Assembly (NCBI GenBank): GCA_017512805.1
Contig: JAFWES010000032.1
Coordinates: 1 to 57,502, forward strand
Direction of reading: 5' to 3'
Source: Clostridia bacterium
GTDB lineage: Bacteria; Bacillota; Clostridia; Christensenellales; Aristaeellaceae
DNA length: 57,502 nt
Shown: piece after piece, positions 1 to 57,502 of the stretch
Layout: each line of letters begins with the position of its first letter
Position numbering within the stretch: the stretch's first letter is position 1
Made by a program: the position numbers and the translations under genes
The notes under the pieces: model-generated
What the model was told of the DNA's origin: nothing
Databases searched by the model: none
The model's input: only the letters and a program-made list of their open reading frames with translations

Positions 1-219
1 CTCCTGATGGGTCAGCAGCGTTACCGCCAAAGCAACCGCCGCAATCAACATCAACACAATCACCAGAACCAGTCCGGTTGACAGTTTTTTCTTCACTTTT
101 GTTTCTCCTTCCGCAGCACGGGCGGAGACACGCTGAAACAGCCAGGGATCACCGTTCAGTCCGGACAGCGTAGAATCAATTGCCTTGTGCATTTTAGCTC
201 TGTTCAGATCCTCACGCAT
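1..219 (-). CDS. Putative anti-sigma factor, N-terminal part (runs off left edge)
   Basis: Seen: reading leftwards from ATG at 219 the frame stays open to the window edge (73 codons). It encodes a charged cytosolic N-terminus, a Lys-rich stop-transfer stretch (KVKKK) and one hydrophobic segment at about residues 47-67 (LSTGLVLVIVLMLIAAVALA), then the start of an outside domain. Its ATG lies inside the last codons of the sigma gene (8-base overlap), so the two are translationally coupled. Known: ECF sigma genes are commonly followed by a single-pass membrane anti-sigma protein with a short cytosolic sigma-binding part. Inferred: this is that partner. The family cannot be named because the extracytoplasmic domain lies outside the window. 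Confidence 0.6.
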   Translation of the reverse strand, partial: MREDLNRAKMHKAIDSTLSGLNGDPWLFQRVSARAAEGETKVKKKLSTGLVLVIVLMLIAAVALAVTLLTHQE

Positions 220-730
220 CCTGATCCCTCCCTTCCAGCAATTTCCGAAGCTTTTCCCGGCCTCGTCGTAATCGGTTGGATACTGATGACTGGGCAATGC
301 CCAGCGTCTCAGCAATCTCCTCCGTGCTCATGTCCTGATAGTAATAAGGCAATATTGCTTCCCGCATCTTCCGTGGCAGTTTCATCACAGCCAGCGACAA
401 GTCCAGATCTTCTGTATCCGGTTGTACTGTCCCAACCGGAAGCATATCAGGTGTCACCCGGCGATCTGTGTGTTTGAACCAGCCCCCACGCTGAAAATCC
501 CGGCAGGTATTGACCGCAATTCTGGTCAGCCAGGTTTTTTCACTGCTGTCGCCACGAAACGAGTCAAATCCTTTGTATGCCTTTAGAAATGTTTCCTGTA
601 CAGCGTCTTCTGCTAGCGCTTGGTCCTGCAGCTGCACATAGCACAGGCGAAGCAGTGACGTCTGGTGTTGTGCAATCAGTCTCTCAATGGTTTGATCCCG
701 TCTGCTGTCCGGATCCTTGACAGCTTCCAT
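212..730 (-). CDS. ECF-type RNA polymerase sigma factor (sigma-70 family)
   Basis: Binds core RNA polymerase and directs it to a small set of promoters. Seen: 172 aa, the usual ECF size. Region 2 lies at about residues 20-75 (LAEDAVQETFLKAYKGFDSF, then TWLTRIAVNTCRD) and region 4 at about 115-168 (LPRKMREAILPYYYQDMSTE, then a helix-turn-helix IAETLGIAQSSVSNRLRRGR). The long region-1/3 parts of primary sigma factors are absent. ATG at 730 is chosen because AGGAGG sits 8 bases upstream; the GTG at 739 would lie within that ribosome site. The gene overlaps the putative anti-sigma gene by 8 bases. The palindrome TACCCTGAAGGGTA (772-785) in the upstream region could be a control site. The target genes cannot be told from the window. 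Confidence 0.9.
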   Translation of the reverse strand: MEAVKDPDSRRDQTIERLIAQHQTSLLRLCYVQLQDQALAEDAVQETFLKAYKGFDSFRGDSSEKTWLTRIAVNTCRDFQRGGWFKHTDRRVTPDMLPVGTVQPDTEDLDLSLAVMKLPRKMREAILPYYYQDMSTEEIAETLGIAQSSVSNRLRRGREKLRKLLEGRDQDA

Positions 731-878
731 GGGACGCACCTCCTCTCAAAGGGTTTTCACATATATAGACGTACCCTGAAGGGTAAATATCGAATAGGGA
801 AAAATTATTTTTCGCCCTTTTTTTCTTGAAAAACTGAGCGTTCTCTGTAAAGTACCATATCAGAAGATTTATGTCCAC

Positions 879-907
879 AAAAAAAGCGGGGAACTCAATC
901 CCCGCTT
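879..907 (-). terminator. Rho-independent terminator after the 990-2549 gene
   Basis: Seen: arms AAGCGGGG (884-891) and CCCCGCTT (900-907) with an 8-base loop. On the minus strand the stem is followed by seven T residues. It lies 83 bases after the stop at 990 and separates the secreted-protein operon from the sigma operon. Confidence 0.85.
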
Positions 908-989
908 GCTTTCTAGCCGTTCAGGCTGTCTGCCGGATGAACTGCTCCGCAGAAACTTTGAACTGAACGCCTTAATGGAAGTATACGAG

Positions 990-2549
990 TTAGCCGTTTC
1001 CTTCCGTCAGATCGCTCTGCCGAACAAAACCATACTCTCCAGTGGCCGGGAACCAGACATGATACCATTCGTCCCCGATAACTCCGATCACCTTCATGGT
1101 GCTCCAGCCCGCATCTGTGTGCCATATGTAGTCGCCGATCTGTGGTTCCTTGTAAACTTTCAGTTTTTTGCCCCCTGCATCCAATTGCGGCATAGCGGAA
1201 ATATCCAGACGCAGGGCGCTGCCAGTCTGCCCAAAGGTCAGGTAACGCCTCATCATGTATCCCCGGCGCCAACTGTGCCAGTCGCCGAAGGTAACCAGCG
1301 TCCAATCTCCGTCCTGTGCGGAAACGCCCACGGGCGTCCCAGTATAATACTTGCCCTGAGAGCGGCTCCCTTTGTCTGCCAGTTCCCTCAAGTGCAGGCG
1401 GTCTGTGGCTTTAGGATTGACCACCATGGCATAAGCGCTGGCATCCATCTGAGCGGATGCCTCGTCCAGATTATGGGGCAGGTTATTCCAATCCATCTGC
1501 GTGATATCACCCCAGGGATGATCACCATAGAGGATGGTTCGGGCTGGCACTTCCGAGCCATCCCAAACAGTACGGTCACCAAAGAATAGGAACCCCCCAG
1601 TTCCTTTTGAATATGCCCCGTCATCATAGATGTATTCCAATCCTGCCTTGCCGGAATAGAGAAGCTGAACCGTCACGCATCGTTCATCAATCCATAGGCT
1701 GTCGGTAAAATTCTCCACGCCTAAATATGTGGCTTCCGGCAGGGGTGAACTCATAATCAGATTTACTTTCCGCTGACTGGCGTACTCCACAATCACATAG
1801 AACTTTTCACGGGTTTTCAGGCTTCTTACGAGAAAATGCATGGCGCCATCCTTGAGAATACATTTGATATACGAGAAGTCTGGCATCAGGATTGCACAAG
1901 CTTCCACAAAGAAACGGTCTGTCTCAAACCATGCACCTAATTGTGGGTCGATCAGCGTCGGAAAGCCCCGGAGATCAAAGTCCGCCAGCATAATGTGATC
2001 TCCCAGCCACGTAGTGGGCAGAGGGTCCATCCGGATCATTTCCGTGTTGTCGTTCCTGTCTGAAATGTAAAAGCTGCGGATAATCTCACCGCCGTGCGCT
2101 TCATCCCATATGGTAATCCAGCTATGGGTATATTCGCCGTAACCACTATCCGCGTAGTATTGATCCACCGGTCCCCAGACACCGTCTATGTTTCGTGAAC
2201 TATGATATCGGAGGACTTCTTGATCTGATAACAGATAGGTCCAGTATATCGAGATATCGCTTTCAAGATACAGTTCCGGCCAGTCAGCATCCTGGATCAG
2301 CGCTGTGGGGTTGTCGATTATGATCTGCCATACGTTTTCTTTCTTCTCAAGCACGACCAGCCTCTTCTTACCTTCTATCTCTGTGAAGCAAGCTGCCGTG
2401 TCGCCCCACTGCGAGAGCTGCACAGGTTCGGTGATGCCTACCTGCACGAGAGCGTCAGTGATCCGGGTTCCGCCCTGATCCTCCGCAATAGCATATGCCG
2501 AAAAAAGCATCACAGCACACAGAAAGCTGACAAACCATATTTTTTTCAT
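990..2549 (-). CDS. Secreted protein of unknown function with two SH3-like regions
   Basis: 519 aa. Seen: signal peptide at residues 1-22 (MKKIWFVSFLCAVMLFSAYA, cut near AIA-ED) and no further membrane segment. The central part is rich in Trp, Asp and Tyr and unrecognised. The last ~130 residues contain two stretches that read like bacterial SH3 domains: about 390-445 (LHLRELADKGS ... GYMMRRYLTFG) and about 455-515 (LKVYKEPQIGD ... YGFVRQSDL). Known: such domains often bind cell wall or protein partners. The start at 2549 has AGGA 7 bases upstream; an in-frame codon at 2588 would add 13 residues ahead of an otherwise ideal signal peptide and was rejected. It follows the 2581-4113 gene by 31 bases, so the two are probably co-transcribed. 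Function not known. Confidence 0.8.
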   Translation of the reverse strand: MKKIWFVSFLCAVMLFSAYAIAEDQGGTRITDALVQVGITEPVQLSQWGDTAACFTEIEGKKRLVVLEKKENVWQIIIDNPTALIQDADWPELYLESDISIYWTYLLSDQEVLRYHSSRNIDGVWGPVDQYYADSGYGEYTHSWITIWDEAHGGEIIRSFYISDRNDNTEMIRMDPLPTTWLGDHIMLADFDLRGFPTLIDPQLGAWFETDRFFVEACAILMPDFSYIKCILKDGAMHFLVRSLKTREKFYVIVEYASQRKVNLIMSSPLPEATYLGVENFTDSLWIDERCVTVQLLYSGKAGLEYIYDDGAYSKGTGGFLFFGDRTVWDGSEVPARTILYGDHPWGDITQMDWNNLPHNLDEASAQMDASAYAMVVNPKATDRLHLRELADKGSRSQGKYYTGTPVGVSAQDGDWTLVTFGDWHSWRRGYMMRRYLTFGQTGSALRLDISAMPQLDAGGKKLKVYKEPQIGDYIWHTDAGWSTMKVIGVIGDEWYHVWFPATGEYGFVRQSDLTEGNG

Positions 2550-2580
2550 TCCTTTGTCCTTTCTTATCCTGTAAGGTTTT

Positions 2581-4113
2581 TCAACCATGATCTTCTGTCA
2601 GTTGTACGTCATCTTCCGTAGCGGGAATATATCCTCCACCGCCTTCCTCATTCGTCAGACTGAATCCTTCATCGTCAAAATCCAATCCCCGGATCGTTAC
2701 CCGGCCATTATTGTATATTAAAGTCAACTGATAAGGCGGCTTGTTCCAGTATAAGTTCATAAAAGGATTGTATTTCGTCACATACCACGTGCCTGAAGCA
2801 CTGGCAGCATTTCCCACCCGTTCCGGCGTATCAAGATCCCAGTCCCACATTCCGGCAGTGAAGGTACCATCACTGTTGAAAACCAAATAATCATCCGCCA
2901 TGGAGCCACCGGCATAGACCTTCCAGTTACCGATCAGCTTATCCATAGCCTCCGGTTGTTTTTCCTGTTCCATCGGCTTCAGATCCCGGACCGGCACAAA
3001 GCCCCAGATGATGGCCCCTCCATCCACGAACTTGTCGTTCTTCACTTCCGCGCCGACATATGCATAATAGTCGTTATACAGCCCCATGCAGGTGAACTGT
3101 GTGTCCTTCGGCACCTTGAACTGCGGATACTGGCTTACATCCGGATCGTCTGTCAGCCAGGTGTCCGCGGTTGCTTCCACGTCCACATGAGCAAAGCCTG
3201 TGAGCGGCTCATCCGGATGCCAGTCCGTAATTTCCGGCAGCCCCAGATCCTTGTTCAAAGCATATCCGATCCGCTGCGTCCGTTCGCTCACATTATACCG
3301 GATGCAGGCATAGGATTGACCTTCTTCATTGCGGTATTGGGAAAGGAGCCAGATGTCTCCATTCAGTCCAACTGCCGCCTTGCCCTTTCCGGCGCGCCAT
3401 GCGGATTTGCCGTACGGCGCACTGTAGACGGCAGATGTACCTTTCTTTTTCGGCTGCAATAGTTCGCCCGGCTGATCCGGACTGTAGTTTTCTCCGCTGC
3501 CATAAGCAAAACCGAGGCACTGGCGGGCACTGTCAAACTGGGCGAGCATTTGATTCTGCGCTCTGACTTCTTCCACAGAGTGCGGCAGGAGATTAATATT
3601 GAAATCGGACAGGCGAACTCTAACAGGCCACAGGGCAGTGCTGCCCTCCTGATACGCCCAGTACCAATGGATACCGATATCATCGTCTTCCCAATACCCA
3701 TTCAGCTGGAAATCACCGATCATTGCGCTGGTAAGTAGGTATTCTCCATCCTCTGTCCAAGGCCGGAAAACATATTGCTCGTTATTGCCGTAGCTCAGAT
3801 ACAGATCCTGATCCATGACCATAAGTGATGGCGCCTCACGCTTATCGTCCGGCTGATAAACCGCAGTCGTATAAACATGCAGTCTATCCAGATCATCGAC
3901 AAAAAACATTGCGTGATGATAACGGGCTTGCATCACCGCGAACGGATCAGCCTGATTGCCCAGCAGGATATAATCATCCCAGTCATGGGTCTTGATCATG
4001 GTTTGAAGCAGTTTCCCTTTCAGATTCCAACTGTTAGCGGATGCAGTACTGCTGAGCAGCAAAGTGGTCATCAATGCAATAGCCAGAAAGATCAACCCTA
4101 AGCGCTTTTTCAC
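2581..4113 (-). CDS. Secreted protein of unknown function with lipocalin-like C-terminus
   Basis: 510 aa. Seen: GTG start at 4113 with a perfect GGAGGTG ribosome site 7 bases upstream. This start puts the signal peptide (KKRLGLIFLAIALMTTLLLS, cut after STASA) at the true N-terminus; longer in-frame starts up to 4266 were rejected. The middle is unrecognised, with many aromatic residues. At about 320-390 a stretch ending WGFVPVRDLKP resembles an SH3-like fold. The last ~110 residues (LIGNWKVYAGGSMADDYLVF ... GTW ... YQLTLIYNNGRVTI) have the G-x-W and beta-strand rhythm of lipocalin-like domains. It is upstream of, and probably in one operon with, the 990-2549 gene, with which it shares overall style. 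Function unknown; an envelope role is only an inference. Confidence 0.78.
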   Translation of the reverse strand: MKKRLGLIFLAIALMTTLLLSSTASANSWNLKGKLLQTMIKTHDWDDYILLGNQADPFAVMQARYHHAMFFVDDLDRLHVYTTAVYQPDDKREAPSLMVMDQDLYLSYGNNEQYVFRPWTEDGEYLLTSAMIGDFQLNGYWEDDDIGIHWYWAYQEGSTALWPVRVRLSDFNINLLPHSVEEVRAQNQMLAQFDSARQCLGFAYGSGENYSPDQPGELLQPKKKGTSAVYSAPYGKSAWRAGKGKAAVGLNGDIWLLSQYRNEEGQSYACIRYNVSERTQRIGYALNKDLGLPEITDWHPDEPLTGFAHVDVEATADTWLTDDPDVSQYPQFKVPKDTQFTCMGLYNDYYAYVGAEVKNDKFVDGGAIIWGFVPVRDLKPMEQEKQPEAMDKLIGNWKVYAGGSMADDYLVFNSDGTFTAGMWDWDLDTPERVGNAASASGTWYVTKYNPFMNLYWNKPPYQLTLIYNNGRVTIRGLDFDDEGFSLTNEEGGGGYIPATEDDVQLTEDHG

Positions 4114-4295
4114 TGAAAAACACCTCCAAGACATCGTCCTCAAGCAAACTGGCTGTACTTCATTCAAATAGCACCATTGTCCCTGTAATGAATGCATACC
4201 GCCCATAAATAATAGACGATTCTGGGTAGATATTTCTTCCTTTTGGCTTGAAAACCCTGTCAGCATAAAAAACTGTTACAATTCAAAACATCCTA

Positions 4296-5315
4296 TCATG
4301 TAATTCCTTCTTTGCCGATACGTTCCCGTGCTGCTTGTGCAATCGAGATTCTCTGATCGTAATAGTCTTTCATATCAGGGGTTTCTGCAGCGCGTTTCTG
4401 CATTTCCTGATCGTATTCTTCTTTAAGCCAGCTCAGGTCAAATTTACCTACGAAGTAGACATCACCCGCAGTGGTTCTGAACATGTCTATACTGCTTTCC
4501 ATGGGGAACATTTCCACAGCGTTTTCGACTTCATCAGAATTGATGATAATGTTTGTTCCTGTATAATCCAGTAACAGCAGATGCATACTGCTGTCATCCA
4601 TCATATCGGATACGGGACCATAGCCGGGAATATGTCCATACCCTCCAGAGCCTTCCAGCCCAATGTCCGTTCGCCAAAGCCAGTGCATTGCCCGGTCTTC
4701 GCTGTCGTCGGTAATAGTAACAGAACCTCCTTCGCCGATGTAGCTTCCATCAGTATCCAATGCCCATATGCTGTGAAGTTCATCCTGATCAGAGTGCTTC
4801 GGAGTAGCCCTGAATGAAATGGTCATGATATCTGCTTCCGGTGCCCAGGATACATCCTGGATAGCTAACTGCACCTGATCATCTTCACATTGTATCTGCT
4901 CGGGATCCTCTACCATGTTTGCCATGACAGCTTCATATAATTCGGGTTTATCGCTTTTTTCCATGCTGTTTCGATTGTTCCACCACCAATCCTGATTGTA
5001 AATGATCAGTCCCGTATAGCGCACGATCATGTAGTTCGGGATCAGTCCGCCGTCGAACAGCATCGTGATCACAAAGATCCAGGAAAACACCGGCCGGAGA
5101 TGAAAATCCTTCGGGGATTTGGACAGGGGAAACGCCGTCAGGATGATCAGCAGCATGTTCAGCGAAACGCCCAGCACCGCCCGGCGGACGGAAACCCACA
5201 GCGCGGTCAGAAACTGGGAGCTGCTCAGGATAAACTCATAGGCGGCAGTGTTGAATGGCACGGCGCGCGAATCGCCGTTCCTTCCTTTTTCCGTGTTCCG
5301 GCCTTTGGGAATCAA
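4296..5315 (-). pseudogene. Chimeric gene: fragment of a sugar ABC permease fused to an unrelated C-terminal protein
   Basis: The frame is open for 339 codons from a TTG with AAGGA 7 bases upstream. Seen: residues about 25-104 (AAYEFILSSSQFLTALWVSV ... VITMLFDGGLIPNYMIVRYT) match the middle of CUT1 permeases of the YtcP/AraQ type, but the first ~50 residues, the EAA loop and everything after the third or fourth helix are missing. From about residue 105 (nt ~5003) the sequence becomes a soluble, acidic, Trp-rich protein (WWWNNRNSMEKSDKPELYEA ...) of unknown family, which has its own possible internal start at Met118. Base composition changes at the same place. Inferred: a deletion joined a transporter gene to a distant gene; an assembly join is the alternative. 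A strong promoter with a LacI-type operator still drives it. Confidence 0.75.
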
Positions 5316-5381
5316 TGCCCGTTCCTTCTGAAGATGATCACCTCACTTCAGATGATTTTGGATGCGCTTTTAGTTGACTGG

Positions 5382-5410
5382 ATTATAGCATGATAAACAC
5401 GCGTTTGCAA
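5382..5410 (-). promoter_or_regulatory. Sigma-A promoter with an operator in the spacer, facing the chimeric gene
   Basis: Seen on the minus strand: TTGCAA (5410-5405), 17-base spacer, TATAAT (5387-5382). The spacer contains ACGCGTGTTTATC. A related stretch, AAAACGTGTTTAT, lies at about 5504-5516 just upstream of the lacI-type gene, so both directions carry a copy. Inferred: this is the operator of the LacI-type regulator encoded at 5589. Confidence 0.75.
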
Positions 5411-5524
5411 TAGGGGGAAGCGATAATATTTTTCTGGTCTAAATTTGTCCAGTTAAACCGTTATAAAAACCAATTTTCCCGCTTATTCTGCCCGTTTGGA
5501 GTGAAAACGTGTTTATTCTTTGCC

Positions 5525-5554
5525 TTTACAGTCGCTGGAAAAGTGTGATATCAT
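5525..5554 (+). promoter_or_regulatory. Promoter of the LacI-type regulator at 5589
   Basis: Seen: TTTACA (5525-5530), 18-base spacer, TATCAT (5549-5554), 34 bases before the start codon. An operator-like AAAACGTGTTTAT stretch lies just upstream of the -35 box. Confidence 0.55.
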
Positions 5555-5588
5555 AAGGAACAGTCAGAAACGGAGTGAAAGGGATCAG

Positions 5589-6644
5589 ATGAAACGAATC
5601 AGCAGCAACGATATTGCCAGGTTGGCAGGTGTTTCCCGCAGCACGGTCAGCCGGGTCATCAACGGATACAGCAACGTTCCGGAAGAGACATATGACCGGG
5701 TCATGCGCGTCGTGCGGGAACAGCACTATTATCCCCAGATCTCCGGGCGCCAGCTCAGCGGCAAGGGCAGCAACACCCTCGGGCTGTTCTGGGTCGGCGA
5801 GCCGAACATTTCCCAGGCCCAGTTTTCCAGCAATATGTTCATGATCGTCGTGGACGCCGCCGCCCAGCGGAATTATCTGACGCTGGCTGATATCGTCCCG
5901 AATCTGTCGGAAGAAAAGTACGCGAACCATATCCGCCGTGTGTTCTCTGAAGGGCGCATCGACGCGGGCATCATCATCGGAGCCAGCAATGAAGAGCCCC
6001 TGATGGACGAGCTGCCCGAAAAAGGCTATATCATCGGCATTCACGATTATTTCCGGGAAGAGGACGCGCAGCCCCTGCGGCTTTCGGTGAATTATGACCG
6101 GGACACCGGAGAGCAGATCATCGATTATCTGTATTCCCTGGGGCACCGGAAAATCGCGATCCTCAATGGGGATCTGACCCATCAGAGCTGTCTGGACCGC
6201 TATCAGAGTTTTATTCGCGGCATGACGAAGCATAATCTGCCCCTGCGGAATCAATGGATGGCGTACGGGGGATATCATATGGACCCGGCGTACCGGGGGG
6301 CCATGCAAATGCTCTCCGCCTGTATGTCCGATCTGCCGACGGCCATCTGCGCCAACAACGATACCGCCGCCAGAGGGGTTTACAAGGCCTGCGCCGAGCT
6401 GGGGCTCCGGGTGCCGGACGATATTTCCGTATTCGGAATCGACGATGAGCCCGCCGCCTCCATGGTCATCCCCCCGCTGAGCACCTTTGCCATCGATACC
6501 CGGAAGATGTTCTTCTCCCTGGTCAACCGGGTGCTGGATACCCTGGAGGGAAAAGAAAACGTCCCGCAGACGGAATTCATCCGCGGAACGCTGCTGCCGA
6601 GAGGATCCTCGGCGCCGCCCCGGAGCGATCGCGCAAACGGATAA
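5589..6644 (+). CDS. LacI-family transcriptional regulator
   Basis: 351 aa. Seen: N-terminal LacI helix-turn-helix (residues 4-40: SNDIARLAGVSRSTVSRVIN, hinge region following), then a periplasmic-binding-like effector domain with the typical C-terminal block (TAICANNDTAARGVYKACAE, DDISVFGIDDEP). The start at 5589 follows AAGGG and places the HTH at the very N-terminus; a frame from 5520 would add 23 unrelated residues. Known: LacI proteins repress sugar genes and release DNA on binding a sugar. Its divergent neighbour is now a chimeric permease remnant (4296-5315) behind an intact promoter, so the regulator may have lost its main target. The ligand cannot be told. Confidence 0.92.
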   Translation: MKRISSNDIARLAGVSRSTVSRVINGYSNVPEETYDRVMRVVREQHYYPQISGRQLSGKGSNTLGLFWVGEPNISQAQFSSNMFMIVVDAAAQRNYLTLADIVPNLSEEKYANHIRRVFSEGRIDAGIIIGASNEEPLMDELPEKGYIIGIHDYFREEDAQPLRLSVNYDRDTGEQIIDYLYSLGHRKIAILNGDLTHQSCLDRYQSFIRGMTKHNLPLRNQWMAYGGYHMDPAYRGAMQMLSACMSDLPTAICANNDTAARGVYKACAELGLRVPDDISVFGIDDEPAASMVIPPLSTFAIDTRKMFFSLVNRVLDTLEGKENVPQTEFIRGTLLPRGSSAPPRSDRANG

Positions 6645-6692
6645 CCTGCGTATGGCCGGGCGGTACGCGGCTCCCCCTTTCCCCTGTGCTCA

Positions 6693-6720
6693 ACCCTGGA
6701 TTCGTTCCAGGGTGTTTTTT
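6693..6720 (+). terminator. Terminator of the LacI-type regulator gene
   Basis: Seen: arms ACCCTGGA (6693-6700) and TCCAGGGT (6706-6713), 5-base loop, then a run of T. It sits between convergent genes and ends at the stop codon of the MATE gene. Confidence 0.88.
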
Positions 6721-8082
6721 TCAGGCCTGCCCTTCGTAGAGGTCGCTGCGGGTGATGTTTTTGGCCCATTTGCCCGAAAAGTAGTGCCGAAGCACCCAGG
6801 GCCATTTCACAAACTCGTCGGTACACAGCAGGAAATAAACCCACATGACGGGCAGCTTCAGCACGAAGGCCGCCAGAAAGCCCAGCGGAAGCGCGTACCC
6901 CCACATGTCAACCGTATCGCAGATCATGCCGAAACGGGAATCCCCGCCGGCGCGGAACACGCCGGCAATCAGCGTCGTGTTGACGGCCGCGCCCCAGATG
7001 TAATAGGTATTGATCAGCATCATCTTCCGCAGATACTCCGCGGCCTCCGGCGTCAGGTCGGCGAAAGCGAGAATCAGCGGAATCAGGCACAGAATAATGA
7101 CGGAACCCGCAGCGGCGGCCAGCAGGGTCATGATCATCAGTTTCTTGGCGCCGGCTTTCGATTCCTCGATTTTTCCCTCTCCCAGCAGATTGCCCAGAAT
7201 AATGCCGGAGGCGCTGCCCACCGCGAAGCAGAGCACCGTTCCGAACTGGCGGACGATGTTCACGAAGGAGTAGGCGGCGACGGCGTCGTTGCTCAGATGC
7301 CCGATGATCGCTGAATACAGGGAGAAGGCCACTCCCCAGCTGACGTCGTTAAGGAGCGCGGGCAGCGCCATGCGGAGAAAATCGCCAAAAAGAATCCGGT
7401 TGCTGCGGAAAATACAGGAAAACCGCAGGCGGATATCCCGGCTGCGCGAGGAAACGAAAAAGCAGCCCAGCAGCAGAATGATCCGGGAGAGGCTCGTCCC
7501 CAGCGCGACGCCCACAACGCCCAGTTTCGGCGCGCCCAGCAGCCCGAAAATGAAGACCGCGTTCAGCAAAATATTGCTCACGAAGGCGATGATGTTCAGC
7601 ACCGTGCAGACCGTGACCCGCTCCGCGCTGCGCAGGGTCGCCATGTACACCTCCGAAACGCCCCAGCAAAGGTAGCTCACGGAAACCGCCCGCAGATAGG
7701 AAGCTCCCAGCGCGATCAGCTCCGGATCCGGCGTAAAGAGCCGCATCATGGCTTCCGGGATCAGCACGGCCGCCAGCGCAAAAGCGCAGGCGGCGCCCAG
7801 GGAAAAGCGCAGCGCGATGCCCTGCACCAGATGGACCGCCTCCAGGTCGCCTTTTCCGTGATACTGGCTGGCGAGCATGGTGACCCCCGTCCCGATTCCG
7901 TAAAGGATCATAAAGAGGATGCTGGTATAGTTCGCCGCCAGGGAAACCGCCGAAATCGATGACTGCCCCACATAGTTCAGCATAATGACGTCCGTCGAAG
8001 CGATGGTGGCGGACAGAAGATTCTGTACCACAATCGGCAGCGTGATGCGGATCGCGTATCGGTAAAATGAATCCTTCAGCAT
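6721..8082 (-). CDS. MATE-family efflux transporter
   Basis: 453 aa, the usual MATE length. Seen: two repeated bundles with about twelve hydrophobic segments. The start (residues 8-45: YRYAIRITLPIVVQNLLSAT) and motifs such as FGTVLCFAVGSASGIILGN in the second half follow the MATE pattern. Known: MATE proteins export drugs or metabolites in exchange for Na+ or H+. Start ATG at 8082 with GGAAGGAA 2-10 bases upstream; a frame from 8142 adds 20 charged residues and runs through a leader hairpin. The gene is convergent with the LacI-type gene and shares no operon partner. The leader holds a strong hairpin (8102-8137) that might attenuate transcription. Substrate unknown. Confidence 0.9.
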   Translation of the reverse strand: MLKDSFYRYAIRITLPIVVQNLLSATIASTDVIMLNYVGQSSISAVSLAANYTSILFMILYGIGTGVTMLASQYHGKGDLEAVHLVQGIALRFSLGAACAFALAAVLIPEAMMRLFTPDPELIALGASYLRAVSVSYLCWGVSEVYMATLRSAERVTVCTVLNIIAFVSNILLNAVFIFGLLGAPKLGVVGVALGTSLSRIILLLGCFFVSSRSRDIRLRFSCIFRSNRILFGDFLRMALPALLNDVSWGVAFSLYSAIIGHLSNDAVAAYSFVNIVRQFGTVLCFAVGSASGIILGNLLGEGKIEESKAGAKKLMIMTLLAAAAGSVIILCLIPLILAFADLTPEAAEYLRKMMLINTYYIWGAAVNTTLIAGVFRAGGDSRFGMICDTVDMWGYALPLGFLAAFVLKLPVMWVYFLLCTDEFVKWPWVLRHYFSGKWAKNITRSDLYEGQA

Positions 8083-8101
8083 GGTTCCTTCCTTCCCCGC
8101 T

Positions 8102-8137
8102 AAAAGAGCTGGCAACATCCTGTTGTCAGCTCTTTTT
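8102..8137 (-). promoter_or_regulatory. Strong hairpin in the leader of the MATE gene (possible attenuator)
   Basis: Seen: a 12-bp stem (8106-8117 with 8121-8132, one G-U pair, loop of 3), flanked by A and T runs on either side so that it can look like a terminator on both strands. No plus-strand gene precedes it, and on the minus strand it lies 20 bases before the MATE start. Its arm shares the 17-mer TGTTGTCAGCTCTTTTT with the terminator at 35148-35186. Confidence 0.5.
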
Positions 8138-8291
8138 ATCATATGAACATCGGAATTGCAACATATCCCTCCAAAAAACTTTGTCTCCTCTCCCTCCGGA
8201 TTCTCCCCACGCGCTCCGATCTTCCGGATCGGCGCCGACGCTGATCCAATCCGTCAGCCATTCGATGTGACCGAAGCAGGGCTAAGCCGGA

Positions 8292-8942
8292 TCACATTCC
8301 AAGAAGCCCTTCCCGGATCAGTCCTCTGGCCACGCAGGCGGCAAACTGCTCCGCTCCCGCTCTGCGCGTGTGAGCGTTATCGCTGAGCCCCTCCGGATAG
8401 CGTGGATCTTCCCCCGGGGCCACATGCATGAAGAAGGCTTTGCTGCCCTCTTCCCCGGCGCTTTCAACGATGCGGAAGCTGTCCCGGTAGATGTCCAGCA
8501 GCGGTACGTCCATCCTCTGCGCCAGCTGGCGCATGGCGTCCTTGTATTCCCCATGGGTCTCCTGCAGGCAGCCGTTTTCCCACACCCGCATGCAGATGGG
8601 CGTCAGCAGAACCGGAACAGCGCCGCGATCCCGGGCAAAGTTCACAAACACGGTCAGATTGTCGGTGTATGTGGTCCATGGCTCCGTATGGCGTTCCGGC
8701 TTATCGCTTTCATCGTTATGGGCGAACTGGATCAGCAGCAGATCGCCGGCATGGATGCGCTGATCCATTTCCTGCAGCCGGCCCTCGGACAGAAAAGACC
8801 GGGTGCTTCGGCCTGCCTTGGCATGGTTGCGGACGCTGACCCCGGGCAGATCATCCTCCAGCAGCTGTCCCCATCCGACCATCAGCGTTTCCCGGGGATC
8901 ATAGGTTTGCGCGGTAGAATCACCGCAGATAAAGATGTTCAG
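8292..8942 (-). CDS. SGNH/GDSL hydrolase, rhamnogalacturonan acetylesterase type (CTG start)
   Basis: 216 aa. Removes acetyl groups from sugar residues. Seen: block I GDSTAQTY near the N-terminus with the nucleophilic Ser, block II-like NHAKAGRSTRSF, block III IQFAHNDESD, and a late Asp/His pair near YPEGLSDNAHTRRAG, the order of the rhamnogalacturonan acetylesterase group. There is no signal peptide, so it is probably cytosolic. The family N-terminus begins exactly at a CTG codon (8942) placed 7 bases after GGAGG; no ATG, GTG or TTG fits. The stop of the GH2 gene is 13 bases upstream, and the gene is the last of the pectin operon. It is only distantly similar to the other SGNH protein at 12182. 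Confidence 0.85.
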   Translation of the reverse strand: MNIFICGDSTAQTYDPRETLMVGWGQLLEDDLPGVSVRNHAKAGRSTRSFLSEGRLQEMDQRIHAGDLLLIQFAHNDESDKPERHTEPWTTYTDNLTVFVNFARDRGAVPVLLTPICMRVWENGCLQETHGEYKDAMRQLAQRMDVPLLDIYRDSFRIVESAGEEGSKAFFMHVAPGEDPRYPEGLSDNAHTRRAGAEQFAACVARGLIREGLLGM

Positions 8943-8955
8943 GGGATTCCCTCCT

Positions 8956-11900
8956 TTACAGTGTGATGCGCAATGCGCCGATCCTGTCGTCGAACTGCGC
9001 TGACGCGCCTTCCACATAAGGCGCGATGGCATTGATTTCCATGACCAGGATGCCTTCCCGGGTGAGGAAAGGCTGACCGGCCATCAGGCTTTCCCGCCCG
9101 TCCGCGATCATGTGCGTCCCTCCCACCCGGGCGATGACGCTATGCGGTCCGGAACGCAGGGTCAGCACACCGGAGGCCCGGTCCCATCCATAATCCATCC
9201 GCTCCGGGGCGATGCTCTTCATTCGCTCCAGAACGCACAGCACATTGCCCCAAACCGCGCCGTCCCGGTACACGGCCCTGACGCCCCGGAAATCGGGCTC
9301 CTGGCCGTTAACCAGCACCTTGCAGTAGTTTTCGTCTTCCGGAACGTACTTGACCGCGTCCGCTTCGGGAATGGGGGCGGCCCAATCCTCTGAGGCAGGG
9401 GGCAGCCGGCCGGGATCGGCATAGAGCACCGCCGGCGCTTCGCCGGCGCAGGCAATGGTACGAATCGTGATTTCGGCCTGGGGAAGGCCCGGCGCGGCAG
9501 CGGTCAGATGAACGGCGCCCGCGGACCGGCCCGCCCGCAGCAATACGCGGTTTGTGCCGCATTCGGCATATACATGGGGCTGGCCGATCACGCTGTCCTG
9601 CCGCCCGTTGCCGTTGAAACGGCCGCTGTTGTAGCCGCCCAGGAAAACGGCGGGACCCTTCAGGGCAAAATCGATGCGCATGTCCGCCAGGGGGCAGACG
9701 CGGCCCTGGGCATCCGTCACCGCAACGTCCACATAGCACAGATCGCTGCCGTCCGCCCGCCAGCCGTCCGGCCCGGAATGGGCCTCAAGGCAAAGCGCCG
9801 CAGGGGCGCCCGCCGTCTCTATCCGGTCCCGGCAGGCGATTTCTCCGTCATAGCCATAGCCCACGGCCTCGATCACCCCGTTCCGGGTGACATCGATCTT
9901 CCTGAAGGCAAAGATGAACCCGCTTTCCGGCTTTTCACACCGGCCCGCCAGCCTGCCATTGATATACAGCAGAACTTTTTGGACCGCGTAGCTGCCCACG
10001 CAGTACACGGTTTTATGGCAGGGGTCGCGGAATTCCGGCTCCGGCGTTTCCTCCCAAAAGCTGCCATTGAACCGCTTTTTCCAGGCGCGGTAGTTTTGCC
10101 CGTCCGGCCGGGGATAATTCCAGTGGCCCAGAAGCTTGACCGCCGGAGCCGCGCTGTGCATCACCCGGAAGACGTCATAACTCTGCTTTTTGACCCGAAT
10201 CGCATCCACCCGTCCGCTCATCCGGCCGTTCTCGCTCCAGCTCTGGCGGCCATGCTGGGCGGAATCGGTCCAGCACAGGGCAGCGCAGGCGCTGTACAGG
10301 TTTTTGCCGGAGGCGCCGCCGATGCGGTCAAAGAAAAACTCGCTGTAGCCCCTGGCGTTAGCCAGGGCCAGCTCTTCGCTGGTCAGATCGTAAAAATCCA
10401 GCCCCTTCTGTTTTTTCCCGCCTTTGCCAATCCAACGGTTTCGGTAATCAAAATCCGGGGGTGAAAAATCATCCCAGACGCGGCGGGGAGCCTCTTCCCG
10501 GCTGTACTCCGTCTCCGTCACCGGGCCGTGCTCCGCCAGGAAACGCGCGGCATGGCGGTTCAGCATGGTGCCGACATACTCGCTTTCATTCAGGGCATCC
10601 TCGGTGTTGAGGGTGCGGCAGCCCATGAAGCGCCCCCCGCAGGGATCCAGGGCCTGTTTAAGCAGGCGCATTTCCCGCATATGTTCGGCGGAGATGGCGT
10701 TGTTTCCGGCTTCCCAGAACAGGATGGAGGGATGATTACGATAGGCGATGATGACATTCCGCATCAGTTCCACCCGCTGATCCCACTGGCGGCCAAAGGT
10801 TTCCCGCTCCTTGTCTCCGGCGGGCTGGGCGCAGATCACGCCCTGCCGGTCACAGGCCCGGATATCCATGGGGCTGGCGGCCACGTGCATCCAGCGGATG
10901 TGATTGGCCCCGCTCCCGCGGATCAGCCGCGCATCCATATCATGCATCCATTCGGGCACGACGCCGCTTTCCGCCCATTCGTTCGCCGCCCGCTGGGCAT
11001 AGCCCCGCAGCCAGATGGGATGCCCGTTGATCAGGATGCCCCGGTCCTTGTCGTATCCGACCTGGCGGAAACCGGTCTCGATCACCTGGCTGTCGGTTTC
11101 CGAGCCGTCCGCCTCCAGCGTGATGTTCACCCGGTACAGGCAGGGGTGCGCGGGCTCCCAGAGGGTGAGGCCGGATACCCGGGCCGCGCAGGAGATGATC
11201 TGCGTATCCGCGGAACGGATCTCCGTCGGCGCCACCCGGTCCTCCTCCTCCGGAACGTAATGCGCGGTGGTCTCCTCCCATCGATAGGCGTCTTCCGGCA
11301 CCAGGGAAAGCGGCATGCGGTAGGCCGGGGCGGCGGCTACGGAAACCGGCTCTGAGGCAAAGGCCGCCAGTTCCTTTCCATCGATGGCGCACACCCGGAC
11401 CCGTATACGGCAATTTGCGCTCCCCGCAGACAGATTGCGCACTTCCGCTTCCACATGGATATCGGCTTCGCCGCTCCCGGGCTCGAACTGATCGGCATAC
11501 ACATAGCTGCCCCTGCTCTGCAGATTGGCATACAGGGGCAGCGTCAGATGAATATCCTTTTTGAAATAGACCCTCACCGGCTGGCTGAGCCCGCCAAGGG
11601 TGGGATGAAAATCATTGCAGTTCCAGAAGAAGCCCACGCCCTCCCGATCAGCGGGAACCTTTTCGTCCTGGCTGAGCAGATAGGAGCCGGGGATGACGCC
11701 GGGGGCGTTGGGCGTCTCCGCGATACAGAAAGGAATGTTCCTGGTGCTGGTATTGTCTGTGGCGACGGCGATCACGTTTCTTCCGGAAGGATCCAGGCAG
11801 GGCGTCAGGTCAAAGCCGAAGGGGCCCACACCCATCTCGTCATATCCCGCCAGCGATCCGTTGATATAAACATAGCAGGTCTGGCGGACGCCTTCAAAGG

Positions 11901-12189
11901 CCAGGATAACCCGCTGTCCGCGGCGCTCCGCCGGAATCTCCAGGGTGTTGCGGTAAAAAGCGCAGGCGCGCCTCTGGCCGCTGCCGCCGTCCTCAATCGG
12001 GACGGAAAACAGGTCTCCGCCGTTAAAGGTATGCGGCAGCGTGACCTGTTCCCAATCCCCGTCATCGTAATCGGGATCATATGGCAGGCGCCCCCGGGAA
12101 TCCCTGCATTTCTCCAGCGCTCTGTCCATCGGGAAGGCGTCCGCAAAGCGGAAGCGCCAGCCCTGATGGAAATAAAAGTGATTATTCAT
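8956..12189 (-). CDS. Large glycoside hydrolase family 2 protein with C-terminal copper-amine-oxidase-N-like domain
   Basis: 1077 aa, no signal peptide. Seen: GH2 sugar-binding domain (residues ~5-215: RFADAFPMDR, then RVILAFEGVRQTCYVYINGS), Ig-like middle, a TIM barrel with ILINGHPIWLRGYAQRAANE and the block NHPSILFWEAGNNA (~485-497), then TETEYSREEAP (~560). The tail (~960-1077: KVLVNGQEPDFRGVRAVYRD ... VLTLRSG ... FLTREGILVMEINAIAPY) reads like a Cu-amine-oxidase N-terminal domain. Known: GH2 enzymes hydrolyse beta-galactosides, -glucuronides or -mannosides; the acid/base is the Glu of an NE motif. Here that position reads Asn (GNN). Its ATG overlaps the upstream esterase stop by 8 bases. 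Operon context suggests it trims sugar side groups from pectin oligomers. Exact substrate unknown. Confidence 0.85.
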   Translation of the reverse strand: MNNHFYFHQGWRFRFADAFPMDRALEKCRDSRGRLPYDPDYDDGDWEQVTLPHTFNGGDLFSVPIEDGGSGQRRACAFYRNTLEIPAERRGQRVILAFEGVRQTCYVYINGSLAGYDEMGVGPFGFDLTPCLDPSGRNVIAVATDNTSTRNIPFCIAETPNAPGVIPGSYLLSQDEKVPADREGVGFFWNCNDFHPTLGGLSQPVRVYFKKDIHLTLPLYANLQSRGSYVYADQFEPGSGEADIHVEAEVRNLSAGSANCRIRVRVCAIDGKELAAFASEPVSVAAAPAYRMPLSLVPEDAYRWEETTAHYVPEEEDRVAPTEIRSADTQIISCAARVSGLTLWEPAHPCLYRVNITLEADGSETDSQVIETGFRQVGYDKDRGILINGHPIWLRGYAQRAANEWAESGVVPEWMHDMDARLIRGSGANHIRWMHVAASPMDIRACDRQGVICAQPAGDKERETFGRQWDQRVELMRNVIIAYRNHPSILFWEAGNNAISAEHMREMRLLKQALDPCGGRFMGCRTLNTEDALNESEYVGTMLNRHAARFLAEHGPVTETEYSREEAPRRVWDDFSPPDFDYRNRWIGKGGKKQKGLDFYDLTSEELALANARGYSEFFFDRIGGASGKNLYSACAALCWTDSAQHGRQSWSENGRMSGRVDAIRVKKQSYDVFRVMHSAAPAVKLLGHWNYPRPDGQNYRAWKKRFNGSFWEETPEPEFRDPCHKTVYCVGSYAVQKVLLYINGRLAGRCEKPESGFIFAFRKIDVTRNGVIEAVGYGYDGEIACRDRIETAGAPAALCLEAHSGPDGWRADGSDLCYVDVAVTDAQGRVCPLADMRIDFALKGPAVFLGGYNSGRFNGNGRQDSVIGQPHVYAECGTNRVLLRAGRSAGAVHLTAAAPGLPQAEITIRTIACAGEAPAVLYADPGRLPPASEDWAAPIPEADAVKYVPEDENYCKVLVNGQEPDFRGVRAVYRDGAVWGNVLCVLERMKSIAPERMDYGWDRASGVLTLRSGPHSVIARVGGTHMIADGRESLMAGQPFLTREGILVMEINAIAPYVEGASAQFDDRIGALRITL

Positions 12190-12850
12190 GCCCTTCCTTT
12201 AAGAACGCCGCGCAGACGGGATACCGCCGCAGTTCCTTCACCACCAGACGGCAGATCGTATCCGCGCCGACAGCATTGAAGTGTGTCTTGTCGTCGTGCC
12301 CCTCGGGGAAATCGGGATTCTCGCCGGGCGCCAGCCGCACGAACAACTCCGCCGTTTTTTCCTCGCCCAGAGAGAGATACAGCTCCCGGCTGTCCTTTTT
12401 CAGATCGCACAGGGGGATCTGTTTTTCCTCCGCCAGCTTCCGCATCGCCCGGGGGTATTCCCCATGCGTGTAGAGCATGCTGCCGCCGCCCACAAAAAAG
12501 CGGCGGGAAACGGGGGTGATCAGCACGGGCTGGGCGTCCCGGCTGAAGGCCGTTTCGCAATAGCGCCACAGGTGCTCGGGATAGGTCGTATCCGGGTCGG
12601 TATGCCGCTCATCGTCCTTCTCGTCGTTATGACCGAACTGGATCAGCAGCAGGTCTCCGGCGGTCATTCCCTGCTCCACGGGCGCAAACAGCCCTTCCTC
12701 CCGAAAGCTTCGGCTGCTGCGGCCGCTCAGGGCATGGTTGCGCACGGTCACGCCCTCCCGCACATACCGCGGCAGCGCCCAGCCCCAGCCGCGGAACGGC
12801 GGGGTGTTGTCCTCCACCGTGGAATCGCCGATAATCCAAACAGTCGGCAT
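12182..12850 (-). CDS. SGNH/GDSL hydrolase, rhamnogalacturonan acetylesterase type
   Basis: 222 aa. Seen: block I IGDSTVEDN (catalytic Ser), NHALSGRSSRSF, block III IQFGHNDEKDD (Gly and Asn of the oxyanion hole) and the late catalytic dyad in DDKTHFNAVGAD. These are the marks of rhamnogalacturonan acetylesterases, which remove O-acetyl groups from galacturonic acid in the RG-I backbone. No signal peptide, so it should act inside the cell on imported oligomers. The start at 12850 lies 3 bases past the stop of the lyase gene, and its end overlaps the GH2 start. Two esterases of this type in one operon suggest different acetyl positions, which is an inference. Confidence 0.9.
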   Translation of the reverse strand: MPTVWIIGDSTVEDNTPPFRGWGWALPRYVREGVTVRNHALSGRSSRSFREEGLFAPVEQGMTAGDLLLIQFGHNDEKDDERHTDPDTTYPEHLWRYCETAFSRDAQPVLITPVSRRFFVGGGSMLYTHGEYPRAMRKLAEEKQIPLCDLKKDSRELYLSLGEEKTAELFVRLAPGENPDFPEGHDDKTHFNAVGADTICRLVVKELRRYPVCAAFLKEGHE

Positions 12851-12853
12851 GGG

Positions 12854-13924
12854 TCACCAATCCTTCCAGACCTGATGCAGGTCGATGACGCAGACCTGGG
12901 CGACGCCGTTCTCGTCCGGATTGGAGAACAGGATCTGATCGCCCTTCCGGTTGAAGGAAGGATGCTGGTGATCGGCGCCGGACTTGCAGCTCCCCGTGGA
13001 GGCGATGAACTTCGATTTTCCCGTCGCCCGCTCAATCAGAACCACGCCCTCCTGCACCGTGGTGCCCAGATAACTGATCCGATCGGCGCAGAGCCATTTA
13101 TGATCCCGGCTGATGCAGGGATGCAGAAGCTGCGTGCTCCGTCCCGCCACGTCAAAGTGCCGGCCGTCCTTATCGCCGATGATAATGTTCCCGGTGTGAA
13201 CCTCTCCCCTGCTCCCATCCACGGGGCCGGCGGGATCCAGCTTCATCATGGCCATCTCCGTGCCGTCGGAGGCCCACACCTCGTGTGTAATCCACTCCGA
13301 GGGATGCTCCACATAGTAGGGCCGCACATAGCGTTCCCTGACGTCGAACATCCACGTCCGCTGGAAGGCGTCGCCTTCCGTCTCATGGATATAGAAGATC
13401 AGGTTTTCATCCGTGGGGCAGATCTGCGCATGCCCGAGGCGGTAGTCGCTCTGGTAGACCACTTCCGCTTCCTTTCCGGGGTCAAGAATCACCAGGCCGT
13501 AGTATTTGTTCGCCAGGTGATAGCTGCAAGCGATCCGCCCGGTGTCCGCCGCGGTCAGGTGACCGGTGATCTGTCCGCCCTTCGGCAGGTCCCCGATCTT
13601 AGTCATCTCCATCGTGGAAAGATCCACGGCAAAGACCTCCGTCTCGTTCCGGCATGTGTAACCGATGTTCTTTTCCCGGTCCGTGGCAAAGCCCCGGTAC
13701 GTGTTATCCGTCACCCGCTCGATTCTTCCGGTCTCCACCTCCGCCCGGTAGCATCCGCCGCCTAGTTCCTTCCGGGGGTCGTTCAGCGGCTGCTTCATAA
13801 AGAAGAAGTATTTGTCGTCCACGGAGAAGTTTTCGCAGGTAAAGTAGAGCTTACTGTTCCGCTCCGGGCCCTCCGCGTAGCGCCGGATTTCATACCCGGT
13901 CACCGAATCCTTGTAGATCTGCAT
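12854..13924 (-). CDS. ogl: Oligogalacturonate lyase family protein
   Basis: 356 aa. Known: oligogalacturonate lyase (PL22) cleaves short galacturonides by beta-elimination in the cytosol. Seen: a beta-propeller-like series of repeats (KLYFTCENFSVDDKYFFFMK, RLGHAQICPTDENLIFYIHE, HEVWASDGTEMAMMK, LLHPCISRDHKWLCADRISY, DHQHPSFNRKGDQILFSNPD) with the conserved His/Gln residues that hold the metal in this family. No signal peptide. The start at 13924 has GGGAGGA upstream; a longer frame from 13960 adds 12 residues and overlaps the deacetylase. Spacing to the next gene is 3 bases. Its presence shows that the operon handles homogalacturonan as well as RG-I. Confidence 0.9.
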   Translation of the reverse strand: MQIYKDSVTGYEIRRYAEGPERNSKLYFTCENFSVDDKYFFFMKQPLNDPRKELGGGCYRAEVETGRIERVTDNTYRGFATDREKNIGYTCRNETEVFAVDLSTMEMTKIGDLPKGGQITGHLTAADTGRIACSYHLANKYYGLVILDPGKEAEVVYQSDYRLGHAQICPTDENLIFYIHETEGDAFQRTWMFDVRERYVRPYYVEHPSEWITHEVWASDGTEMAMMKLDPAGPVDGSRGEVHTGNIIIGDKDGRHFDVAGRSTQLLHPCISRDHKWLCADRISYLGTTVQEGVVLIERATGKSKFIASTGSCKSGADHQHPSFNRKGDQILFSNPDENGVAQVCVIDLHQVWKDW

Positions 13925-13940
13925 CTTTGGTTCCTCCCTG

Positions 13941-14741
13941 TCAGAGTTGTACGGTTTCACCCGCGGGAATACGGATACCCGCCTGATCGTTCACCGATAT
14001 ATAGCAGTCCCGTGCGCCTGGATTATACACGAAACTGTTATCCGCCGCAAACTGCAGGCGTTTGAAATCGTCCATACAGTCCATGAATTCGATGTTTGTG
14101 CAGTACCAGATGTCTTCTTTTCCGCCCATCATTTCGCAGAAGGCTTCGATCAGATCCCAGTTGTCCCTGTCCTTGAACTCATAGCTGTGGCCCCAGACAT
14201 ACATGAGATACAGGTACTGCTTTTTGAACAGCTTCAGGAATTCCTCCCCGTTCTCCATCAGCCGGTGGTTATGGTGGCAGGTGGCCTGCCAGCGGTAAGG
14301 ATTCTCCGGCAGGGCGAAGCTGTCCGAGGAACCGACCACCCGGGAATACCGGATCCCCAGGGCAGGCAGCATCTCCTCGATCTCCTTCGTGACGGAACCG
14401 TTGGGATAGCTGAGGCCCCGCACCGGGTAGCCGGTCCTGGCTTCCAGCCATTTCCGGTCCTCCAGCACCTCCTGCGCCACTTCGGGCAGGGGGCAGCGGG
14501 CAATGGTGGGGTGCGTCACGGTATGGCAGGCCACCTCATGCCCCCGGTACAGCGTAGCAATCTCATCCGGCTCCACCCGGTCCCCCCGGTCGAACAGCCC
14601 GCTGTTGAGATGAAATGTTCCCTTGATCCCGTACCGGTTGAAGATCTCGATCAGGCGCCGGTCGTAGGAGCGGCCGTCGTCATAGCTCATGGTCAAGGCC
14701 TTGTGCTTCCCGCCGGGGAAGCAGCAATACACTCTGTTCAT
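13941..14741 (-). CDS. Polysaccharide deacetylase family protein (CE4-like)
   Basis: 266 aa. Seen: NodB-type motif 1 as TMSYDDG (residues ~17-23, with the Asp pair), motif 2 as CHTVTHPTI (His-x3-His metal ligands), motif 3 near GLSYPNGS, and a late GHSYEF. No signal peptide or membrane segment. Start at 14741 with GGAGG 4 bases upstream. Known: CE4 proteins remove N- or O-acetyl groups from polymers. Inferred from its neighbours (lyase, two esterases, GH105): it may deacetylate pectin oligosaccharides rather than chitin or peptidoglycan. The gene lies 72 bases after the binding-protein gene, with a perfect hairpin between them. Confidence 0.85.
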   Translation of the reverse strand: MNRVYCCFPGGKHKALTMSYDDGRSYDRRLIEIFNRYGIKGTFHLNSGLFDRGDRVEPDEIATLYRGHEVACHTVTHPTIARCPLPEVAQEVLEDRKWLEARTGYPVRGLSYPNGSVTKEIEEMLPALGIRYSRVVGSSDSFALPENPYRWQATCHHNHRLMENGEEFLKLFKKQYLYLMYVWGHSYEFKDRDNWDLIEAFCEMMGGKEDIWYCTNIEFMDCMDDFKRLQFAADNSFVYNPGARDCYISVNDQAGIRIPAGETVQL

Positions 14742-14759
14742 GGTACCTCCGCAAAGTTT

Positions 14760-14786
14760 GGGGCTGCCGTTGGACACGGCAGCCCC
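14760..14786 (-). promoter_or_regulatory. Perfect 10-bp stem-loop between the binding-protein and deacetylase genes
   Basis: Seen: arms GGGGCTGCCG (14760-14769) and CGGCAGCCCC (14777-14786), loop of 7. No T run follows on the minus strand, so it is unlikely to be a full terminator. Inferred: it protects the 3' end of the binding-protein message, allowing more of that protein than of the downstream enzymes. Confidence 0.75.
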
Positions 14787-14813
14787 GGAAATCTGGGTTC
14801 TCCGTTGATTCAA

Positions 14814-16322
14814 TTACTGATGAGCGGCATGATACGCCTCGTTGTATTCAGCGGTCATCTTGTCGCCGCCCATGTCTGCCCACTCGTCCCAGGCCGCCCG
14901 CAGCTCGTCTTCGCTGATCAGGCCGGCGATATACTGCACCGCCGCGTCGGAGATGATGGGATCCAGCTGCGCGCCGAAGTTCACCTGGGTTTCGCTGGCC
15001 AGGCCCGCGCAGGGATTCAGCACGGCGTAGGGAGCCAGTTCAACGTTCAGGTCTTCGTAGCGCTGCCGCAGCTGGGTGTATCCGCGGTTCACGCGGGCCT
15101 TGGGGTTCTCCAGGTTGCCGGGAACCCCCATGCCCAGCTGGTTCACGTTGTTGTGATACATCTGGCTGTTCTTGCTGTATTCCTCGCTCTTCTCTTCGGG
15201 TACATAACGGAAGCCGTCCGCATCCACGTCGTAGGTCAGGCCTTCCAGGCCGGCGTTGATGATGGTCTGGCCTTCAGGGCTGTTGCACCAGTCGAGGAAC
15301 TTCAGCACCTTGGGCAGGTCTTCTTCGCTGACGGCCTTCTTCATGACCAGAATCTCACCGGCGAAGCCTTCGTTCTGCGGCCACACGCTGATGGAGCCAT
15401 CCGCCTTGGCCACCGGGCCCACGCTCTGGAAGAGCTGCTCGGTCGCCTGCGCGTTGTTCTCGAACCATTCCTGCTGGCGATGCGCGTTGTCCAGGCAGTC
15501 AAAGCGCATGAACGCCTTGCCGGTGCGCTCGATGTTGTCCCATTCGGAGGTGGAGATCTGCGCGAAGTTGGGGTCGATGCCGCCGATTTCGTACAGATGG
15601 CGCAGCCAGTTCAGGCCTTCGAGATAGGCGGGGGACTTGTGCGCGGGATAGATGTCGCCGTTTTCGTCCACGCCCCAGGTGTTCGGAGCGCCCATGGCCA
15701 CCGTGATCACCTTGATGGTGCCGTCGGTATAGGAGCACATGTTCAGAGCATAGGTGTCATCGCTGACAGCCGCCAGCTTCTCGGCCAGCTCGGTCAGATC
15801 GTCGATGGTCTTGACTTCCCTGTCAAATCCGGCTTCTTTCGCAACGTCCAGGCGGTAGTAGATGCCGCCGCGGGGGAACGCCCGGCTGCGGTAGATCCCG
15901 TACAGATGGCCGTCCACAGAAATGCTGTTATAGATGGAATGATTGCCGGCCGCCAGATAAGGATAGTTTTCCGCGTCATTGACCGCGTCCGTCAGATCCC
16001 AGAAGGTACCGCCGCGGGCGGAATTGGTGACCTGGGGATCACGCGCATTGGTCGCGGAGACCAGCATCGGCGGATTGGCATCCGCCAACGTCGTGGAGAA
16101 GATCTCCGAGTAGGTGGAGTTGGGGCCCCACTGAATGTTCAGTTTGACGCCTGTCAGTTCCTGAATCTTGTTCAGCACGGGGTTGTCGGTCATCACGAAA
16201 TCGATGTCAGCGGGGAACTCCGGCAGCAGAACGCTGATCTCGAAGGGTTCGTCCGCAGCCGCAAAGCTCATCATCGAGAAGAGCATTGCCAGCGCCAGGA
16301 GCAGGGAAAACAGTTTCTTCAT
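14814..16322 (-). CDS. ABC transporter sugar-binding protein (pectin operon)
   Basis: 502 aa. Captures oligosaccharides outside the membrane for the permease pair at 16442 and 17409. Seen: signal peptide at residues 1-23 (MKKLFSLLLALAMLFSMMSF, cut near AAA-DE) and then a two-lobed binding-protein fold of the large LplA/YtcQ class (FEISVLLPEFP, ... GGTFWDLTDAVNDAENYPYL ...). There is no Cys in a lipobox, unlike most Gram-positive binding proteins. By analogy with the YtcQ-YteP-YtcP-YteR set of Bacillus subtilis, the likely ligand is an unsaturated rhamnogalacturonan or galacturonan oligomer. The gene follows the second permease gene after 119 bases. Confidence 0.9.
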   Translation of the reverse strand: MKKLFSLLLALAMLFSMMSFAAADEPFEISVLLPEFPADIDFVMTDNPVLNKIQELTGVKLNIQWGPNSTYSEIFSTTLADANPPMLVSATNARDPQVTNSARGGTFWDLTDAVNDAENYPYLAAGNHSIYNSISVDGHLYGIYRSRAFPRGGIYYRLDVAKEAGFDREVKTIDDLTELAEKLAAVSDDTYALNMCSYTDGTIKVITVAMGAPNTWGVDENGDIYPAHKSPAYLEGLNWLRHLYEIGGIDPNFAQISTSEWDNIERTGKAFMRFDCLDNAHRQQEWFENNAQATEQLFQSVGPVAKADGSISVWPQNEGFAGEILVMKKAVSEEDLPKVLKFLDWCNSPEGQTIINAGLEGLTYDVDADGFRYVPEEKSEEYSKNSQMYHNNVNQLGMGVPGNLENPKARVNRGYTQLRQRYEDLNVELAPYAVLNPCAGLASETQVNFGAQLDPIISDAAVQYIAGLISEDELRAAWDEWADMGGDKMTAEYNEAYHAAHQ

Positions 16323-16441
16323 GGGTCTTCCTCCTTGAAAAATATTGTTTATCCAGCGGCACTGCCGCGGAAAGCCTGAAGGATATCCGAAACCGTCGGA
16401 TCAAACCGGACAATCCGGAAAAACGGGGAATACAGGGGACG

Positions 16442-17392
16442 TCAGCCCTTTAGCGCGCCGACCATGACGCCCTTGACGAAGTACTTCTGCAGGAAGGGGT
16501 ATACGCACATGATCGGCACCGTGGAAACGACGATCACCGCCATTTTGATGGACTGCTCCGGGGGCTGCACAAAGTCGTCGGCCATGTTCGTCAGGTCGCC
16601 GGCCGTGCCGTTGCTCATAATGATCAGCTCGCGCAGCAGCACCTGCAGCGGCCATTTCTCCTTCGCGCCCGTCATGTAGATCATCGCGCCGAAGTAAGCG
16701 TTCCAGTGGCCAACCGCATAGAAAAGGCCGAAGGTGGCCAGCACCGGCAGGCTCAGCGGCAGCACGATCTTCCACAGGATACCCAGGTCCGTACATCCGT
16801 CGATGGAGGCGGATTCCTCCAGCTCCTGCGGAATGCCCTGGAAGAAGTTCTTGACGATCATCAGGTTGTAGGCGCTGATGGCGCCGGGCAGCAGCACGGA
16901 CAGATAGGAGTTCTTCAGGCCCAGCACATTCGCGACGATGATGTATCCGGGAATCATCCCGCCGCTGAAGAACATGCTGAAGATGACCATGTTCAGGAAG
17001 AAGTTCCGTCCCCGCAGCCGCGGCTTGCTCAGCGCGTAGGCCATCGTCACCGTAAAGAACAGGTTGATCAGCGTGCCAGCCACGGTGATGAACGCGCTGT
17101 TCCCGAAGCCGCGCAGAATCTTGCTCGAGGAAAAAATGTACTCATAGGCGCCCGTGGACACGTCCTGCGGAATGAAGAACATCGGCCGGGTCGCAATTTC
17201 GTATTCCGTCGCGAAGGATGCGCCGATCAGATAGACGAAGGGAATGATGGTCGTAATCGCCACCAGCGTCACAAACGTGTAGTTGAAGATGTTAAAGGCA
17301 ATGCTTCCGGGCGTCCGGTTCTGTCCCACCGGGCCGCTGGAGATCTTCATCTTTTTGCCGGTTCGGGGAGAAATCATGACATTCTCGCTCAT
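16442..17392 (-). CDS. Carbohydrate ABC transporter permease (YtcP/LplC type)
   Basis: 316 aa. Inner-membrane half of a CUT1 sugar importer. Seen: six hydrophobic segments beginning at about residue 35 (FVTLVAITTIIPFVYLIGAS), the conserved GGMIPGYIIV segment, the EAA loop that docks the ATPase (ELEESASIDGCTDLGILWKI, ~190-210) and the typical C-terminus KYFVKGVMVGALKG. Start 16 bases after the partner permease stop. No ATPase gene is present in the operon, so a shared MsmX/UgpC-like ATPase elsewhere must energise it. Confidence 0.92.
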   Translation of the reverse strand: MSENVMISPRTGKKMKISSGPVGQNRTPGSIAFNIFNYTFVTLVAITTIIPFVYLIGASFATEYEIATRPMFFIPQDVSTGAYEYIFSSSKILRGFGNSAFITVAGTLINLFFTVTMAYALSKPRLRGRNFFLNMVIFSMFFSGGMIPGYIIVANVLGLKNSYLSVLLPGAISAYNLMIVKNFFQGIPQELEESASIDGCTDLGILWKIVLPLSLPVLATFGLFYAVGHWNAYFGAMIYMTGAKEKWPLQVLLRELIIMSNGTAGDLTNMADDFVQPPEQSIKMAVIVVSTVPIMCVYPFLQKYFVKGVMVGALKG

Positions 17393-17408
17393 TTTGCTTC
17401 CCCCTTTC

Positions 17409-18365
17409 TCAGTACAGGCCCTGCTCGCCCATCAGATGCGCAATCTTGTTGGAGGCAAGCACCAGCGTTACGCTGACGATGGATTTCATCAGGCCGATCG
17501 CGGAAGCGTAGCTGAACTGACCGGATTTGATACCCTGCTCGTACACGAACACATCCAGGGTCTGGCTGACCTTTCGGTTCAGGGGATTCGCCATCAGTAT
17601 CAAATGGTCATATCCGGTGTCCAGCACGCTGCCCATCCGCAGGATCAGCATCAGCACGATGGTGGAGCGGATGGCCGGCAGGGTGATATGCCACAGACGG
17701 CGCATCCGTCCGGCTCCGTCGACCATTGCCGCCTCATACAGCTGGGTGTCAACGTTTGTCAGCGCCGCCAGGAAGATAATCGTGCCCCATCCGGTTTCCT
17801 TCCAGATCGTCTGGCCAATGATCATCCAGCGGAATGTGTCCGGGCTGCCCATGTAGTTGATGGATCGGCCCAGCACCTGTTCCGTCAGCTTGAAGACGAT
17901 GCCGCTCGGTCCGAACATGACGAACGTGATGGACACGACGATCACAATGGAAATGAAGTGCGGCACATACAGAAGCGTCTGCAGCAGCTTCTTGTAGCGC
18001 AGGTTCATCATCTCGTTCAGCAGCAGCGCGAGGATGATCGGCGCCGGGAAGAAGAAGACGATGTTCATCAGCGAGAGAATCAGCGTGTTCGTCAGGTACC
18101 GCGTCCACGCCGGGAATCCGAAGAAGCTCTCAAACCACTTGAAGCCAACCCACTGGCTGCCCAGCACGCCGGAAGCCGGCACGTAGTTCTCAAAGGCGAT
18201 CACGATGCCGAACATCGGCAGATACTTGAAAACAATAAAGTAGATGAATCCGGGAAGCAGCAGCAGATACAGCCACTTGTCCCGCCTGACTTCCGCGCCC
18301 AGGCGCCTCCAGTAAACTTTGCCCGTTCCGTGAACCGCCCTGCGTTCCGCCGCCTTCGTGGTCAT
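17409..18365 (-). CDS. Carbohydrate ABC transporter permease (YteP/LplB type)
   Basis: 318 aa. Partner permease of 16442-17392. Seen: basic N-terminus, first helix WLYLLLLPGFIYFIVFKYLP, motif GIVIAFENYVPASGVLGSQW, PHFISIVIVVSITFVMFGPS, EAA loop LYEAAMVDGAGRMRRLWHIT and the C-terminus of the LplB group. The ATG at 18365 is preferred because GAGG sits 6 bases upstream; the codons at 18413 and 18377 lie inside the GH105 coding end or directly on the ribosome site. It follows the GH105 gene by 44 bases. Confidence 0.9.
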   Translation of the reverse strand: MTTKAAERRAVHGTGKVYWRRLGAEVRRDKWLYLLLLPGFIYFIVFKYLPMFGIVIAFENYVPASGVLGSQWVGFKWFESFFGFPAWTRYLTNTLILSLMNIVFFFPAPIILALLLNEMMNLRYKKLLQTLLYVPHFISIVIVVSITFVMFGPSGIVFKLTEQVLGRSINYMGSPDTFRWMIIGQTIWKETGWGTIIFLAALTNVDTQLYEAAMVDGAGRMRRLWHITLPAIRSTIVLMLILRMGSVLDTGYDHLILMANPLNRKVSQTLDVFVYEQGIKSGQFSYASAIGLMKSIVSVTLVLASNKIAHLMGEQGLY

Positions 18366-18409
18366 GGCACGCCTCATCCTTTCTTTGAAGATTGATCCGT
18401 GGGATGCCT

Positions 18410-19471
18410 TCACTCCGGCCGCGTATCACGGATCATCAGCTCTGTGAGCATCAGGAACGTCAGCCCCTGACCGTAGGCGGTCGGCGTGACGATGATGTCC
18501 TTATAATGCTGCAGGCTGTGGCCCATGCCGGTGCCGCCGGAGACGCCCTGCACCGCGCCTGTCTCGTCGATCTGGCCGAGGACGGCTTCCGCCGAGAGCA
18601 TGCCCATCTGCTGGTAAGGCTCCTGAGGCAGCCAGCCCATCCGGATGCCCTTGAGCACGCCGTAGGCGATGGCGGCGGTCGCGCTGGTTTCGCAGTAGGT
18701 CTCTTCCACGTCGATCAGCGTGGTGTACAGGCCGTTCACCCGCTGATACTTCCACAGGGCCAGCACCTGATCCAGCCAGGCGCTTTTGATCATGCGCATG
18801 GCGGCATTCTCGCGCCGGGTAATATCATAAAGCTCGATGGCGGCCGCGGTGAACCAGGCGTTGCCCCGGGCCCAGAAGGCGTCGGCAAAATTGTGCCGCC
18901 GGTCAAAGGTCCAGCCGTGATAGAAGAGGCCGTTGACCTTGTTCTGCAGATAGCGGATATGGATCAGGAACTGGAATTCGGATTCCTCGATCAGCTCCGG
19001 CCTGCCCAGCACGACGCCGGCCTTGGCCAGAAACAGGCAGACCATGAACAGGGTATCGCACCACAGCTGCTGGTAATGCTTGTTCCAGACGGTGCAGTGC
19101 TGGAGGCCGCCGTATTCCGTGCGCGGCATCTCCTTCATCACCCAATCGATCCAGCTTTCAATGACGGGCAGGTACTTCTCGTTTTTCGTTTCGGCGTACA
19201 GGCAGGTCAGCGTCAGCACCGGCGCGACGGTGTTGACGTTGCGGTGAGGCTGCTGCGCCCGGGAAAGCATATCGTCATACCAGCCCGTCAGATAGTCCAG
19301 AATGGAAGGATCGCCGCTTTGCTGATAGGTTTTATAGATGCCGTACAGCGCGACGCCGGTCGGCCATTCCCAGTTGTTCATGGTCAAATGTCCGCGGGAG
19401 GGATCGTTCCCGTCCGCCCGCTGGAGCATCGCCAGCACCCGATCCGCTGTCTGACGGTATGTTTCACCCAT
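18410..19471 (-). CDS. yteR: GH105 unsaturated rhamnogalacturonyl hydrolase
   Basis: 353 aa. Known: GH105 (YteR) hydrates and releases the unsaturated galacturonyl residue from the non-reducing end of RG disaccharides produced by lyases; it works in the cytosol. Seen: the alpha/alpha-barrel motifs NNWEWPTGVALYGIY (~32-46), QQLWCDTLFMVCLFLAK with the catalytic Asp (~135), GLFYHGWTFDR, FWARGNAWFTAA, and SGGTGMGHS near the end. No signal peptide. First gene of the pectin operon, with AGGTGA 6 bases before its ATG and a consensus promoter 58 bases upstream carrying an operator of the divergent LacI-type regulator. Confidence 0.95.
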   Translation of the reverse strand: MGETYRQTADRVLAMLQRADGNDPSRGHLTMNNWEWPTGVALYGIYKTYQQSGDPSILDYLTGWYDDMLSRAQQPHRNVNTVAPVLTLTCLYAETKNEKYLPVIESWIDWVMKEMPRTEYGGLQHCTVWNKHYQQLWCDTLFMVCLFLAKAGVVLGRPELIEESEFQFLIHIRYLQNKVNGLFYHGWTFDRRHNFADAFWARGNAWFTAAAIELYDITRRENAAMRMIKSAWLDQVLALWKYQRVNGLYTTLIDVEETYCETSATAAIAYGVLKGIRMGWLPQEPYQQMGMLSAEAVLGQIDETGAVQGVSGGTGMGHSLQHYKDIIVTPTAYGQGLTFLMLTELMIRDTRPE

Positions 19472-19515
19472 GATTTGTCACCTGCTTCCTGTTATCGGTT
19501 CATGTATGGTTCATA

Positions 19516-19529
19516 TGTTAGCGCTTACA
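19516..19529. promoter_or_regulatory. LacI-type operator 1 (pectin operon side)
   Basis: Seen: TGTTAGCGCTTACA, a near-perfect palindrome with the central AGCGCT typical of LacI-family sites. It matches operator 2 (19635-19648) in 13 of 14 positions. Inferred to be bound by the regulator encoded at 19709. Confidence 0.85.
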
Positions 19530-19557
19530 TTATAGTAGGCCTTACAGATCGTGTCAA
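19529..19557 (-). promoter_or_regulatory. Consensus sigma-A promoter of the pectin operon
   Basis: Seen on the minus strand: TTGACA (19557-19552), exactly 17 bases, TATAAT (19534-19529). Both boxes match the sigma-A consensus completely. The operator at 19516-19529 begins at the last base of the -10 box, so a bound repressor would cover the start site. Confidence 0.9.
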
Positions 19558-19606
19558 TATAGTTTTGACAGTTTTTCTTTAAAAAAATGTTAAATTCGGA
19601 AAAGCC

Positions 19607-19635
19607 TTGCACTTTTCCTCCATTTGCTGTATGAT
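19607..19635 (+). promoter_or_regulatory. Promoter of the lacI-rhaM-(araC) unit
   Basis: Seen: TTGCAC (19607-19612), 17 bases, TATGAT (19630-19635). Operator 2 starts at the last base of the -10 box, mirroring the arrangement of the divergent promoter. Confidence 0.85.
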
Positions 19636-19648
19636 GATAGCGCTTACA
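19635..19648. promoter_or_regulatory. LacI-type operator 2 (regulator side)
   Basis: Seen: TGATAGCGCTTACA, differing from operator 1 in one base. Its place directly after the -10 box predicts that the regulator represses its own gene. Confidence 0.82.
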
Positions 19649-19708
19649 TGATCGGAAGAACAATGGTTTTGGCCTGCGAGCTGCAGAATCGCATTGCGGA
19701 GGTGCCCC

Positions 19709-20746
19709 ATGGCAAGCGAAAACGCGACCATTTACGATATCGCCTCGGATGCCGGGGTTTCCATTGCCACGGTTTCCCGCGTCCTGCGGGGGGAAAGCAA
19801 CGTGTCCGACGAAACCCGGCAAAAGGTCCAGCGCGCCATTGAGCGGCGGAACTATCGGCCCAGCAGTATTGCCCGGGGCCTGATGAGCAAAAAGACCCAT
19901 TCCCTGGGCATCATCCTGCCCAAGCTGCTGAATCCGCATTATGCCATGATCTTCACCGGCGCACAGGAGGAGGCCCGGATGCTGGGGTACACCGTGAGCC
20001 TCTTCCCCTGGAGCAGCCTGGATACAAAAGCCTATGACCCGGCGACCATGCTGATCGAGCGCCGCCTGGACGGGCTCATCGTATGTGTGGAATACCTGCC
20101 CGACGATCACGGCGAACACGTGCTGGCCTCCCTCCGGGAGCTCCGGCGCGTGATGCCCGTGGTGCTCATCGGATGCGTGCCGCCCTGGTACGATTTTCCG
20201 GCGGTGTCCAACAACAACGCCGCCATGATGAAGGAGATCGTCCTGTATCTGGTCTCCCTGGGCCACGAAAGAATCGCTTTCATCGGCGGCTTTGCGGAGG
20301 ACAATGACCCGCAGCGGCGGGATATAGGATACCGCGAAGGCCTCCGGGAGGCGCGCCTTCCCTATATCGAATCTTACCGTGTCTTCTGCAAGGGCACGCC
20401 GGAGGATGGCCGCGCCGCCCTCCGGGGAATGCTGGACGCGCTGAAGCCGGAATACTGGCCCAGCGCCGTCATTGCCATGAATGATCTGGTGGCGATGGGC
20501 TGCCAGGGCGAGGCCCGGGACCGGGGCCTCCGTATGCCGGAGGATCTGTCCATCATCGGCTGGGACGACCTGTTCTGCGCGCCGTATCTGTGCCCTCCGC
20601 TGACCAGTATCAACACCCACCAGCAGCAAACCGGCGCCCGCGCGGTTCAGCTGCTTCTCGGCGGCGAGCAACGGCGGGAAACGGTCGATTGGGAGCTTGT
20701 GGAGCGCGCGTCCTGTGCGCCGATCAATAAAGGAAAGGAGATATAA
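19709..20746 (+). CDS. LacI-family regulator of the pectin operon
   Basis: 345 aa. Seen: HTH at residues 7-30 (IYDIASDAGVSIATVSRVLR), hinge NYRPSSIARGLMSKKTHSLG, then an effector domain with AVIAMNDLVAMGCQGEARDR and LSIIGWDDLFCAPYLCPPLT. Start ATG at 19709 with GGAGG 6 bases upstream. It is transcribed away from the pectin operon, and both divergent promoters carry a 14-bp palindrome with the LacI-type AGCGCT core right after the -10. Inferred: it represses both units until an imported pectin fragment or rhamnose/galacturonate derivative binds. It is followed after 4 bases by rhaM, so the two are co-translated. Confidence 0.93.
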   Translation: MASENATIYDIASDAGVSIATVSRVLRGESNVSDETRQKVQRAIERRNYRPSSIARGLMSKKTHSLGIILPKLLNPHYAMIFTGAQEEARMLGYTVSLFPWSSLDTKAYDPATMLIERRLDGLIVCVEYLPDDHGEHVLASLRELRRVMPVVLIGCVPPWYDFPAVSNNNAAMMKEIVLYLVSLGHERIAFIGGFAEDNDPQRRDIGYREGLREARLPYIESYRVFCKGTPEDGRAALRGMLDALKPEYWPSAVIAMNDLVAMGCQGEARDRGLRMPEDLSIIGWDDLFCAPYLCPPLTSINTHQQQTGARAVQLLLGGEQRRETVDWELVERASCAPINKGKEI

Positions 20747-20750
20747 AAGC

Positions 20751-21068
20751 ATGGAACGTTTTGCCTGGAAGGGCCGCATCAGGGAGGGAATGCAGGAGGA
20801 GTACAAACGCCGCCATGATACGATCTGGCCGGAAATGCTGGCGCTGCTCCGGGAAGCGGGCATCCGCAACTACACCATCTGGAGCGACGGACGGGATGTG
20901 TTCGGCTATTACGAATGTGAAAAGGGCATTGCCTTTGCCGAACAGACCCAGGCGCAGAGCCCCGTTGTGGACAAATGGAACGATTATATGCAGGATGTGC
21001 TGGATCTGGAGATGGATCCGGAAACCGGCGCCCAGCCCAAGCTGCGCATGATGTTTAAAATGGAATGA
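20751..21068 (+). CDS. rhaM: L-rhamnose mutarotase
   Basis: 105 aa, the usual length. Known: RhaM interconverts alpha- and beta-L-rhamnopyranose so that isomerase receives its preferred form. Seen: RIREGMQEEYKRRHDTIWPE with the conserved Tyr/Arg/His, then GIRNYTIWSDGRDVFGYYEC and the C-terminal block LRMMFKME. Start at 20751 follows AAAGGAG by 9 bases. It is in one unit with the lacI-type gene, which supports rhamnose as a product of the locus. No rhamnose isomerase, kinase or aldolase gene is seen in this window. Confidence 0.93.
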   Translation: MERFAWKGRIREGMQEEYKRRHDTIWPEMLALLREAGIRNYTIWSDGRDVFGYYECEKGIAFAEQTQAQSPVVDKWNDYMQDVLDLEMDPETGAQPKLRMMFKME

Positions 21069-21190
21069 CAGTAAAGGCGCTGACGATTCAAACTCGCTAT
21101 CTCCGCGCGGCGTCCCCCGGAGGGGAATACCTCAGTGCGGAGCGACTACATAGCGACTAAGATGTTTTTCTTGGAATGACCGTAAAGGAG
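21050..21190. repeat. Imperfect 30-bp direct repeat flanking a short inserted segment
   Basis: Seen: 21050-21079 and 21161-21190 agree in 24 of 30 positions, with the blocks GATGTTT, GGAATGAC and GTAAAGG. The first copy encodes the last codons of RhaM and its stop; the second sits just before the araC-type start and supplies its AAAGGAG ribosome site. The 81 bases between contain part of a dispersed intergenic repeat (21114-21144). Confidence 0.7.
21114..21144. repeat. Dispersed intergenic repeat, copy A
   Basis: Seen: starts CCCCCGGAGG and continues ACCTC, GTGC as in copy B (35098-35128). It lies inside the inserted segment between rhaM and the araC-type gene. Its far end, read on the minus strand, AGTCGCTCCGC, recurs at 40935-40952 and 43867-43884. 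Confidence 0.6.
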
Positions 21191-21197
21191 ACGCAGC

Positions 21198-22151
21198 ATG
21201 GCGAGGCCCAAACATACGGTGCTGGAATACCGCAATTATGAATTGCCTGCCGATTTTCCGGTCCTGGCGCTGACGGGCGAACAGTGGCACATCAGCCCGA
21301 TCCCCGGCAAGCGCCTGCATATCCATAATTGCCTTGAAATCGGCCTGTGTCATTCCTCCGGCGGCACCCTGGTTTTCGACGATCAGCACATCCATTTTTC
21401 CGTGGGCGATGTGACCTGTATCGCCCGCAACGTGCCCCATACCACCTGGTCGGATCAGCGGGAGGCCAGCCGCTGGAGCTATCTTTTTCTGGATCCGGAC
21501 GCCCTGCTGGGGCCGGCCGCGCTGCGCTCCTGCGGAGGGCTCGAGGATACGGGGTACTTTTTGACCGATTGCCATCTGCTGCTGCACGCGGACGAATATC
21601 CCTGGGCCCGGCAATATGTGGAATCCATCGTGGAGGAGATGGTCCGCTGCGCGCCTGGCTATCAGGCCATCGTGCGCGGGCTGTTCACCGCCCTGCTGAT
21701 CGGCATGCTGCGGATCTACAGCCAGGAAAAAAGCGAGAACGCGCGCGACCCCTATACGCACGTCCTCGCTCCGGCTTTGGACTACATCCACGAAAACTAC
21801 ATGCTGGACTTTCCCCAGCAGCAGCTCCCGGCGCTGTGCCACCTGAGCCCCACCCACTTCCGGCGGCTGTTCAGGGAGCAAATCGGGTCTTCTCCCCTGG
21901 CTTTCCTGCACCAGACCCGGATCCTGAAGAGCTGTGCGCTGCTTCGGTCCTCCGATCTCTCCGTGACGGAGATCGCCGGCCGGGTAGGTTACAACTCCCT
22001 GAGCAGCTACAACCGGCATTTCGGTCAGACCATGGGCTGCTCGCCCATGGCGTGGCGAAAAACAGCCGGCGACTGCCCGCGGCCTTCCCTGCTGACCTTT
22101 ACCGGCTGGACCGAGGCCGAGGCGGTTCCGGCAAACAACGAGGCAGGATGA
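21198..22151 (+). CDS. AraC-family transcriptional regulator
   Basis: 317 aa. Seen: an N-terminal cupin-like sensing domain (~25-110: HIHNCLEIGLCHSSGGTLVF, FSVGDVTCIARNVPHT), then the two-helix-turn-helix AraC domain (~195-290: LDYIHENYMLDFPQQQLPAL, LSVTEIAGRVGYNSLSSYNR, MGCSPMAWRK). Start ATG at 21198 with AAAGGAG 8 bases before it. Located after rhaM and convergent with the GH112 transport operon. Inferred: an activator that senses a sugar such as rhamnose and switches on one of the neighbouring rhamnose or galactosyl-rhamnose operons. Confidence 0.92.
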   Translation: MARPKHTVLEYRNYELPADFPVLALTGEQWHISPIPGKRLHIHNCLEIGLCHSSGGTLVFDDQHIHFSVGDVTCIARNVPHTTWSDQREASRWSYLFLDPDALLGPAALRSCGGLEDTGYFLTDCHLLLHADEYPWARQYVESIVEEMVRCAPGYQAIVRGLFTALLIGMLRIYSQEKSENARDPYTHVLAPALDYIHENYMLDFPQQQLPALCHLSPTHFRRLFREQIGSSPLAFLHQTRILKSCALLRSSDLSVTEIAGRVGYNSLSSYNRHFGQTMGCSPMAWRKTAGDCPRPSLLTFTGWTEAEAVPANNEAG

Positions 22152-22200
22152 ATCCGGTATTCTGTCCCTGCCTATGGCGCGGTCCCCATGGCCATGCAAT

Positions 22201-22253
22201 ACGGCCCCTTTCCCTGCCGCGGACGGCAGAGGGAAAGGGGCCGTTTCTTATTT
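22201..22253 (+). terminator. Terminator of the araC-type gene
   Basis: Seen: a perfect 15-bp stem (22201-22215 with 22230-22244) and a T-rich tail TTTCTTATTT. It overlaps the stop codon of the convergent aldo/keto reductase gene. Confidence 0.9.
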
Positions 22254-23234
22254 CAGCGCTTCTTCGATTTTCCGCAGTTCCTCCTCCGTCAGCGGCGGAG
22301 CGTTCAGGATTTCCAGGTTATCGGTGATCTGCTCCGGACGGCTCGCGCCGATGAGGGCAGAGGTCACCGTCTCCTCCCGAAGAACCCACTGCAGGGCCAT
22401 GTGATGCAGCTTCTGACCGCGGGCGTCCGCAATGGCTTTCAGGGCGCGCACCCTGCGGAGGGTATCGTCCGTCAGGCTGCTTGGCTTCAGGTAGCGGCTG
22501 TCGGTCTTCATCCTGGAATCCTCAGGGATGCCGTCCAGATACTTGCCGGTCAGCAAACCGCCCGCCAGCGGCTGGAAGACAATGCATCCCACCCCCTCCC
22601 GGCACAGCACGTCTGTCAGGCCGTTTTCGATATGCCGGTCCAGCATCGAATAGCGCGGCTGGTGGATCAGGCAGGGGGTGCCCAGCCGCCTGAGCTCCCG
22701 GATGGCCGCTTCCGCCTGTTCGGGGCCGTAATTGCTGATTCCCACATACAGGGCCTTTCCGCTGCGGACGATCTGATCCAGCGCCCCCATGGTCTCTTCG
22801 ATGGGCGTGTCCGGATCCGGCCGGTGATGATAGAACAGATCCACATACTCCAGGCGCATGCGCTTGAGGCTCTGGTCAAGGCTGGAAATCAGGTACTTCC
22901 GGCTGCCGTGATCCCCGTAAGGGCCGGACCACATGTCATAGCCCGCCTTGGTGGAGATAAACAGCTCATCCCGGTGGGTTCGCCAGTCCGCGTCCATCAG
23001 GCGGCCGAAGTTGCGCTCCGCTTCGCCGTAGGGCGGGCCGTAATTGTTGGCCAGATCAAAGTGGGTGATCCCATGGTCAAATGCCGTGCGCAGCATCGCC
23101 TGCTGGGTGGCCAGCGGCGTGATACTGCCAAAGTTGTGCCACAGTCCCAGGGAGATCAGCGGCAGCATGACCCCGCTCTTCCCGCAGCGGCGGTACTGCA
23201 TCGCCTGATACCTGTTTTCGCTGGGGGTATACAT
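22248..23234 (-). CDS. Aldo/keto reductase of the YghZ (L-glyceraldehyde 3-phosphate reductase) type
   Basis: 328 aa. NADPH-dependent reduction of small aldehydes in the cytosol. Seen: the catalytic tetrad in order: FDLANNYGPPYGEAE (Asp and Tyr), FISTKAGYDMW (Lys), DLFYHHRPDPDTP (His); then the cofactor block GASRPEQITDNLE. The N-terminus YRRCGKSGVMLPLISLGLWH is typical of the YghZ subgroup. It lies 195 bases after the binding-protein gene of the GH112 operon in the same direction, and could be its last gene. Inferred: it may reduce L-lactaldehyde from rhamnose breakdown; the sequence alone does not prove this. Confidence 0.9.
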   Translation of the reverse strand: MYTPSENRYQAMQYRRCGKSGVMLPLISLGLWHNFGSITPLATQQAMLRTAFDHGITHFDLANNYGPPYGEAERNFGRLMDADWRTHRDELFISTKAGYDMWSGPYGDHGSRKYLISSLDQSLKRMRLEYVDLFYHHRPDPDTPIEETMGALDQIVRSGKALYVGISNYGPEQAEAAIRELRRLGTPCLIHQPRYSMLDRHIENGLTDVLCREGVGCIVFQPLAGGLLTGKYLDGIPEDSRMKTDSRYLKPSSLTDDTLRRVRALKAIADARGQKLHHMALQWVLREETVTSALIGASRPEQITDNLEILNAPPLTEEELRKIEEALK

Positions 23235-23335
23235 GTGTGCTTTCTCCTTTCATCAAAAAGAGCTGCTGCACACCGGCAAAACAGCCCCGTCCAGTCTACC
23301 CGCGATTTTGCGCCTTTCGCGCCGCCCTGGCGTTG

Positions 23336-23366
23336 GTCCCCCTCCCCCGAAAAGGGGGAGGGGGAC
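23336..23366. repeat. Perfect 13-bp GC-rich hairpin after the binding-protein gene
   Basis: Seen: arms GTCCCCCTCCCCC (23336-23348) and GGGGGAGGGGGAC (23354-23366) around a GAAAA loop. There is no T run on either side, so it is not a normal terminator. It sits between the binding-protein gene and the aldo/keto reductase gene and may protect the upstream message. Confidence 0.7.
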
Positions 23367-23429
23367 GCGCCTGCGGCTGGATGGATGAGGGTGTTCATTC
23401 CATGTGCGGCAGCTCCCGCATGTCAGTAA

Positions 23430-25052
23430 TCAGGGAAGCGCGGGCAGCTTGGTGGTGTTGCCCGCCTCATAGGCGGCCAGCCGCTCGTCGATGATCTCCT
23501 GATAGCCGGCGTCCAGGAATTCCTGGCTGTACTGGGCGAACAGGCTGTCAAACTCCGCCGGATCGCACTTGATCAGCTTGGCGAAGTATTCCTGCCACAG
23601 GCTCAGCAGGGTGGCGCTGTATTCGCTTTCGCTCTCAATCGCCACGGCGAATACGGGGTCAGAATAGGCCTTGCCTTCATCGGCGATGGAGCGCAGCTGG
23701 TAGTAGTTATCGATCAGCGCCTGGGTGAAATCCTGGGGCAGGCCCACAGGGCTCATCTGGGCGATGGTCTGCTCGATGGTGCCGACCTTCTTGGAGGCAT
23801 GGACCAGGCAGGTCATATCGATATTGTTGTTGTGGTTCATCATGTGATCGCCGGTGTAATCCAGCATCACGGGGAGGCCGTCCTCGCCCATCTTGTAGGT
23901 TTCACCCTCGATCCCGTTTTCGAGCACGAACAGGTTCTCCGGCTGGATCATCCACTCCATGAGCATCCACGCGGCCTTGAGCTGGTCGGGCGTCGCCAGG
24001 CTGGAGAAGCCCACGATCATGCCGAAGGGGTTGTCCGCGCGGATCGCGGCGGTGTTGACGCCCTCTTCCAGGCCGGCGTACGGGCTGGCGATGGCCAGTT
24101 CGGCGTCAGGATTGTTCTCGTAGAACGCGGTCAGCCACGCCATATTGTTGGCAATATAGCCGCCGTAGGTATAGGTCTTTCCGTTGATGAAGTCTGTCTG
24201 CAGGATGTCGGTTCCCTGGCCGCCGCTGTTCTTCTCCAGGTCAAACTCGGAGGAGTACCAGCCCATGTGATATTCCTCGTTCATCCGTTTGAGCATGCGC
24301 TCGGTGGGATACCAGGCAAAGCCCGGCGTGCCCAGAGAGGAATGCATGGCCCACTCGGCTTCGTCCACGGGGAAATCGCGGTAGGCAAAGTTCACGATAT
24401 AGGCATTGGTGGGAATGCCCAGGCCCAGTGGGTATTCGCACAGGCCCGCCTCGATCATCTTGTTCAGGGCGTCCTTCTGCTCGGCATAGTTCTGAGGCAC
24501 GTGATCATAGCCGACCTGGCGCAGCCAGTCCATGCGCACGAAGTTGGCAAAGGCAAAGGTGGTGTCATGATAGGGGCGTTCCGTGAGCACGAAATACGTC
24601 TCGCCGTTGATGTCGGTATAGCCCAGCTGGTTGTGATCCACCATGGCCTGATAGAAGGTCGGAGCAACCGCCTTGAACGCTTCCAGGTCGATCACGGTCA
24701 TCGCGCCGTCATTGGCCCACTGGGCGACCTTCGGATAGTCGTATTCCATCATGATGGTGGGGGTCTGCTTGGCGGCGATCAGCTGATTGTACTTCATCAT
24801 GACGTCGCCGCGGGGAATGGCCACATACTGTACATCAATGTTGTACTTGTCGCCGAATTCCTTCTGGATCCACTGGGTCCAGTAGTTATCGTCCACAGCG
24901 GGATAGCCCACCTTGGACCGGTCGTAGACCGGCACGGTGATCTGTACCCGCTCGGCAAAGGGTTCCCAGTCGGCGGGGACGTCGGCGCTGGCCACGGCGG
25001 TCAGGCCGGAGAGCAGGCACAGGGCCAGCAGCAGGGAAAGCAGTTTCTTCAT
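23430..25052 (-). CDS. ABC transporter sugar-binding protein (GH112 operon)
   Basis: 540 aa. Seen: signal peptide at residues 1-23 (MKKLLSLLLALCLLSGLTAV, cut after ASA); the Cys at residue 12 is inside the hydrophobic core and not in a lipobox. The mature part belongs to the large LplA/YtcQ-like class (VQITVPVYDRSKVGYPAVDD, DVMMKYNQLIAAKQTPTIMM, LKAAWMLMEWMIQPENLFVL). It works with the permeases at 25123 and 26143. Inferred from the adjacent GH112 phosphorylase: the ligand may be galactosyl-rhamnose or a larger RG-I side-chain fragment. It follows the second permease gene by 70 bases. Confidence 0.9.
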   Translation of the reverse strand: MKKLLSLLLALCLLSGLTAVASADVPADWEPFAERVQITVPVYDRSKVGYPAVDDNYWTQWIQKEFGDKYNIDVQYVAIPRGDVMMKYNQLIAAKQTPTIMMEYDYPKVAQWANDGAMTVIDLEAFKAVAPTFYQAMVDHNQLGYTDINGETYFVLTERPYHDTTFAFANFVRMDWLRQVGYDHVPQNYAEQKDALNKMIEAGLCEYPLGLGIPTNAYIVNFAYRDFPVDEAEWAMHSSLGTPGFAWYPTERMLKRMNEEYHMGWYSSEFDLEKNSGGQGTDILQTDFINGKTYTYGGYIANNMAWLTAFYENNPDAELAIASPYAGLEEGVNTAAIRADNPFGMIVGFSSLATPDQLKAAWMLMEWMIQPENLFVLENGIEGETYKMGEDGLPVMLDYTGDHMMNHNNNIDMTCLVHASKKVGTIEQTIAQMSPVGLPQDFTQALIDNYYQLRSIADEGKAYSDPVFAVAIESESEYSATLLSLWQEYFAKLIKCDPAEFDSLFAQYSQEFLDAGYQEIIDERLAAYEAGNTTKLPALP

Positions 25053-25122
25053 TGGGTGTTCCTCCTTTTTGTATTGTTATCTTTCAGCGGCCCTTGGGCC
25101 GCGGACAACCGGGAACGGGTCA

Positions 25123-26031
25123 TCAGCCCTTCACCGCGCCGATCATGGTGCCCTGGACGAAATACTTCTGCACGAAGGGGTACACCATCATGATCGGCAG
25201 GGTGGCAAACATGACGACCGCTGACTGCAGCACTTCCGGGGTGGATTCCGCGGCGCTGGCCTCCGAAAGGCTGACGGCGTCCTGGCCGGAATTGAGCACC
25301 ATGTTGCTCAGCAGGTACTGCAAGGGCTGAAGGGATTTGGTGGTGATGTAATACTTGGCGTCGGCATACGCGTTCCAGCGGCCCACGGCGTAAAACAGCG
25401 CCAGGGTGGCCAGAATGGGCTTGGAGAGAGGCAGTACAATGCGCGTCAGGATCTGGAAATGGTCCGCTCCGTCCAGATTCGCCGCTTCGTACAGGCTGTC
25501 GGGGATGGTGGAGCGGATAAAGGAGCGCATGATCAGCATATTATAGGGGGAAAAGGAAAGCGGCAGCACCAGCACCCACATGGTGTTGAGCAGATGCAGG
25601 TCGTTCATCAGCAGGTATTCCGGGATCAGGCCGGCGCTGAAATACATGGTGAACATGATGATGAAGGCGAACACCGACCGCCCCTTCAGTTCCCGCCGCG
25701 CCAGCGGATAGGCCGCCAGGATGGTGATGATCATGCCGATCACGGTAAACAGGAAGGTCATCCAGATCGTGTAGAGCATGGCGTGGGTCAGCTGCCCGTC
25801 CTTAAAGATGGAGACATAGGCGTCGAAATTGAGCCCCTTGGGGAGCAGATAGACCTGCTTGGACAGCACCGCCGTATTGGACGATATGCTCTTGGCCGCG
25901 ATATGGACGAAGGGAATCACGCAGGTCAGGGACAGCAGCAGAATCACAAACGCGATCACAAAATCGCTGATTCTGACCCGGTTGACTCCTTTGAAAATCG
26001 AGGTTTTCTTCTCTGCGGGAACGGCAGTCAT
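25123..26031 (-). CDS. Carbohydrate ABC transporter permease (YtcP/LplC type)
   Basis: 302 aa. Seen: N-terminal helix VIAFVILLLSLTCVIPFVHI, the family block GLIPEYLLMNDLHLLNTMWV, EAA loop LYEAANLDGADHFQILTRIV, and the C-terminal signature KYFVQGTMIGAVKG. Start ATG at 26031 follows GGAGGAGG; the longer frame from 26127 adds 32 polar residues and overlaps the gap to the partner gene. One half of the importer with 26143-27084; no ATPase is encoded nearby. Confidence 0.91.
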   Translation of the reverse strand: MTAVPAEKKTSIFKGVNRVRISDFVIAFVILLLSLTCVIPFVHIAAKSISSNTAVLSKQVYLLPKGLNFDAYVSIFKDGQLTHAMLYTIWMTFLFTVIGMIITILAAYPLARRELKGRSVFAFIIMFTMYFSAGLIPEYLLMNDLHLLNTMWVLVLPLSFSPYNMLIMRSFIRSTIPDSLYEAANLDGADHFQILTRIVLPLSKPILATLALFYAVGRWNAYADAKYYITTKSLQPLQYLLSNMVLNSGQDAVSLSEASAAESTPEVLQSAVVMFATLPIMMVYPFVQKYFVQGTMIGAVKG

Positions 26032-26142
26032 TCCATTCCTCCTCCTCTCTGAACGGAGTTTCGTTACTGACTTTCTGACGACGGATGACTCTTTTCCAGC
26101 CACGCCCGCGGAAGCGGCCGTGGGCAAAAGACGTCCCCCTTC

Positions 26143-27084
26143 TTACAGCAGTCCGTCTTCACCCAGCGCTTTGGAAACACGGTCCGACGTCAGCACCAGG
26201 ATGAGGCCCACCAGGGACTGGAACAGGCCCACGGCGGTGGCCCGGCTGAAATTGCCGCCCGCGAGGCCCTTTTCGTAGATGTAGATCGCCAGCTGATACT
26301 GGAACTCCTTGACCTGTACGTTTCCGAAGGAATCCAGGCGTTCGAAGTTGCTGCCCATCACCCGGCCCAGGTTCATGATCAGCAGCGTGACCATGGTTCC
26401 CCGGATGCAGGGCAGCGTCACGCTCCAGATCTTGCGCAGGCGGCCGGCCCCGTCGATGGTGGCGGCCTCGTAAAGATCCATGCTGATGCCGGTGATGGCG
26501 GCCAGGTAAATGATGGAGCCCCAGCCCATGTTCTGCCATACGCCGATGAGCAGGTACGTGACCGCCCAGTGCCATTTTTCCGTCAGGAAGGGAATGCCCT
26601 TCTCGATCAGCCCTGCCTGATGCAGCAGGATGTTGACCAGGCCGGTCTCGGGCTTGAAAAGGCTCAGCGCCACGCTGGCAATAATGACCCAGGACAGGAA
26701 ATGCGGCAGGTACAGAATGGTCTGGGAAAGCTTCTTGTACCGCTGGAAGCGCAGCTCGTTGAGCAGCAGCGCCAGAATGATGGGGACGGGGAATCCCACC
26801 AGCAGGTCGAGAAAGTTGAAAACGAGGGAATTCTTCAGCGCGCGGAGGAAATCCTTGTCCCTGAAAATCTTCTGGAAGATTTCCATGCCCACATACGGGC
26901 TACCCTCATACCCCTTGGCCGGCTTATAATTCATAAAGGCGATGCGAAGGCCCGGATAGGCGGCATATTTGAAAATGATGACAAATGCGATCGGCACCAG
27001 CAGCATCAGATACAGCTGCCAGTTGTTCTGGAAATAGTTTTTGATGGATCCGCGGCGCAGTTGCCTTGCTGTCTTGCTCTGCAT
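26143..27084 (-). CDS. Carbohydrate ABC transporter permease (YteP/LplB type)
   Basis: 313 aa. Seen: basic N-terminus, first helix QLYLMLLVPIAFVIIFKYAA, GLRIAFMNYKPAKGYEGSPY, PHFLSWVIIASVALSLFKPE, EAA loop LYEAATIDGAGRLRKIWSVT and the LplB-type end GLILVLTSDRVSKALGEDGL. It is the first transport gene after the GH112 gene (54-base gap), so uptake and phosphorolysis are co-expressed. Confidence 0.92.
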   Translation of the reverse strand: MQSKTARQLRRGSIKNYFQNNWQLYLMLLVPIAFVIIFKYAAYPGLRIAFMNYKPAKGYEGSPYVGMEIFQKIFRDKDFLRALKNSLVFNFLDLLVGFPVPIILALLLNELRFQRYKKLSQTILYLPHFLSWVIIASVALSLFKPETGLVNILLHQAGLIEKGIPFLTEKWHWAVTYLLIGVWQNMGWGSIIYLAAITGISMDLYEAATIDGAGRLRKIWSVTLPCIRGTMVTLLIMNLGRVMGSNFERLDSFGNVQVKEFQYQLAIYIYEKGLAGGNFSRATAVGLFQSLVGLILVLTSDRVSKALGEDGLL

Positions 27085-27138
27085 AACCGATGTTTTCCCT
27101 CCTTCCGGGGCGTCCTTACCACTTGTTCCGAACCTGTC

Positions 27139-29286
27139 TTATACCGTTTTGAAAACGGTCTGATGCGCTTCCAGATGCACGGAAATGTCCCCGCAGGGCA
27201 GCGAAACCACGGTGTCCACAGGTGCGTCCGCGCAGTTCATCGTCACCAGCGTGTTCTGTCCGGGGAACCAGGCGCATTCCGTCATAGGCTGATCCGTCAG
27301 GCCCGCGTCTCTGCCCCGCGCGCCGGTCAGATACAGAATCATATCCAGGAGCATCCGCGCGGCTTCCGGGCTGTAGGTAAAGCCGCCCATGTAAACGGCT
27401 TTGCCGCGGCCAAAAGGATGCAGCGTCAGGACAGGGGCGTCCTCCTTCGCGCACAGGACTCTCGTGTCCGGGCCGGTGATCCGGATGCCGTCTGTCCGGG
27501 CCAGGGCGCCTTCCGCGACCGGGAAGGGCGGCGCTTCCGTCTCAAACGTCCACGGCTGATGGCAGGCGTACTCCCCCCGGTCCTGATCAACGCCCAGAAT
27601 ATGCGCCAGGGCAAACCTTGTATCTCCGCCGGCGGCGGCCGAGGGCTCGCCCGCGCCGATCAGCGCGCCGCCCTCGTATACAAAACGGGTGATTTCCGCG
27701 GTCAGCTCCGGGTCCTTCCAGGCGTCTCCCCCGCTCCAGGCGTCGCCTTCCCGGCCCGCGCTGATCAGAACATCCACATCCTTCAGCGCGCCCTGCTTCA
27801 CATCCTCAAAGCGGATAAAGCGGACTTTGACCGGCAGGCCGGACAGGGCTTCGTTGATGTGGATCAGGATATTCCGGTCCGTCTCATGGAAATGGCCGGA
27901 CAGCGTCCAGGACCGGAGGCTTCCCCAGCTGTGCAGAACCGCCACCGTCACGGGCAGCTCCGCCGGCGCGCCTTCCGCGTGCAGCGCCTTCAGGCGGCGG
28001 AAGGTCACGGCCATATCCTCAATCGCGTCGTTAAACGCATCCTGCCCGATGGTCAGATGCAGGTACCCGCCCAGGCCGATCCGGTCCACGCACTGCCGGG
28101 CCAGGGCCCTGCGCACGTGGAGCCAATACGCGATGGCGTCCTGTTCCGGATGTCCGCCCTCCGCGAAGGTGGGCAGGCCGCCCAGCCCCACGGGAAACAG
28201 GTACGGATGAAAGCGCAGTTCGTGCGTGGGCACGTTCACCCCCGCGCACAGCCGGCACTCAAAGCCGGAAAACACGCACTTGATCAGCCCGTCAAACCCG
28301 ATGGAGCTGAAGTACTTGCCATAGGGCTCCATCCCGACCCAGCTGTCGTCATAGAAAACGTATGCCTCTTTCCCGTATGCGTGAATGATGTCCACCAGGG
28401 TTTTCGCTTTCTCGGCCACAAAGCGCTGGATAAAGTCCATATAATCCTTTTTGGGGGCCGTGGGAGGCCGGTGGGTGGCCTGCAGCTTTCCCTGGCGGAT
28501 AAAATCCTCAGCGGTCAGCGCGTATCCGTATTCCTGTTCAAACGCCTTCAGGGCCGCCGGGCTGACGGTGAAGTCATAGCTGGCCCAGTCCACAAACCGG
28601 GTGCGGCGGCGCGGATCGCTGCCGAAGATCCATACGAAATTATAGAACAGCGAGGTCAGCCGTACCACATCCGTATCCGGATTGGCCTCGCACCAGTTTC
28701 TCAGCCAGTTCTGCAGGTATTCCCATGCCAGAGGGTGCCGGGGATCCAGCTGGCGCAGATGCTCGCTCTCCCAGTGGTTGGTGGTATGGTTGTACATATT
28801 GATCTCTTCCCATATGCGCCAGGCCAGGAAGGAGACGGTATACCGATGATACGGCGCGCATGCACGCACGGAGACGATCCCGTCGGCGTAATCCCATTGT
28901 TCGCGGGGAACCAGCACGTTCTCCGTGCGGTCCCACACCTGCCAGTAGGGCATGGCGTCAGGGCTGTCGTTGATTTGAAACTGCTCGTCAAAATACCCCG
29001 CCAGCGGCGAGATTTTGACCGTGTCGCCCACCGCCAGCACCGGATCCGAGGACAGGAAGGTCTGCTGCTGGGCGTCCGGGTGCGCCAAGGCAAAGGCATT
29101 GTGTTCCCGGATGATACAGATCGTAGAGTAAATCCGGTATCCCGCCTCCACAATCCGCGGGGAAAGCTTGGTGCCGTCGGAATCCCGGATCACGTCCGCC
29201 CCCCATTTTTCCGCCATTTTCAGGGTCAGATCTTCATAGCCCGCTTCGCCCGGAAGCGTAAAGCCGCCCTTGCGATCTTCGTTCAT
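27139..29286 (-). CDS. GH112 phosphorylase, probably beta-1,4-galactosyl-L-rhamnose phosphorylase
   Basis: 715 aa, the GH112 length. Known: GH112 enzymes use phosphate to split beta-galactosides (lacto/galacto-N-biose, or Gal-beta-1,4-rhamnose, EC 2.4.1.247) into galactose 1-phosphate plus the second sugar. Seen: GGFTLPGEAGYEDLTLKMAE, KWGADVIRDSDGTKLSP, AGYRIYSTICIIREHNAFAL, IWEEINMYNHTTNHWESEHL, DPRHPLAWEYLQNWLRNWCE, DYMDFIQRFVAEKAKTLVDI, DRIGLGGYLHLT, all in GH112 order. No signal peptide. Start ATG at 29286, AGGAGA 6 bases upstream. The rhamnosidase, rhamnose mutarotase and RG-specific enzymes nearby make galactosyl-rhamnose the most likely substrate; the specificity residues were not assigned. 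Confidence 0.9.
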   Translation of the reverse strand: MNEDRKGGFTLPGEAGYEDLTLKMAEKWGADVIRDSDGTKLSPRIVEAGYRIYSTICIIREHNAFALAHPDAQQQTFLSSDPVLAVGDTVKISPLAGYFDEQFQINDSPDAMPYWQVWDRTENVLVPREQWDYADGIVSVRACAPYHRYTVSFLAWRIWEEINMYNHTTNHWESEHLRQLDPRHPLAWEYLQNWLRNWCEANPDTDVVRLTSLFYNFVWIFGSDPRRRTRFVDWASYDFTVSPAALKAFEQEYGYALTAEDFIRQGKLQATHRPPTAPKKDYMDFIQRFVAEKAKTLVDIIHAYGKEAYVFYDDSWVGMEPYGKYFSSIGFDGLIKCVFSGFECRLCAGVNVPTHELRFHPYLFPVGLGGLPTFAEGGHPEQDAIAYWLHVRRALARQCVDRIGLGGYLHLTIGQDAFNDAIEDMAVTFRRLKALHAEGAPAELPVTVAVLHSWGSLRSWTLSGHFHETDRNILIHINEALSGLPVKVRFIRFEDVKQGALKDVDVLISAGREGDAWSGGDAWKDPELTAEITRFVYEGGALIGAGEPSAAAGGDTRFALAHILGVDQDRGEYACHQPWTFETEAPPFPVAEGALARTDGIRITGPDTRVLCAKEDAPVLTLHPFGRGKAVYMGGFTYSPEAARMLLDMILYLTGARGRDAGLTDQPMTECAWFPGQNTLVTMNCADAPVDTVVSLPCGDISVHLEAHQTVFKTV

Positions 29287-29333
29287 GTGTATTCTCCTGT
29301 CAGATTCTGGTGATCTCCGTTGATCCTATCTCT

Positions 29334-29342
29334 ATTATATCA
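29334..29342 (-). promoter_or_regulatory. Extended -10 promoter of the GH112 operon
   Basis: Seen on the minus strand: TGATATAAT, an extended -10 (TG-n-TATAAT), about 48 bases before the GH112 start. No -35 match is present. Upstream lie short inverted repeats (GGTCA ... TGACC; CGCAAAAATGCG) that might bind an activator. Confidence 0.55.
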
Positions 29343-29446
29343 GTTATTCCTGGTCATTTCTGCGCATTTTTGCGTGAAGACTTTGCAATTTTGACCATAA
29401 ACCGGTCCCACGATCGGTTTTTTAGGTACACCGTATGGTTTTCTCA

Positions 29447-29473
29447 AAAAAGCCGCCCCACGGGCGGCTTTTT
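29447..29473 (-). terminator. Terminator of the rhamnosidase gene
   Basis: Seen: arms AAAAAGCCGCCC and GGGCGGCTTTTT with a 3-base loop, 19 bases after the rhamnosidase stop. It works in principle on both strands and isolates the rhamnosidase from the GH112 operon. Confidence 0.9.
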
Positions 29474-29491
29474 GCTGACAGAGTCTGAACG

Positions 29492-31669
29492 TTACGCGTT
29501 CCAGAAAACGTACTTTCCGGGTTCCACGGTGCGGCTGACCCCGCCGATCACGACCTCGGTTTCCACCGGGGTGTCGATTTCAAAGCGGACGCCGCCCTCC
29601 GTATACGTCCAGGCGGACCGGATTTTTCCGTGGACGGTATCCGCAGCGGCGCTCAGGCTGGTCAGCCGCGGATCCGGGTGGGGCGCGATCCGCGCGCGGG
29701 CATATCCCGGAGCGGCCGGCGTAATGCCGGCGGCCGCGCCGAATACCCAGTCCGCCACGGAGGCGTAGGCATAGTGGTTATAGGAGTTCATGTCGTCATC
29801 CCAGAAGGTGCCGTCCGGCTTGATCCCGTCCCAGTGCTCCCAGACGGTGGTCGCGCCTTTGGATACGGAATACAGCCAGCCCGGGTATTCCTTCCGCAGC
29901 AGCAGGGACCAGGCCAGCTCCGCGTAGCCGTACCGGGTCAGCTCGTGCAGCAGGTAGGGCGTCCCCACCAGTCCGGTCTGCAGCTGGGTCCCGCAGTCCC
30001 GGATCTGCTGCGCCAGGGCATCCGCCAGCGCCTGCGGGTCATCCGTCAGGCCGAAATGCAGCGTCAGCACCTTTTCCGTCTGCGTGTTCAGCTCCCCGTT
30101 GAACCGCGCCTGATAGGCTTTCACAATCCGCCTATGCAGCGCCTCGTATCCGCTCACGTCCCGGCCCAGCAGCCGGCCCGCCCGGATTACGTTCTGTACG
30201 GAGTTGGCGTAAAACGCGCTGCAGACCAAATCGTCCTTGCTGTAGCCCCGCTTCGCCAGCTCGATGTTCTCCGGCACATAGTCCTCCGGCAGGTCCAGCG
30301 CCAGCCAGTCGCCGTAGGTCCAGCAGCCGGTGAAAAGATCAGGCGTCGTGCTCACCGTCGGCACATAGGCGATCCATTTTTCCATCGCTTCGTACATATC
30401 GGACAGGAAGGACAGATCGCCGTAGGCTTCATAAAGGTTCCAGGGGATGATCGTGACCGCGTCGGACCACCCGGCGCCGCCGGGCTTGTAGGCGGTCAGG
30501 CTGGGGATCACCTCCGGCACCCATCCGTTCTCCCATTGGGCGGCGCGCATATCCGCCAGCCATTTCCGGAAGAAGTGCCGCGTGTCGTACAGGTACATGC
30601 CGGCCCGGGAGAACAGCTGCCCGTCCCCGGTCCAGCCGTAGCGCTCGTCCCGCTGGGGGCAGTCCGTCGGGATGTCCAGATAATTGCTCTTCATGGTCCA
30701 GAGGATATTGCTGAACAGCCGGTTCAGCATGGGATCGCTGCTTTCCAGCCATCCGGTGCGCTTCATTTCGGAGTGCAGGACGATCGCCCGGACCTGATCC
30801 GCGGAAAAGCCCTCCGGCGCCTCGTCGATCCGCAGGAAGCGGAAGCCGAAAAAGGTCAGCCGGGGCTTGTAGCTCTGCTTTCCCTCCCGGCAGACATATT
30901 GCAGCTTACTGCGGGCGGAGCGATAGTTGGCCGTATAGAAATTGCCCTCCTTGTCCAGCACTTCCGCGGTGGAAAAGCACAGCCGCTCCCCGGCGCGGGC
31001 TTCCAGGTCAAAGGCCATATAGCCGGTCATGTTCTGGCCGAAATCGATGACCCATTCCCCCTTCGGCGTCCGGAAGGATCGCCGGGGCAGGATCGTCTCC
31101 TGCTCCCGCACTTCGGGCCCTTCCTGGGGAATCAGGATGTCTTTGGAGTATTCGCAAACCTCCGCCGCCCGGAAAGCCGGCGTCCGGGTCATGTCCACAT
31201 CCTCGCCGTAGAAGATGCCGCTTCGGGTGACGGTGCTTTCCGCGGCTTCCCACTGCCCGTCGGTGAGGATCACCTTCACTTCCCCGTCCTCGAAGGTCAG
31301 ATGCAGGGCGGCAATCAGCATGGGCGGCAGGAACTCGTCCGGGTTCTTCGTCCCGGTCCATGGCGCGTTCGTCCGCCGGAACCAGCCGTTTCCCACGGTG
31401 ATTTCCAGGGTGTTTTCCCCGCCGCTGAGCAGCCCCGCGATGTCGTAGCGCTGCACCTGCAGGCGCTTTCTGTATTCCGTCCATCCGGGGGCCAGGATGA
31501 AGTTCCCGATCCTTTTCCCGTTCAGCACGGCCTCGTATACGCCGTCGCAGGTCACCTCGAGCGCGGCTTCCCGCACCGGCTTCCCGCAGTCAAACCGCTT
31601 CCGGAACACCGGGTTCACCGTCGATTCGGCCCCCTTCAGGGTAATCCATAACGCGTTTTTGATCAGCAT
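29492..31669 (-). CDS. GH78 alpha-L-rhamnosidase
   Basis: 725 aa. Hydrolyses terminal alpha-L-rhamnose from oligosaccharides. Seen: N-terminal beta domains (ALEVTCDGVYEAVLNGKRIG, NTLEITVGNGWFRRTNAPWT), DFGQNMTGYMAFDLEARAGE, then the (alpha/alpha)6 barrel with the family hallmark DIPTDCPQRDERYGWTGDGQ (general acid Glu) near residue 340, and TTVWEHWDGIKPDG around 630 with a second conserved Glu. C-terminal beta sandwich ends the protein. No signal peptide. Slightly shorter than many GH78 enzymes because it lacks extra N-terminal modules. It is a single-gene unit with its own promoter and terminator, divergent from the third ABC transporter. Confidence 0.94.
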   Translation of the reverse strand: MLIKNALWITLKGAESTVNPVFRKRFDCGKPVREAALEVTCDGVYEAVLNGKRIGNFILAPGWTEYRKRLQVQRYDIAGLLSGGENTLEITVGNGWFRRTNAPWTGTKNPDEFLPPMLIAALHLTFEDGEVKVILTDGQWEAAESTVTRSGIFYGEDVDMTRTPAFRAAEVCEYSKDILIPQEGPEVREQETILPRRSFRTPKGEWVIDFGQNMTGYMAFDLEARAGERLCFSTAEVLDKEGNFYTANYRSARSKLQYVCREGKQSYKPRLTFFGFRFLRIDEAPEGFSADQVRAIVLHSEMKRTGWLESSDPMLNRLFSNILWTMKSNYLDIPTDCPQRDERYGWTGDGQLFSRAGMYLYDTRHFFRKWLADMRAAQWENGWVPEVIPSLTAYKPGGAGWSDAVTIIPWNLYEAYGDLSFLSDMYEAMEKWIAYVPTVSTTPDLFTGCWTYGDWLALDLPEDYVPENIELAKRGYSKDDLVCSAFYANSVQNVIRAGRLLGRDVSGYEALHRRIVKAYQARFNGELNTQTEKVLTLHFGLTDDPQALADALAQQIRDCGTQLQTGLVGTPYLLHELTRYGYAELAWSLLLRKEYPGWLYSVSKGATTVWEHWDGIKPDGTFWDDDMNSYNHYAYASVADWVFGAAAGITPAAPGYARARIAPHPDPRLTSLSAAADTVHGKIRSAWTYTEGGVRFEIDTPVETEVVIGGVSRTVEPGKYVFWNA

Positions 31670-31796
31670 TTGTGTTTCTTCCTTTCTTTTACAATCCCGT
31701 TAGGCCAGTTCAACAATCGTGTATACGCCCGCGTTCCGAAGCACCAGATCATTTCTGTCGCGCGAATTGTACATTCATCCTGTTTTCCGTGGCATG

Positions 31797-31825
31797 AGTG
31801 TATAGTCTTCCCTCCCGCCTGTCAA
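31797..31825 (-). promoter_or_regulatory. Promoter of the rhamnosidase gene
   Basis: Seen on the minus strand: TTGACA (31825-31820), 17 bases, TACACT (31802-31797). The untranslated leader would be about 120 bases. Confidence 0.6.
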
Positions 31826-31916
31826 GAAGAGATTGACGCTTTTGAGGATTGCCCCGTCCAGGTTCTGCTCTGCAATGAGTACGGCATGCTGGATTGATCA
31901 AAATGTGCGCTCATCC

Positions 31917-31947
31917 TGTCATTTCATGTCATTTGTGGTCGTATAAG
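31917..31947 (+). promoter_or_regulatory. Possible activator site and -10 box for the third transporter operon
   Basis: Seen: TGTCATTTCA followed directly by TGTCATTTGT (10-base direct repeat), then TATAAG 5 bases later at a position where no -35 match exists. Inferred: an AraC-type activator could bind the repeat in place of the -35 box. Confidence 0.35.
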
Positions 31948-32049
31948 GAATTTTTTTAGCCAAAGACCTTGAATTTTGGTGCCGCTGGTATTATCATGTG
32001 CGCAGTAGCTGCGGATAACGCAGGAAAAATTTGAAAGGAGACTTGTCTT

Positions 32050-33291
32050 ATGAAGAAGATCCTTGCTCTGGTAATGGCCCTCGCGATGGTGATGAGCCTG
32101 ACGGCTGCGTTCGCCGAAGGCGAACCGGTGGTCCTGAAGGTTGCTTCCATCTGGTCCGCCGAAACGGAAGCGAACCGCGCTCCCATGCTGAAGACCCTGG
32201 CTGAGTTCGAGGAAGCCCATCCCGAAATCAAGCTGGAAGTCGAATGGTACGAGGCGAACGCCTGGAAGGATCAAGGCGAAACCCTGGCCCTGTCCGACAG
32301 CCTGCCGGACGTGTTCTACTGGAACGCCGGCGGCGTGCTGTGGAACCTGGTCAGCAGCGGCGACATCCTGGCCCTGAACGACTATCTGACCGACGACATC
32401 AAGGATCAGCTGATCGGCGGCGCGCTGGCCAACATGACCTTTGACGGCAAAGTCTACCAGCTGCCCTACACCAACGCCTGCTCCTGCTTGTACTGCAACA
32501 CTGAGCTCTTCGACAAGTACGGCGTGAAGATCCCCGAGACCTGGGATGAGCTGCTGGACGCTGTCAAGGCCTTCAAGGAAGCCGGCGTGACCCCCATGGC
32601 CCTGGGTGGCGGCGACAAGTGGCCTACCAACATGTACACCGACATCATCGCGCTGCGGTTCGTGGGCGATGAAGCCTGCCGTGCCTGCTATTACAAGACC
32701 GAAGGCGCCACCTTCCTCACCGACGACTGGAAGGAAGGCATGACCGCTTTCAAGACCCTGATCGACCTGGGTGCCTTCCCGGACGACGCCCTGTCCCTGA
32801 CCCGTGACGAATCCGAAGTGCCGTATTTCAACGGCGAAATCCCGATGTACGTCCATGGCCAGTGGTTCTCCGGCTCCCTGAGCCCCGAGATGCAGCAGAA
32901 GGTCAAGGCCGTGAAGTTCCCCGCCGTGGGCAAGGGCTATGACAACCAGTGGATGGGCGGCCCCGCTGAAGGCTTCAGCGTTTCCGCCCACACCGCGCAT
33001 CCCGACGAAGCCTTCGTGGCCTGCCAGTTCCTGGCCCAGCATCAGTCTGACAACGGCTTCGAATGCGGCGCCGGCCTGCCTGCCTGGAAGACCGAAGTGC
33101 AGTGCGGCAACCCGGTCATGAACCAGATCGCGGAACAGGTCGCGACGGGCGACTCCCTGCTGCTGTGGGGCAACACCGCGCTGAGCGGCGATGACGCGAC
33201 CCTGATCGGCGACACCGTGTACGACCTGCTGGCCGGAACCTGCACGCCCGAACAGTGGTGCGAAGATATGGAGACCATCTTCAATAAATAA
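32050..33291 (+). CDS. ABC transporter sugar-binding protein, family 1
   Basis: 413 aa. Seen: signal peptide at residues 1-22 (MKKILALVMALAMVMSLTAA, cut near AFA-EG) without a lipobox Cys, then a family-1 solute-binding fold (LKVASIWSAETEANRAPMLK, FEEAHPEIKLEVEWYEANAW, MTFDGKVYQLPYTNACSCLY, WDELLDAVKAFKEAGVTPMA). AAAGGAG lies 8 bases before ATG. It is the first gene of a three-gene importer (with 33369 and 34268) and is followed by a terminator-like hairpin that should lower expression of the permeases. The ligand is unknown; the divergent rhamnosidase suggests a rhamnose-containing sugar. Codon choice is strongly biased to C-ending codons, as in highly expressed genes. Confidence 0.92.
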   Translation: MKKILALVMALAMVMSLTAAFAEGEPVVLKVASIWSAETEANRAPMLKTLAEFEEAHPEIKLEVEWYEANAWKDQGETLALSDSLPDVFYWNAGGVLWNLVSSGDILALNDYLTDDIKDQLIGGALANMTFDGKVYQLPYTNACSCLYCNTELFDKYGVKIPETWDELLDAVKAFKEAGVTPMALGGGDKWPTNMYTDIIALRFVGDEACRACYYKTEGATFLTDDWKEGMTAFKTLIDLGAFPDDALSLTRDESEVPYFNGEIPMYVHGQWFSGSLSPEMQQKVKAVKFPAVGKGYDNQWMGGPAEGFSVSAHTAHPDEAFVACQFLAQHQSDNGFECGAGLPAWKTEVQCGNPVMNQIAEQVATGDSLLLWGNTALSGDDATLIGDTVYDLLAGTCTPEQWCEDMETIFNK

Positions 33292-33303
33292 TCTGTCTCT
33301 TCA

Positions 33304-33338
33304 GGGAGTGGCGGGATTCCCGTCACTCCCCTTTTTTT
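33304..33338 (+). terminator. Terminator-like hairpin between binding-protein and permease genes
   Basis: Seen: 12-bp stem (33304-33315 with 33319-33330, one G-U pair), 3-base loop, then seven T residues. Since the permease genes follow at once in the same direction, it probably acts as a partial terminator that sets a high ratio of binding protein to permease. Confidence 0.8.
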
Positions 33339-33368
33339 CAATTTTCAATCCGATGGGGGGGTGCGCTC

Positions 33369-34271
33369 ATGAAGCGCGTTCTGTCGAACAAGTGGAGCAT
33401 TATGGTCTTCGTCCTGCCGACCGTGCTCTTCTTTACGTATATTGTGATCTTCCCGATCTTCAAAACCCTGTGGTACAGCCTGCTTAACGAGATCCCCGCC
33501 AAGGTCGGGGACGCGTCCCATTTTACCGGCCTGACCCACTATATTACCATGTTCACGCCCGGGCGCCGGAACCCGTTCCCCGGCGCGGTGGTCAATTCCC
33601 TGCTGTACGCGGCGCTGTCCATTTTTGTCCAGCTGCCCTTTTCCATGTTTATCGCCCTGCTGCTGGCGGACGGCCCCAGGGGCGAAAGCTTTTACCGCAA
33701 CACGTTCTTTATCCCGGTGGTCATTTCCTCCGTGGTGGTCAGCCTGCTGTGGGGCCGCATCTACAAAGGCCTGCTGCCGCAGCTTTTCGAGGCCATGAAC
33801 TGGCAGGTTCCCAAGAACGGGTTTCTCGGCAACGCGAACACCAAAATCTGGTTCTCCTTCATTCCCAGCCTCTGGCAGTATGTGGGCTATCATATGCTGC
33901 TGATGTACGGAGCGCTGAAAACCATTCCGGAGGACATTATCGAGGCGGCGACGGTGGACGGAGCCTCCGGCGCGAAGCTGGCCTTCCGGATCCAGATTCC
34001 GATGATTAAACCGATGCTGAAGGTCTGTCTCTCCTTCTCGCTGATCGGCTCTTTTAAATTATTCGATACCCCCTGGGTTCTGCTGGAACGGTCCAACATG
34101 GATCTGCCGGCGCTGTCCATGTATGTGGAAATGTTCTCCAACCACAAGTACAGCTACGCCAGCGCGCAGGCCATCTTCATCGTGGCGGAATGCCTGGTGT
34201 TTACGGCCCTGCTGAACTGGGTTTTCAGAGAATCCGACGGGAAACCGGGAAAGGAGCTGGCACGGAAATGA
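33369..34271 (+). CDS. Sugar ABC transporter permease (MalF/UgpA type)
   Basis: 300 aa. Seen: six hydrophobic segments starting with WSIMVFVLPTVLFFTYIVIF, NTFFIPVVISSVVVSLLWGR, the EAA loop IIEAATVDGASGAKLAFRIQ, and SIYVEM-like ALSMYVEMFSNHKYSYASA near the C-terminus. Membrane half of the third sugar importer. GGGGGGGTG precedes the ATG. Its stop overlaps the start of the partner permease (ATGA). Confidence 0.92.
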   Translation: MKRVLSNKWSIMVFVLPTVLFFTYIVIFPIFKTLWYSLLNEIPAKVGDASHFTGLTHYITMFTPGRRNPFPGAVVNSLLYAALSIFVQLPFSMFIALLLADGPRGESFYRNTFFIPVVISSVVVSLLWGRIYKGLLPQLFEAMNWQVPKNGFLGNANTKIWFSFIPSLWQYVGYHMLLMYGALKTIPEDIIEAATVDGASGAKLAFRIQIPMIKPMLKVCLSFSLIGSFKLFDTPWVLLERSNMDLPALSMYVEMFSNHKYSYASAQAIFIVAECLVFTALLNWVFRESDGKPGKELARK

Positions 34272-35095
34272 AGCGAAAGATGACGCTCGGTCAGATCCTG
34301 ATCCAGCTGTTCCTCCTGGTCTGGCTGTTCTTCTGCCTGTTCCCGCTGTACTGGATGTTTACCATGTCCCTGAAGGACACGCAGGAGATTTTCGGGCCCA
34401 ACTCGGTCGGTCTGCCGACCAAGTGGCTGTGGTCCAATTATGCCAATGCCTGGGGCAGCGGCGGCCGGGTCAGCAATTACATGCTCAACTCTGTGATCGA
34501 TACCTTTGTCACCCTGATCGGAACCAGCCTCCTGGGCTATATGTCCGCCTACGGACTGCTGCGGATGAGATGGAAGGGACAGAACGCGGTTTTCACCTAT
34601 ATCCTGATGGGCATGATGATTCCCATGCACGCGGCCCTGTATCCCCTGACGGAGATTCTCCTGACTCTGACCAAAACCCACTGGGCGCTGATCATCCCCT
34701 ATGTGGCGTTCAATATTCCCATTACGATCCTGATCCTCAGCGGCTTTATCACCAACATTCCCTATGAGATGGAGGAAGCGGCCTGCATCGACGGGAGCGG
34801 AATCTACCGCACGGCGTTCACGATCATTCTTCCGATGATGGTGCCTGCCCTGATCACCGCGGCGATCTTCGTCTTCCTGCAGGTCTGGAACGAGCTGCTG
34901 CTCGCTTCCCTGTTCACGACCGACACCGTCCGGACCCTGACCGTCGGCATCAAGCAGATGAGCGGTCAGTACCAGACGGATTACGGTTCCATGGGCGCGG
35001 GCCTCGTCATCGCGACGCTGCCGACCCTGATCCTGTACATGTGCATGTCGGGCCAGGTGCAGAAGAGCCTGGTGGCCGGCGCGGTCAAGGGCTGA
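34268..35095 (+). CDS. Carbohydrate ABC transporter permease (MalG/AraQ type)
   Basis: 275 aa. Seen: helix ILIQLFLLVWLFFCLFPLYW, motif MIPMHAALYPLTEILLTLTK, EAA loop EMEEAACIDGSGIYRTAFTI, and the C-terminus GQVQKSLVAGAVKG typical of AraQ-type permeases. The ATG at 34268 overlaps the upstream stop (ATGA), and AAGGAG lies 11 bases before it; a longer frame from 34190 lies wholly inside the partner gene. No ATPase gene is present. Confidence 0.92.
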   Translation: MKRKMTLGQILIQLFLLVWLFFCLFPLYWMFTMSLKDTQEIFGPNSVGLPTKWLWSNYANAWGSGGRVSNYMLNSVIDTFVTLIGTSLLGYMSAYGLLRMRWKGQNAVFTYILMGMMIPMHAALYPLTEILLTLTKTHWALIIPYVAFNIPITILILSGFITNIPYEMEEAACIDGSGIYRTAFTIILPMMVPALITAAIFVFLQVWNELLLASLFTTDTVRTLTVGIKQMSGQYQTDYGSMGAGLVIATLPTLILYMCMSGQVQKSLVAGAVKG

Positions 35096-35097
35096 CG

Positions 35098-35128
35098 CCC
35101 CCGGAGGAAAACACCTCTGTGCTGCGCT
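35098..35128. repeat. Dispersed intergenic repeat, copy B
   Basis: Seen: starts CCCCCGGAGG and agrees with copy A (21114-21144) in 24 of 31 positions, both just after a transported-sugar gene. Related fragments occur at 43867-43894 and 40935-40952. Confidence 0.6.
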
Positions 35129-35147
35129 TGCTGGGCTGAACAGTTAC

Positions 35148-35186
35148 AAAAAAGAGCTGACAACAAAGCTGTCAGCTTCTTTTTAT
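35148..35186. terminator. Bidirectional terminator between the third transporter and azlCD
   Basis: Seen: arms AGCTGACA (35155-35162) and TGTCAGCT (35170-35177), A/T runs on both sides. It ends the transporter operon from the left and can end azlCD from the right. Confidence 0.85.
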
Positions 35187-35237
35187 CGTCCGGACAGGGG
35201 CATTCCCCGTGGCGCCGCGACCTTTTGATGCTCCCTC

Positions 35238-35408
35238 GGCATCACTCAGGCCGCGTTCGGCACGGTCTCCGTCTCTTCCTCAGCGGTCTCCTCGGCGGTC
35301 TCCTCGGCGGTTTCTCCGGCCGTTTCTGTCGCTTGCGCGCCGGGCAGGCCAATTTTCTCCACGCCCTCCCCATGCTTCGGCGTTTTCTGATCCGCGGTCC
35401 TGTTTCCG
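35238..35408 (-). other. Orphan acidic repeat tail downstream of azlD
   Basis: Together with the terminator, 35096-35408 is a stretch of just over 300 bases without a called gene. Seen: on the minus strand one frame reads on past the azlD stop in another register and encodes ...EKIGLPGAQ, then a Glu/Thr-rich tandem ETAEETAEETAEEETETV and a stop at about 35242. The DNA repeats a 12-base unit (GAGGAGACCGCC) about three times. It has no convincing start codon or ribosome site. It could be the tail of a lost gene or a chance low-complexity stretch. Confidence 0.3.
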
Positions 35409-35732
35409 TCAGAAAACCAGCTGCGTCAGAAGCATATAGGCAGCGGTTCCGGCCAGGATGCTCAGCAGGATATTTCTTTTCCACGCGTGCAGACCAACGA
35501 CCAGCAGGCTCGCGATCCATTCCGGCGCGCCGAAGGGCGGGGCCTGAAGGGATGTATCCTTCAGGCAGTAAACCACCAGCATGCCGATTATCGCCGCGGG
35601 AAGAACCTGCCCCAGATACATCACATAGGCCGGCGCTTTCTTTTTGAATATCAGAAAAGGCGCGGCCCGGAGCAGGATGGTCACCGCGGACATCAGCGCC
35701 ACCAGTAAAGCGGGATAAGCGTCGGTCCTCAC
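35409..35732 (-). CDS. azlD: AzlD-family branched-chain amino acid exporter subunit
   Basis: 107 aa. Small membrane subunit that works with AzlC to export branched-chain amino acids or analogues. Seen: four hydrophobic stretches (PALLVALMSAVTILLRAAPF, VMYLGQVLPAAIIGMLVVYC, WIASLLVVGLHAWKRNILLS, LAGTAAYMLLTQL) and the conserved LRxxPF and W-KRN motifs. GTG start at 35732 overlaps the azlC stop (GTGA); a longer frame to 35900 is inside azlC and was rejected. Confidence 0.9.
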   Translation of the reverse strand: MRTDAYPALLVALMSAVTILLRAAPFLIFKKKAPAYVMYLGQVLPAAIIGMLVVYCLKDTSLQAPPFGAPEWIASLLVVGLHAWKRNILLSILAGTAAYMLLTQLVF

Positions 35733-36421
35733 GCGTCCACCTTCTTTCCGTCGCCGATGCTGTTTCTGAATACTGTCAGCAGCAGCGTAATCAGCACCAT
35801 GGCGGGAATCAGAAAATTGTCGGGCCCGAAGACCACCAGACAGAGCAGCGTTCCCAGCAGCCCCGTGGCGGCCGGAAGATGATTCCCGGCCGTGATCCAC
35901 TGCTCCGTAAAGGAAGCGATGAACAGGGCGGTCATGGAGAACTCGATTCCGGCGGTGGAAAACGGCAGTATTCCGCCCACCAGGCTGCCGATGACGCTTC
36001 CGAGCACCCAGTAGGAATGGTTGAACAGGGAAACCAGAAAACGAAATCTGTCCGGATCAGACCCTTCGGGCACCTTCCCGTCGCACAGCAGGGAATAGGT
36101 CTCGTCCGTCAGGGAGAAGATCAGATAAGGCTTATACCGCCCCGCTTTTCCGTAATAGCGGAGCATGGAAATGCTGTAAAACAGATGACGGGCATTCACC
36201 ATCACGGTGGTCAGAATGACGGTCAGCACGGACGCTCCGCCCGAGAGCAGTCCCACGCCCACATATTGCATGGAGCCGGCAAAGATAAACAGGCTCATGG
36301 CCAAAGCCCACAGGAAACCGTATCCGGCGCTGTGGGCGAGAATGCCGAATCCGGTCCCGAGAATGATGTATCCCGCCATGACCGGCAGGGATTTGACAAA
36401 TGCGGCTTTCGCAGTCTCCAT
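35729..36421 (-). CDS. azlC: AzlC-family branched-chain amino acid exporter subunit
   Basis: 230 aa. Seen: N-terminus KAAFVKSLPVMAGYIILGTG, FGILAHSAGYGFLWALAMSL, FAGSMQYVGVGLLSGGASVL, VMVNARHLFYSISMLRYYGK and DETYSLLCDG, the ordered signatures of AzlC. About seven membrane segments. GGAGAAGG precedes the ATG. Translationally coupled with azlD. The gene is divergent from the MATE gene at 36684. Confidence 0.94.
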   Translation of the reverse strand: METAKAAFVKSLPVMAGYIILGTGFGILAHSAGYGFLWALAMSLFIFAGSMQYVGVGLLSGGASVLTVILTTVMVNARHLFYSISMLRYYGKAGRYKPYLIFSLTDETYSLLCDGKVPEGSDPDRFRFLVSLFNHSYWVLGSVIGSLVGGILPFSTAGIEFSMTALFIASFTEQWITAGNHLPAATGLLGTLLCLVVFGPDNFLIPAMVLITLLLTVFRNSIGDGKKVDA

Positions 36422-36532
36422 CGATCCTTCTCCGCTCCGTTACTTCCGGCCTATTGTAATCATTCAATCATCGACTGTCAATGCAAAAAAACCGAGTTCG
36501 CAGACGATGATTGGGCTATTTCATGGAGACAT

Positions 36533-36593
36533 GGAGACAGGGGACGGTTCTCTGTCTCCCTTAAAAGGAGACAGAGAACCGTCCCCTGTCTCC
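36533..36593. repeat. Perfect 27-bp palindrome (REP-like), loop 7
   Basis: Seen: arm 36533-36559 pairs perfectly with 36567-36593; the core GGGGACGGTTCTCTGTCTCC and its complement are read in turn. A further partial copy GGAGACAT (36525-36532) precedes it. Known: very similar 'ggggacggttctctgtctcc' palindromes are scattered in many bacterial genomes and are linked to RAYT (Y1-type) transposases. It ends two bases before the -35 box of the MATE promoter. Confidence 0.85.
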
Positions 36594-36594
36594 C

Positions 36595-36623
36595 TTGCAC
36601 TTTTTTTCCGAATTCCCTATAAT
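36595..36623 (+). promoter_or_regulatory. Promoter of the MATE gene at 36684
   Basis: Seen: TTGCAC (36595-36600), 17 bases, TATAAT (36618-36623). The spacer begins with seven T residues that also follow the upstream palindrome. Confidence 0.85.
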
Positions 36624-36683
36624 ACAGATCGGACGATCACATCGAAGGGGATCGACGCACGATCACAGGAGGGACAGTTATTG

Positions 36684-38051
36684 ATGGAAAGCAGGCAGGC
36701 GGAAGGCGCCAGGAAGGCGCAGTACGAAAAAATGACCCGGACATCCATCCCGAAGCTGATCGCGCTGCTGAGCGTGCCGACCATCCTCAGCATGCTGGTC
36801 ACCAACATCTATAACCTGGTGGATACCGCGTTTGTCGGCCGGCTCGGCACCAGCCAAAGCGGCGCCGTGGGCGTCATCTTCGGCTTCATGAGCATCATTC
36901 AGGCGGTTGGGTTCATGTTCGGCCAGGGTGCCGGCAGCATCATGGCGCGCTGCCTCGGCGCCCAGGATGAGGAAACCGCCTCCCGCACGGCCTCGACCGG
37001 TCTGTTTTTTTCCTTTTCCCTCGGGCTGGTGATTTCGCTGGTCACCCTTCCCCTGCGGGACCAGATCGTCCGGCTGCTCGGCAGCACGGAGACGATCGCG
37101 CCCCACGCCCGGGCTTATCTGGACTGGATCCTGATCGCCGCCCCTTTCATGACCGGCGGTTATACGCTCAACAACCTCCTCCGCTATGAGGGCAAGGCGT
37201 CCCTGGGCATGGTCGGGCTGATGGTCGGCGCGGTGCTGAACATCGCGCTGGACCCGCTGCTGATGTTCACCTTTGGCCTTGGCCTGGCCGGGGCCGCCAT
37301 CGCCACCGCGTCCAGCCAGATCATCAGCTTCTTTATTCTCCTGAGCATGTTTCTGCGGGGCCGGACTTCCGTGCGGCTTTCTCCGCGGAAAATCCAGCCC
37401 ACCTCCCTGGGCGTCATCATGACCACCGGTTTGCCCAGCATGCTCCGTCAGGCGCTCAACAGCATCGCGACCATCCTGCTGAACAGCTCCGCGGCTCCCT
37501 TCGGGGATGAAGCGGTCGCGGCGATGAGCATCGTCAGCCGGATCAGCTTCTTCGTTTTCGCCCTGGCGCTGGGCATCGGTCAGGGCTTTCAGCCGGTCAG
37601 CGCGTTCAACTACGGCGCGGGGAAATTTGCCCGGCTGCGCAAAGCCTTCCGCGTCACGGTGATCATGAGCGAAGGCGCCATCCTGATCGCGGCGGCGGTC
37701 TGCTTCCTGCTGTCCGGCCAGCTGATCGGCGTCTTCCGCAATGACCCCCGGGTCATCGAAATCGGCGTCCGGGCCCTGCGCCTGCAGATGGCCACCGTCA
37801 TCTTCCTGCCCTTCACCATGTGCGCTGAAATGCTGTATCAGAGCACCGGTCACCGGCTGGGCGCCTCCTTCATGAGCTCCGCCCGCAGCGGCCTGTTTTT
37901 CATCCCCACCCTGCTGATTCTGTCCCGGCTCCGGGGCCTCAGCGGCATCCAGGAAGCCCAGCCCATCGCCTATCTTCTGGCGGTTCCCCTCTCCGCGGCG
38001 TTCATCCTGCATTTTATGCGCGCCCTCCCCAAGGAGGACAAACCGGACTGA
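36684..38051 (+). CDS. MATE-family efflux transporter
   Basis: 455 aa. Seen: two six-helix halves; IALLSVPTILSMLVTNIYNL, VDTAFVGRLGTSQSGAVGVI, GQGAGSIMARCLGAQDEE in the first half and FGDEAVAAMSIVSRISFFVF, GIGQGFQPVSAFNYGAGKFA in the second. These are typical of the NorM/DinF-like MATE group in Clostridia. ATG at 36684 with AGGAGGG 10 bases upstream; a TTG three bases earlier in frame would fit the spacing a little better. A frame from 36207 runs through azlC and the palindrome and was rejected. It ends at a bidirectional terminator. Substrate unknown. Confidence 0.93.
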   Translation: MESRQAEGARKAQYEKMTRTSIPKLIALLSVPTILSMLVTNIYNLVDTAFVGRLGTSQSGAVGVIFGFMSIIQAVGFMFGQGAGSIMARCLGAQDEETASRTASTGLFFSFSLGLVISLVTLPLRDQIVRLLGSTETIAPHARAYLDWILIAAPFMTGGYTLNNLLRYEGKASLGMVGLMVGAVLNIALDPLLMFTFGLGLAGAAIATASSQIISFFILLSMFLRGRTSVRLSPRKIQPTSLGVIMTTGLPSMLRQALNSIATILLNSSAAPFGDEAVAAMSIVSRISFFVFALALGIGQGFQPVSAFNYGAGKFARLRKAFRVTVIMSEGAILIAAAVCFLLSGQLIGVFRNDPRVIEIGVRALRLQMATVIFLPFTMCAEMLYQSTGHRLGASFMSSARSGLFFIPTLLILSRLRGLSGIQEAQPIAYLLAVPLSAAFILHFMRALPKEDKPD

Positions 38052-38070
38052 CGATCCGCGTACCAAAACG

Positions 38071-38114
38071 AAAAAAACCGGGAAGCCTCCTTATCGAGGC
38101 TCCCGGTTTTTTTA
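38071..38114. terminator. Bidirectional terminator between MATE and pmbA/tldE
   Basis: Seen: A run, ACCGGGAAGCCTC, loop, GAGGCTCCCGGT, T run (one-base bulge). It serves the convergent MATE and TldE genes. Confidence 0.9.
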
Positions 38115-38122
38115 CAAAATGC

Positions 38123-39457
38123 TTATTTCCCGGAGATGGCCATAACCCCCGCGTCCACGGAGGGGCTTCCGATGGAGCTCCCGGGGAATTCCAGGTCGCA
38201 TCCCACGGCGCGGATCGATTTGAGCAGCTGATAGAAGTTGCCCGCCACGGTGATCCGTTCCACCGGCTCTTCCTGCCGGCCCCCGCGGATCACGAATCCC
38301 TTGGCCAGCAGCGAGAAATCGCCGCTGATGGGATTGGCTCCCGCGTGCAGCCCGGACACATCCGTGATCAGGAGGCCGTCCCCCATGTCCCGCTCCATGT
38401 CCTCCAGCGTCTTCTCTCCGGGCTCCAGATAGAAGTTGGTCGGCGCCACATGCATGCCTCCCGCCCGCCGGGCGTTTCCCGTCGTCTTCACGCCCTGCTT
38501 CTTCGCGGTGCGCCGGTTGTGCAGCAGCGTTTTCAGAACGCCCTTTTCGACCACAGCCTTGGTGAAGGTCGCGCTGCCTTCCCCGTCAAAGGCGGCGGTC
38601 GCCAGGCCGCCCTTCCGCAGCGGATCGTCCGTGATGGAAACCAGCGGGGACGCGATCTCCTCCCCTTCCCTTCCCGCCAGCAGGGACATCTTCTGCTGGG
38701 CGTTCTCCGCCGAAAAGATGCCGGCAAACGTGGACAGCAGGCTTTGCATGGCGTCATGCCGGATGATGGTCCGGTATTCGCCGGAGGCCACCGGTTCCGC
38801 GTGCAGCTGGCTCACCGCGTCCGCGGCCGCTTCCCGGCCCAGCCGGACCGGATCCAGCTCCCGCAGCTTCCGCCCGTATTCCAGTTTAAACCCGGTCGCC
38901 GTAGCGTCCCCGTCCTTCGCGATGGGCAGGGCGTAGGCAACATACAGCTTCTGCGCGTTTTCCAGCTTCAGCCCGTGGGTGTTGCGCAGCACGGCGCGGT
39001 GCGCGCTGGTCTGGATCTCCGCGCCCTCGCTCTGCTTGATGCACGGATCCGCCTCCCGGGCCGCCTTCTCGGCAGTGAGCGCCATCCGCAGCTTCTCCTC
39101 CGCAGTGACGCCGTCCAGATCGTCCTCCTCGGCCGCGATCTCCGGATAGCATTCATCCCCGGCGAAGATTTCGTCCTGCTCCTCCGCCTCGTTCAGCGCC
39201 GCGGACTCCCTGACCGCCCGGATCAGGTACTCCAGCGCCTCCTCGTCAAAGGCTTCCGTAGAGGCATAGCCCATCTTCCCGTTCACGCTGCCCCGGATGG
39301 ACAGGCTGCAGGAGGCGGACACCTCGTAACTGTCGATCTCGGTATCCATGGCCTTCGCGCTGAAGCTGTCCTCGTCCGTATAGTAGATCTCCGCGGGATC
39401 GATCCCATTCTCGCCGGCGGCGCGCAGCAGCCGGTCCATAAACTCCTGTATCTTCAT
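38123..39457 (-). CDS. pmbA: TldE/PmbA family protein
   Basis: 444 aa. Known: TldD and TldE (PmbA) form a cytosolic metalloprotease that degrades unfolded peptides and matures some modified peptides; TldE lacks the metal site. Seen: AEIYYTDEDSFSAKAMDTEI, DDPLRKGGLATAAFDGEGSA, the block NRRTAKKQGVKTTGNARR, and the C-terminal VSGLHAGANPISGDFSLLAK, GFVIRGGRQEEPVERITVAG, the usual TldE signatures. No HExxxH. It is 13 bases downstream of the tldD gene, in the same operon, so both subunits are made together. Confidence 0.93.
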   Translation of the reverse strand: MKIQEFMDRLLRAAGENGIDPAEIYYTDEDSFSAKAMDTEIDSYEVSASCSLSIRGSVNGKMGYASTEAFDEEALEYLIRAVRESAALNEAEEQDEIFAGDECYPEIAAEEDDLDGVTAEEKLRMALTAEKAAREADPCIKQSEGAEIQTSAHRAVLRNTHGLKLENAQKLYVAYALPIAKDGDATATGFKLEYGRKLRELDPVRLGREAAADAVSQLHAEPVASGEYRTIIRHDAMQSLLSTFAGIFSAENAQQKMSLLAGREGEEIASPLVSITDDPLRKGGLATAAFDGEGSATFTKAVVEKGVLKTLLHNRRTAKKQGVKTTGNARRAGGMHVAPTNFYLEPGEKTLEDMERDMGDGLLITDVSGLHAGANPISGDFSLLAKGFVIRGGRQEEPVERITVAGNFYQLLKSIRAVGCDLEFPGSSIGSPSVDAGVMAISGK

Positions 39458-39470
39458 TCCCGATCCCTCC

Positions 39471-40856
39471 TTATCGTCCGCCGACGGTCAGGCTGGAAAC
39501 CCGGATCATGGGCTGACCCACGTTGACCGGAATGCTCCCGCTGACGGAGCCGCACATACCCTGGGCCTGCCTGCAGTCCCTGCCGACCCGGTCGATTTTC
39601 ATGATCACGTCGCTGCCGCGCCCGATCAGGGACGCGCCGCGCACCGGATGCACGATCTTCCCGTCCTTGACCCAGTATCCCTCATTCACCGCGAAATTGA
39701 ATTCGCCCGTCGCGGGATTCACCGAGCCGCCGCCCATATATTTCGCGTACAGCCCTTCCTTCATTTCAGCGATCATCGCCGCCTCGTCGTCCTCGCCCGC
39801 CGCGATATAGGTATTGCGCATCCGGGAGGTCGGCGCCCAGGCATAGCTCTGCCTCCGGCCGGAGCCGGTGGGCGGCATCTTCATCCGGCGGCTGCCCATC
39901 TTGTCAATCATATAGTTCACCAGCCGGCCGTGATCGATCAGCGTAAGCTTTCCGGTGGGCATCCCCTCGTCGTCCACATGAGTGCTGCCCCATTCGTTGG
40001 CGATCGTCCCGTCATCGATGGCCGTCACGCAGGGCGCAGCGATCATCTCGCCCAGCCGGCCGGAGAATTCGCTGATCCCGTAGGCCACGCTGGTCGCTTC
40101 GAGGCTGTGGCCGCAGGCCTCGTGGAAAATAACCCCGCCGAATCCGTTGTCGATCACCACGGGAAAAACCCCTGCCGGGCAGACCGGCGCGTGCAGCATG
40201 GTCACCGCCTGGCGGGCCGCCTCCCTGCCGCAGGTCTCCGGGTCGATCCGCTTCTCAAAGGCCTCGAATCCCATCAGTCCGCCGGGGCTCATGCTGCCGG
40301 ACTGGTTCTCCTTCCCGTCCGTGGCCACCGCGTTGACGGACATCCGGGTGTAGACCCTCCGATCCGTGACGAAGACGCCCTCCGTATTGCAGATCAGTAC
40401 ATCCTGCACCCGGTCCAGATACCGGATCTGAACCTGCGCGATTTCGTCGGAGTACGCCCGGGCCGCCCGGTCCGCTTCCCGCAGCTTCTCCGCCTTGCGT
40501 CCCGCCGCGACCTCCGTCGGCAGCTCGGCAATCTCTTCCGGCCGTTCGGCATGGGTCACCCGGAAGGGCTCCGGCCTGCAGCCCGTCCCCCGGTTCACGG
40601 CCGCCGCCGCCTTCTCCGCGCAGGCCAGCAGCCCCTCCCGGCTGGTGTCATTGGTATAGACATAAATCGCCCGCGTACCCGTAAAAATCCGGATCCCCGC
40701 CCCGTGGGTGCGTCCGGAGGAAACCGTTTCGATCTTTCCGGACCTCAGAATGATATTCTGCCCGGTCTGATCCTCCAGGAAAATTTCGCCAAAGTCCGCC
40801 CCCGTGGAAACCGCCCGGGCCAGGACTTCTTCCGCAACCTGTGTCTGCAGCAACAT
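39471..40856 (-). CDS. tldD: TldD metalloprotease
   Basis: 461 aa. Seen: the zinc motif HEACGH (HExxxH) within GGVIFHEACGHSLEATSVAY near residue 250, the following GTIANEWGSTHVDDEGMPTG, SGRRQSYAWAPTSRMRNTYI, and MCGSVSGSIPVNVGQPMIRV at the end, all TldD hallmarks. AAAGGAG lies 6 bases before ATG 40856; a longer frame to 40889 overlaps this ribosome site. Partner of TldE at 38123. Usually a housekeeping pair; no peptide-maturation genes are seen next to it. Confidence 0.95.
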   Translation of the reverse strand: MLLQTQVAEEVLARAVSTGADFGEIFLEDQTGQNIILRSGKIETVSSGRTHGAGIRIFTGTRAIYVYTNDTSREGLLACAEKAAAAVNRGTGCRPEPFRVTHAERPEEIAELPTEVAAGRKAEKLREADRAARAYSDEIAQVQIRYLDRVQDVLICNTEGVFVTDRRVYTRMSVNAVATDGKENQSGSMSPGGLMGFEAFEKRIDPETCGREAARQAVTMLHAPVCPAGVFPVVIDNGFGGVIFHEACGHSLEATSVAYGISEFSGRLGEMIAAPCVTAIDDGTIANEWGSTHVDDEGMPTGKLTLIDHGRLVNYMIDKMGSRRMKMPPTGSGRRQSYAWAPTSRMRNTYIAAGEDDEAAMIAEMKEGLYAKYMGGGSVNPATGEFNFAVNEGYWVKDGKIVHPVRGASLIGRGSDVIMKIDRVGRDCRQAQGMCGSVSGSIPVNVGQPMIRVSSLTVGGR

Positions 40857-40934
40857 AACCTGCTCCTTTCCGTTGGCTGTAAGTTCCATCTCTTATGATT
40901 CGCCTCCCCTGCCCTGTTTTCCTCTTTGGCAACG

Positions 40935-40952
40935 ATTCAGTCGCTCCGCTTT
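40935..40952. repeat. Dispersed repeat fragment D, overlapping the DMT gene end
   Basis: Seen: the 18-mer ATTCAGTCGCTCCGCTTT, identical to 43867-43884. Its TCA is the stop codon of the DMT gene on the minus strand. Confidence 0.6.
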
Positions 40953-41824
40953 TGTCCCATCTCGATGATCATGGCGGAGCCGATAATCAGGCAGGCCCCG
41001 ATGACATGCATCCCTGTAAGCGGCTCCTTCAGCAGCATCGCGGAAAAAAGCAGCGCGGATACGGGATCGATGTAGCTGAGCATGGCGATGGACTGAACGG
41101 CCAGCCCCTCCATACTGCCAAAGTAAAGCGCGTACGCCAGGCCTGTATGGACGATTCCCACCACCAGCAGCAGCGCCAGCGCGGCCGGCGTGAAAGCCAC
41201 GCCGCTGAAACCATCCGTCATCAGCAGGTAGGGCAGCATGACGGTTCCCGCGGCCAGCAGCTGTACGGTGGTTCTTTGATACGCGTCCACGCCCCGCGTC
41301 TTCTTGTTCATGATGACGACGCCGGCATACAGGGCCGCCGCCCCCAGTCCCAGCAGTACGCCGGACAGATTCTGCCGCTGAGACGCGCCGCCCTCCGCCA
41401 CGCCGGAAATGAGGATCATGCCAATCAACGAAACCAGCGCACAGATGATTTTCCGGCCGGTCAGCCGTTCCCGGAAAACGAGGGGCGAAAGCAGCATCTC
41501 GATGGTGGGCTGCATGTAGTAGCAAAGGGTGGCCACCGCCACCGTGGTATGATTGTACGCCTCGAAGAGCAGCATCCAGTTCAAACCGATCATCGCGCCC
41601 GTCCCGGCCAGCCGCAGCATCAGGCGCGGCGGCATCGGCCGGCCGCCCCCCTTTCCGCGCAGCCGGGTAAAGGCCAGCAGAAACAGGCCCCCCAGCAGGC
41701 CGCGGGCAGAGGCCAGAAAAGCGGAAGAAAGCGGAATGGCCCGCCGGAAAACGCCGATGGTGCCGAAGATCAGCATGGCGGCGATAAACATGCTCAGCGA
41801 TCTGAGGTCGTTCGTTTTCTTCAT
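40937..41824 (-). CDS. DMT-superfamily (EamA) transporter
   Basis: 295 aa. Seen: ten hydrophobic segments in two EamA repeats; FIAAMLIFGTIGVFRRAIPL, LLGGLFLLAFTRLRGKGGGR, YYMQPTIEMLLSPLVFRERL, GVVIMNKKTRGVDAYQRTTV, YIDPVSALLFSAMLLKEPLT. Known: EamA proteins export metabolites or amino acids. No clear ribosome site precedes the ATG at 41824. The last codons (KRSD-stop) coincide with a repeated 18-mer, so the original C-terminus may have been trimmed slightly. Substrate unknown. Confidence 0.88.
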   Translation of the reverse strand: MKKTNDLRSLSMFIAAMLIFGTIGVFRRAIPLSSAFLASARGLLGGLFLLAFTRLRGKGGGRPMPPRLMLRLAGTGAMIGLNWMLLFEAYNHTTVAVATLCYYMQPTIEMLLSPLVFRERLTGRKIICALVSLIGMILISGVAEGGASQRQNLSGVLLGLGAAALYAGVVIMNKKTRGVDAYQRTTVQLLAAGTVMLPYLLMTDGFSGVAFTPAALALLLVVGIVHTGLAYALYFGSMEGLAVQSIAMLSYIDPVSALLFSAMLLKEPLTGMHVIGACLIIGSAMIIEMGQKRSD

Positions 41825-41925
41825 GTTAATATCATTTTGGAGTCGATGTCGGAATACAGATCAAATACCCCGTCTCTGTCTTTTTGCGGAAATAGATCCA
41901 CATCATCGGTGTTTGTACGATCAAC

Positions 41926-42196
41926 TCACTTTCTGATGAATCTTTCATCCGTTCCGATATTCTCGCTGACAAAACGTTCCGCCTTCATGTGGAGATCATA
42001 CTTTTCCCGGAGTGCGGCCAGCTGCGACATCATGGGAGAAGCGTGATGCGCGTCGATGGCGGCCTGATCCGTCCAGCTGTCGATCAGCAGGATGGTTTCA
42101 GGATCATTCAGTGGCTGAAAATACTGATAGCGGAGATTTCCGGACTCTTTTCGGATGCTTTCCGCGATACCGGAAGTACAGATTGACTGTAATCAT
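41926..42196 (-). pseudogene. Broken small quinol monooxygenase-like (ABM/YgiN) gene
   Basis: Seen: a good ribosome site (GGAGG, 8 bases) and ATG at 42196 begin MITVNLYF in one frame, while the rest, SGIAESIRKESGNLRYQYFQ, then ILLIDSWTDQAAIDAHHASP and MMSQLAALREKYDLHMKAER to the stop at 41926, lies in another frame. The span is 271 bases, not a multiple of three, and the first part of the usual ~95-aa protein is shortened. Known: ABM-domain proteins are small dimeric oxygenases. Inferred: an internal deletion with frameshift has inactivated it. It lies next to other remnants. Confidence 0.75.
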
Positions 42197-42349
42197 TTAC
42201 CTTTCCTCCGCCTGTACGATCATTCTTTCGAAGCTTTCCGCAAAGCGTCTATCGTCTTCCTCTGTCCGTTTTGCGGGTCCCCTTCAGGTCAGCAGCTCAG
42301 CCAGATCGCTGTGAATCAAGTGAAACATGCCTCGGTCCATTGCTCCCAT
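42197..42349 (-). pseudogene. Short coding remnant with an in-frame stop
   Basis: Seen: an ATG overlapping the MATE stop (TGATG) opens MGAMDRGMFHLIHSDLAELL, which hits TGA at 42284. The same frame continues open as KRTEEDDRRFAESFERMIVQ to a TAA immediately before the monooxygenase start. The coupling at both ends suggests a former gene in one operon with its neighbours. Family not recognised. Confidence 0.4.
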
Positions 42350-43827
42350 CAAATGAGTTTCCGGTTCTTCCACTTTCCGCTCCGGAAACGCCAGATATCC
42401 AGGGCGGCCTTGATGCACCAGTCCAGAACCATGGCAACGGCAATGCCGATCACGCCCATTTCGAAACCGTCCGGCCACCGGATCCATCTCACCAGGAGGA
42501 AGGAGAAAAGCGTCCGGCAGATGACCGTGCAGAAGATCGACGCCCACATGGTGAACTTCACGTCACCCGCGGCCCGCAGGCCGCCGGAGAGAGGCCCGGA
42601 GAAGGGCTGCACCGTACCGGAAAACAGGTTGTGGATGGCGACCACCAGGATGATCAGGGCCTTGGTTTCGGCGTCGGCGGGGCTGAAGTCATACAGCGGC
42701 ATGAGCAGGGGCGTGAGGAGCATCACCAGGACGTTCCACACAAAAGCCAGCACGAAGGACAGCCGCATGAGCTTGCGCATATACCATTCCGCCGCGTCAT
42801 TGTCCCCGGCGCCGACGCACTGTCCGATCACTGTCATGAAAACCGTGTTCATGGCGGTGCCCATGCAGGCCGCCAGCGACCAGAAGGTCTGTCCGTTCGA
42901 GTTGGCGTCCACATGCTGCTTGGCAAGGCTTGCGATCAGGACAAAGCTGATAACCACCTTCGAGGCCTGAAACAGCGTGTTCTCGATGGAGTTGGGGATG
43001 GCGACGCCGAGGATCCGCCGGGACATGGAGCCGTTCAGCTTCAGGATGTCAGGCGCCTGAACGGTAACGTTTGCCTTTTTCTCGATCTTCAGGCGCTTCA
43101 GCAGAGCTTCGCTCTTCGCCGAGCCGAAGCAGAGCCAGGTCATGACGCCGGCTGCCACATACCAGGCGATCGTGGTAGGCCAGGCCACGGCCGCCGCGCC
43201 GAAGGACGCGCCGTGCTCCGCCGCGTGAAGGCCGAAAACGCCGATCGCGTTGCCAATGACGTTGACGATGTTGGCCGCGAGGGTCACCCACATGGTAATC
43301 CGGGTCGAACCCATGGCCCGGAAGACCGCCGCGCCCGCGTTGTAGACCGCGTTGGCCGGGAAGGACAGGGCGACAATCCACATATAGGTCCGACAGGCTT
43401 CCAGGACCTCCGGCTCCCGCTCACGGAAGACGGCGTTGATGAGCCCGGAGCCGAAGAGCAGCATCATCGCCATACTCACCAGGGACAGGATCCCCGAAAT
43501 GTGAAAAACCTGCGATGCGGCAAGGTTGGCGTTCCGCTCATCCCTGCTCCCGATATACTGCGAAACCACCACGGCGCCGCCCGCGGACAGCGCGGTAAAC
43601 AGATAGATGAACACCGTGATGATCATGTTGTCCAGACCGACGCCGGTGTTGACGCCATAGCCCGCGCGGGAGGACATGATGCCGTCGGCCAGGCCGACCA
43701 CCATCTGCAGGACGCTCTCGATGACCAGCGGGACGATCATGGCCTTCAGCATGGGGTTGGTGAAGGTCTTGCGGCTGTCATCAAGCTGCGCTTTGGGTTC
43801 GATGATCCTCTCGATGACATTGTCCAT
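42349..43827 (-). CDS. MATE-family efflux transporter
   Basis: 492 aa. Seen: MIVPLVIESVLQMVVGLADG, TALSAGGAVVVSQYIGSRDE, NAVYNAGAAVFRAMGSTRIT in the first half and FMTVIGQCVGAGDNDAAEWY, HNLFSGTVQPFSGPLSGGLR in the second; twelve predicted membrane segments. The C-terminal motif differs from the two other MATE proteins in the window, so the three are not recent copies. GAAAGGG precedes the ATG. It is upstream of the remnant genes at 41926-42349 in the same direction. Substrate unknown. Confidence 0.92.
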   Translation of the reverse strand: MDNVIERIIEPKAQLDDSRKTFTNPMLKAMIVPLVIESVLQMVVGLADGIMSSRAGYGVNTGVGLDNMIITVFIYLFTALSAGGAVVVSQYIGSRDERNANLAASQVFHISGILSLVSMAMMLLFGSGLINAVFREREPEVLEACRTYMWIVALSFPANAVYNAGAAVFRAMGSTRITMWVTLAANIVNVIGNAIGVFGLHAAEHGASFGAAAVAWPTTIAWYVAAGVMTWLCFGSAKSEALLKRLKIEKKANVTVQAPDILKLNGSMSRRILGVAIPNSIENTLFQASKVVISFVLIASLAKQHVDANSNGQTFWSLAACMGTAMNTVFMTVIGQCVGAGDNDAAEWYMRKLMRLSFVLAFVWNVLVMLLTPLLMPLYDFSPADAETKALIILVVAIHNLFSGTVQPFSGPLSGGLRAAGDVKFTMWASIFCTVICRTLFSFLLVRWIRWPDGFEMGVIGIAVAMVLDWCIKAALDIWRFRSGKWKNRKLI

Positions 43828-43866
43828 GGAATCACGCCCTTTCAGAATTCTTGAGCTCCTGTTACT

Positions 43867-43894
43867 ATTCAGTCGCTCCGCTTTCTGGACTGAA
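43867..43894. repeat. Dispersed repeat copy C with inverted ends
   Basis: Seen: the 18-mer shared with 40935-40952, followed by GACTGAA (43888-43894), which pairs with TTCAGTC (43868-43874) around a 13-base loop. A similar G-CTGAACA-TTACAA stretch lies near copy B at 35134. Confidence 0.55.
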
Positions 43895-43931
43895 CACTTA
43901 CAAGCTCCCCTCTTATGATATCACGTTTTTC

Positions 43932-44067
43932 TCAAAGAAGCGAGGCGATTCTCCTGGCCAGCGCCATGATGGTCAGCATGGGCGGGTTGCCCATGGACCG
44001 GGGCAGGATCGTCGCATCGGCAACATACAGATTATCCGTTTCAAGTGAATCATCAGAGTATATGCTA
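43932..44067 (-). pseudogene. C-terminal remnant of a GMC-type oxidoreductase
   Basis: Seen: about 45 codons ending at TGA 43932 read DNLYVADATILPRSMGNPPM, then LTIMALARRIASLL. This is the signature end of FAD-dependent GMC oxidoreductases, where the normal protein has about 500 residues. No start codon, FAD-binding domain or longer frame lies upstream; the ZIP remnant begins 31 bases further on. Inferred: the gene was deleted except for its last part. Confidence 0.75.
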
Positions 44068-44097
44068 TCTGCAGGTTTACAGGTTTTTTTCTGTTCT

Positions 44098-44879
44098 CTA
44101 TCCCAGCGTCACGTCCAGAATCATCATCAGCACAAAGCCCAGCGAAAACGCGATGGTTCCCCAGTTGGAGTGCTTTCCCTCAGACATCTCCGGGATCAGC
44201 TCTTCCACCACCACATACATCATCGCGCCTGCCGCGAAAGCCAACAGATAGGGCATGATCGGTACCACCGCGCCCGCAGCCACGATGGTGACGGCTGCCG
44301 CGATTGGTTCCACCACGCCGGAAAGGACGCCGTAGAGAAAGGTTTTCCCTTTGCTCATGCCCTCTGCGCGCAGCGGCATGGAGACAATCGCCCCTTCCGG
44401 GAGATTCTGAATGGCGATACCCAGAGCCAGGGTCAGAGCGCCGGCTGAAGTAATACCGCTGTTGCCGGACAAGAAGCCCGCGTATACCACGCCGACTGCC
44501 ATGCCTTCCGGAATGTTGTGCAGCGTGACCGCCAAATCAGCTTCGTGGTCCGTTTCAGGCCAGACTTTGGGCCTTCATCCTGCTGATCCATGTGCATGTG
44601 CGGTGTGATGATATCCAAAAGCAGCAAAAAGCCTACACCAATCAGAAACCCAACGGCAGCGGGCAGGAAGGCCAGCGTGCCCATATGCTCGCTGCTCTCC
44701 AGGGCAGGCTGCAGCAGGCTCCAGAAGGATGCCGCTACCATGACCCCTGCCGCAAAGCCTGTCAGAACCTTCTGCAGGTTCTCGGAGATGCTTTTCCGCA
44801 GAACGAAAACGAGGGCGGCGCCAAGGCTGGTGCCGAAAAAGGGAATCAGGATGCCCAGTAAGATTTCAGTATTCATCAT
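44098..44879 (-). pseudogene. ZIP-family metal transporter gene, frameshifted
   Basis: Seen: the first frame from ATG 44879 gives TEILLGILIPFFGTSLGAAL, ENLQKVLTGFAAGVMVAASF, FLLLLDIITPHMHMDQQDEG and KSGLKRTTKLI. At about 44540 the frame shifts by one base and continues AVTLHNIPEGMAVGVVYAGF (with the metal-site HNIPEG), GIAIQNLPEGAIVSMPLR, VVEELIPEMSEGKHSNWGTI to a stop at 44098. Joined, the two make a full ZIP protein of about 260 aa with both HN/QN-x-PEG motifs. One missing base in a T run (ATTTGGCG) explains it. Known: ZIP carries zinc or iron into the cytosol. A sequencing error cannot be excluded. Confidence 0.82.
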
Positions 44880-45306
44880 GGTATTCAACGCTTTCTCCGG
44901 ATTCCGGCGTTCACAGCCAAAACCGCCAGGCAGGCCAGTCCGCAAGTCAGCAGGAACATAGAAATGATCCGGCTTACACGGATCCGTCTGCTTATCCAAA
45001 TATAGCACAAAACCGCGCTTTACACAACCCAGCCGCCAAGGCCATGCCGCGGGCGGTACCTGCTCAGCTCAAGGGCCGAGCACAGGGCTGTATGCTCGCT
45101 CCCCTTTCCCGCGGGGTTATGCTCCGCAGGTTTTTTCGGTTGAAATACAGCTGAAAAGCAGATAGAATAAGGGCGAACCAGAAAGCTGGCAGCCTGTGAG
45201 TCCGGAAAAGCGCTTGAGAACATGCCTGTTATTCCTGGGCTGGACACCAACAGGTTCACGGTCCCACGAGCGCTCCGCGGTCTAAAGCGAGGATGGTGTT
45301 TGATGA
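44880..45306. other. Intergenic stretch with promoter and long leader
   Basis: A 427-base stretch without a called gene. It contains the promoter at 45140-45168 and a leader of about 130 bases for the DUF523 gene. A GC-rich imperfect hairpin followed by TTTTTT (about 45110-45136) could end transcription from the left. On the minus strand a short membrane-like frame ends just upstream of the ZIP start but has no convincing start and was not called. Confidence 0.4.
45140..45168 (+). promoter_or_regulatory. Promoter upstream of the DUF523 gene
   Basis: Seen: TTGAAA (45140-45145), 17 bases, TAGAAT (45163-45168). The gene starts about 130 bases later. Confidence 0.65.
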
Positions 45307-45741
45307 ATGAAGATCATGGTCAGCGCGTGCCTCCTGGGCGAAAACTGCAAATATAACGGCGGCAGCAATCGGAACGAAACGCTGCTGCGCAGTCTGGCCG
45401 GGCATGAGGTCATTCCTGTTTGTCCGGAAGTGGCCGGCGGTTTGCCTGTGCCCCGGGTTCCTGCCGAGATCGTGAACGGAACGGTCACAAACCGCGAAGG
45501 GCAGAATGTGGACGCAGCCTTCAGAGCAGGCGCAAATGCCATTCTGGAACGGGCGAAACGGGAGCGGCCGGATTTGATCATCCTGCAATCACGCAGTCCG
45601 AGCTGCGGGGTCAGAGAAATCTATGACGGTTCTTTCAGCGGAAAGCTGATTCCCGGGCAGGGCGTTTTTGCCGCGCTCGCGTGCGAAGCCGGATTCGCGG
45701 TCATAGATTGTGAGGCGTTTCTGCGAAAGGATGCGCAGTGA
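45307..45741 (+). CDS. DUF523 family protein
   Basis: 144 aa, the normal length for this family. Seen: the Cys-rich signature MVSACLLGENCKYNGGSN at the N-terminus, VIPVCPEVAGGLPVPRVPAE, and LIILQSRSPSCGVREIYDGS, with the four conserved Cys residues of DUF523. Known: the family (YbbK-like) is widespread and its biochemical role is not established. A GAGG lies 14 bases before the ATG, a weak spacing; an ATG five bases earlier is out of frame. Convergent with the DUF4956 gene, 17 bases apart. Confidence 0.9.
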   Translation: MKIMVSACLLGENCKYNGGSNRNETLLRSLAGHEVIPVCPEVAGGLPVPRVPAEIVNGTVTNREGQNVDAAFRAGANAILERAKRERPDLIILQSRSPSCGVREIYDGSFSGKLIPGQGVFAALACEAGFAVIDCEAFLRKDAQ

Positions 45742-45758
45742 AACGCGATGTTCCTCTC

Positions 45759-46430
45759 TTACATTTCGTTTCGTGCGTCCGGAATTCGGCCCAGGGATAC
45801 GGGCAGATTGCCGTTGCGCGTCCGCACCGCGTCCAGGAACGCTTTATCGTTCTGGTTGTTCCCGGGCGTCACCCGATAGGTCAGCTGGTATGCCGTTCCC
45901 ATCTCAATCGTCCGCACGCCGGTCAGTTCGCAGGAGGAGAAATGCTCTCCCAGCAGGTCATCGAACAGGCCGTCATAGTCCAGCGCTTCCGGAATGGTGA
46001 TCCGCAGCTCCCGCTGGCTGTCCAGTCCCCTTCCGAAATGGGTCACCTGGAGAAGGATCATCGCCACCGCATACACCAGAAGAAGGAGGCAGGCGATCCC
46101 TACATAACCCGCGCCAAGGCAGAGCCCGAGGGACGCCGAAAGGAAGACGGCCAGGATTTCCTGCCCGCTTCCCTGGGCGGAGCGGAAGCGAATCAGGCTG
46201 AAGGAACCGGCTACCGCGATTCCCGCGCCGAGGTTGCCGTTGACAACCATGATCACCGTGCTTGTAATGAGGGGGAGAATCACCAGGGTATAGGCAAAGC
46301 TCCTTGTGGCGTTTTTGTTCTGCCTCATATAGAGGATCGAGGCGATCAGGCCCAGCGCCACCGCCAGGCCAAGAACCAGCAGTACATTTCCGATGCTCAG
46401 GCTCCTGTTGGCAAAAATACTGTCAAGCAT
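45759..46430 (-). CDS. DUF4956 membrane protein
   Basis: 223 aa. Seen: four hydrophobic segments in the first 135 residues (SIGNVLLVLGLAVALGLIAS, FAYTLVILPLITSTVIMVVN, AVAGSFSLIRFRSAQGSGQE, GYVGIACLLLLVYAVAMILL) with the family block FSLIRFRSAQGS, then a cytosolic alpha/beta domain (~140-223: LRITIPEALDYDGLFDDLLG). Known: DUF4956 genes are regularly found beside VTC-domain and CotH genes; function undefined. Its ATG lies 8 bases inside the VTC gene end, so they are coupled. Last gene of the operon starting at 50213. Confidence 0.9.
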   Translation of the reverse strand: MLDSIFANRSLSIGNVLLVLGLAVALGLIASILYMRQNKNATRSFAYTLVILPLITSTVIMVVNGNLGAGIAVAGSFSLIRFRSAQGSGQEILAVFLSASLGLCLGAGYVGIACLLLLVYAVAMILLQVTHFGRGLDSQRELRITIPEALDYDGLFDDLLGEHFSSCELTGVRTIEMGTAYQLTYRVTPGNNQNDKAFLDAVRTRNGNLPVSLGRIPDARNEM

Positions 46431-47136
46431 AAAGCACCTCCAGGCTCTTCGGCCGGATATATTTCAGATAAGCCAGACCGTACTTGGAAAAATGAGTCCG
46501 TTCCGCGTCAGCCGCCTGCAGGAGGCGGCTGAGCCACAGCGGGTACGTTCCGTCCGTCTTGATCTCCATGATGCGCTGGGACGGCAGGATCAGGGCGGCA
46601 TTGGGATCCCTGCTGGTCAGGGAATAATCCGACTGCCGGAAGGAAAGATTCCGGTCGAAGGTGATTCGGATATCAGGCCATCTGTCCGAGAACCAGGCGT
46701 CCCGGTCATAGGTGATGACGGCTTTCGGCCGCAGCCCGTACCGGCGCACCATCCATTCGGCCTCCTGTCCCACCTGACCGCCTTCCGGGCCGACGCGGCC
46801 GCTGTTCAGGCCGATGAAAGCGGCTTCGAGCGGCTGCTGGACCCTGCGTTTGTAGACCACGCCTTTGTATTTCTTCTTGACTTCAATAAAGGACATGGTC
46901 ACCTTCTCCGGTTTCCCGTACGCCCGAAGGCGGAGCTTCTCCTTGTACACGGGCCGGTCCAGAGAGGTACGGATCAGCTGATAATCCGATGTATCGTAAT
47001 ACAGGCTCTGGACGGTCGGATCTCCGAAATCCATCCATCGGAAGCCCTGCTTCTGAAGCGCCTCTTCAATATAACGCTCCTGGGCCACCGTCAGCATATA
47101 CTTGGTTTCAACCCTCGCAAAGCTTTCTTCCGCCAT
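46423..47136 (-). CDS. VTC-domain protein (polyphosphate-polymerase-like)
   Basis: 237 aa. Seen: a tunnel-type VTC/CYTH fold signature: RVETKYMLTV at the N-terminus, SLYYDTSDYQLIRTSLDRPV, YKEKLRLRAYG, SFIEVKKKYKGVVYKRR and IMEIKTDGTYPLWLSRLL. The basic and acidic residues that bind phosphate chains and metal in yeast Vtc4 appear kept (ETK, KLRLR, EVKKK, EIK). Known: Vtc4 makes polyphosphate from ATP; bacterial short forms are mostly uncharacterised. ATG 47136 has AAGGGGG 8 bases upstream; a TTG at 47142 lies in the overlap with the preceding gene. Predicted cytosolic, next to the DUF4956 membrane protein. Confidence 0.9.
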   Translation of the reverse strand: MAEESFARVETKYMLTVAQERYIEEALQKQGFRWMDFGDPTVQSLYYDTSDYQLIRTSLDRPVYKEKLRLRAYGKPEKVTMSFIEVKKKYKGVVYKRRVQQPLEAAFIGLNSGRVGPEGGQVGQEAEWMVRRYGLRPKAVITYDRDAWFSDRWPDIRITFDRNLSFRQSDYSLTSRDPNAALILPSQRIMEIKTDGTYPLWLSRLLQAADAERTHFSKYGLAYLKYIRPKSLEVLYA

Positions 47137-47138
47137 CG

Positions 47139-48821
47139 TCAACGCCCCCTTCTTTGTCCGCCGTTGCCGTGTCCGTTTCCGTTCCAGTTTCCAAATCCAT
47201 TGGTGCCCAAGCTCTGGGTGCCCATCATGCTGGCGGTGACCCCGCCCTCAAACAGACTGCTGCCGCCGGCTGTCACGCGGATCTGCGCGTTTTCCTGGAT
47301 GCTCTCCCCCGCAATCAGCAGGGAATCATAGGATTGCATGGGCGTGAACGTGCCCAGCGTCTGACCGCTCCCGTCCTGTATGATGATGGTCTGCCCGGAA
47401 GCGCCCGCGCCGTTCAGCGGGATGGAAACCAGTGACGCGCCGGAAATGCGGGATGTGTCCGTCATCGTGCCGTTTACGCTGGTGATCATGACCAGTCCGC
47501 CCGAGATACTTCCGGTTCCATTGAAGTCGATGGCTCCTTCTCCCATGCTGGTCGCAGCCCAGACGCCGGTGACTCCGCCGGTAATGCTGATGCTGCCGTT
47601 GCTGTCCAGTCCGTCGCCGGAGGCTGTCACCTCCACATGGCCGCCGTTGATGGTCAACGTTCCGTCCGAGCCGGCGAACCTGTCATTGCCGCGGCCGCCC
47701 CAGCCCGAGCCGTCGCTGCCGCCGGACGCGTTGATTCCATCGTCGGAGGCGATGATCTGAATCTCTCCCCCGTTGATCGTGACATTTGTGCCTTCGATCC
47801 CTTCGTAGCATTGGGCAATCGCAATCACGCCCCCGTTGATGACCGTTTCCGTATCCCCGTGGATGCCGTCGTCGCCGGTCCGGATGTTTACCGTCCCGTC
47901 GCTGACGGTGACATTTGCCGCGTGCAGTCCGTCGTCAGCGCAGTCGAGCGTGATTTCCCCGCCCAGAACCGTCAGATCCGTCGCAGCCTTGATACCCTTC
48001 TGGGATGCCTCTGTGTCGGAGGAAGAAACCGTATTATTCCAGTCCCAGCCGCCGCGATTAAACCCATGGCTGTTGGCGGAAGCCCTGACTTCTCCGGCTC
48101 CTTCGCCGGTCCGGATCTCTGTTTTCCCTCCCGCGATCACCAGCCAGCCCTTCCCCTCCTTGTCCTCGCGGGTGGAGACGATTCCGTCGCCCCCCGCGGT
48201 CACGGATATGCTTCCATCCAGCACGAGCACGGAATTCCGCCCCCGAATCCCGTCATTCACGGAATCCACCGTGATCTCCCCGCCCGCGATGATCAGGTCC
48301 GCCTTGCTCTGAATGCCGTGCTTTACGGTTCCATGGGCCAGAAGGCGGCCCGTTCCGTTGATGGAAAGATCATCCTCCGCGTACAGCGCGGCGCCGATGG
48401 TATCGTCTCCTTCGGTGATGGCGGCGCCGTCCGTCAGAATGTTCTCGGTGCCTTCGGCCAGGGTGATGATCAGTTTGTCGCCCTGCTTCTCGTAAATCGC
48501 GGGTCCCTCCGGGCTTGTGATCTGGACGCCATTGAGAATCAGCCGCACCTTATCTTCCACGCCGGTCTGGATCACCACCTGGCCGACCCATGTGCCCGAC
48601 AGCACATAATCCCCCTTCTGTGTGATGACCAGTTCCGTGCCGTCCAGGGCCGCCAGGTCGATGAACTCCGCCTCGGCTTCGTCCCAGGTGTCATCCGTAT
48701 CCTTTTCCTTATAAAGGCTGCTTACATCCAAACCTTCCTCCGCCGCGGCGGTGGCGCTCAGCGAAAACGAGCATGCGATCAGGCACAGGCAGGCCAGCAT
48801 CGCGATCAGACGCTTTTTCAT
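47139..48821 (-). CDS. Secreted Cthe_2159-type carbohydrate-binding beta-helix protein
   Basis: 560 aa. Seen: signal peptide at residues 1-26 (MKKRLIAMLACLCLIACSFS, cut near ATA-AA), then many turns of a right-handed beta-helix built from repeats such as ISITGGVTGV, LTINGGHVEVTASGDGLDSN, VTISDG-like DGTVNIRTGDDGIHGDTETV and NGGEIQIIASDDGINASGGS. The 'DDG-I' corners are calcium-binding in the Clostridium thermocellum protein Cthe_2159, which binds cellulose and pectin. The C-terminus ends in a Gly/Asn/Arg-rich tail. GGAGGAGG precedes ATG 48821; a longer frame from 48896 lies inside the small membrane gene. Overlaps by 4 bases with the gene upstream. A surface adhesin or matrix component is likely. 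Confidence 0.88.
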   Translation of the reverse strand: MKKRLIAMLACLCLIACSFSLSATAAAEEGLDVSSLYKEKDTDDTWDEAEAEFIDLAALDGTELVITQKGDYVLSGTWVGQVVIQTGVEDKVRLILNGVQITSPEGPAIYEKQGDKLIITLAEGTENILTDGAAITEGDDTIGAALYAEDDLSINGTGRLLAHGTVKHGIQSKADLIIAGGEITVDSVNDGIRGRNSVLVLDGSISVTAGGDGIVSTREDKEGKGWLVIAGGKTEIRTGEGAGEVRASANSHGFNRGGWDWNNTVSSSDTEASQKGIKAATDLTVLGGEITLDCADDGLHAANVTVSDGTVNIRTGDDGIHGDTETVINGGVIAIAQCYEGIEGTNVTINGGEIQIIASDDGINASGGSDGSGWGGRGNDRFAGSDGTLTINGGHVEVTASGDGLDSNGSISITGGVTGVWAATSMGEGAIDFNGTGSISGGLVMITSVNGTMTDTSRISGASLVSIPLNGAGASGQTIIIQDGSGQTLGTFTPMQSYDSLLIAGESIQENAQIRVTAGGSSLFEGGVTASMMGTQSLGTNGFGNWNGNGHGNGGQRRGR

Positions 48822-49018
48822 TTCGAATCCTCCTCCTTCTTCCATCTCAGGATGCTCTGGCCCATGCCGCTGACGCACAGCCCGGCAAGGAGCCATCGGG
48901 AAATATCATTGTTGATGAAATTCATCATGGGGTTAAACTGATCCAGAATTAGAAAGGTCAGAAACATGAGGGAAAAAATCACACACAGATGGGTGAACAC
49001 ATTGTACAGCTTATTCAT
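48818..49018 (-). CDS. Small two-helix membrane protein
   Basis: 66 aa. Seen: two hydrophobic segments, about 10-27 (HLCVIFSLMFLTFLILDQF) and 40-55 (ISRWLLAGLCVSGMGQSIL), joined by an Asn-rich loop, and a charged end RWKKEEDSK. It overlaps the gene before it by 8 bases and the gene after it by 4 (ATGA), which argues that it is real and translated with them. Family not recognised. Inferred: a membrane partner of the secreted or membrane proteins of this operon. Confidence 0.7.
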   Translation of the reverse strand: MNKLYNVFTHLCVIFSLMFLTFLILDQFNPMMNFINNDISRWLLAGLCVSGMGQSILRWKKEEDSK

Positions 49019-50213
49019 ACGACTTCACCTCCGTAATCAGTAACGCGTCGCTGGACTCCCGGCCACCGCCCGAGGGCTGATTGATAATTTCATCCTGCCA
49101 TACCATGATGGACGAATTGCCTCCGTCCAGGTTATAGGCTGCCTTGCAGCCCAGGTCGCTGAACAGCTGGGACAGCTGCGGAAGCGTGATCCCGGCGGAT
49201 TCTCCCCGCCCGTCCACAACCACCATGCAGTAATGGCCTGGTTCATAATAGCCGATCGCCGTTCTGGGATTCGCGGATAGTATCCGGCTGGTGCTGGAAA
49301 AGCTCGTCAGCACGCTTCCGTCCGTATCCAGCAGCGCCGGACCGAACGTCCAGGCCTGCCAGGCCCCCTCCGCGATCGCTTCCTCGACGGAAAAGGAGGA
49401 TCCCGGCATCACCCGCATGGAACCGTCATAATACAGGACGCATACATCGCAATTGGTGGGATTGGCCCTGTAGATGACGCCGTTGCGGATCACGACGCCC
49501 TCATTGGTATTTCCGTAATAATCTCCGTTGATCGCGATCAGGGCATTGTTCAAAAGCGCCATATCCTCAATGGAATCCCGGTATCCGCTGCCGAAGGTGT
49601 CCTTTGCGATGGCGGATCGGAAGGCGGTAATATCCCGGATATAGATATCCGCAAGATAGTAGGTAATCCTTCCTCCCGCGGTCGTCTCCTCGGTGACCGT
49701 GATCGAAACGTCCGGGCTCGAATAGCTGTTTTCTGTCACGATGACTTCATCGGTATAATGCTCCGCGAACTTCTCCGTCATCGGGGTCTCATCCTCGTCG
49801 GAGGCTTCCTCATCGGAGGCTTCCTCCTCCCCGGCTTCCGTCAGCGCGCTTCCGCCTTTTGAATTCATCCCGTTCCGCCCGTTATTCCTATTGTTATTGT
49901 TGTTCCTTCCCCTGGCGGTTATTTGCGTCGACTGTCCGCCGTCCGTAACCGTCCATGTCCCGGCCGTATTTCCCGCGGACGCGAGTATCATGCTGGGATC
50001 GATTTTCCCTGCGGAACCGCTTGTATTCTCCCCTTCCCCGCTGTCCTCCGTCTGCACTTCATATGGATTGGGAATGACGATCCCTACGCTCTCCTGTTTC
50101 CTGGGCAAAACATGGTGAAACAGCGCAAAGATCACCAGTGCGATTCCGGCACAGAGAATATCCACAGCCAGATTTCTCAGGACGGGATGCTTTCCTTTCT
50201 TCCCCGTTTTCAT
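49011..50213 (-). CDS. Phosphodiester glycosidase (NAGPA-domain) protein, membrane-anchored
   Basis: 400 aa. Seen: one N-terminal membrane segment (LAVDILCAGIALVIFALFHH), a long low-complexity linker (RGRNNNNNRNNGRNG and Glu/Asp-rich EEEASDEEASDEDE), then the NAGPA domain (~200-395): ALIAINGDYYGNTNEGVVIR, AWQAWTFGPALLDTDGSVL, RTAIGYYEPGHYCMVVVDGR, CKAAYNLDGGNSSIMVWQDE, RESSDALLITE. Known: this domain uncovers phosphodiester-linked GlcNAc in animals and acts on sugar phosphodiesters in bacteria, for example on teichoic acids. Facing outside. First gene of the operon, behind a promoter with a two-component box. Confidence 0.9.
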   Translation of the reverse strand: MKTGKKGKHPVLRNLAVDILCAGIALVIFALFHHVLPRKQESVGIVIPNPYEVQTEDSGEGENTSGSAGKIDPSMILASAGNTAGTWTVTDGGQSTQITARGRNNNNNRNNGRNGMNSKGGSALTEAGEEEASDEEASDEDETPMTEKFAEHYTDEVIVTENSYSSPDVSITVTEETTAGGRITYYLADIYIRDITAFRSAIAKDTFGSGYRDSIEDMALLNNALIAINGDYYGNTNEGVVIRNGVIYRANPTNCDVCVLYYDGSMRVMPGSSFSVEEAIAEGAWQAWTFGPALLDTDGSVLTSFSSTSRILSANPRTAIGYYEPGHYCMVVVDGRGESAGITLPQLSQLFSDLGCKAAYNLDGGNSSIMVWQDEIINQPSGGGRESSDALLITEVKSYE

Positions 50214-50266
50214 TGGCGATCCTCCTCTTCATTTTCGTATTGCTGGTCTTCCCGGCCAGCACAGAC

Positions 50267-50299
50267 AATCTATCATCCGGGAATTGAAATAGTATTGAA
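50267..50299 (-). promoter_or_regulatory. Two-component box and promoter of the NAGPA-VTC operon
   Basis: Seen on the minus strand: TTCAAT-ACTAT-TTCAAT (50299-50283), a 6-bp direct repeat with 11-bp period, then 10 bases and the -10 element TAGATT (50272-50267). No -35 match exists. The layout is identical to the response-regulator promoter at 52424-52456. Confidence 0.78.
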
Positions 50300-50374
50300 G
50301 AAACCGCTCGAAAAATGAACGCAGTGTGAACATCGTCAAAAAAAGCTGCGGCTCGGCCATGAAGCTGCGCGGTA

Positions 50375-50402
50375 ACAAAAAACCCCGCATGCCTGCGGGG
50401 TT
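50375..50402 (-). terminator. Terminator of the two-component operon
   Basis: Seen: arms AACCCCGCA (50381-50389) and TGCGGGGTT (50394-50402), loop of 4, then TTTT on the minus strand. It is 22 bases after the histidine kinase stop. Confidence 0.88.
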
Positions 50403-50424
50403 CATGGGATATGGAAGCAAGAGT

Positions 50425-51696
50425 CTATTTTGCGGCGGGAAATGTCAGGCTGAACGTCGTTTGCCTGTCCTGGGATTCCACCTGAATCAGCCACCGGTGC
50501 TGATCCGCGATTCCTTTGGCGATCGCCAGGCCTAATCCGTAGCTGTTTCCGCTGTACTTTCTGGAAGCGTCCGCCTTGTAAAAGCGGTCGAAAATATGCT
50601 GCAGGGCCTCCGGTGGGATGGTGTCTCCCCTGTTCGTCACGGAAAGGGTGATCGGCATGCCGCCGTTCTTTCCTTTCAGGGGCTGCGGAGCCGTCAGGGA
50701 AACCTGAACCTCGCTGTTCTCCTCGGCGTGCTTGATCGCGTTGTCCAGCAGAATTTTGGCGATCTGCCCGAGATCCTCCGGATAGCCGGAAACCGGCATC
50801 ATATCCGGCAGCTCAAGGTTCAGGGAAACCCCGTGTTCAAACGCGACGCTTTCAAAGGGCAGCGCGATTTCCATAATCGATTCAACCGCGTCAAAGCGGC
50901 TCGCCTGCTGCTTTTCAGCCGCGTTCCCGGCCTCATCCAGTTCCGACAGCTTCAGCAGCGCCGTGACCAGGCCGGACATCCTTTGGGACTCGGTCTGGAT
51001 ATAGCCAAGCCACTTGTTCTTCCCGATACTCTTTTCAAGGACTGCGGCATTGGCGTCAATGACCGTCAGCGGCGTTTTCAGCTCATGGCTCGCGTCAGCG
51101 ATAAAGCGTTTCTGGGCCTGCATGCTTTTTTCCACCGGCGCTGTGATCCGCTTTGCAAGGCTGTTGGCCAGCAGCGCAAATAATCCACACGCCGCCAGGA
51201 AGCCCAGGATGGAGGTCAGCATATACTCCCGGGCTTCCGAGTAAATGGAGGAGGGATTCAGAACAACCAGCAATTTCCCCTGGCTGTTTTCTCCGAGCCG
51301 ATACATCCAGTTCATCCAGGACCCGCGCGTTTCATCCGCTGAAAGGACGTAGCTGATCAATTCGGTCAGCCTGCTTTCATCGTTCCAGAATTCACTCACG
51401 CCCGTGATGGACGTCATGTTCCCCTCAGCATCCAGCTGAATGAAACCCAGTTCATCCGCGGAAACGGACCGCAGCAATTCCGATTTTCCGCGGTGCCGGT
51501 TATCCCGATTCTTTCCGATTCCATACGCATTCGCGGGGCTGTACATCACTTCTGCGGCGGAATCAAGAATTCTGTCAGCCTTTTCAGCCGTCTGGATCAG
51601 ATTCAGCCCGTTCAGGGCAATGATGATCACAAACAGCACCCCCGCGGCGCTGAAAAAAATGCTCCGGAAAACGCTTTTCCGTAATGTGCTAATCAT
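50425..51696 (-). CDS. Sensor histidine kinase
   Basis: 423 aa. Seen: first membrane helix at ~12-33 (SIFFSAAGVLFVIIIALNGL), an extracytoplasmic sensor part of about 125 residues, second helix at ~160-178 (GFLAACGLFALLANSLAKRI), then the H-box FIADASHELKTPLTVIDAN (~198), N-box ILLDNAIKHAEENSE, and G-boxes FDRFYKADASRKYSGNSYGL, GLAIAKGIAD. Autophosphorylates on the His and passes phosphate to the regulator at 51689. Its start overlaps the regulator end by 8 bases. The sensor part is not a recognised domain. It shares a shape with BaeS/SaeS-type kinases. Confidence 0.95.
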   Translation of the reverse strand: MISTLRKSVFRSIFFSAAGVLFVIIIALNGLNLIQTAEKADRILDSAAEVMYSPANAYGIGKNRDNRHRGKSELLRSVSADELGFIQLDAEGNMTSITGVSEFWNDESRLTELISYVLSADETRGSWMNWMYRLGENSQGKLLVVLNPSSIYSEAREYMLTSILGFLAACGLFALLANSLAKRITAPVEKSMQAQKRFIADASHELKTPLTVIDANAAVLEKSIGKNKWLGYIQTESQRMSGLVTALLKLSELDEAGNAAEKQQASRFDAVESIMEIALPFESVAFEHGVSLNLELPDMMPVSGYPEDLGQIAKILLDNAIKHAEENSEVQVSLTAPQPLKGKNGGMPITLSVTNRGDTIPPEALQHIFDRFYKADASRKYSGNSYGLGLAIAKGIADQHRWLIQVESQDRQTTFSLTFPAAK

Positions 51697-52378
51697 GCTC
51701 GCCGGCCTCCAGCTGGTATCCTACGCCGCGGATCAGTCGAATGGTTACATTTGTTTTGGTGTACTGCATCTTCTTTCGCAGAAACGAGATGTAGACGTCC
51801 ACATTGTTGTACTCCGCGTCGCTGTCATATCCCCACACCCGTTCGGTGATCTGTTCCCGGCTGAGAACCCGCCCGGGATTGAGCATCAGGTATTCCAGCA
51901 GCTTATATTCCTTCGCGCTCAGCCGGACGGAACGGGTTCCGCCTTCGCATTGGATGGTATACGTCTTCGTGTCTAAAAGGAGATCGCCCACATGGAGCCG
52001 GTCATTCTCCACCTGATGCTCGCCGCGGCGCAGAACCATCCGGATTCGGGCCAGCAGCTCTTCCAAAGCAAAGGGCTTTGTGACATAGTCGTCCGCTCCC
52101 ATGTCCATGCCTTCCACTTTGTCATCCAGGGCGGATCGGGCTGTCAGCAGAATAATCGGGATATGATTCTTCTCCTTGCGGACGCGCCTGAGCACCTCAA
52201 AGCCATCCATCTGCGGAAGCATGACATCCAGAATGATCAGATCATATAAGCCCGTCAGAATCATGTCCAGCCCGTCCGCGCCGTTATCCGCCCCTTCCGC
52301 CTCATAGCCTTCCCCGGCCAAAGAGGTCATCAGGGCCTCCCGCAGCCCCTCTTCGTCTTCAATCACCAGAAGCTTCAC
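51689..52378 (-). CDS. OmpR/PhoB-family response regulator
   Basis: 229 aa. Seen: receiver domain 1-115 with acidic pocket IEDEEGL, phospho-acceptor Asp in DLIILDVMLPQMDGFEVLRR, Thr in PIILLTARSALDD and Lys in DDYVTKPFALEELLARI; winged-helix DNA-binding domain 128-225 (VRLSAKEYKLLEYLMLNPGR, VLSREQITERVWGYDSDAEY, NNVDVYISFLRKKMQ, IRLIRGVGYQLE). GTG start at 52378 with GGGAG 5 bases upstream. Upstream box TTCAAT-ACTAT-TTCCAT followed by a -10 at 10 bases is the kind of site this family uses; an almost identical box precedes the NAGPA-VTC operon. So it probably controls itself and that operon. Confidence 0.95.
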   Translation of the reverse strand: MKLLVIEDEEGLREALMTSLAGEGYEAEGADNGADGLDMILTGLYDLIILDVMLPQMDGFEVLRRVRKEKNHIPIILLTARSALDDKVEGMDMGADDYVTKPFALEELLARIRMVLRRGEHQVENDRLHVGDLLLDTKTYTIQCEGGTRSVRLSAKEYKLLEYLMLNPGRVLSREQITERVWGYDSDAEYNNVDVYISFLRKKMQYTKTNVTIRLIRGVGYQLEAGEHD

Positions 52379-52423
52379 GCCATCTCCCGCCCTTCCTGAC
52401 CGTCGAATTCACAGGTCTTTCAA

Positions 52424-52456
52424 AGTATATCAAACAAGCATGGAAATAGTATTGAA
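52424..52456 (-). promoter_or_regulatory. Two-component box and promoter of the response regulator gene
   Basis: Seen on the minus strand: TTCAAT-ACTAT-TTCCAT (52456-52440), 10 bases, then TATACT (52429-52424). No -35 box. A palindrome GAAAACCG ... CGGTTTTC (52454-52474) overlaps the upstream edge. Confidence 0.78.
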
Positions 52457-52479
52457 AACCGTCTGCCGGTTTTCGGAAA

Positions 52480-52511
52480 ATAAAAAACGCATGACAGGTT
52501 TCCCGCCATGC
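52480..52511 (-). terminator. Terminator of the HIT gene
   Basis: Seen on the minus strand: GCATGGCGGG, loop AAA, CCTGTCATGC (two G-U pairs), then TTTTTT. It lies 9 bases after the HIT stop. Confidence 0.78.
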
Positions 52512-52519
52512 ATTTGATC

Positions 52520-52954
52520 TTATAGATTCGATTTGATCTTTTCGATCATCTCCGCGTATTCCGCGTCGCTGAGTTTGGTCTGTCCGGGATTCATGGCGAA
52601 CACGCCGCCCCATTCGAACCCGTCCCGATACTTCGGCACAAGGTGAACATGCAGGTGGCATCCGGTGTCCCCATACGCGCCGTAGTTGATTTTCTCGGGA
52701 TGGAAGGCGGCGTGAATGGCTTTCGCCGCGCGGGCTATATCCTCGATGAAGGCGGCGCGCTCTTCCGGGCTGATGTCAACGATCTCGCTGACGTGATCTT
52801 TGTAGGCGACGATGCAGCGGCCGGGATGGCTCTGCTCCCGGAACAGGATGAGTTTGCTTACTGACAGGTCGCAGATGGGGATGCCAAAGGCGTCCAGCAG
52901 CTCGCCTCCCATGCAGTATCCGCACTTGCTCCGCGGCGCTTCCAGTTCGGTCAT
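52520..52954 (-). CDS. HIT-family hydrolase
   Basis: 144 aa. Seen: the histidine triad HLHVHLVPKYRDGF near residue 101, ILFREQSHPGRCIVAYKDHV typical of the family, and an N-terminal CGYC pair that could bind zinc. Known: HIT proteins split nucleotide phosphoramidates or dinucleotides. AGAGGG lies 7 bases before the ATG. It has its own promoter (53001-53029) and terminator, so it is a single-gene unit. Confidence 0.92.
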   Translation of the reverse strand: MTELEAPRSKCGYCMGGELLDAFGIPICDLSVSKLILFREQSHPGRCIVAYKDHVSEIVDISPEERAAFIEDIARAAKAIHAAFHPEKINYGAYGDTGCHLHVHLVPKYRDGFEWGGVFAMNPGQTKLSDAEYAEMIEKIKSNL

Positions 52955-53000
52955 TGAATATCCCTCTTTCCTGATATATCGTCCGATTCACGGCCTAACT

Positions 53001-53029
53001 ATTATACAAAAAAAGCAACGGTCTTGCAA
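53001..53029 (-). promoter_or_regulatory. Promoter of the HIT gene
   Basis: Seen on the minus strand: TTGCAA (53029-53024), 17 bases, TATAAT (53006-53001), about 47 bases before the start codon. Confidence 0.85.
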
Positions 53030-53199
53030 TGTGCAATTTTATTGAACCAATCCGTTTACAAATCAGCCTTTTCCAAATCAACTTGAGGCACCTGGAGTCA
53101 CCCATCGCTTATCAGAGCAAGCACCTGACGCAGGTCATCTCCAGGTTTCCAACTGGTAACCTCTCCAAATCTTGGAATCGAAAATCATTCTATCAAACG

Positions 53200-53448
53200 T
53201 CACAGCTCATTTTCGTCGCTCTCTTCTGCTTCACTCTCATATCGCTGAACCAATTCGCTCAGCTTCATATCCATAGCATCCGACAGCTTCATAAGCGTCT
53301 CCATATTTGCTGCCTTTGATCCTGCTTCAATCATGGTCAAGTGGGTTCTTCCAATTCCAGCCAATCCACTGAGCACATCCTGCGATAGGCCCTTTTCTTT
53401 CCGAATATTCCGTATGGTTTGACCAATGGCGCGCGGATTATATTGCAT
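53200..53448 (-). CDS. Small XRE-family DNA-binding protein
   Basis: 82 aa. Seen: a Cro/C1-type helix-turn-helix covering residues 5-65 (IGQTIRNIRKEKGLSQDVLS, LAGIGRTHLTMIEAGSKAAN, METLMKLSDAMDMKLSELVQ) and an acidic tail. GGAGGTGGTG precedes the ATG. Known: such one-domain repressors often control a neighbouring accessory locus. It is divergent from the AT-rich giant gene at 53862; palindromes between them (53525-53536, 53757-53772) are candidate binding sites. Its base composition is intermediate. Confidence 0.85.
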   Translation of the reverse strand: MQYNPRAIGQTIRNIRKEKGLSQDVLSGLAGIGRTHLTMIEAGSKAANMETLMKLSDAMDMKLSELVQRYESEAEESDENEL

Positions 53449-53861
53449 TGATCACCACCTCCATCTGAAGTGTAAAAGAACGGAGCCAGAAATATGTCTA
53501 CGATGGTTGACATGTAGCCAAAAGAAGTATATACTTAATCACTAATAGTGAACCTTGTCAGTAAAATATCAAGCGCAATTCGATCATAGAAACCAAATTC
53601 AGAAAACATGTTCTATGCAAACTGATAATTGTGTATTCAATGTTGGGGAAGTAACAGCAAGAAGGGGGATGATTGTTGAAAGGTAGAAACGCACATTCAA
53701 CAATAAACCAAAAAAGTTGATTAAGCACTCTGGAAGTCGCCAGAAAAAACATGCAGTAATAACTCGTTATTAACGAACGATTATCCTTGCTCAAGAATTT
53801 TAGCCGCTATGTTTTTTGATTAGTTTGTTGCCCATTTTAATTTGAAAGGGTGGTTGTTCAG
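53449..53861. promoter_or_regulatory. AT-rich control region before the giant mosaic gene
   Basis: A 413-base stretch without a supported gene. It contains a strong plus promoter (53507-53535), a leader of about 320 bases, a 9-bp inverted repeat ATTGTTGAA/TTCAACAAT (53672-53680, 53696-53704), and the palindrome TAATAAC-TC-GTTATTA (53757-53772). Confidence 0.6.
53507..53535 (+). promoter_or_regulatory. Promoter with palindromic -10, probably for the giant mosaic gene
   Basis: Seen: TTGACA (53507-53512), 17 bases, TATACT (53530-53535). The -10 is inside the perfect palindrome AAGTATATACTT (53525-53536), a good place for a repressor such as the divergent XRE protein. Confidence 0.75.
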
Positions 53862-56800
53862 ATGAAAGCTAAAGTATGTATAATAATATCTCTGTTATGC
53901 ATCATCTTGTTTGCCTGCTTTTCTTTTGCTATCGCTTATGAAGATGCATCGTCATATATTTCATTCTATAATCAGACACGGGGAGCAACATATTATGGCT
54001 ACAATAAAGAAGATGTTGGTTATTTTTCTGATGGTTATTGGGATAAGCAATTGAAAGCAATCTACGGAAAAGAAATTTATCATGATTCAAGTACCTGGAG
54101 ATATATTAGCAATCGCGGATGTCAAATGCTTGCATATGCAAATGCTATTCAATGGTTGACTAATCAAAAAGCAAATGATACACGAGCAGTAGAAATACTA
54201 TATGAATTGTATAGTCAAAAATCAGATCCAACAACGGCAACATCTGATTATACAAAATATATAGTAAAACAATATGGTACGACATATGGAATTAAAGAGG
54301 CCTCGAAAAGCAAAGCATGGAATAATATCGTTTCTGTTCTAGACAATGGCGGATGTTTCTTGCTGCATGTGACTTACGGTGGAGGGGGCCATTATGCGTT
54401 GGTTGTTGGATATCAAATAGCAAGCATCGGTGGCGTTTCCACAAAGTTATTACAGGTTGTTGACTCAAGTACATCTTCTACTATAAAAAGGATACCAAAC
54501 AAAATAGCATACTCATTTTCAAATCTTGGTTCAAAAATTTCTGGCAATTTTTCTAGTAATTCAGGGAATTATGGTCAATACTGGATTCGCTACGACGATT
54601 TCAACTCCACTTCTGCTGATTCTTTTTCTGCTGCATTTACATCTGTTGCTGGTAAAGCCCGAATTCAAGTCAATCCAACTTCGATGCAGTTGAGTGCGAG
54701 CTCAGGGGTTTTATATTTGGATAGCACCCTTTCCTTAAGTGCAAATGTTTATCCAGTGAATGCGAATCAATCAATTACATGGACGACGAGTAATTCAAAT
54801 GTGGCTACTGTAAATAACGGAGTTGTTAACCCAGCAGGTATAGGTATTGTAACAATCACGGCCACATCCTCTGTGGATAATAGTATAAAAGCTTCTTGTG
54901 AATTAGAAGTCAAGTATAACGGAACAGGGATGATAAAGTTCAATTCCATTATCATACCTTATCGTTATAAAATAAACAGTAACGGTTTCAATTGGGCCTC
55001 CGGCAGCGGTTCAATAACATCTGATGTGAATTTAAAAGAAGTATTCTTTACTCTTGTTCATCCGCCGACCAACTCCGCCGATCCATCAACAGCGAAAGTA
55101 TATACGTGGCGTTATCCATCAGACACGTCAAAAACAATTGGCGCAAAGCAGCTAGATATGACTACGGTCAATAGTTTGATAAAGTTCAGTGCAATTTCTA
55201 CCACAGGACAGGGCTTCTTCGAAATCAAAGCGGTTGATATTGCCGGAAGAACTTTGACAAAAGGAAGAATTATTCAAGTATCAAAGACTACTGGTGTGAC
55301 CGCCTCAACAAATTCAGAATGCACTAATACACAATATCGCATGACCACAAGGATTGAAGAACCACAATTAAAAGATTCTGCCGTTTTAAATGGGCATAGG
55401 TATGAGCGCTATCTTGCTACTTATTCCTGGACAGAAGCCAAAGTCTATGCTGAGAGGCTTGGCGGACACTTGGTAACAATCAACGATGCAGAAGAAAATG
55501 CAACTGTGTTTTCCTTAGTGAATAAAGACTCTGACTTTGGTGCATGGATAGGTGGATATCGCGATGGCAGTGTTTGGAAATGGGTAACGAACGAACCGTT
55601 CAGTTATACGAATTGGAATACAGACGATAACGAACCTAACGGTCAATGGAGCCTGGAAAACTATGCAGCCATGATGAGAACTGCTGGAAAGTGGCGCGAT
55701 TCAGCTTTGAATAATTATGCATGGAAATACTTTGTGGTAGAATATGATCCTGTATTAGTATCCGAAATTTTGATTACGGGAGAGAAAGCCGTGACTGTTG
55801 GTGAATCATTCACACTTTCCGCAACTGTACTTCCAGATAATACGTATAACAATAGGGTAATATTTTCAAGCTCAGATCCAACTATTGCTTCGGTTGACAG
55901 CGAGACTGGCTTGGTTACGGCAATTAAAGAGGGAGAAGTAACAATAGTGGCTATCGCTGCCGATGAAAGCGGAGTTTCTAGTTCCTTTATCTTGAGTGTT
56001 CTTCATGAACCGATATCTGTTACGGGAGTAAAGATAAGTGCAGACGACTCGTTATATACAGATGAAAATACCATCGTTCTCAGAGAGTTGGACACTATCA
56101 GTCTAAACGCAATTATAATGCCAACGGATGCTGATAATACGGATTGCTACTTCACGAGTTCAGATGGTGCAATCATATCGGTTGAAGATTATTCAAATAT
56201 TATTACTGCAATCGGTTCGGGCACTTGCACAATAACAGTAACAACAGTTGATGGTGAATATACGGATTCTATAACTGTAATTGTTCTTCCGATTTCAGGC
56301 AATTGTGGTGAAAACCTGACCTGGAGTAAATCAGGTACAAGTCTAACTATCTCCGGTACAGGTGCTATGTACGACTATGATAACAACGGTGGGCCTTGGG
56401 GCCAAGAAATAACTTCACTGATACTGGAAGACGGAATTACTTATATTGGAGCAAAAGCCTTCTATTATAGCCAGGTTAACACTATAGAATGGCCAAGTAC
56501 TTTAAAGACGATTGGAAGGCTGGCTTTCCACGGATGTATGCACCTCGAGACGCTGAATAACTTGCCGGAGGGATTGGAGGCACTGGAGATAGATGCATTT
56601 TCAAATTGTACTAATCTGAGTTCTGTAATATTTCCGTCATCACTACAAACGATTGGAGGCGATGCTTTCCAGTTTACAAGTCTGCAAACCGTTTCGATTC
56701 CGTCATCTGTAAGGTCGATAGGTTACAATCCATTCTGTTGCACAACGATCCAATCTATCCAAGTGCAAAACAGTGATTATTTCAAGACGGTCGATGGTGT

Positions 56801-57383
56801 GCTATATACGAAAGACGGCAAGACGCTGGTAGCGTATCCCTGTGAGGATGAAAGAAACAGCTATTTTGTCGAACCTGGAACTGAAACAATCCAGGCTAAT
56901 GCCTTCTATGGACAGAAATATCTCATAAATCTGGTGTTCCCTTGGGGGGTCAACACAATCAGCAGATATGCTTGCTATGGTATCAACTCACTACAAAGTG
57001 TAACTATTCCTGGAACAGTAACAGCGATTGGAAATAACGCGCTTGTGTCCTGTCCAAATCTTACGATTAGTTGCACTGAAGGTAGTGCAGCTCAAGAATA
57101 TGCTGTAGCAAATAGCATTCCGTTTACTTTGATCGATTCTCCCTTAATCAATCCAGATTTTGTTCTCCCTACTGGAACATCGGTTATTGAAGAAGAAGCA
57201 TTTATGGGAATTGCAGCAAAACGCATAAAGCTGCCGGAGGGAGTGACGGAGATCCGAGCAAATGCTTTTGCAAACTGTCCGAATCTAAAACAAATCTATA
57301 TTCCTGAGGGTTGCGAGAGAATTGCGACTACTGCTTTTTCCGGAGTTTCTTATCTCATAATTTATCCTGAATTCCCGGGGTAA
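53862..57383 (+). CDS. Giant secreted mosaic protein: C39-like peptidase, Ig-like, C-type lectin and BspA-type LRR domains
   Basis: 1173 aa. Seen: signal peptide 1-26 (KVCIIISLLCIILFACFSFA); C39-like papain-fold peptidase ~30-265 with Cys in SNRGCQMLAYANAIQW (~87) and His in GGGGHYALVVGYQ (~176); Ig-like (Big_2) ~268-350; a further beta domain ~355-490; C-type lectin-like domain ~500-629 (YSWTEAKVYAERLGGHLVTI, WKWVTNEPFSYTNWNTDDNE); two Ig-like domains ~632-812; BspA-type leucine-rich repeats ~813-1173 (LTISGTGAMYDYDNNGGPWG, ITYIGAKAFYY). No LPxTG or membrane anchor at the end. The ATG at 53862 starts the signal peptide; a GTG 12 bases earlier was rejected. AT-rich codons unlike the rest of the window suggest transfer. 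Likely an adhesin or surface protease. Confidence 0.85.
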   Translation: MKAKVCIIISLLCIILFACFSFAIAYEDASSYISFYNQTRGATYYGYNKEDVGYFSDGYWDKQLKAIYGKEIYHDSSTWRYISNRGCQMLAYANAIQWLTNQKANDTRAVEILYELYSQKSDPTTATSDYTKYIVKQYGTTYGIKEASKSKAWNNIVSVLDNGGCFLLHVTYGGGGHYALVVGYQIASIGGVSTKLLQVVDSSTSSTIKRIPNKIAYSFSNLGSKISGNFSSNSGNYGQYWIRYDDFNSTSADSFSAAFTSVAGKARIQVNPTSMQLSASSGVLYLDSTLSLSANVYPVNANQSITWTTSNSNVATVNNGVVNPAGIGIVTITATSSVDNSIKASCELEVKYNGTGMIKFNSIIIPYRYKINSNGFNWASGSGSITSDVNLKEVFFTLVHPPTNSADPSTAKVYTWRYPSDTSKTIGAKQLDMTTVNSLIKFSAISTTGQGFFEIKAVDIAGRTLTKGRIIQVSKTTGVTASTNSECTNTQYRMTTRIEEPQLKDSAVLNGHRYERYLATYSWTEAKVYAERLGGHLVTINDAEENATVFSLVNKDSDFGAWIGGYRDGSVWKWVTNEPFSYTNWNTDDNEPNGQWSLENYAAMMRTAGKWRDSALNNYAWKYFVVEYDPVLVSEILITGEKAVTVGESFTLSATVLPDNTYNNRVIFSSSDPTIASVDSETGLVTAIKEGEVTIVAIAADESGVSSSFILSVLHEPISVTGVKISADDSLYTDENTIVLRELDTISLNAIIMPTDADNTDCYFTSSDGAIISVEDYSNIITAIGSGTCTITVTTVDGEYTDSITVIVLPISGNCGENLTWSKSGTSLTISGTGAMYDYDNNGGPWGQEITSLILEDGITYIGAKAFYYSQVNTIEWPSTLKTIGRLAFHGCMHLETLNNLPEGLEALEIDAFSNCTNLSSVIFPSSLQTIGGDAFQFTSLQTVSIPSSVRSIGYNPFCCTTIQSIQVQNSDYFKTVDGVLYTKDGKTLVAYPCEDERNSYFVEPGTETIQANAFYGQKYLINLVFPWGVNTISRYACYGINSLQSVTIPGTVTAIGNNALVSCPNLTISCTEGSAAQEYAVANSIPFTLIDSPLINPDFVLPTGTSVIEEEAFMGIAAKRIKLPEGVTEIRANAFANCPNLKQIYIPEGCERIATTAFSGVSYLIIYPEFPG

Positions 57384-57454
57384 AATTCGAACTACCTTAT
57401 CGTAACTTCCTTCAGAAAAGTGCTTGAAACCATTGATTTTTCTCACTTTTTCGC

Positions 57455-57483
57455 TTGCATTTTTGCCTCTGCTGTGGTAGAAT
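57455..57483 (+). promoter_or_regulatory. Promoter for a gene beyond the right edge
   Basis: Seen: TTGCAT (57455-57460), 17 bases, TAGAAT (57478-57483). No coding start follows inside the window. Confidence 0.7.
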
Positions 57484-57502
57484 GTAGTAAGAAGATTTAT
57501 TC

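What the first reader, a model, noticed from the sequence alone, without database searches (positions are those of the whole stretch)
45759..50213. Candidate undescribed surface system: NAGPA, small membrane protein, Cthe_2159 beta-helix, VTC and DUF4956 under one sensor
Five overlapping genes combine an outward-facing phosphodiester glycosidase, a 66-aa two-helix protein, a secreted calcium/carbohydrate-binding beta-helix, a polyphosphate-polymerase-like enzyme and a DUF4956 membrane protein. VTC and DUF4956 are often neighbours (usually with CotH, absent here) but have no agreed role. Tight coupling suggests a machine: for instance phosphate-chain synthesis feeding modification or anchoring of a surface matrix, switched by an envelope-sensing kinase.
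Basis: partly seen in the sequence, partly recalled or inferred. Interest (0 to 1): 0.8.

Follow-up and report, generated by a model that had tools for sequence, protein, structure and literature searches.

The report
Regulated phosphate-chain and surface-sugar operon
Five overlapping genes in a gut bacterium combine a probable polyphosphate-making membrane unit, a secreted sugar-binding protein and a sugar-phosphate-cutting enzyme with its own small membrane partner; the set recurs in related bacteria and probably modifies the cell surface, but its function has still to be tested.

Summary
In detail: five overlapping genes (NAGPA, a 66-aa two-helix protein, Cthe_2159, VTC, DUF4956) behind an OmpR-type two-component system. 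But it is a mosaic of modules rather than one fixed five-part machine. (1) VTC-DUF4956 is the core: adjacent in 83 of 85 loci, co-diverging (r=0.84), residues matching yeast Vtc4 R264/R266/E426 kept. (2) Cthe_2159 fills a slot that CotH often fills beside more distant VTCs. (3) The 66-aa protein belongs to NAGPA, not VTC: it directly follows a NAGPA gene in 37 of 39 testable loci, and 20 of 20 longer stretches read outside VTC clusters show no VTC. This cassette is shared by two VTC lineages that are not sisters, and its other neighbours probably make or use polyprenyl-phosphate sugars. (4) An exact box, TTCAATACTATTTC(A/C)AT, occurs twice in 3.07 Mb, before the regulator and before NAGPA; a related species has it at both places. 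Best reading: a regulated envelope operon in which VTC-DUF4956 makes and probably exports polyphosphate while NAGPA and its partner cut sugar-phosphodiesters outside. Polyphosphate, export and the NAGPA substrate are inferred; no structure could be predicted.

The parts
51689..52378 (-). OmpR/PhoB-type response regulator gene (229 aa, GTG start)
   Evidence: Pfam Response_reg and Trans_reg_C; best NCBIfam match PhoB but below its cut-off
50425..51696 (-). sensor histidine kinase gene (423 aa; two membrane helices around an outer domain of about 125 aa)
   Evidence: Pfam HisKA and HATPase_c; hydropathy
52440..52456 (-). predicted response-regulator box TTCAATACTATTTCCAT, 61 nt before the regulator gene
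   Evidence: one of two exact matches in 3.07 Mb; same 17 bases before the regulator gene in L139
50283..50299 (-). predicted response-regulator box TTCAATACTATTTCAAT, 69 nt before NAGPA
   Evidence: the other exact match; same 17 bases before NAGPA in L139
50380..50403 (-). intrinsic-terminator-like hairpin between the kinase and NAGPA
   Evidence: number of such sites in the region is as in shuffles; a hairpin with T run is also at this place in L139 (read by eye)
49011..50213 (-). NAGPA / DUF2233 phosphodiester glycosidase (400 aa; one N-terminal membrane helix, catalytic domain about 222-393)
   Evidence: Pfam E 1.6e-32; PDB 3ohg and NAGPA chains 6pkg, 6pki, 6pku, 6pky; R317, R336, N361, D363, G364, G365 in 23 of 23
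48818..49018 (-). 66-aa two-helix membrane protein, partner of NAGPA (no Pfam family)
   Evidence: directly downstream of NAGPA in 37 of 39 testable loci
47139..48821 (-). Cthe_2159-family secreted beta-helix (560 aa; signal sequence, possible lipobox)
   Evidence: Pfam E 1.7e-73; PDB 4peu/4phb E 9e-34; hydropathy of the N terminus
46423..47142 (-). VTC-domain enzyme, polyphosphate-polymerase-like (239 aa; TTG start, or ATG at 47136)
   Evidence: Pfam E 1.1e-34; profile hits yeast Vtc4 3g3q E 4e-14; R71, R73, E193 align with Vtc4 R264, R266, E426
45759..46430 (-). DUF4956 membrane protein (223 aa; hydrophobic N-terminal part, invariant R81 and R83, non-hydrophobic C-terminal part after about residue 130)
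   Evidence: Pfam E 1.3e-14; alignment of 70; hydropathy

Best explanation
A two-component-regulated envelope operon built from modules. VTC (cytosolic) and DUF4956 (membrane) form one unit that makes phosphate chains from ATP and probably passes them outwards, as the eukaryotic VTC complex couples polymerase to membrane channel. The secreted Cthe_2159 solenoid is the outer client of that unit, in the slot that CotH often occupies beside other VTC-DUF4956 pairs. NAGPA, tethered outside by one helix, works with the 66-aa two-helix protein on sugar-phosphodiester bonds at the membrane face, most likely polyprenyl-phosphate-linked sugars or phosphoglycans. The regulator binds an 11-bp direct repeat before its own gene and before NAGPA, so the system makes or remodels a phosphate-rich, sugar-decorated surface on cue. 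Shown here: gene content, co-conservation, kept catalytic residues, the NAGPA-66aa pairing, two VTC lineages sharing the cassette, the paired boxes. Inferred: regulator binding, polyphosphate as product, outward export, the NAGPA substrate, the kinase signal, the physiological role.
For: VTC-DUF4956 adjacency in 83 of 85 distinct loci with at least 4 kb on each side and correlated divergence r=0.84 over 84 loci, against 0.44 for VTC-Cthe_2159. Vtc4 R264, R266 and E426 (changed together to impair catalysis in the structure paper, PMC9911596, passages) align with R71, R73 and E193, each 56 of 56. The window genome also has a PPK1, so a second polymerase suggests a special purpose. The 66-aa protein directly follows NAGPA in 28 of 30 order-wide loci and 9 of 11 class-wide loci, the other 2 of the 11 being cut by contig ends. 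GT2-GtrA genes (polyprenyl-P-sugar synthase type) lie within 225 nt of NAGPA in 9 of 20 non-VTC loci and near it in two VTC loci. A GT-C-like gene (one of 11 members hits PMT_2, E 4.9e-6) is in 11 of 17 VTC loci with the 66-aa gene. VTC tree and NAGPA tree disagree: architectures A and B are apart in VTC and together in NAGPA. Boxes. An OmpR-type regulator lies within 4 kb in 37 of 85 loci; the window genome has 10 such domains in 3.07 Mb.
Against: No biochemical test of any bacterial VTC-DUF4956 pair was found in the searches made. DUF4956 has no credible match among solved structures (best E 0.83) and no model could be made. Bacterial VTCs carry R-x-E-x-K near the N terminus where Vtc4 has R-x-T-x-K, so chemistry or acceptor may differ. 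The GT-C-like gene was not found in this genome (88% complete) and L035, L036, L042, L072 and L100 also lack it in the stretch held; ten of its 11 members do not reach PMT_2. The support for NAGPA A+B monophyly is modest (0.714). The NAGPA-66aa pair occurs mostly without VTC, so its tie to phosphate chains rests on 17 loci; the 13 of them fetched by G handle are all from the window's own family. Seven of 19 NAGPA-bearing VTC loci have no 66-aa gene. L035, L038 and L044 carry a less similar two-component system at the other end, so the regulator is not fixed. Two 66-aa homologues (L192, L204, one genus) have no NAGPA within 1.5 kb.
Confidence: 0.5

Rival explanations
1. VTC does not make free polyphosphate. 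With DUF4956 it passes phosphoryl groups from ATP to a membrane carrier or a surface glycan, and the extracytoplasmic partners (CotH, Cthe_2159, NAGPA) act on that phosphorylated product.
For: E12 (R-x-E-x-K; 55 of 56) differs from Vtc4; a canonical PPK1 is present; the neighbours act on or bind glycans; in streptococci and clostridia the same pair with CotH adjoins a Pel polysaccharide operon (PMC7112168, passages).
Against: The residues that could be lined up with the Vtc4 active site (R264, R266, E426, K200, K281) are kept; none of the seven genes is a recognised phosphoglycan polymerase.
Confidence: 0.22
2. Plant-fibre operon: Cthe_2159 binds pectin or cellulose for attachment, NAGPA trims dietary or host phosphoglycans, and VTC-DUF4956 is only a phosphate buffer carried along.
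For: Many of the loci are from ruminant-gut metagenomes (titles); the solved Cthe_2159 protein is from a cellulolytic Clostridium (recalled) and matches well.
Against: VTC-DUF4956 is the fixed part and Cthe_2159 the exchangeable one; the same pair occurs with CotH.
Confidence: 0.13
3. Phosphate storage: intracellular polyphosphate under a PhoB-like system, with the outer proteins co-transcribed for unrelated reasons.
For: The regulator scores best against PhoB and the kinase against PhoR models, both below cut-off.
Against: PPK1 is already present; NAGPA, the 66-aa protein and Cthe_2159 are membrane-bound or exported by their sequence; the gene set is kept in other genera.
Confidence: 0.1
4. 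Chance neighbours with no shared function.
For: Many of the loci are metagenome contigs; Cthe_2159 and NAGPA also occur elsewhere in the genomes.
Against: Conserved neighbourhood across genera, overlapping frames, cassette shared by two VTC lineages, shared promoter box.
Confidence: 0.03

Closest known systems
CotH / polyphosphate-polymerase (VTC) / DUF4956 / DUF4832 accessory genes of Gram-positive Pel loci (PMC7112168, passages)
   Same: contiguous VTC-type and DUF4956 genes joined to an extracytoplasmic partner and an exopolysaccharide context
   Different: no CotH in this genome, Cthe_2159 in its place, NAGPA with a 66-aa partner, an adjoining two-component system, and no Pel gene noticed near it (Pel was not searched for)
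C. perfringens NELoc-2: VTC, gene annotated tubulin/FtsZ, CotH, glycosyltransferase (PMC2879425, PMC11677781, passages)
   Same: VTC followed at once by a gene of 222-226 aa placed in the cytoplasmic membrane (probably DUF4956; my inference from size and place) with CotH and glycan genes near
   Different: that locus holds sigma-factor and anti-sigma genes rather than a two-component system in the passages seen; no Cthe_2159 or NAGPA is listed there
Eukaryotic VTC complex (Vtc1/3/4)
   Same: VTC catalytic domain with matching catalytic residues, and a membrane partner
   Different: no SPX domain; the membrane part is a separate DUF4956 protein with no sequence match to Vtc1 or any solved chain
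Cthe_2159 family (PDB 4peu, 4phb)
   Same: about 220 residues of the beta-helix protein align, E 9e-34
   Different: 560 aa here against 313 in the solved chain, and tied to VTC-DUF4956
Mannose 6-phosphate uncovering enzyme / DUF2233 (PDB 3ohg, 6pkg)
   Same: catalytic domain and motif residues
   Different: tethered by an N-terminal helix and paired with a 66-aa two-helix protein

Membership tests
VTC polyphosphate polymerase | VTC/TTM domain over the family cut-off | tested here: met
   120.5 bits against 23; Vtc4 structures hit by profile
VTC polyphosphate polymerase | catalytic residues R264, R266, E426 of Vtc4 | tested here: met
   aligned with R71, R73, E193, each 56 of 56
VTC polyphosphate polymerase | makes polyphosphate from ATP | not testable with these tools
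   needs an assay
Eukaryotic VTC complex | SPX domain and VTC1-type membrane helices | tested here: not met
   Pfam finds VTC alone above its cut-off; DUF4956 profile matches no Vtc chain
CotH-VTC-DUF4956 accessory cluster | adjacent VTC and DUF4956 | tested here: met
   46423-47142 and 45759-46430 overlap by 8 bp
CotH-VTC-DUF4956 accessory cluster | CotH kinase gene in the cluster | tested here: not met
   0 CotH matches in the held genome, 88% complete
CotH-VTC-DUF4956 accessory cluster | Pel operon beside it | not tested
   no Pel model was run
NAGPA / DUF2233 phosphodiester glycosidase | family domain with conserved catalytic motifs | tested here: met
   113.5 bits against 25; R317, R336, N361, D363 in 23 of 23; that these are the catalytic motifs is recalled
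NAGPA / DUF2233 phosphodiester glycosidase | cuts a sugar-1-phosphodiester | not testable with these tools
   substrate unknown
Cthe_2159 carbohydrate-binding family | family domain over cut-off and match to the solved structure | tested here: met
   247.6 bits against 25.8; 4peu E 9e-34
Cthe_2159 carbohydrate-binding family | binds polysaccharide and calcium | not testable with these tools
   recalled property of the family; not tested
PhoBR phosphate system | equivalog score for PhoB and PhoR | tested here: not met
   PhoB 214.9 of 296.2 needed, PhoR 135.1 of 334.2

The most novel reading that the evidence does not exclude
VTC-DUF4956 is a minimal bacterial polyphosphate polymerase-exporter. 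It delivers phosphate chains to the outer face as scaffold or phosphoryl donor for exchangeable extracytoplasmic clients (CotH kinase, Cthe_2159 solenoid), which would explain how a compartment without ATP gets its phosphoryl donor; here it is coupled to a NAGPA-66aa unit that recycles or remodels polyprenyl-phosphate sugars.
Probability: 0.22. Interest if true: 0.87.

Novelty: new variant of a known kind. Interest (0 to 1): 0.6.

Why it matters
VTC-DUF4956 pairs recur in many Clostridia and I found no assigned role for them in the papers searched. This locus shows what is fixed (VTC-DUF4956), what is swapped (CotH or Cthe_2159) and what is added (NAGPA with a small protein), which makes the role directly testable: co-express two genes and look for exported polyphosphate. 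The 66-aa family is a specific partner, without a Pfam name, for a class of bacterial phosphodiester glycosidases of unknown substrate. The paired promoter box gives a ready expression handle.

Tried and rejected
Rejected: chance neighbours (conserved across genera); anti-phage defence (no PADLOC match for the five proteins); phage cargo (of four proteins scanned, Cthe_2159 not among them, only NAGPA matches PHROGs, two families of unknown function); PhoBR membership (below cut-offs); VTC as the only polyphosphate polymerase (PPK1 present); a VTC-DUF4956-66aa complex (the small protein follows NAGPA); toxin-antitoxin for the 66-aa protein (TsaA 15.9 bits against 100).

Led nowhere: solved structures for DUF4956, the GT-C-like protein and the 66-aa family (nothing credible); literature on NAGPA operons and on CotH with VTC. 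My own CotH model found few members, so CotH statements rest on Pfam. The third box in the genome (two mismatches, 140 nt before a glycosyltransferase 2 gene on contig C9) is what chance would give (about 1.6 expected, my arithmetic with equal bases; the pattern read backwards gives 1 match at the same looseness). The HK-VTC reading frame in L063 holds only part of the kinase and may be a frameshift in the assembly; not used. The background rate of regulators from outer flanks was too small to use (1 of 16 stretches, against 37 of 170 next to VTC), so the whole-genome count was taken, from one genome only. My Cthe_2159 profile undercounts: L144 and L151, counted as lacking it, have it by Pfam.
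Full report
WHAT IS THERE. On the minus strand, in order: response regulator 52378-51689, sensor kinase 51696-50425, then NAGPA 50213-49011, a 66-aa protein 49018-48818, Cthe_2159 48821-47139, VTC 47142-46423, DUF4956 46430-45759. The last five overlap by 8, 4, 4 and 8 bp. Pfam assigns all but the 66-aa protein, far over its cut-offs. A convergent gene of the 2-thiouracil desulfurase family (45307-45741, plus) follows. A hairpin with a T run at 50403-50380 separates the kinase from NAGPA, so there are probably two transcripts.

CATALYTIC STATE. VTC: a profile of 24 sequences (A1) finds yeast Vtc4 (3g3q, E 4e-14; 5iiq, 8i6v, 7ytj). Vtc4 R264, R266 and E426, the three residues changed to impair catalysis in the cryo-EM work (PMC9911596, passages), fall on R71, R73 and E193; K200 and K281 (names recalled, numbering offset checked) fall on K14 and K89. 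In 56 VTC sequences R71, R73, K89, K98, R147, R159, E193, K195, S219 and K220 are in 56 of 56 and K14 in 55. One difference: R-x-E-x-K at residues 10-14 where Vtc4 reads R-x-T-x-K. NAGPA: solved relatives are 3ohg and NAGPA itself, and R317, R336, N361, D363, G364 and G365 of the NPRT, DGR and NLDGG stretches are in 23 of 23. Both enzymes look active. DUF4956: an alignment of 70 gives invariant G27, G75, R81, R83, G102.

NEIGHBOURHOOD SURVEY. Window VTC against 150 relatives: 67 genomes, the window's own included, match at E 1e-10. Together with the window they give 133 distinct VTC loci, 85 with at least 4 kb on both sides. In those 85, within 4 kb: DUF4956 83, Cthe_2159 57 (an undercount), NAGPA 19, 66-aa protein 12 (all with NAGPA), regulator 37, kinase 36, both 34. 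These loci were chosen by similarity to the window VTC, so the shares are not those of VTC genes at large. The window genome has 10 OmpR-type C-terminal domains in 3.07 Mb, so 37 of 85 is a strong excess, though that density is from one genome.

TWO PAIRS AND A CLIENT. Distance matrices of VTC and DUF4956 correlate at r=0.84 over 84 loci; VTC with Cthe_2159 only 0.44. In the 32 weaker VTC matches (25-34% identity) at least 19 have a listed CotH match within about 4 kb and 4 have Cthe_2159 (my reading of the coordinates; both lists were cut, so these are minima). In the 49 stronger matches one has a listed CotH within 4 kb (G041) and one more (G132) by Pfam. Other genes after DUF4956 include a metallo-beta-lactamase-fold protein (L107) and DUF4097 (L158). 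So CotH and Cthe_2159 look like alternative partners of one core.

THE 66-AA PROTEIN BELONGS TO NAGPA. A profile of 18 (A2) finds it in 48 of 396 genomes of the order (60 matches, of which the 30 loci handed out were examined, the window and one other VTC-linked locus among them). NAGPA lies directly upstream in 28 of 30 (exceptions L192, L204, one genus). A profile of 24 (A6) finds it in 10 of 391 genomes of the class, the window's own included; of 11 loci other than the window, 9 have NAGPA directly upstream and 2 are cut by the contig end. In 20 longer stretches outside VTC clusters, all from genomes, 19 of 20 have NAGPA beside it and none shows a VTC (the twentieth, L222, is the same place as L192). 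The family has a first clear hydrophobic stretch, a weaker second one, and between them a loop region; F22, N29, F34 are invariant and H10, M18, D26, M32 nearly so. Net charge averages +1.9 before, -0.7 in and +0.4 after the loop over 24 sequences, some cut short at the C end. This is consistent with a loop on the outer side, where the NAGPA domain would be.

POLYPRENYL-SUGAR CONTEXT. In 9 of the 20 non-VTC loci a GT2-GtrA gene lies within 225 nt of NAGPA, 8 of them co-directional (domains confirmed for L214, L217, L218). The same kind of gene overlaps NAGPA in VTC locus L143 and lies about 0.8 kb from it in VTC locus L048. GT2 with a GtrA/DPMS domain usually makes polyprenyl-phosphate sugars (recalled). 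In 11 of 17 VTC loci with the 66-aa gene, including the nearest relative L139, the same strand carries a further ~490-aa membrane protein that may be a polyprenyl-sugar-using GT-C enzyme: one of 11 members hits PMT_2 at 4.9e-6, the others do not. No member was found in the window genome (the tool warns that an empty answer without a control shows little). NAGPA is described as releasing phosphodiester-linked sugars (PMC12419801, passages).

CASSETTE SHARING. Architecture A (window, L139, L095 and others: NAGPA-66aa before VTC) and B (L059, L060, L069, L070, L072: after DUF4956) have VTCs that are not sisters. In a tree of 132 sequences A is a clade (0.998; it takes in L037, cut by its contig end) and B lies inside a 0.999 clade with VTCs lacking the pair; A+B span 62 tips. 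Their NAGPAs group together, 18 of 18 (support 0.714; 1.0 when L205 joins; 53 sequences). Window identities: NAGPA 68-76% to A and 63-64% to B; VTC 58-66% and 40-43%; DUF4956 59-71% and 36-38%. Two different VTC-DUF4956 lineages thus share one NAGPA cassette, which argues for a functional tie.

REGULATION. TTCAATACTATTTC(A/C)AT occurs exactly twice in 3.07 Mb, 61 nt before the regulator gene and 69 nt before NAGPA. L139, another species (VTC 83% identical), has it at both places. Among the other 131 distinct loci a 19-base form has 7 matches with 3 mismatches. Three lie at a VTC promoter: L047 (between kinase and VTC), L110 (just before VTC) and L080 (in the gap between divergent VTC and regulator genes; its regulator and kinase, 325 and 382 bits, are the closest to the window's among the loci). 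Four lie elsewhere (L104, L123, L124, L134), so a 3-mismatch match alone means little; the zone just before VTC is 0.8% of the strand-bases scanned. The pattern is TTTCAAT-N4-TTTCAAT, an 11-bp direct repeat as OmpR-family regulators use (recalled). I read this as the regulator driving both itself and the operon. The signal is unknown.

LITERATURE. Printed notices of the VTC-DUF4956 pair found here: accessory genes of Gram-positive Pel loci with CotH (PMC7112168, passages) and, as VTC beside a gene annotated tubulin/FtsZ, C. perfringens NELoc-2 (PMC2879425, PMC11677781, passages). A VTC gene of C. thermocellum (Clo1313_1989) is among genes with weak signs of convergent change in ethanol-adapted strains (PMC10503014, passage). 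Searches for DUF4956 or VTC domain, Cthe_2159, CotH with polyphosphate polymerase, NAGPA, DUF4353, polyphosphate polymerase domain-containing, DUF2233, phosphodiester glycosidase with operon, and CotH with VTC showed, in the listings and passages seen, no description of this operon or of a small NAGPA partner. The library is open-licence PubMed Central only. The DUF2233 paper (PMC3675612) is not held and is known to me from recall and from a reference list.

LIMITS. Most loci are from draft genomes, many of them metagenome assemblies; gene calls are open reading frames plus profile matches. No structure was predicted. Polyphosphate production, export, NAGPA substrate and regulator binding are untested.

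Noticed in passing
44098-45008 (-): Two overlapping ORFs in different frames (44433-45008, 44098-44535) look like the two halves of one ZIP-type metal transporter (recognised from recall), i.e. a broken gene or a sequencing frameshift.
   Followed up: no
G000, six places: The genome has six NAGPA-domain matches but only one 66-aa partner match, so as far as found only the window NAGPA carries the partner.
   Followed up: partly
L063:8298-10328: One open frame holds HisKA, part of HATPase_c and a VTC domain: a kinase-VTC fusion or an assembly frameshift.
   Followed up: partly
L093 (G000:C9:12000-24000), box at 5657-5673: A two-mismatch copy of the regulator box lies 140 nt before a glycosyltransferase 2 gene followed by a DUF4214 protein; such a match is expected by chance, but it could be a regulon member.
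   Followed up: partly
L107:9950-10795, L117:4458-5312: Some VTC-DUF4956 pairs are followed by a metallo-beta-lactamase-fold protein with a signal-like N terminus in the slot of Cthe_2159 or CotH.
   Followed up: no
L207, L208 (about 4500-9900): Outside VTC loci too, a NAGPA-66aa pair lies beside a two-component system and a second NAGPA gene.
   Followed up: no
L143:9414-9830: A 138-aa membrane-like protein without a Pfam family above cut-off lies between NAGPA and VTC; its group was found in five loci.
   Followed up: no
L047:10429-10447 and L110:3172-3190: Three-mismatch copies of the window's regulator box lie just before VTC in two more distant loci, one of them between kinase and VTC as in the window's order.
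   Followed up: partly
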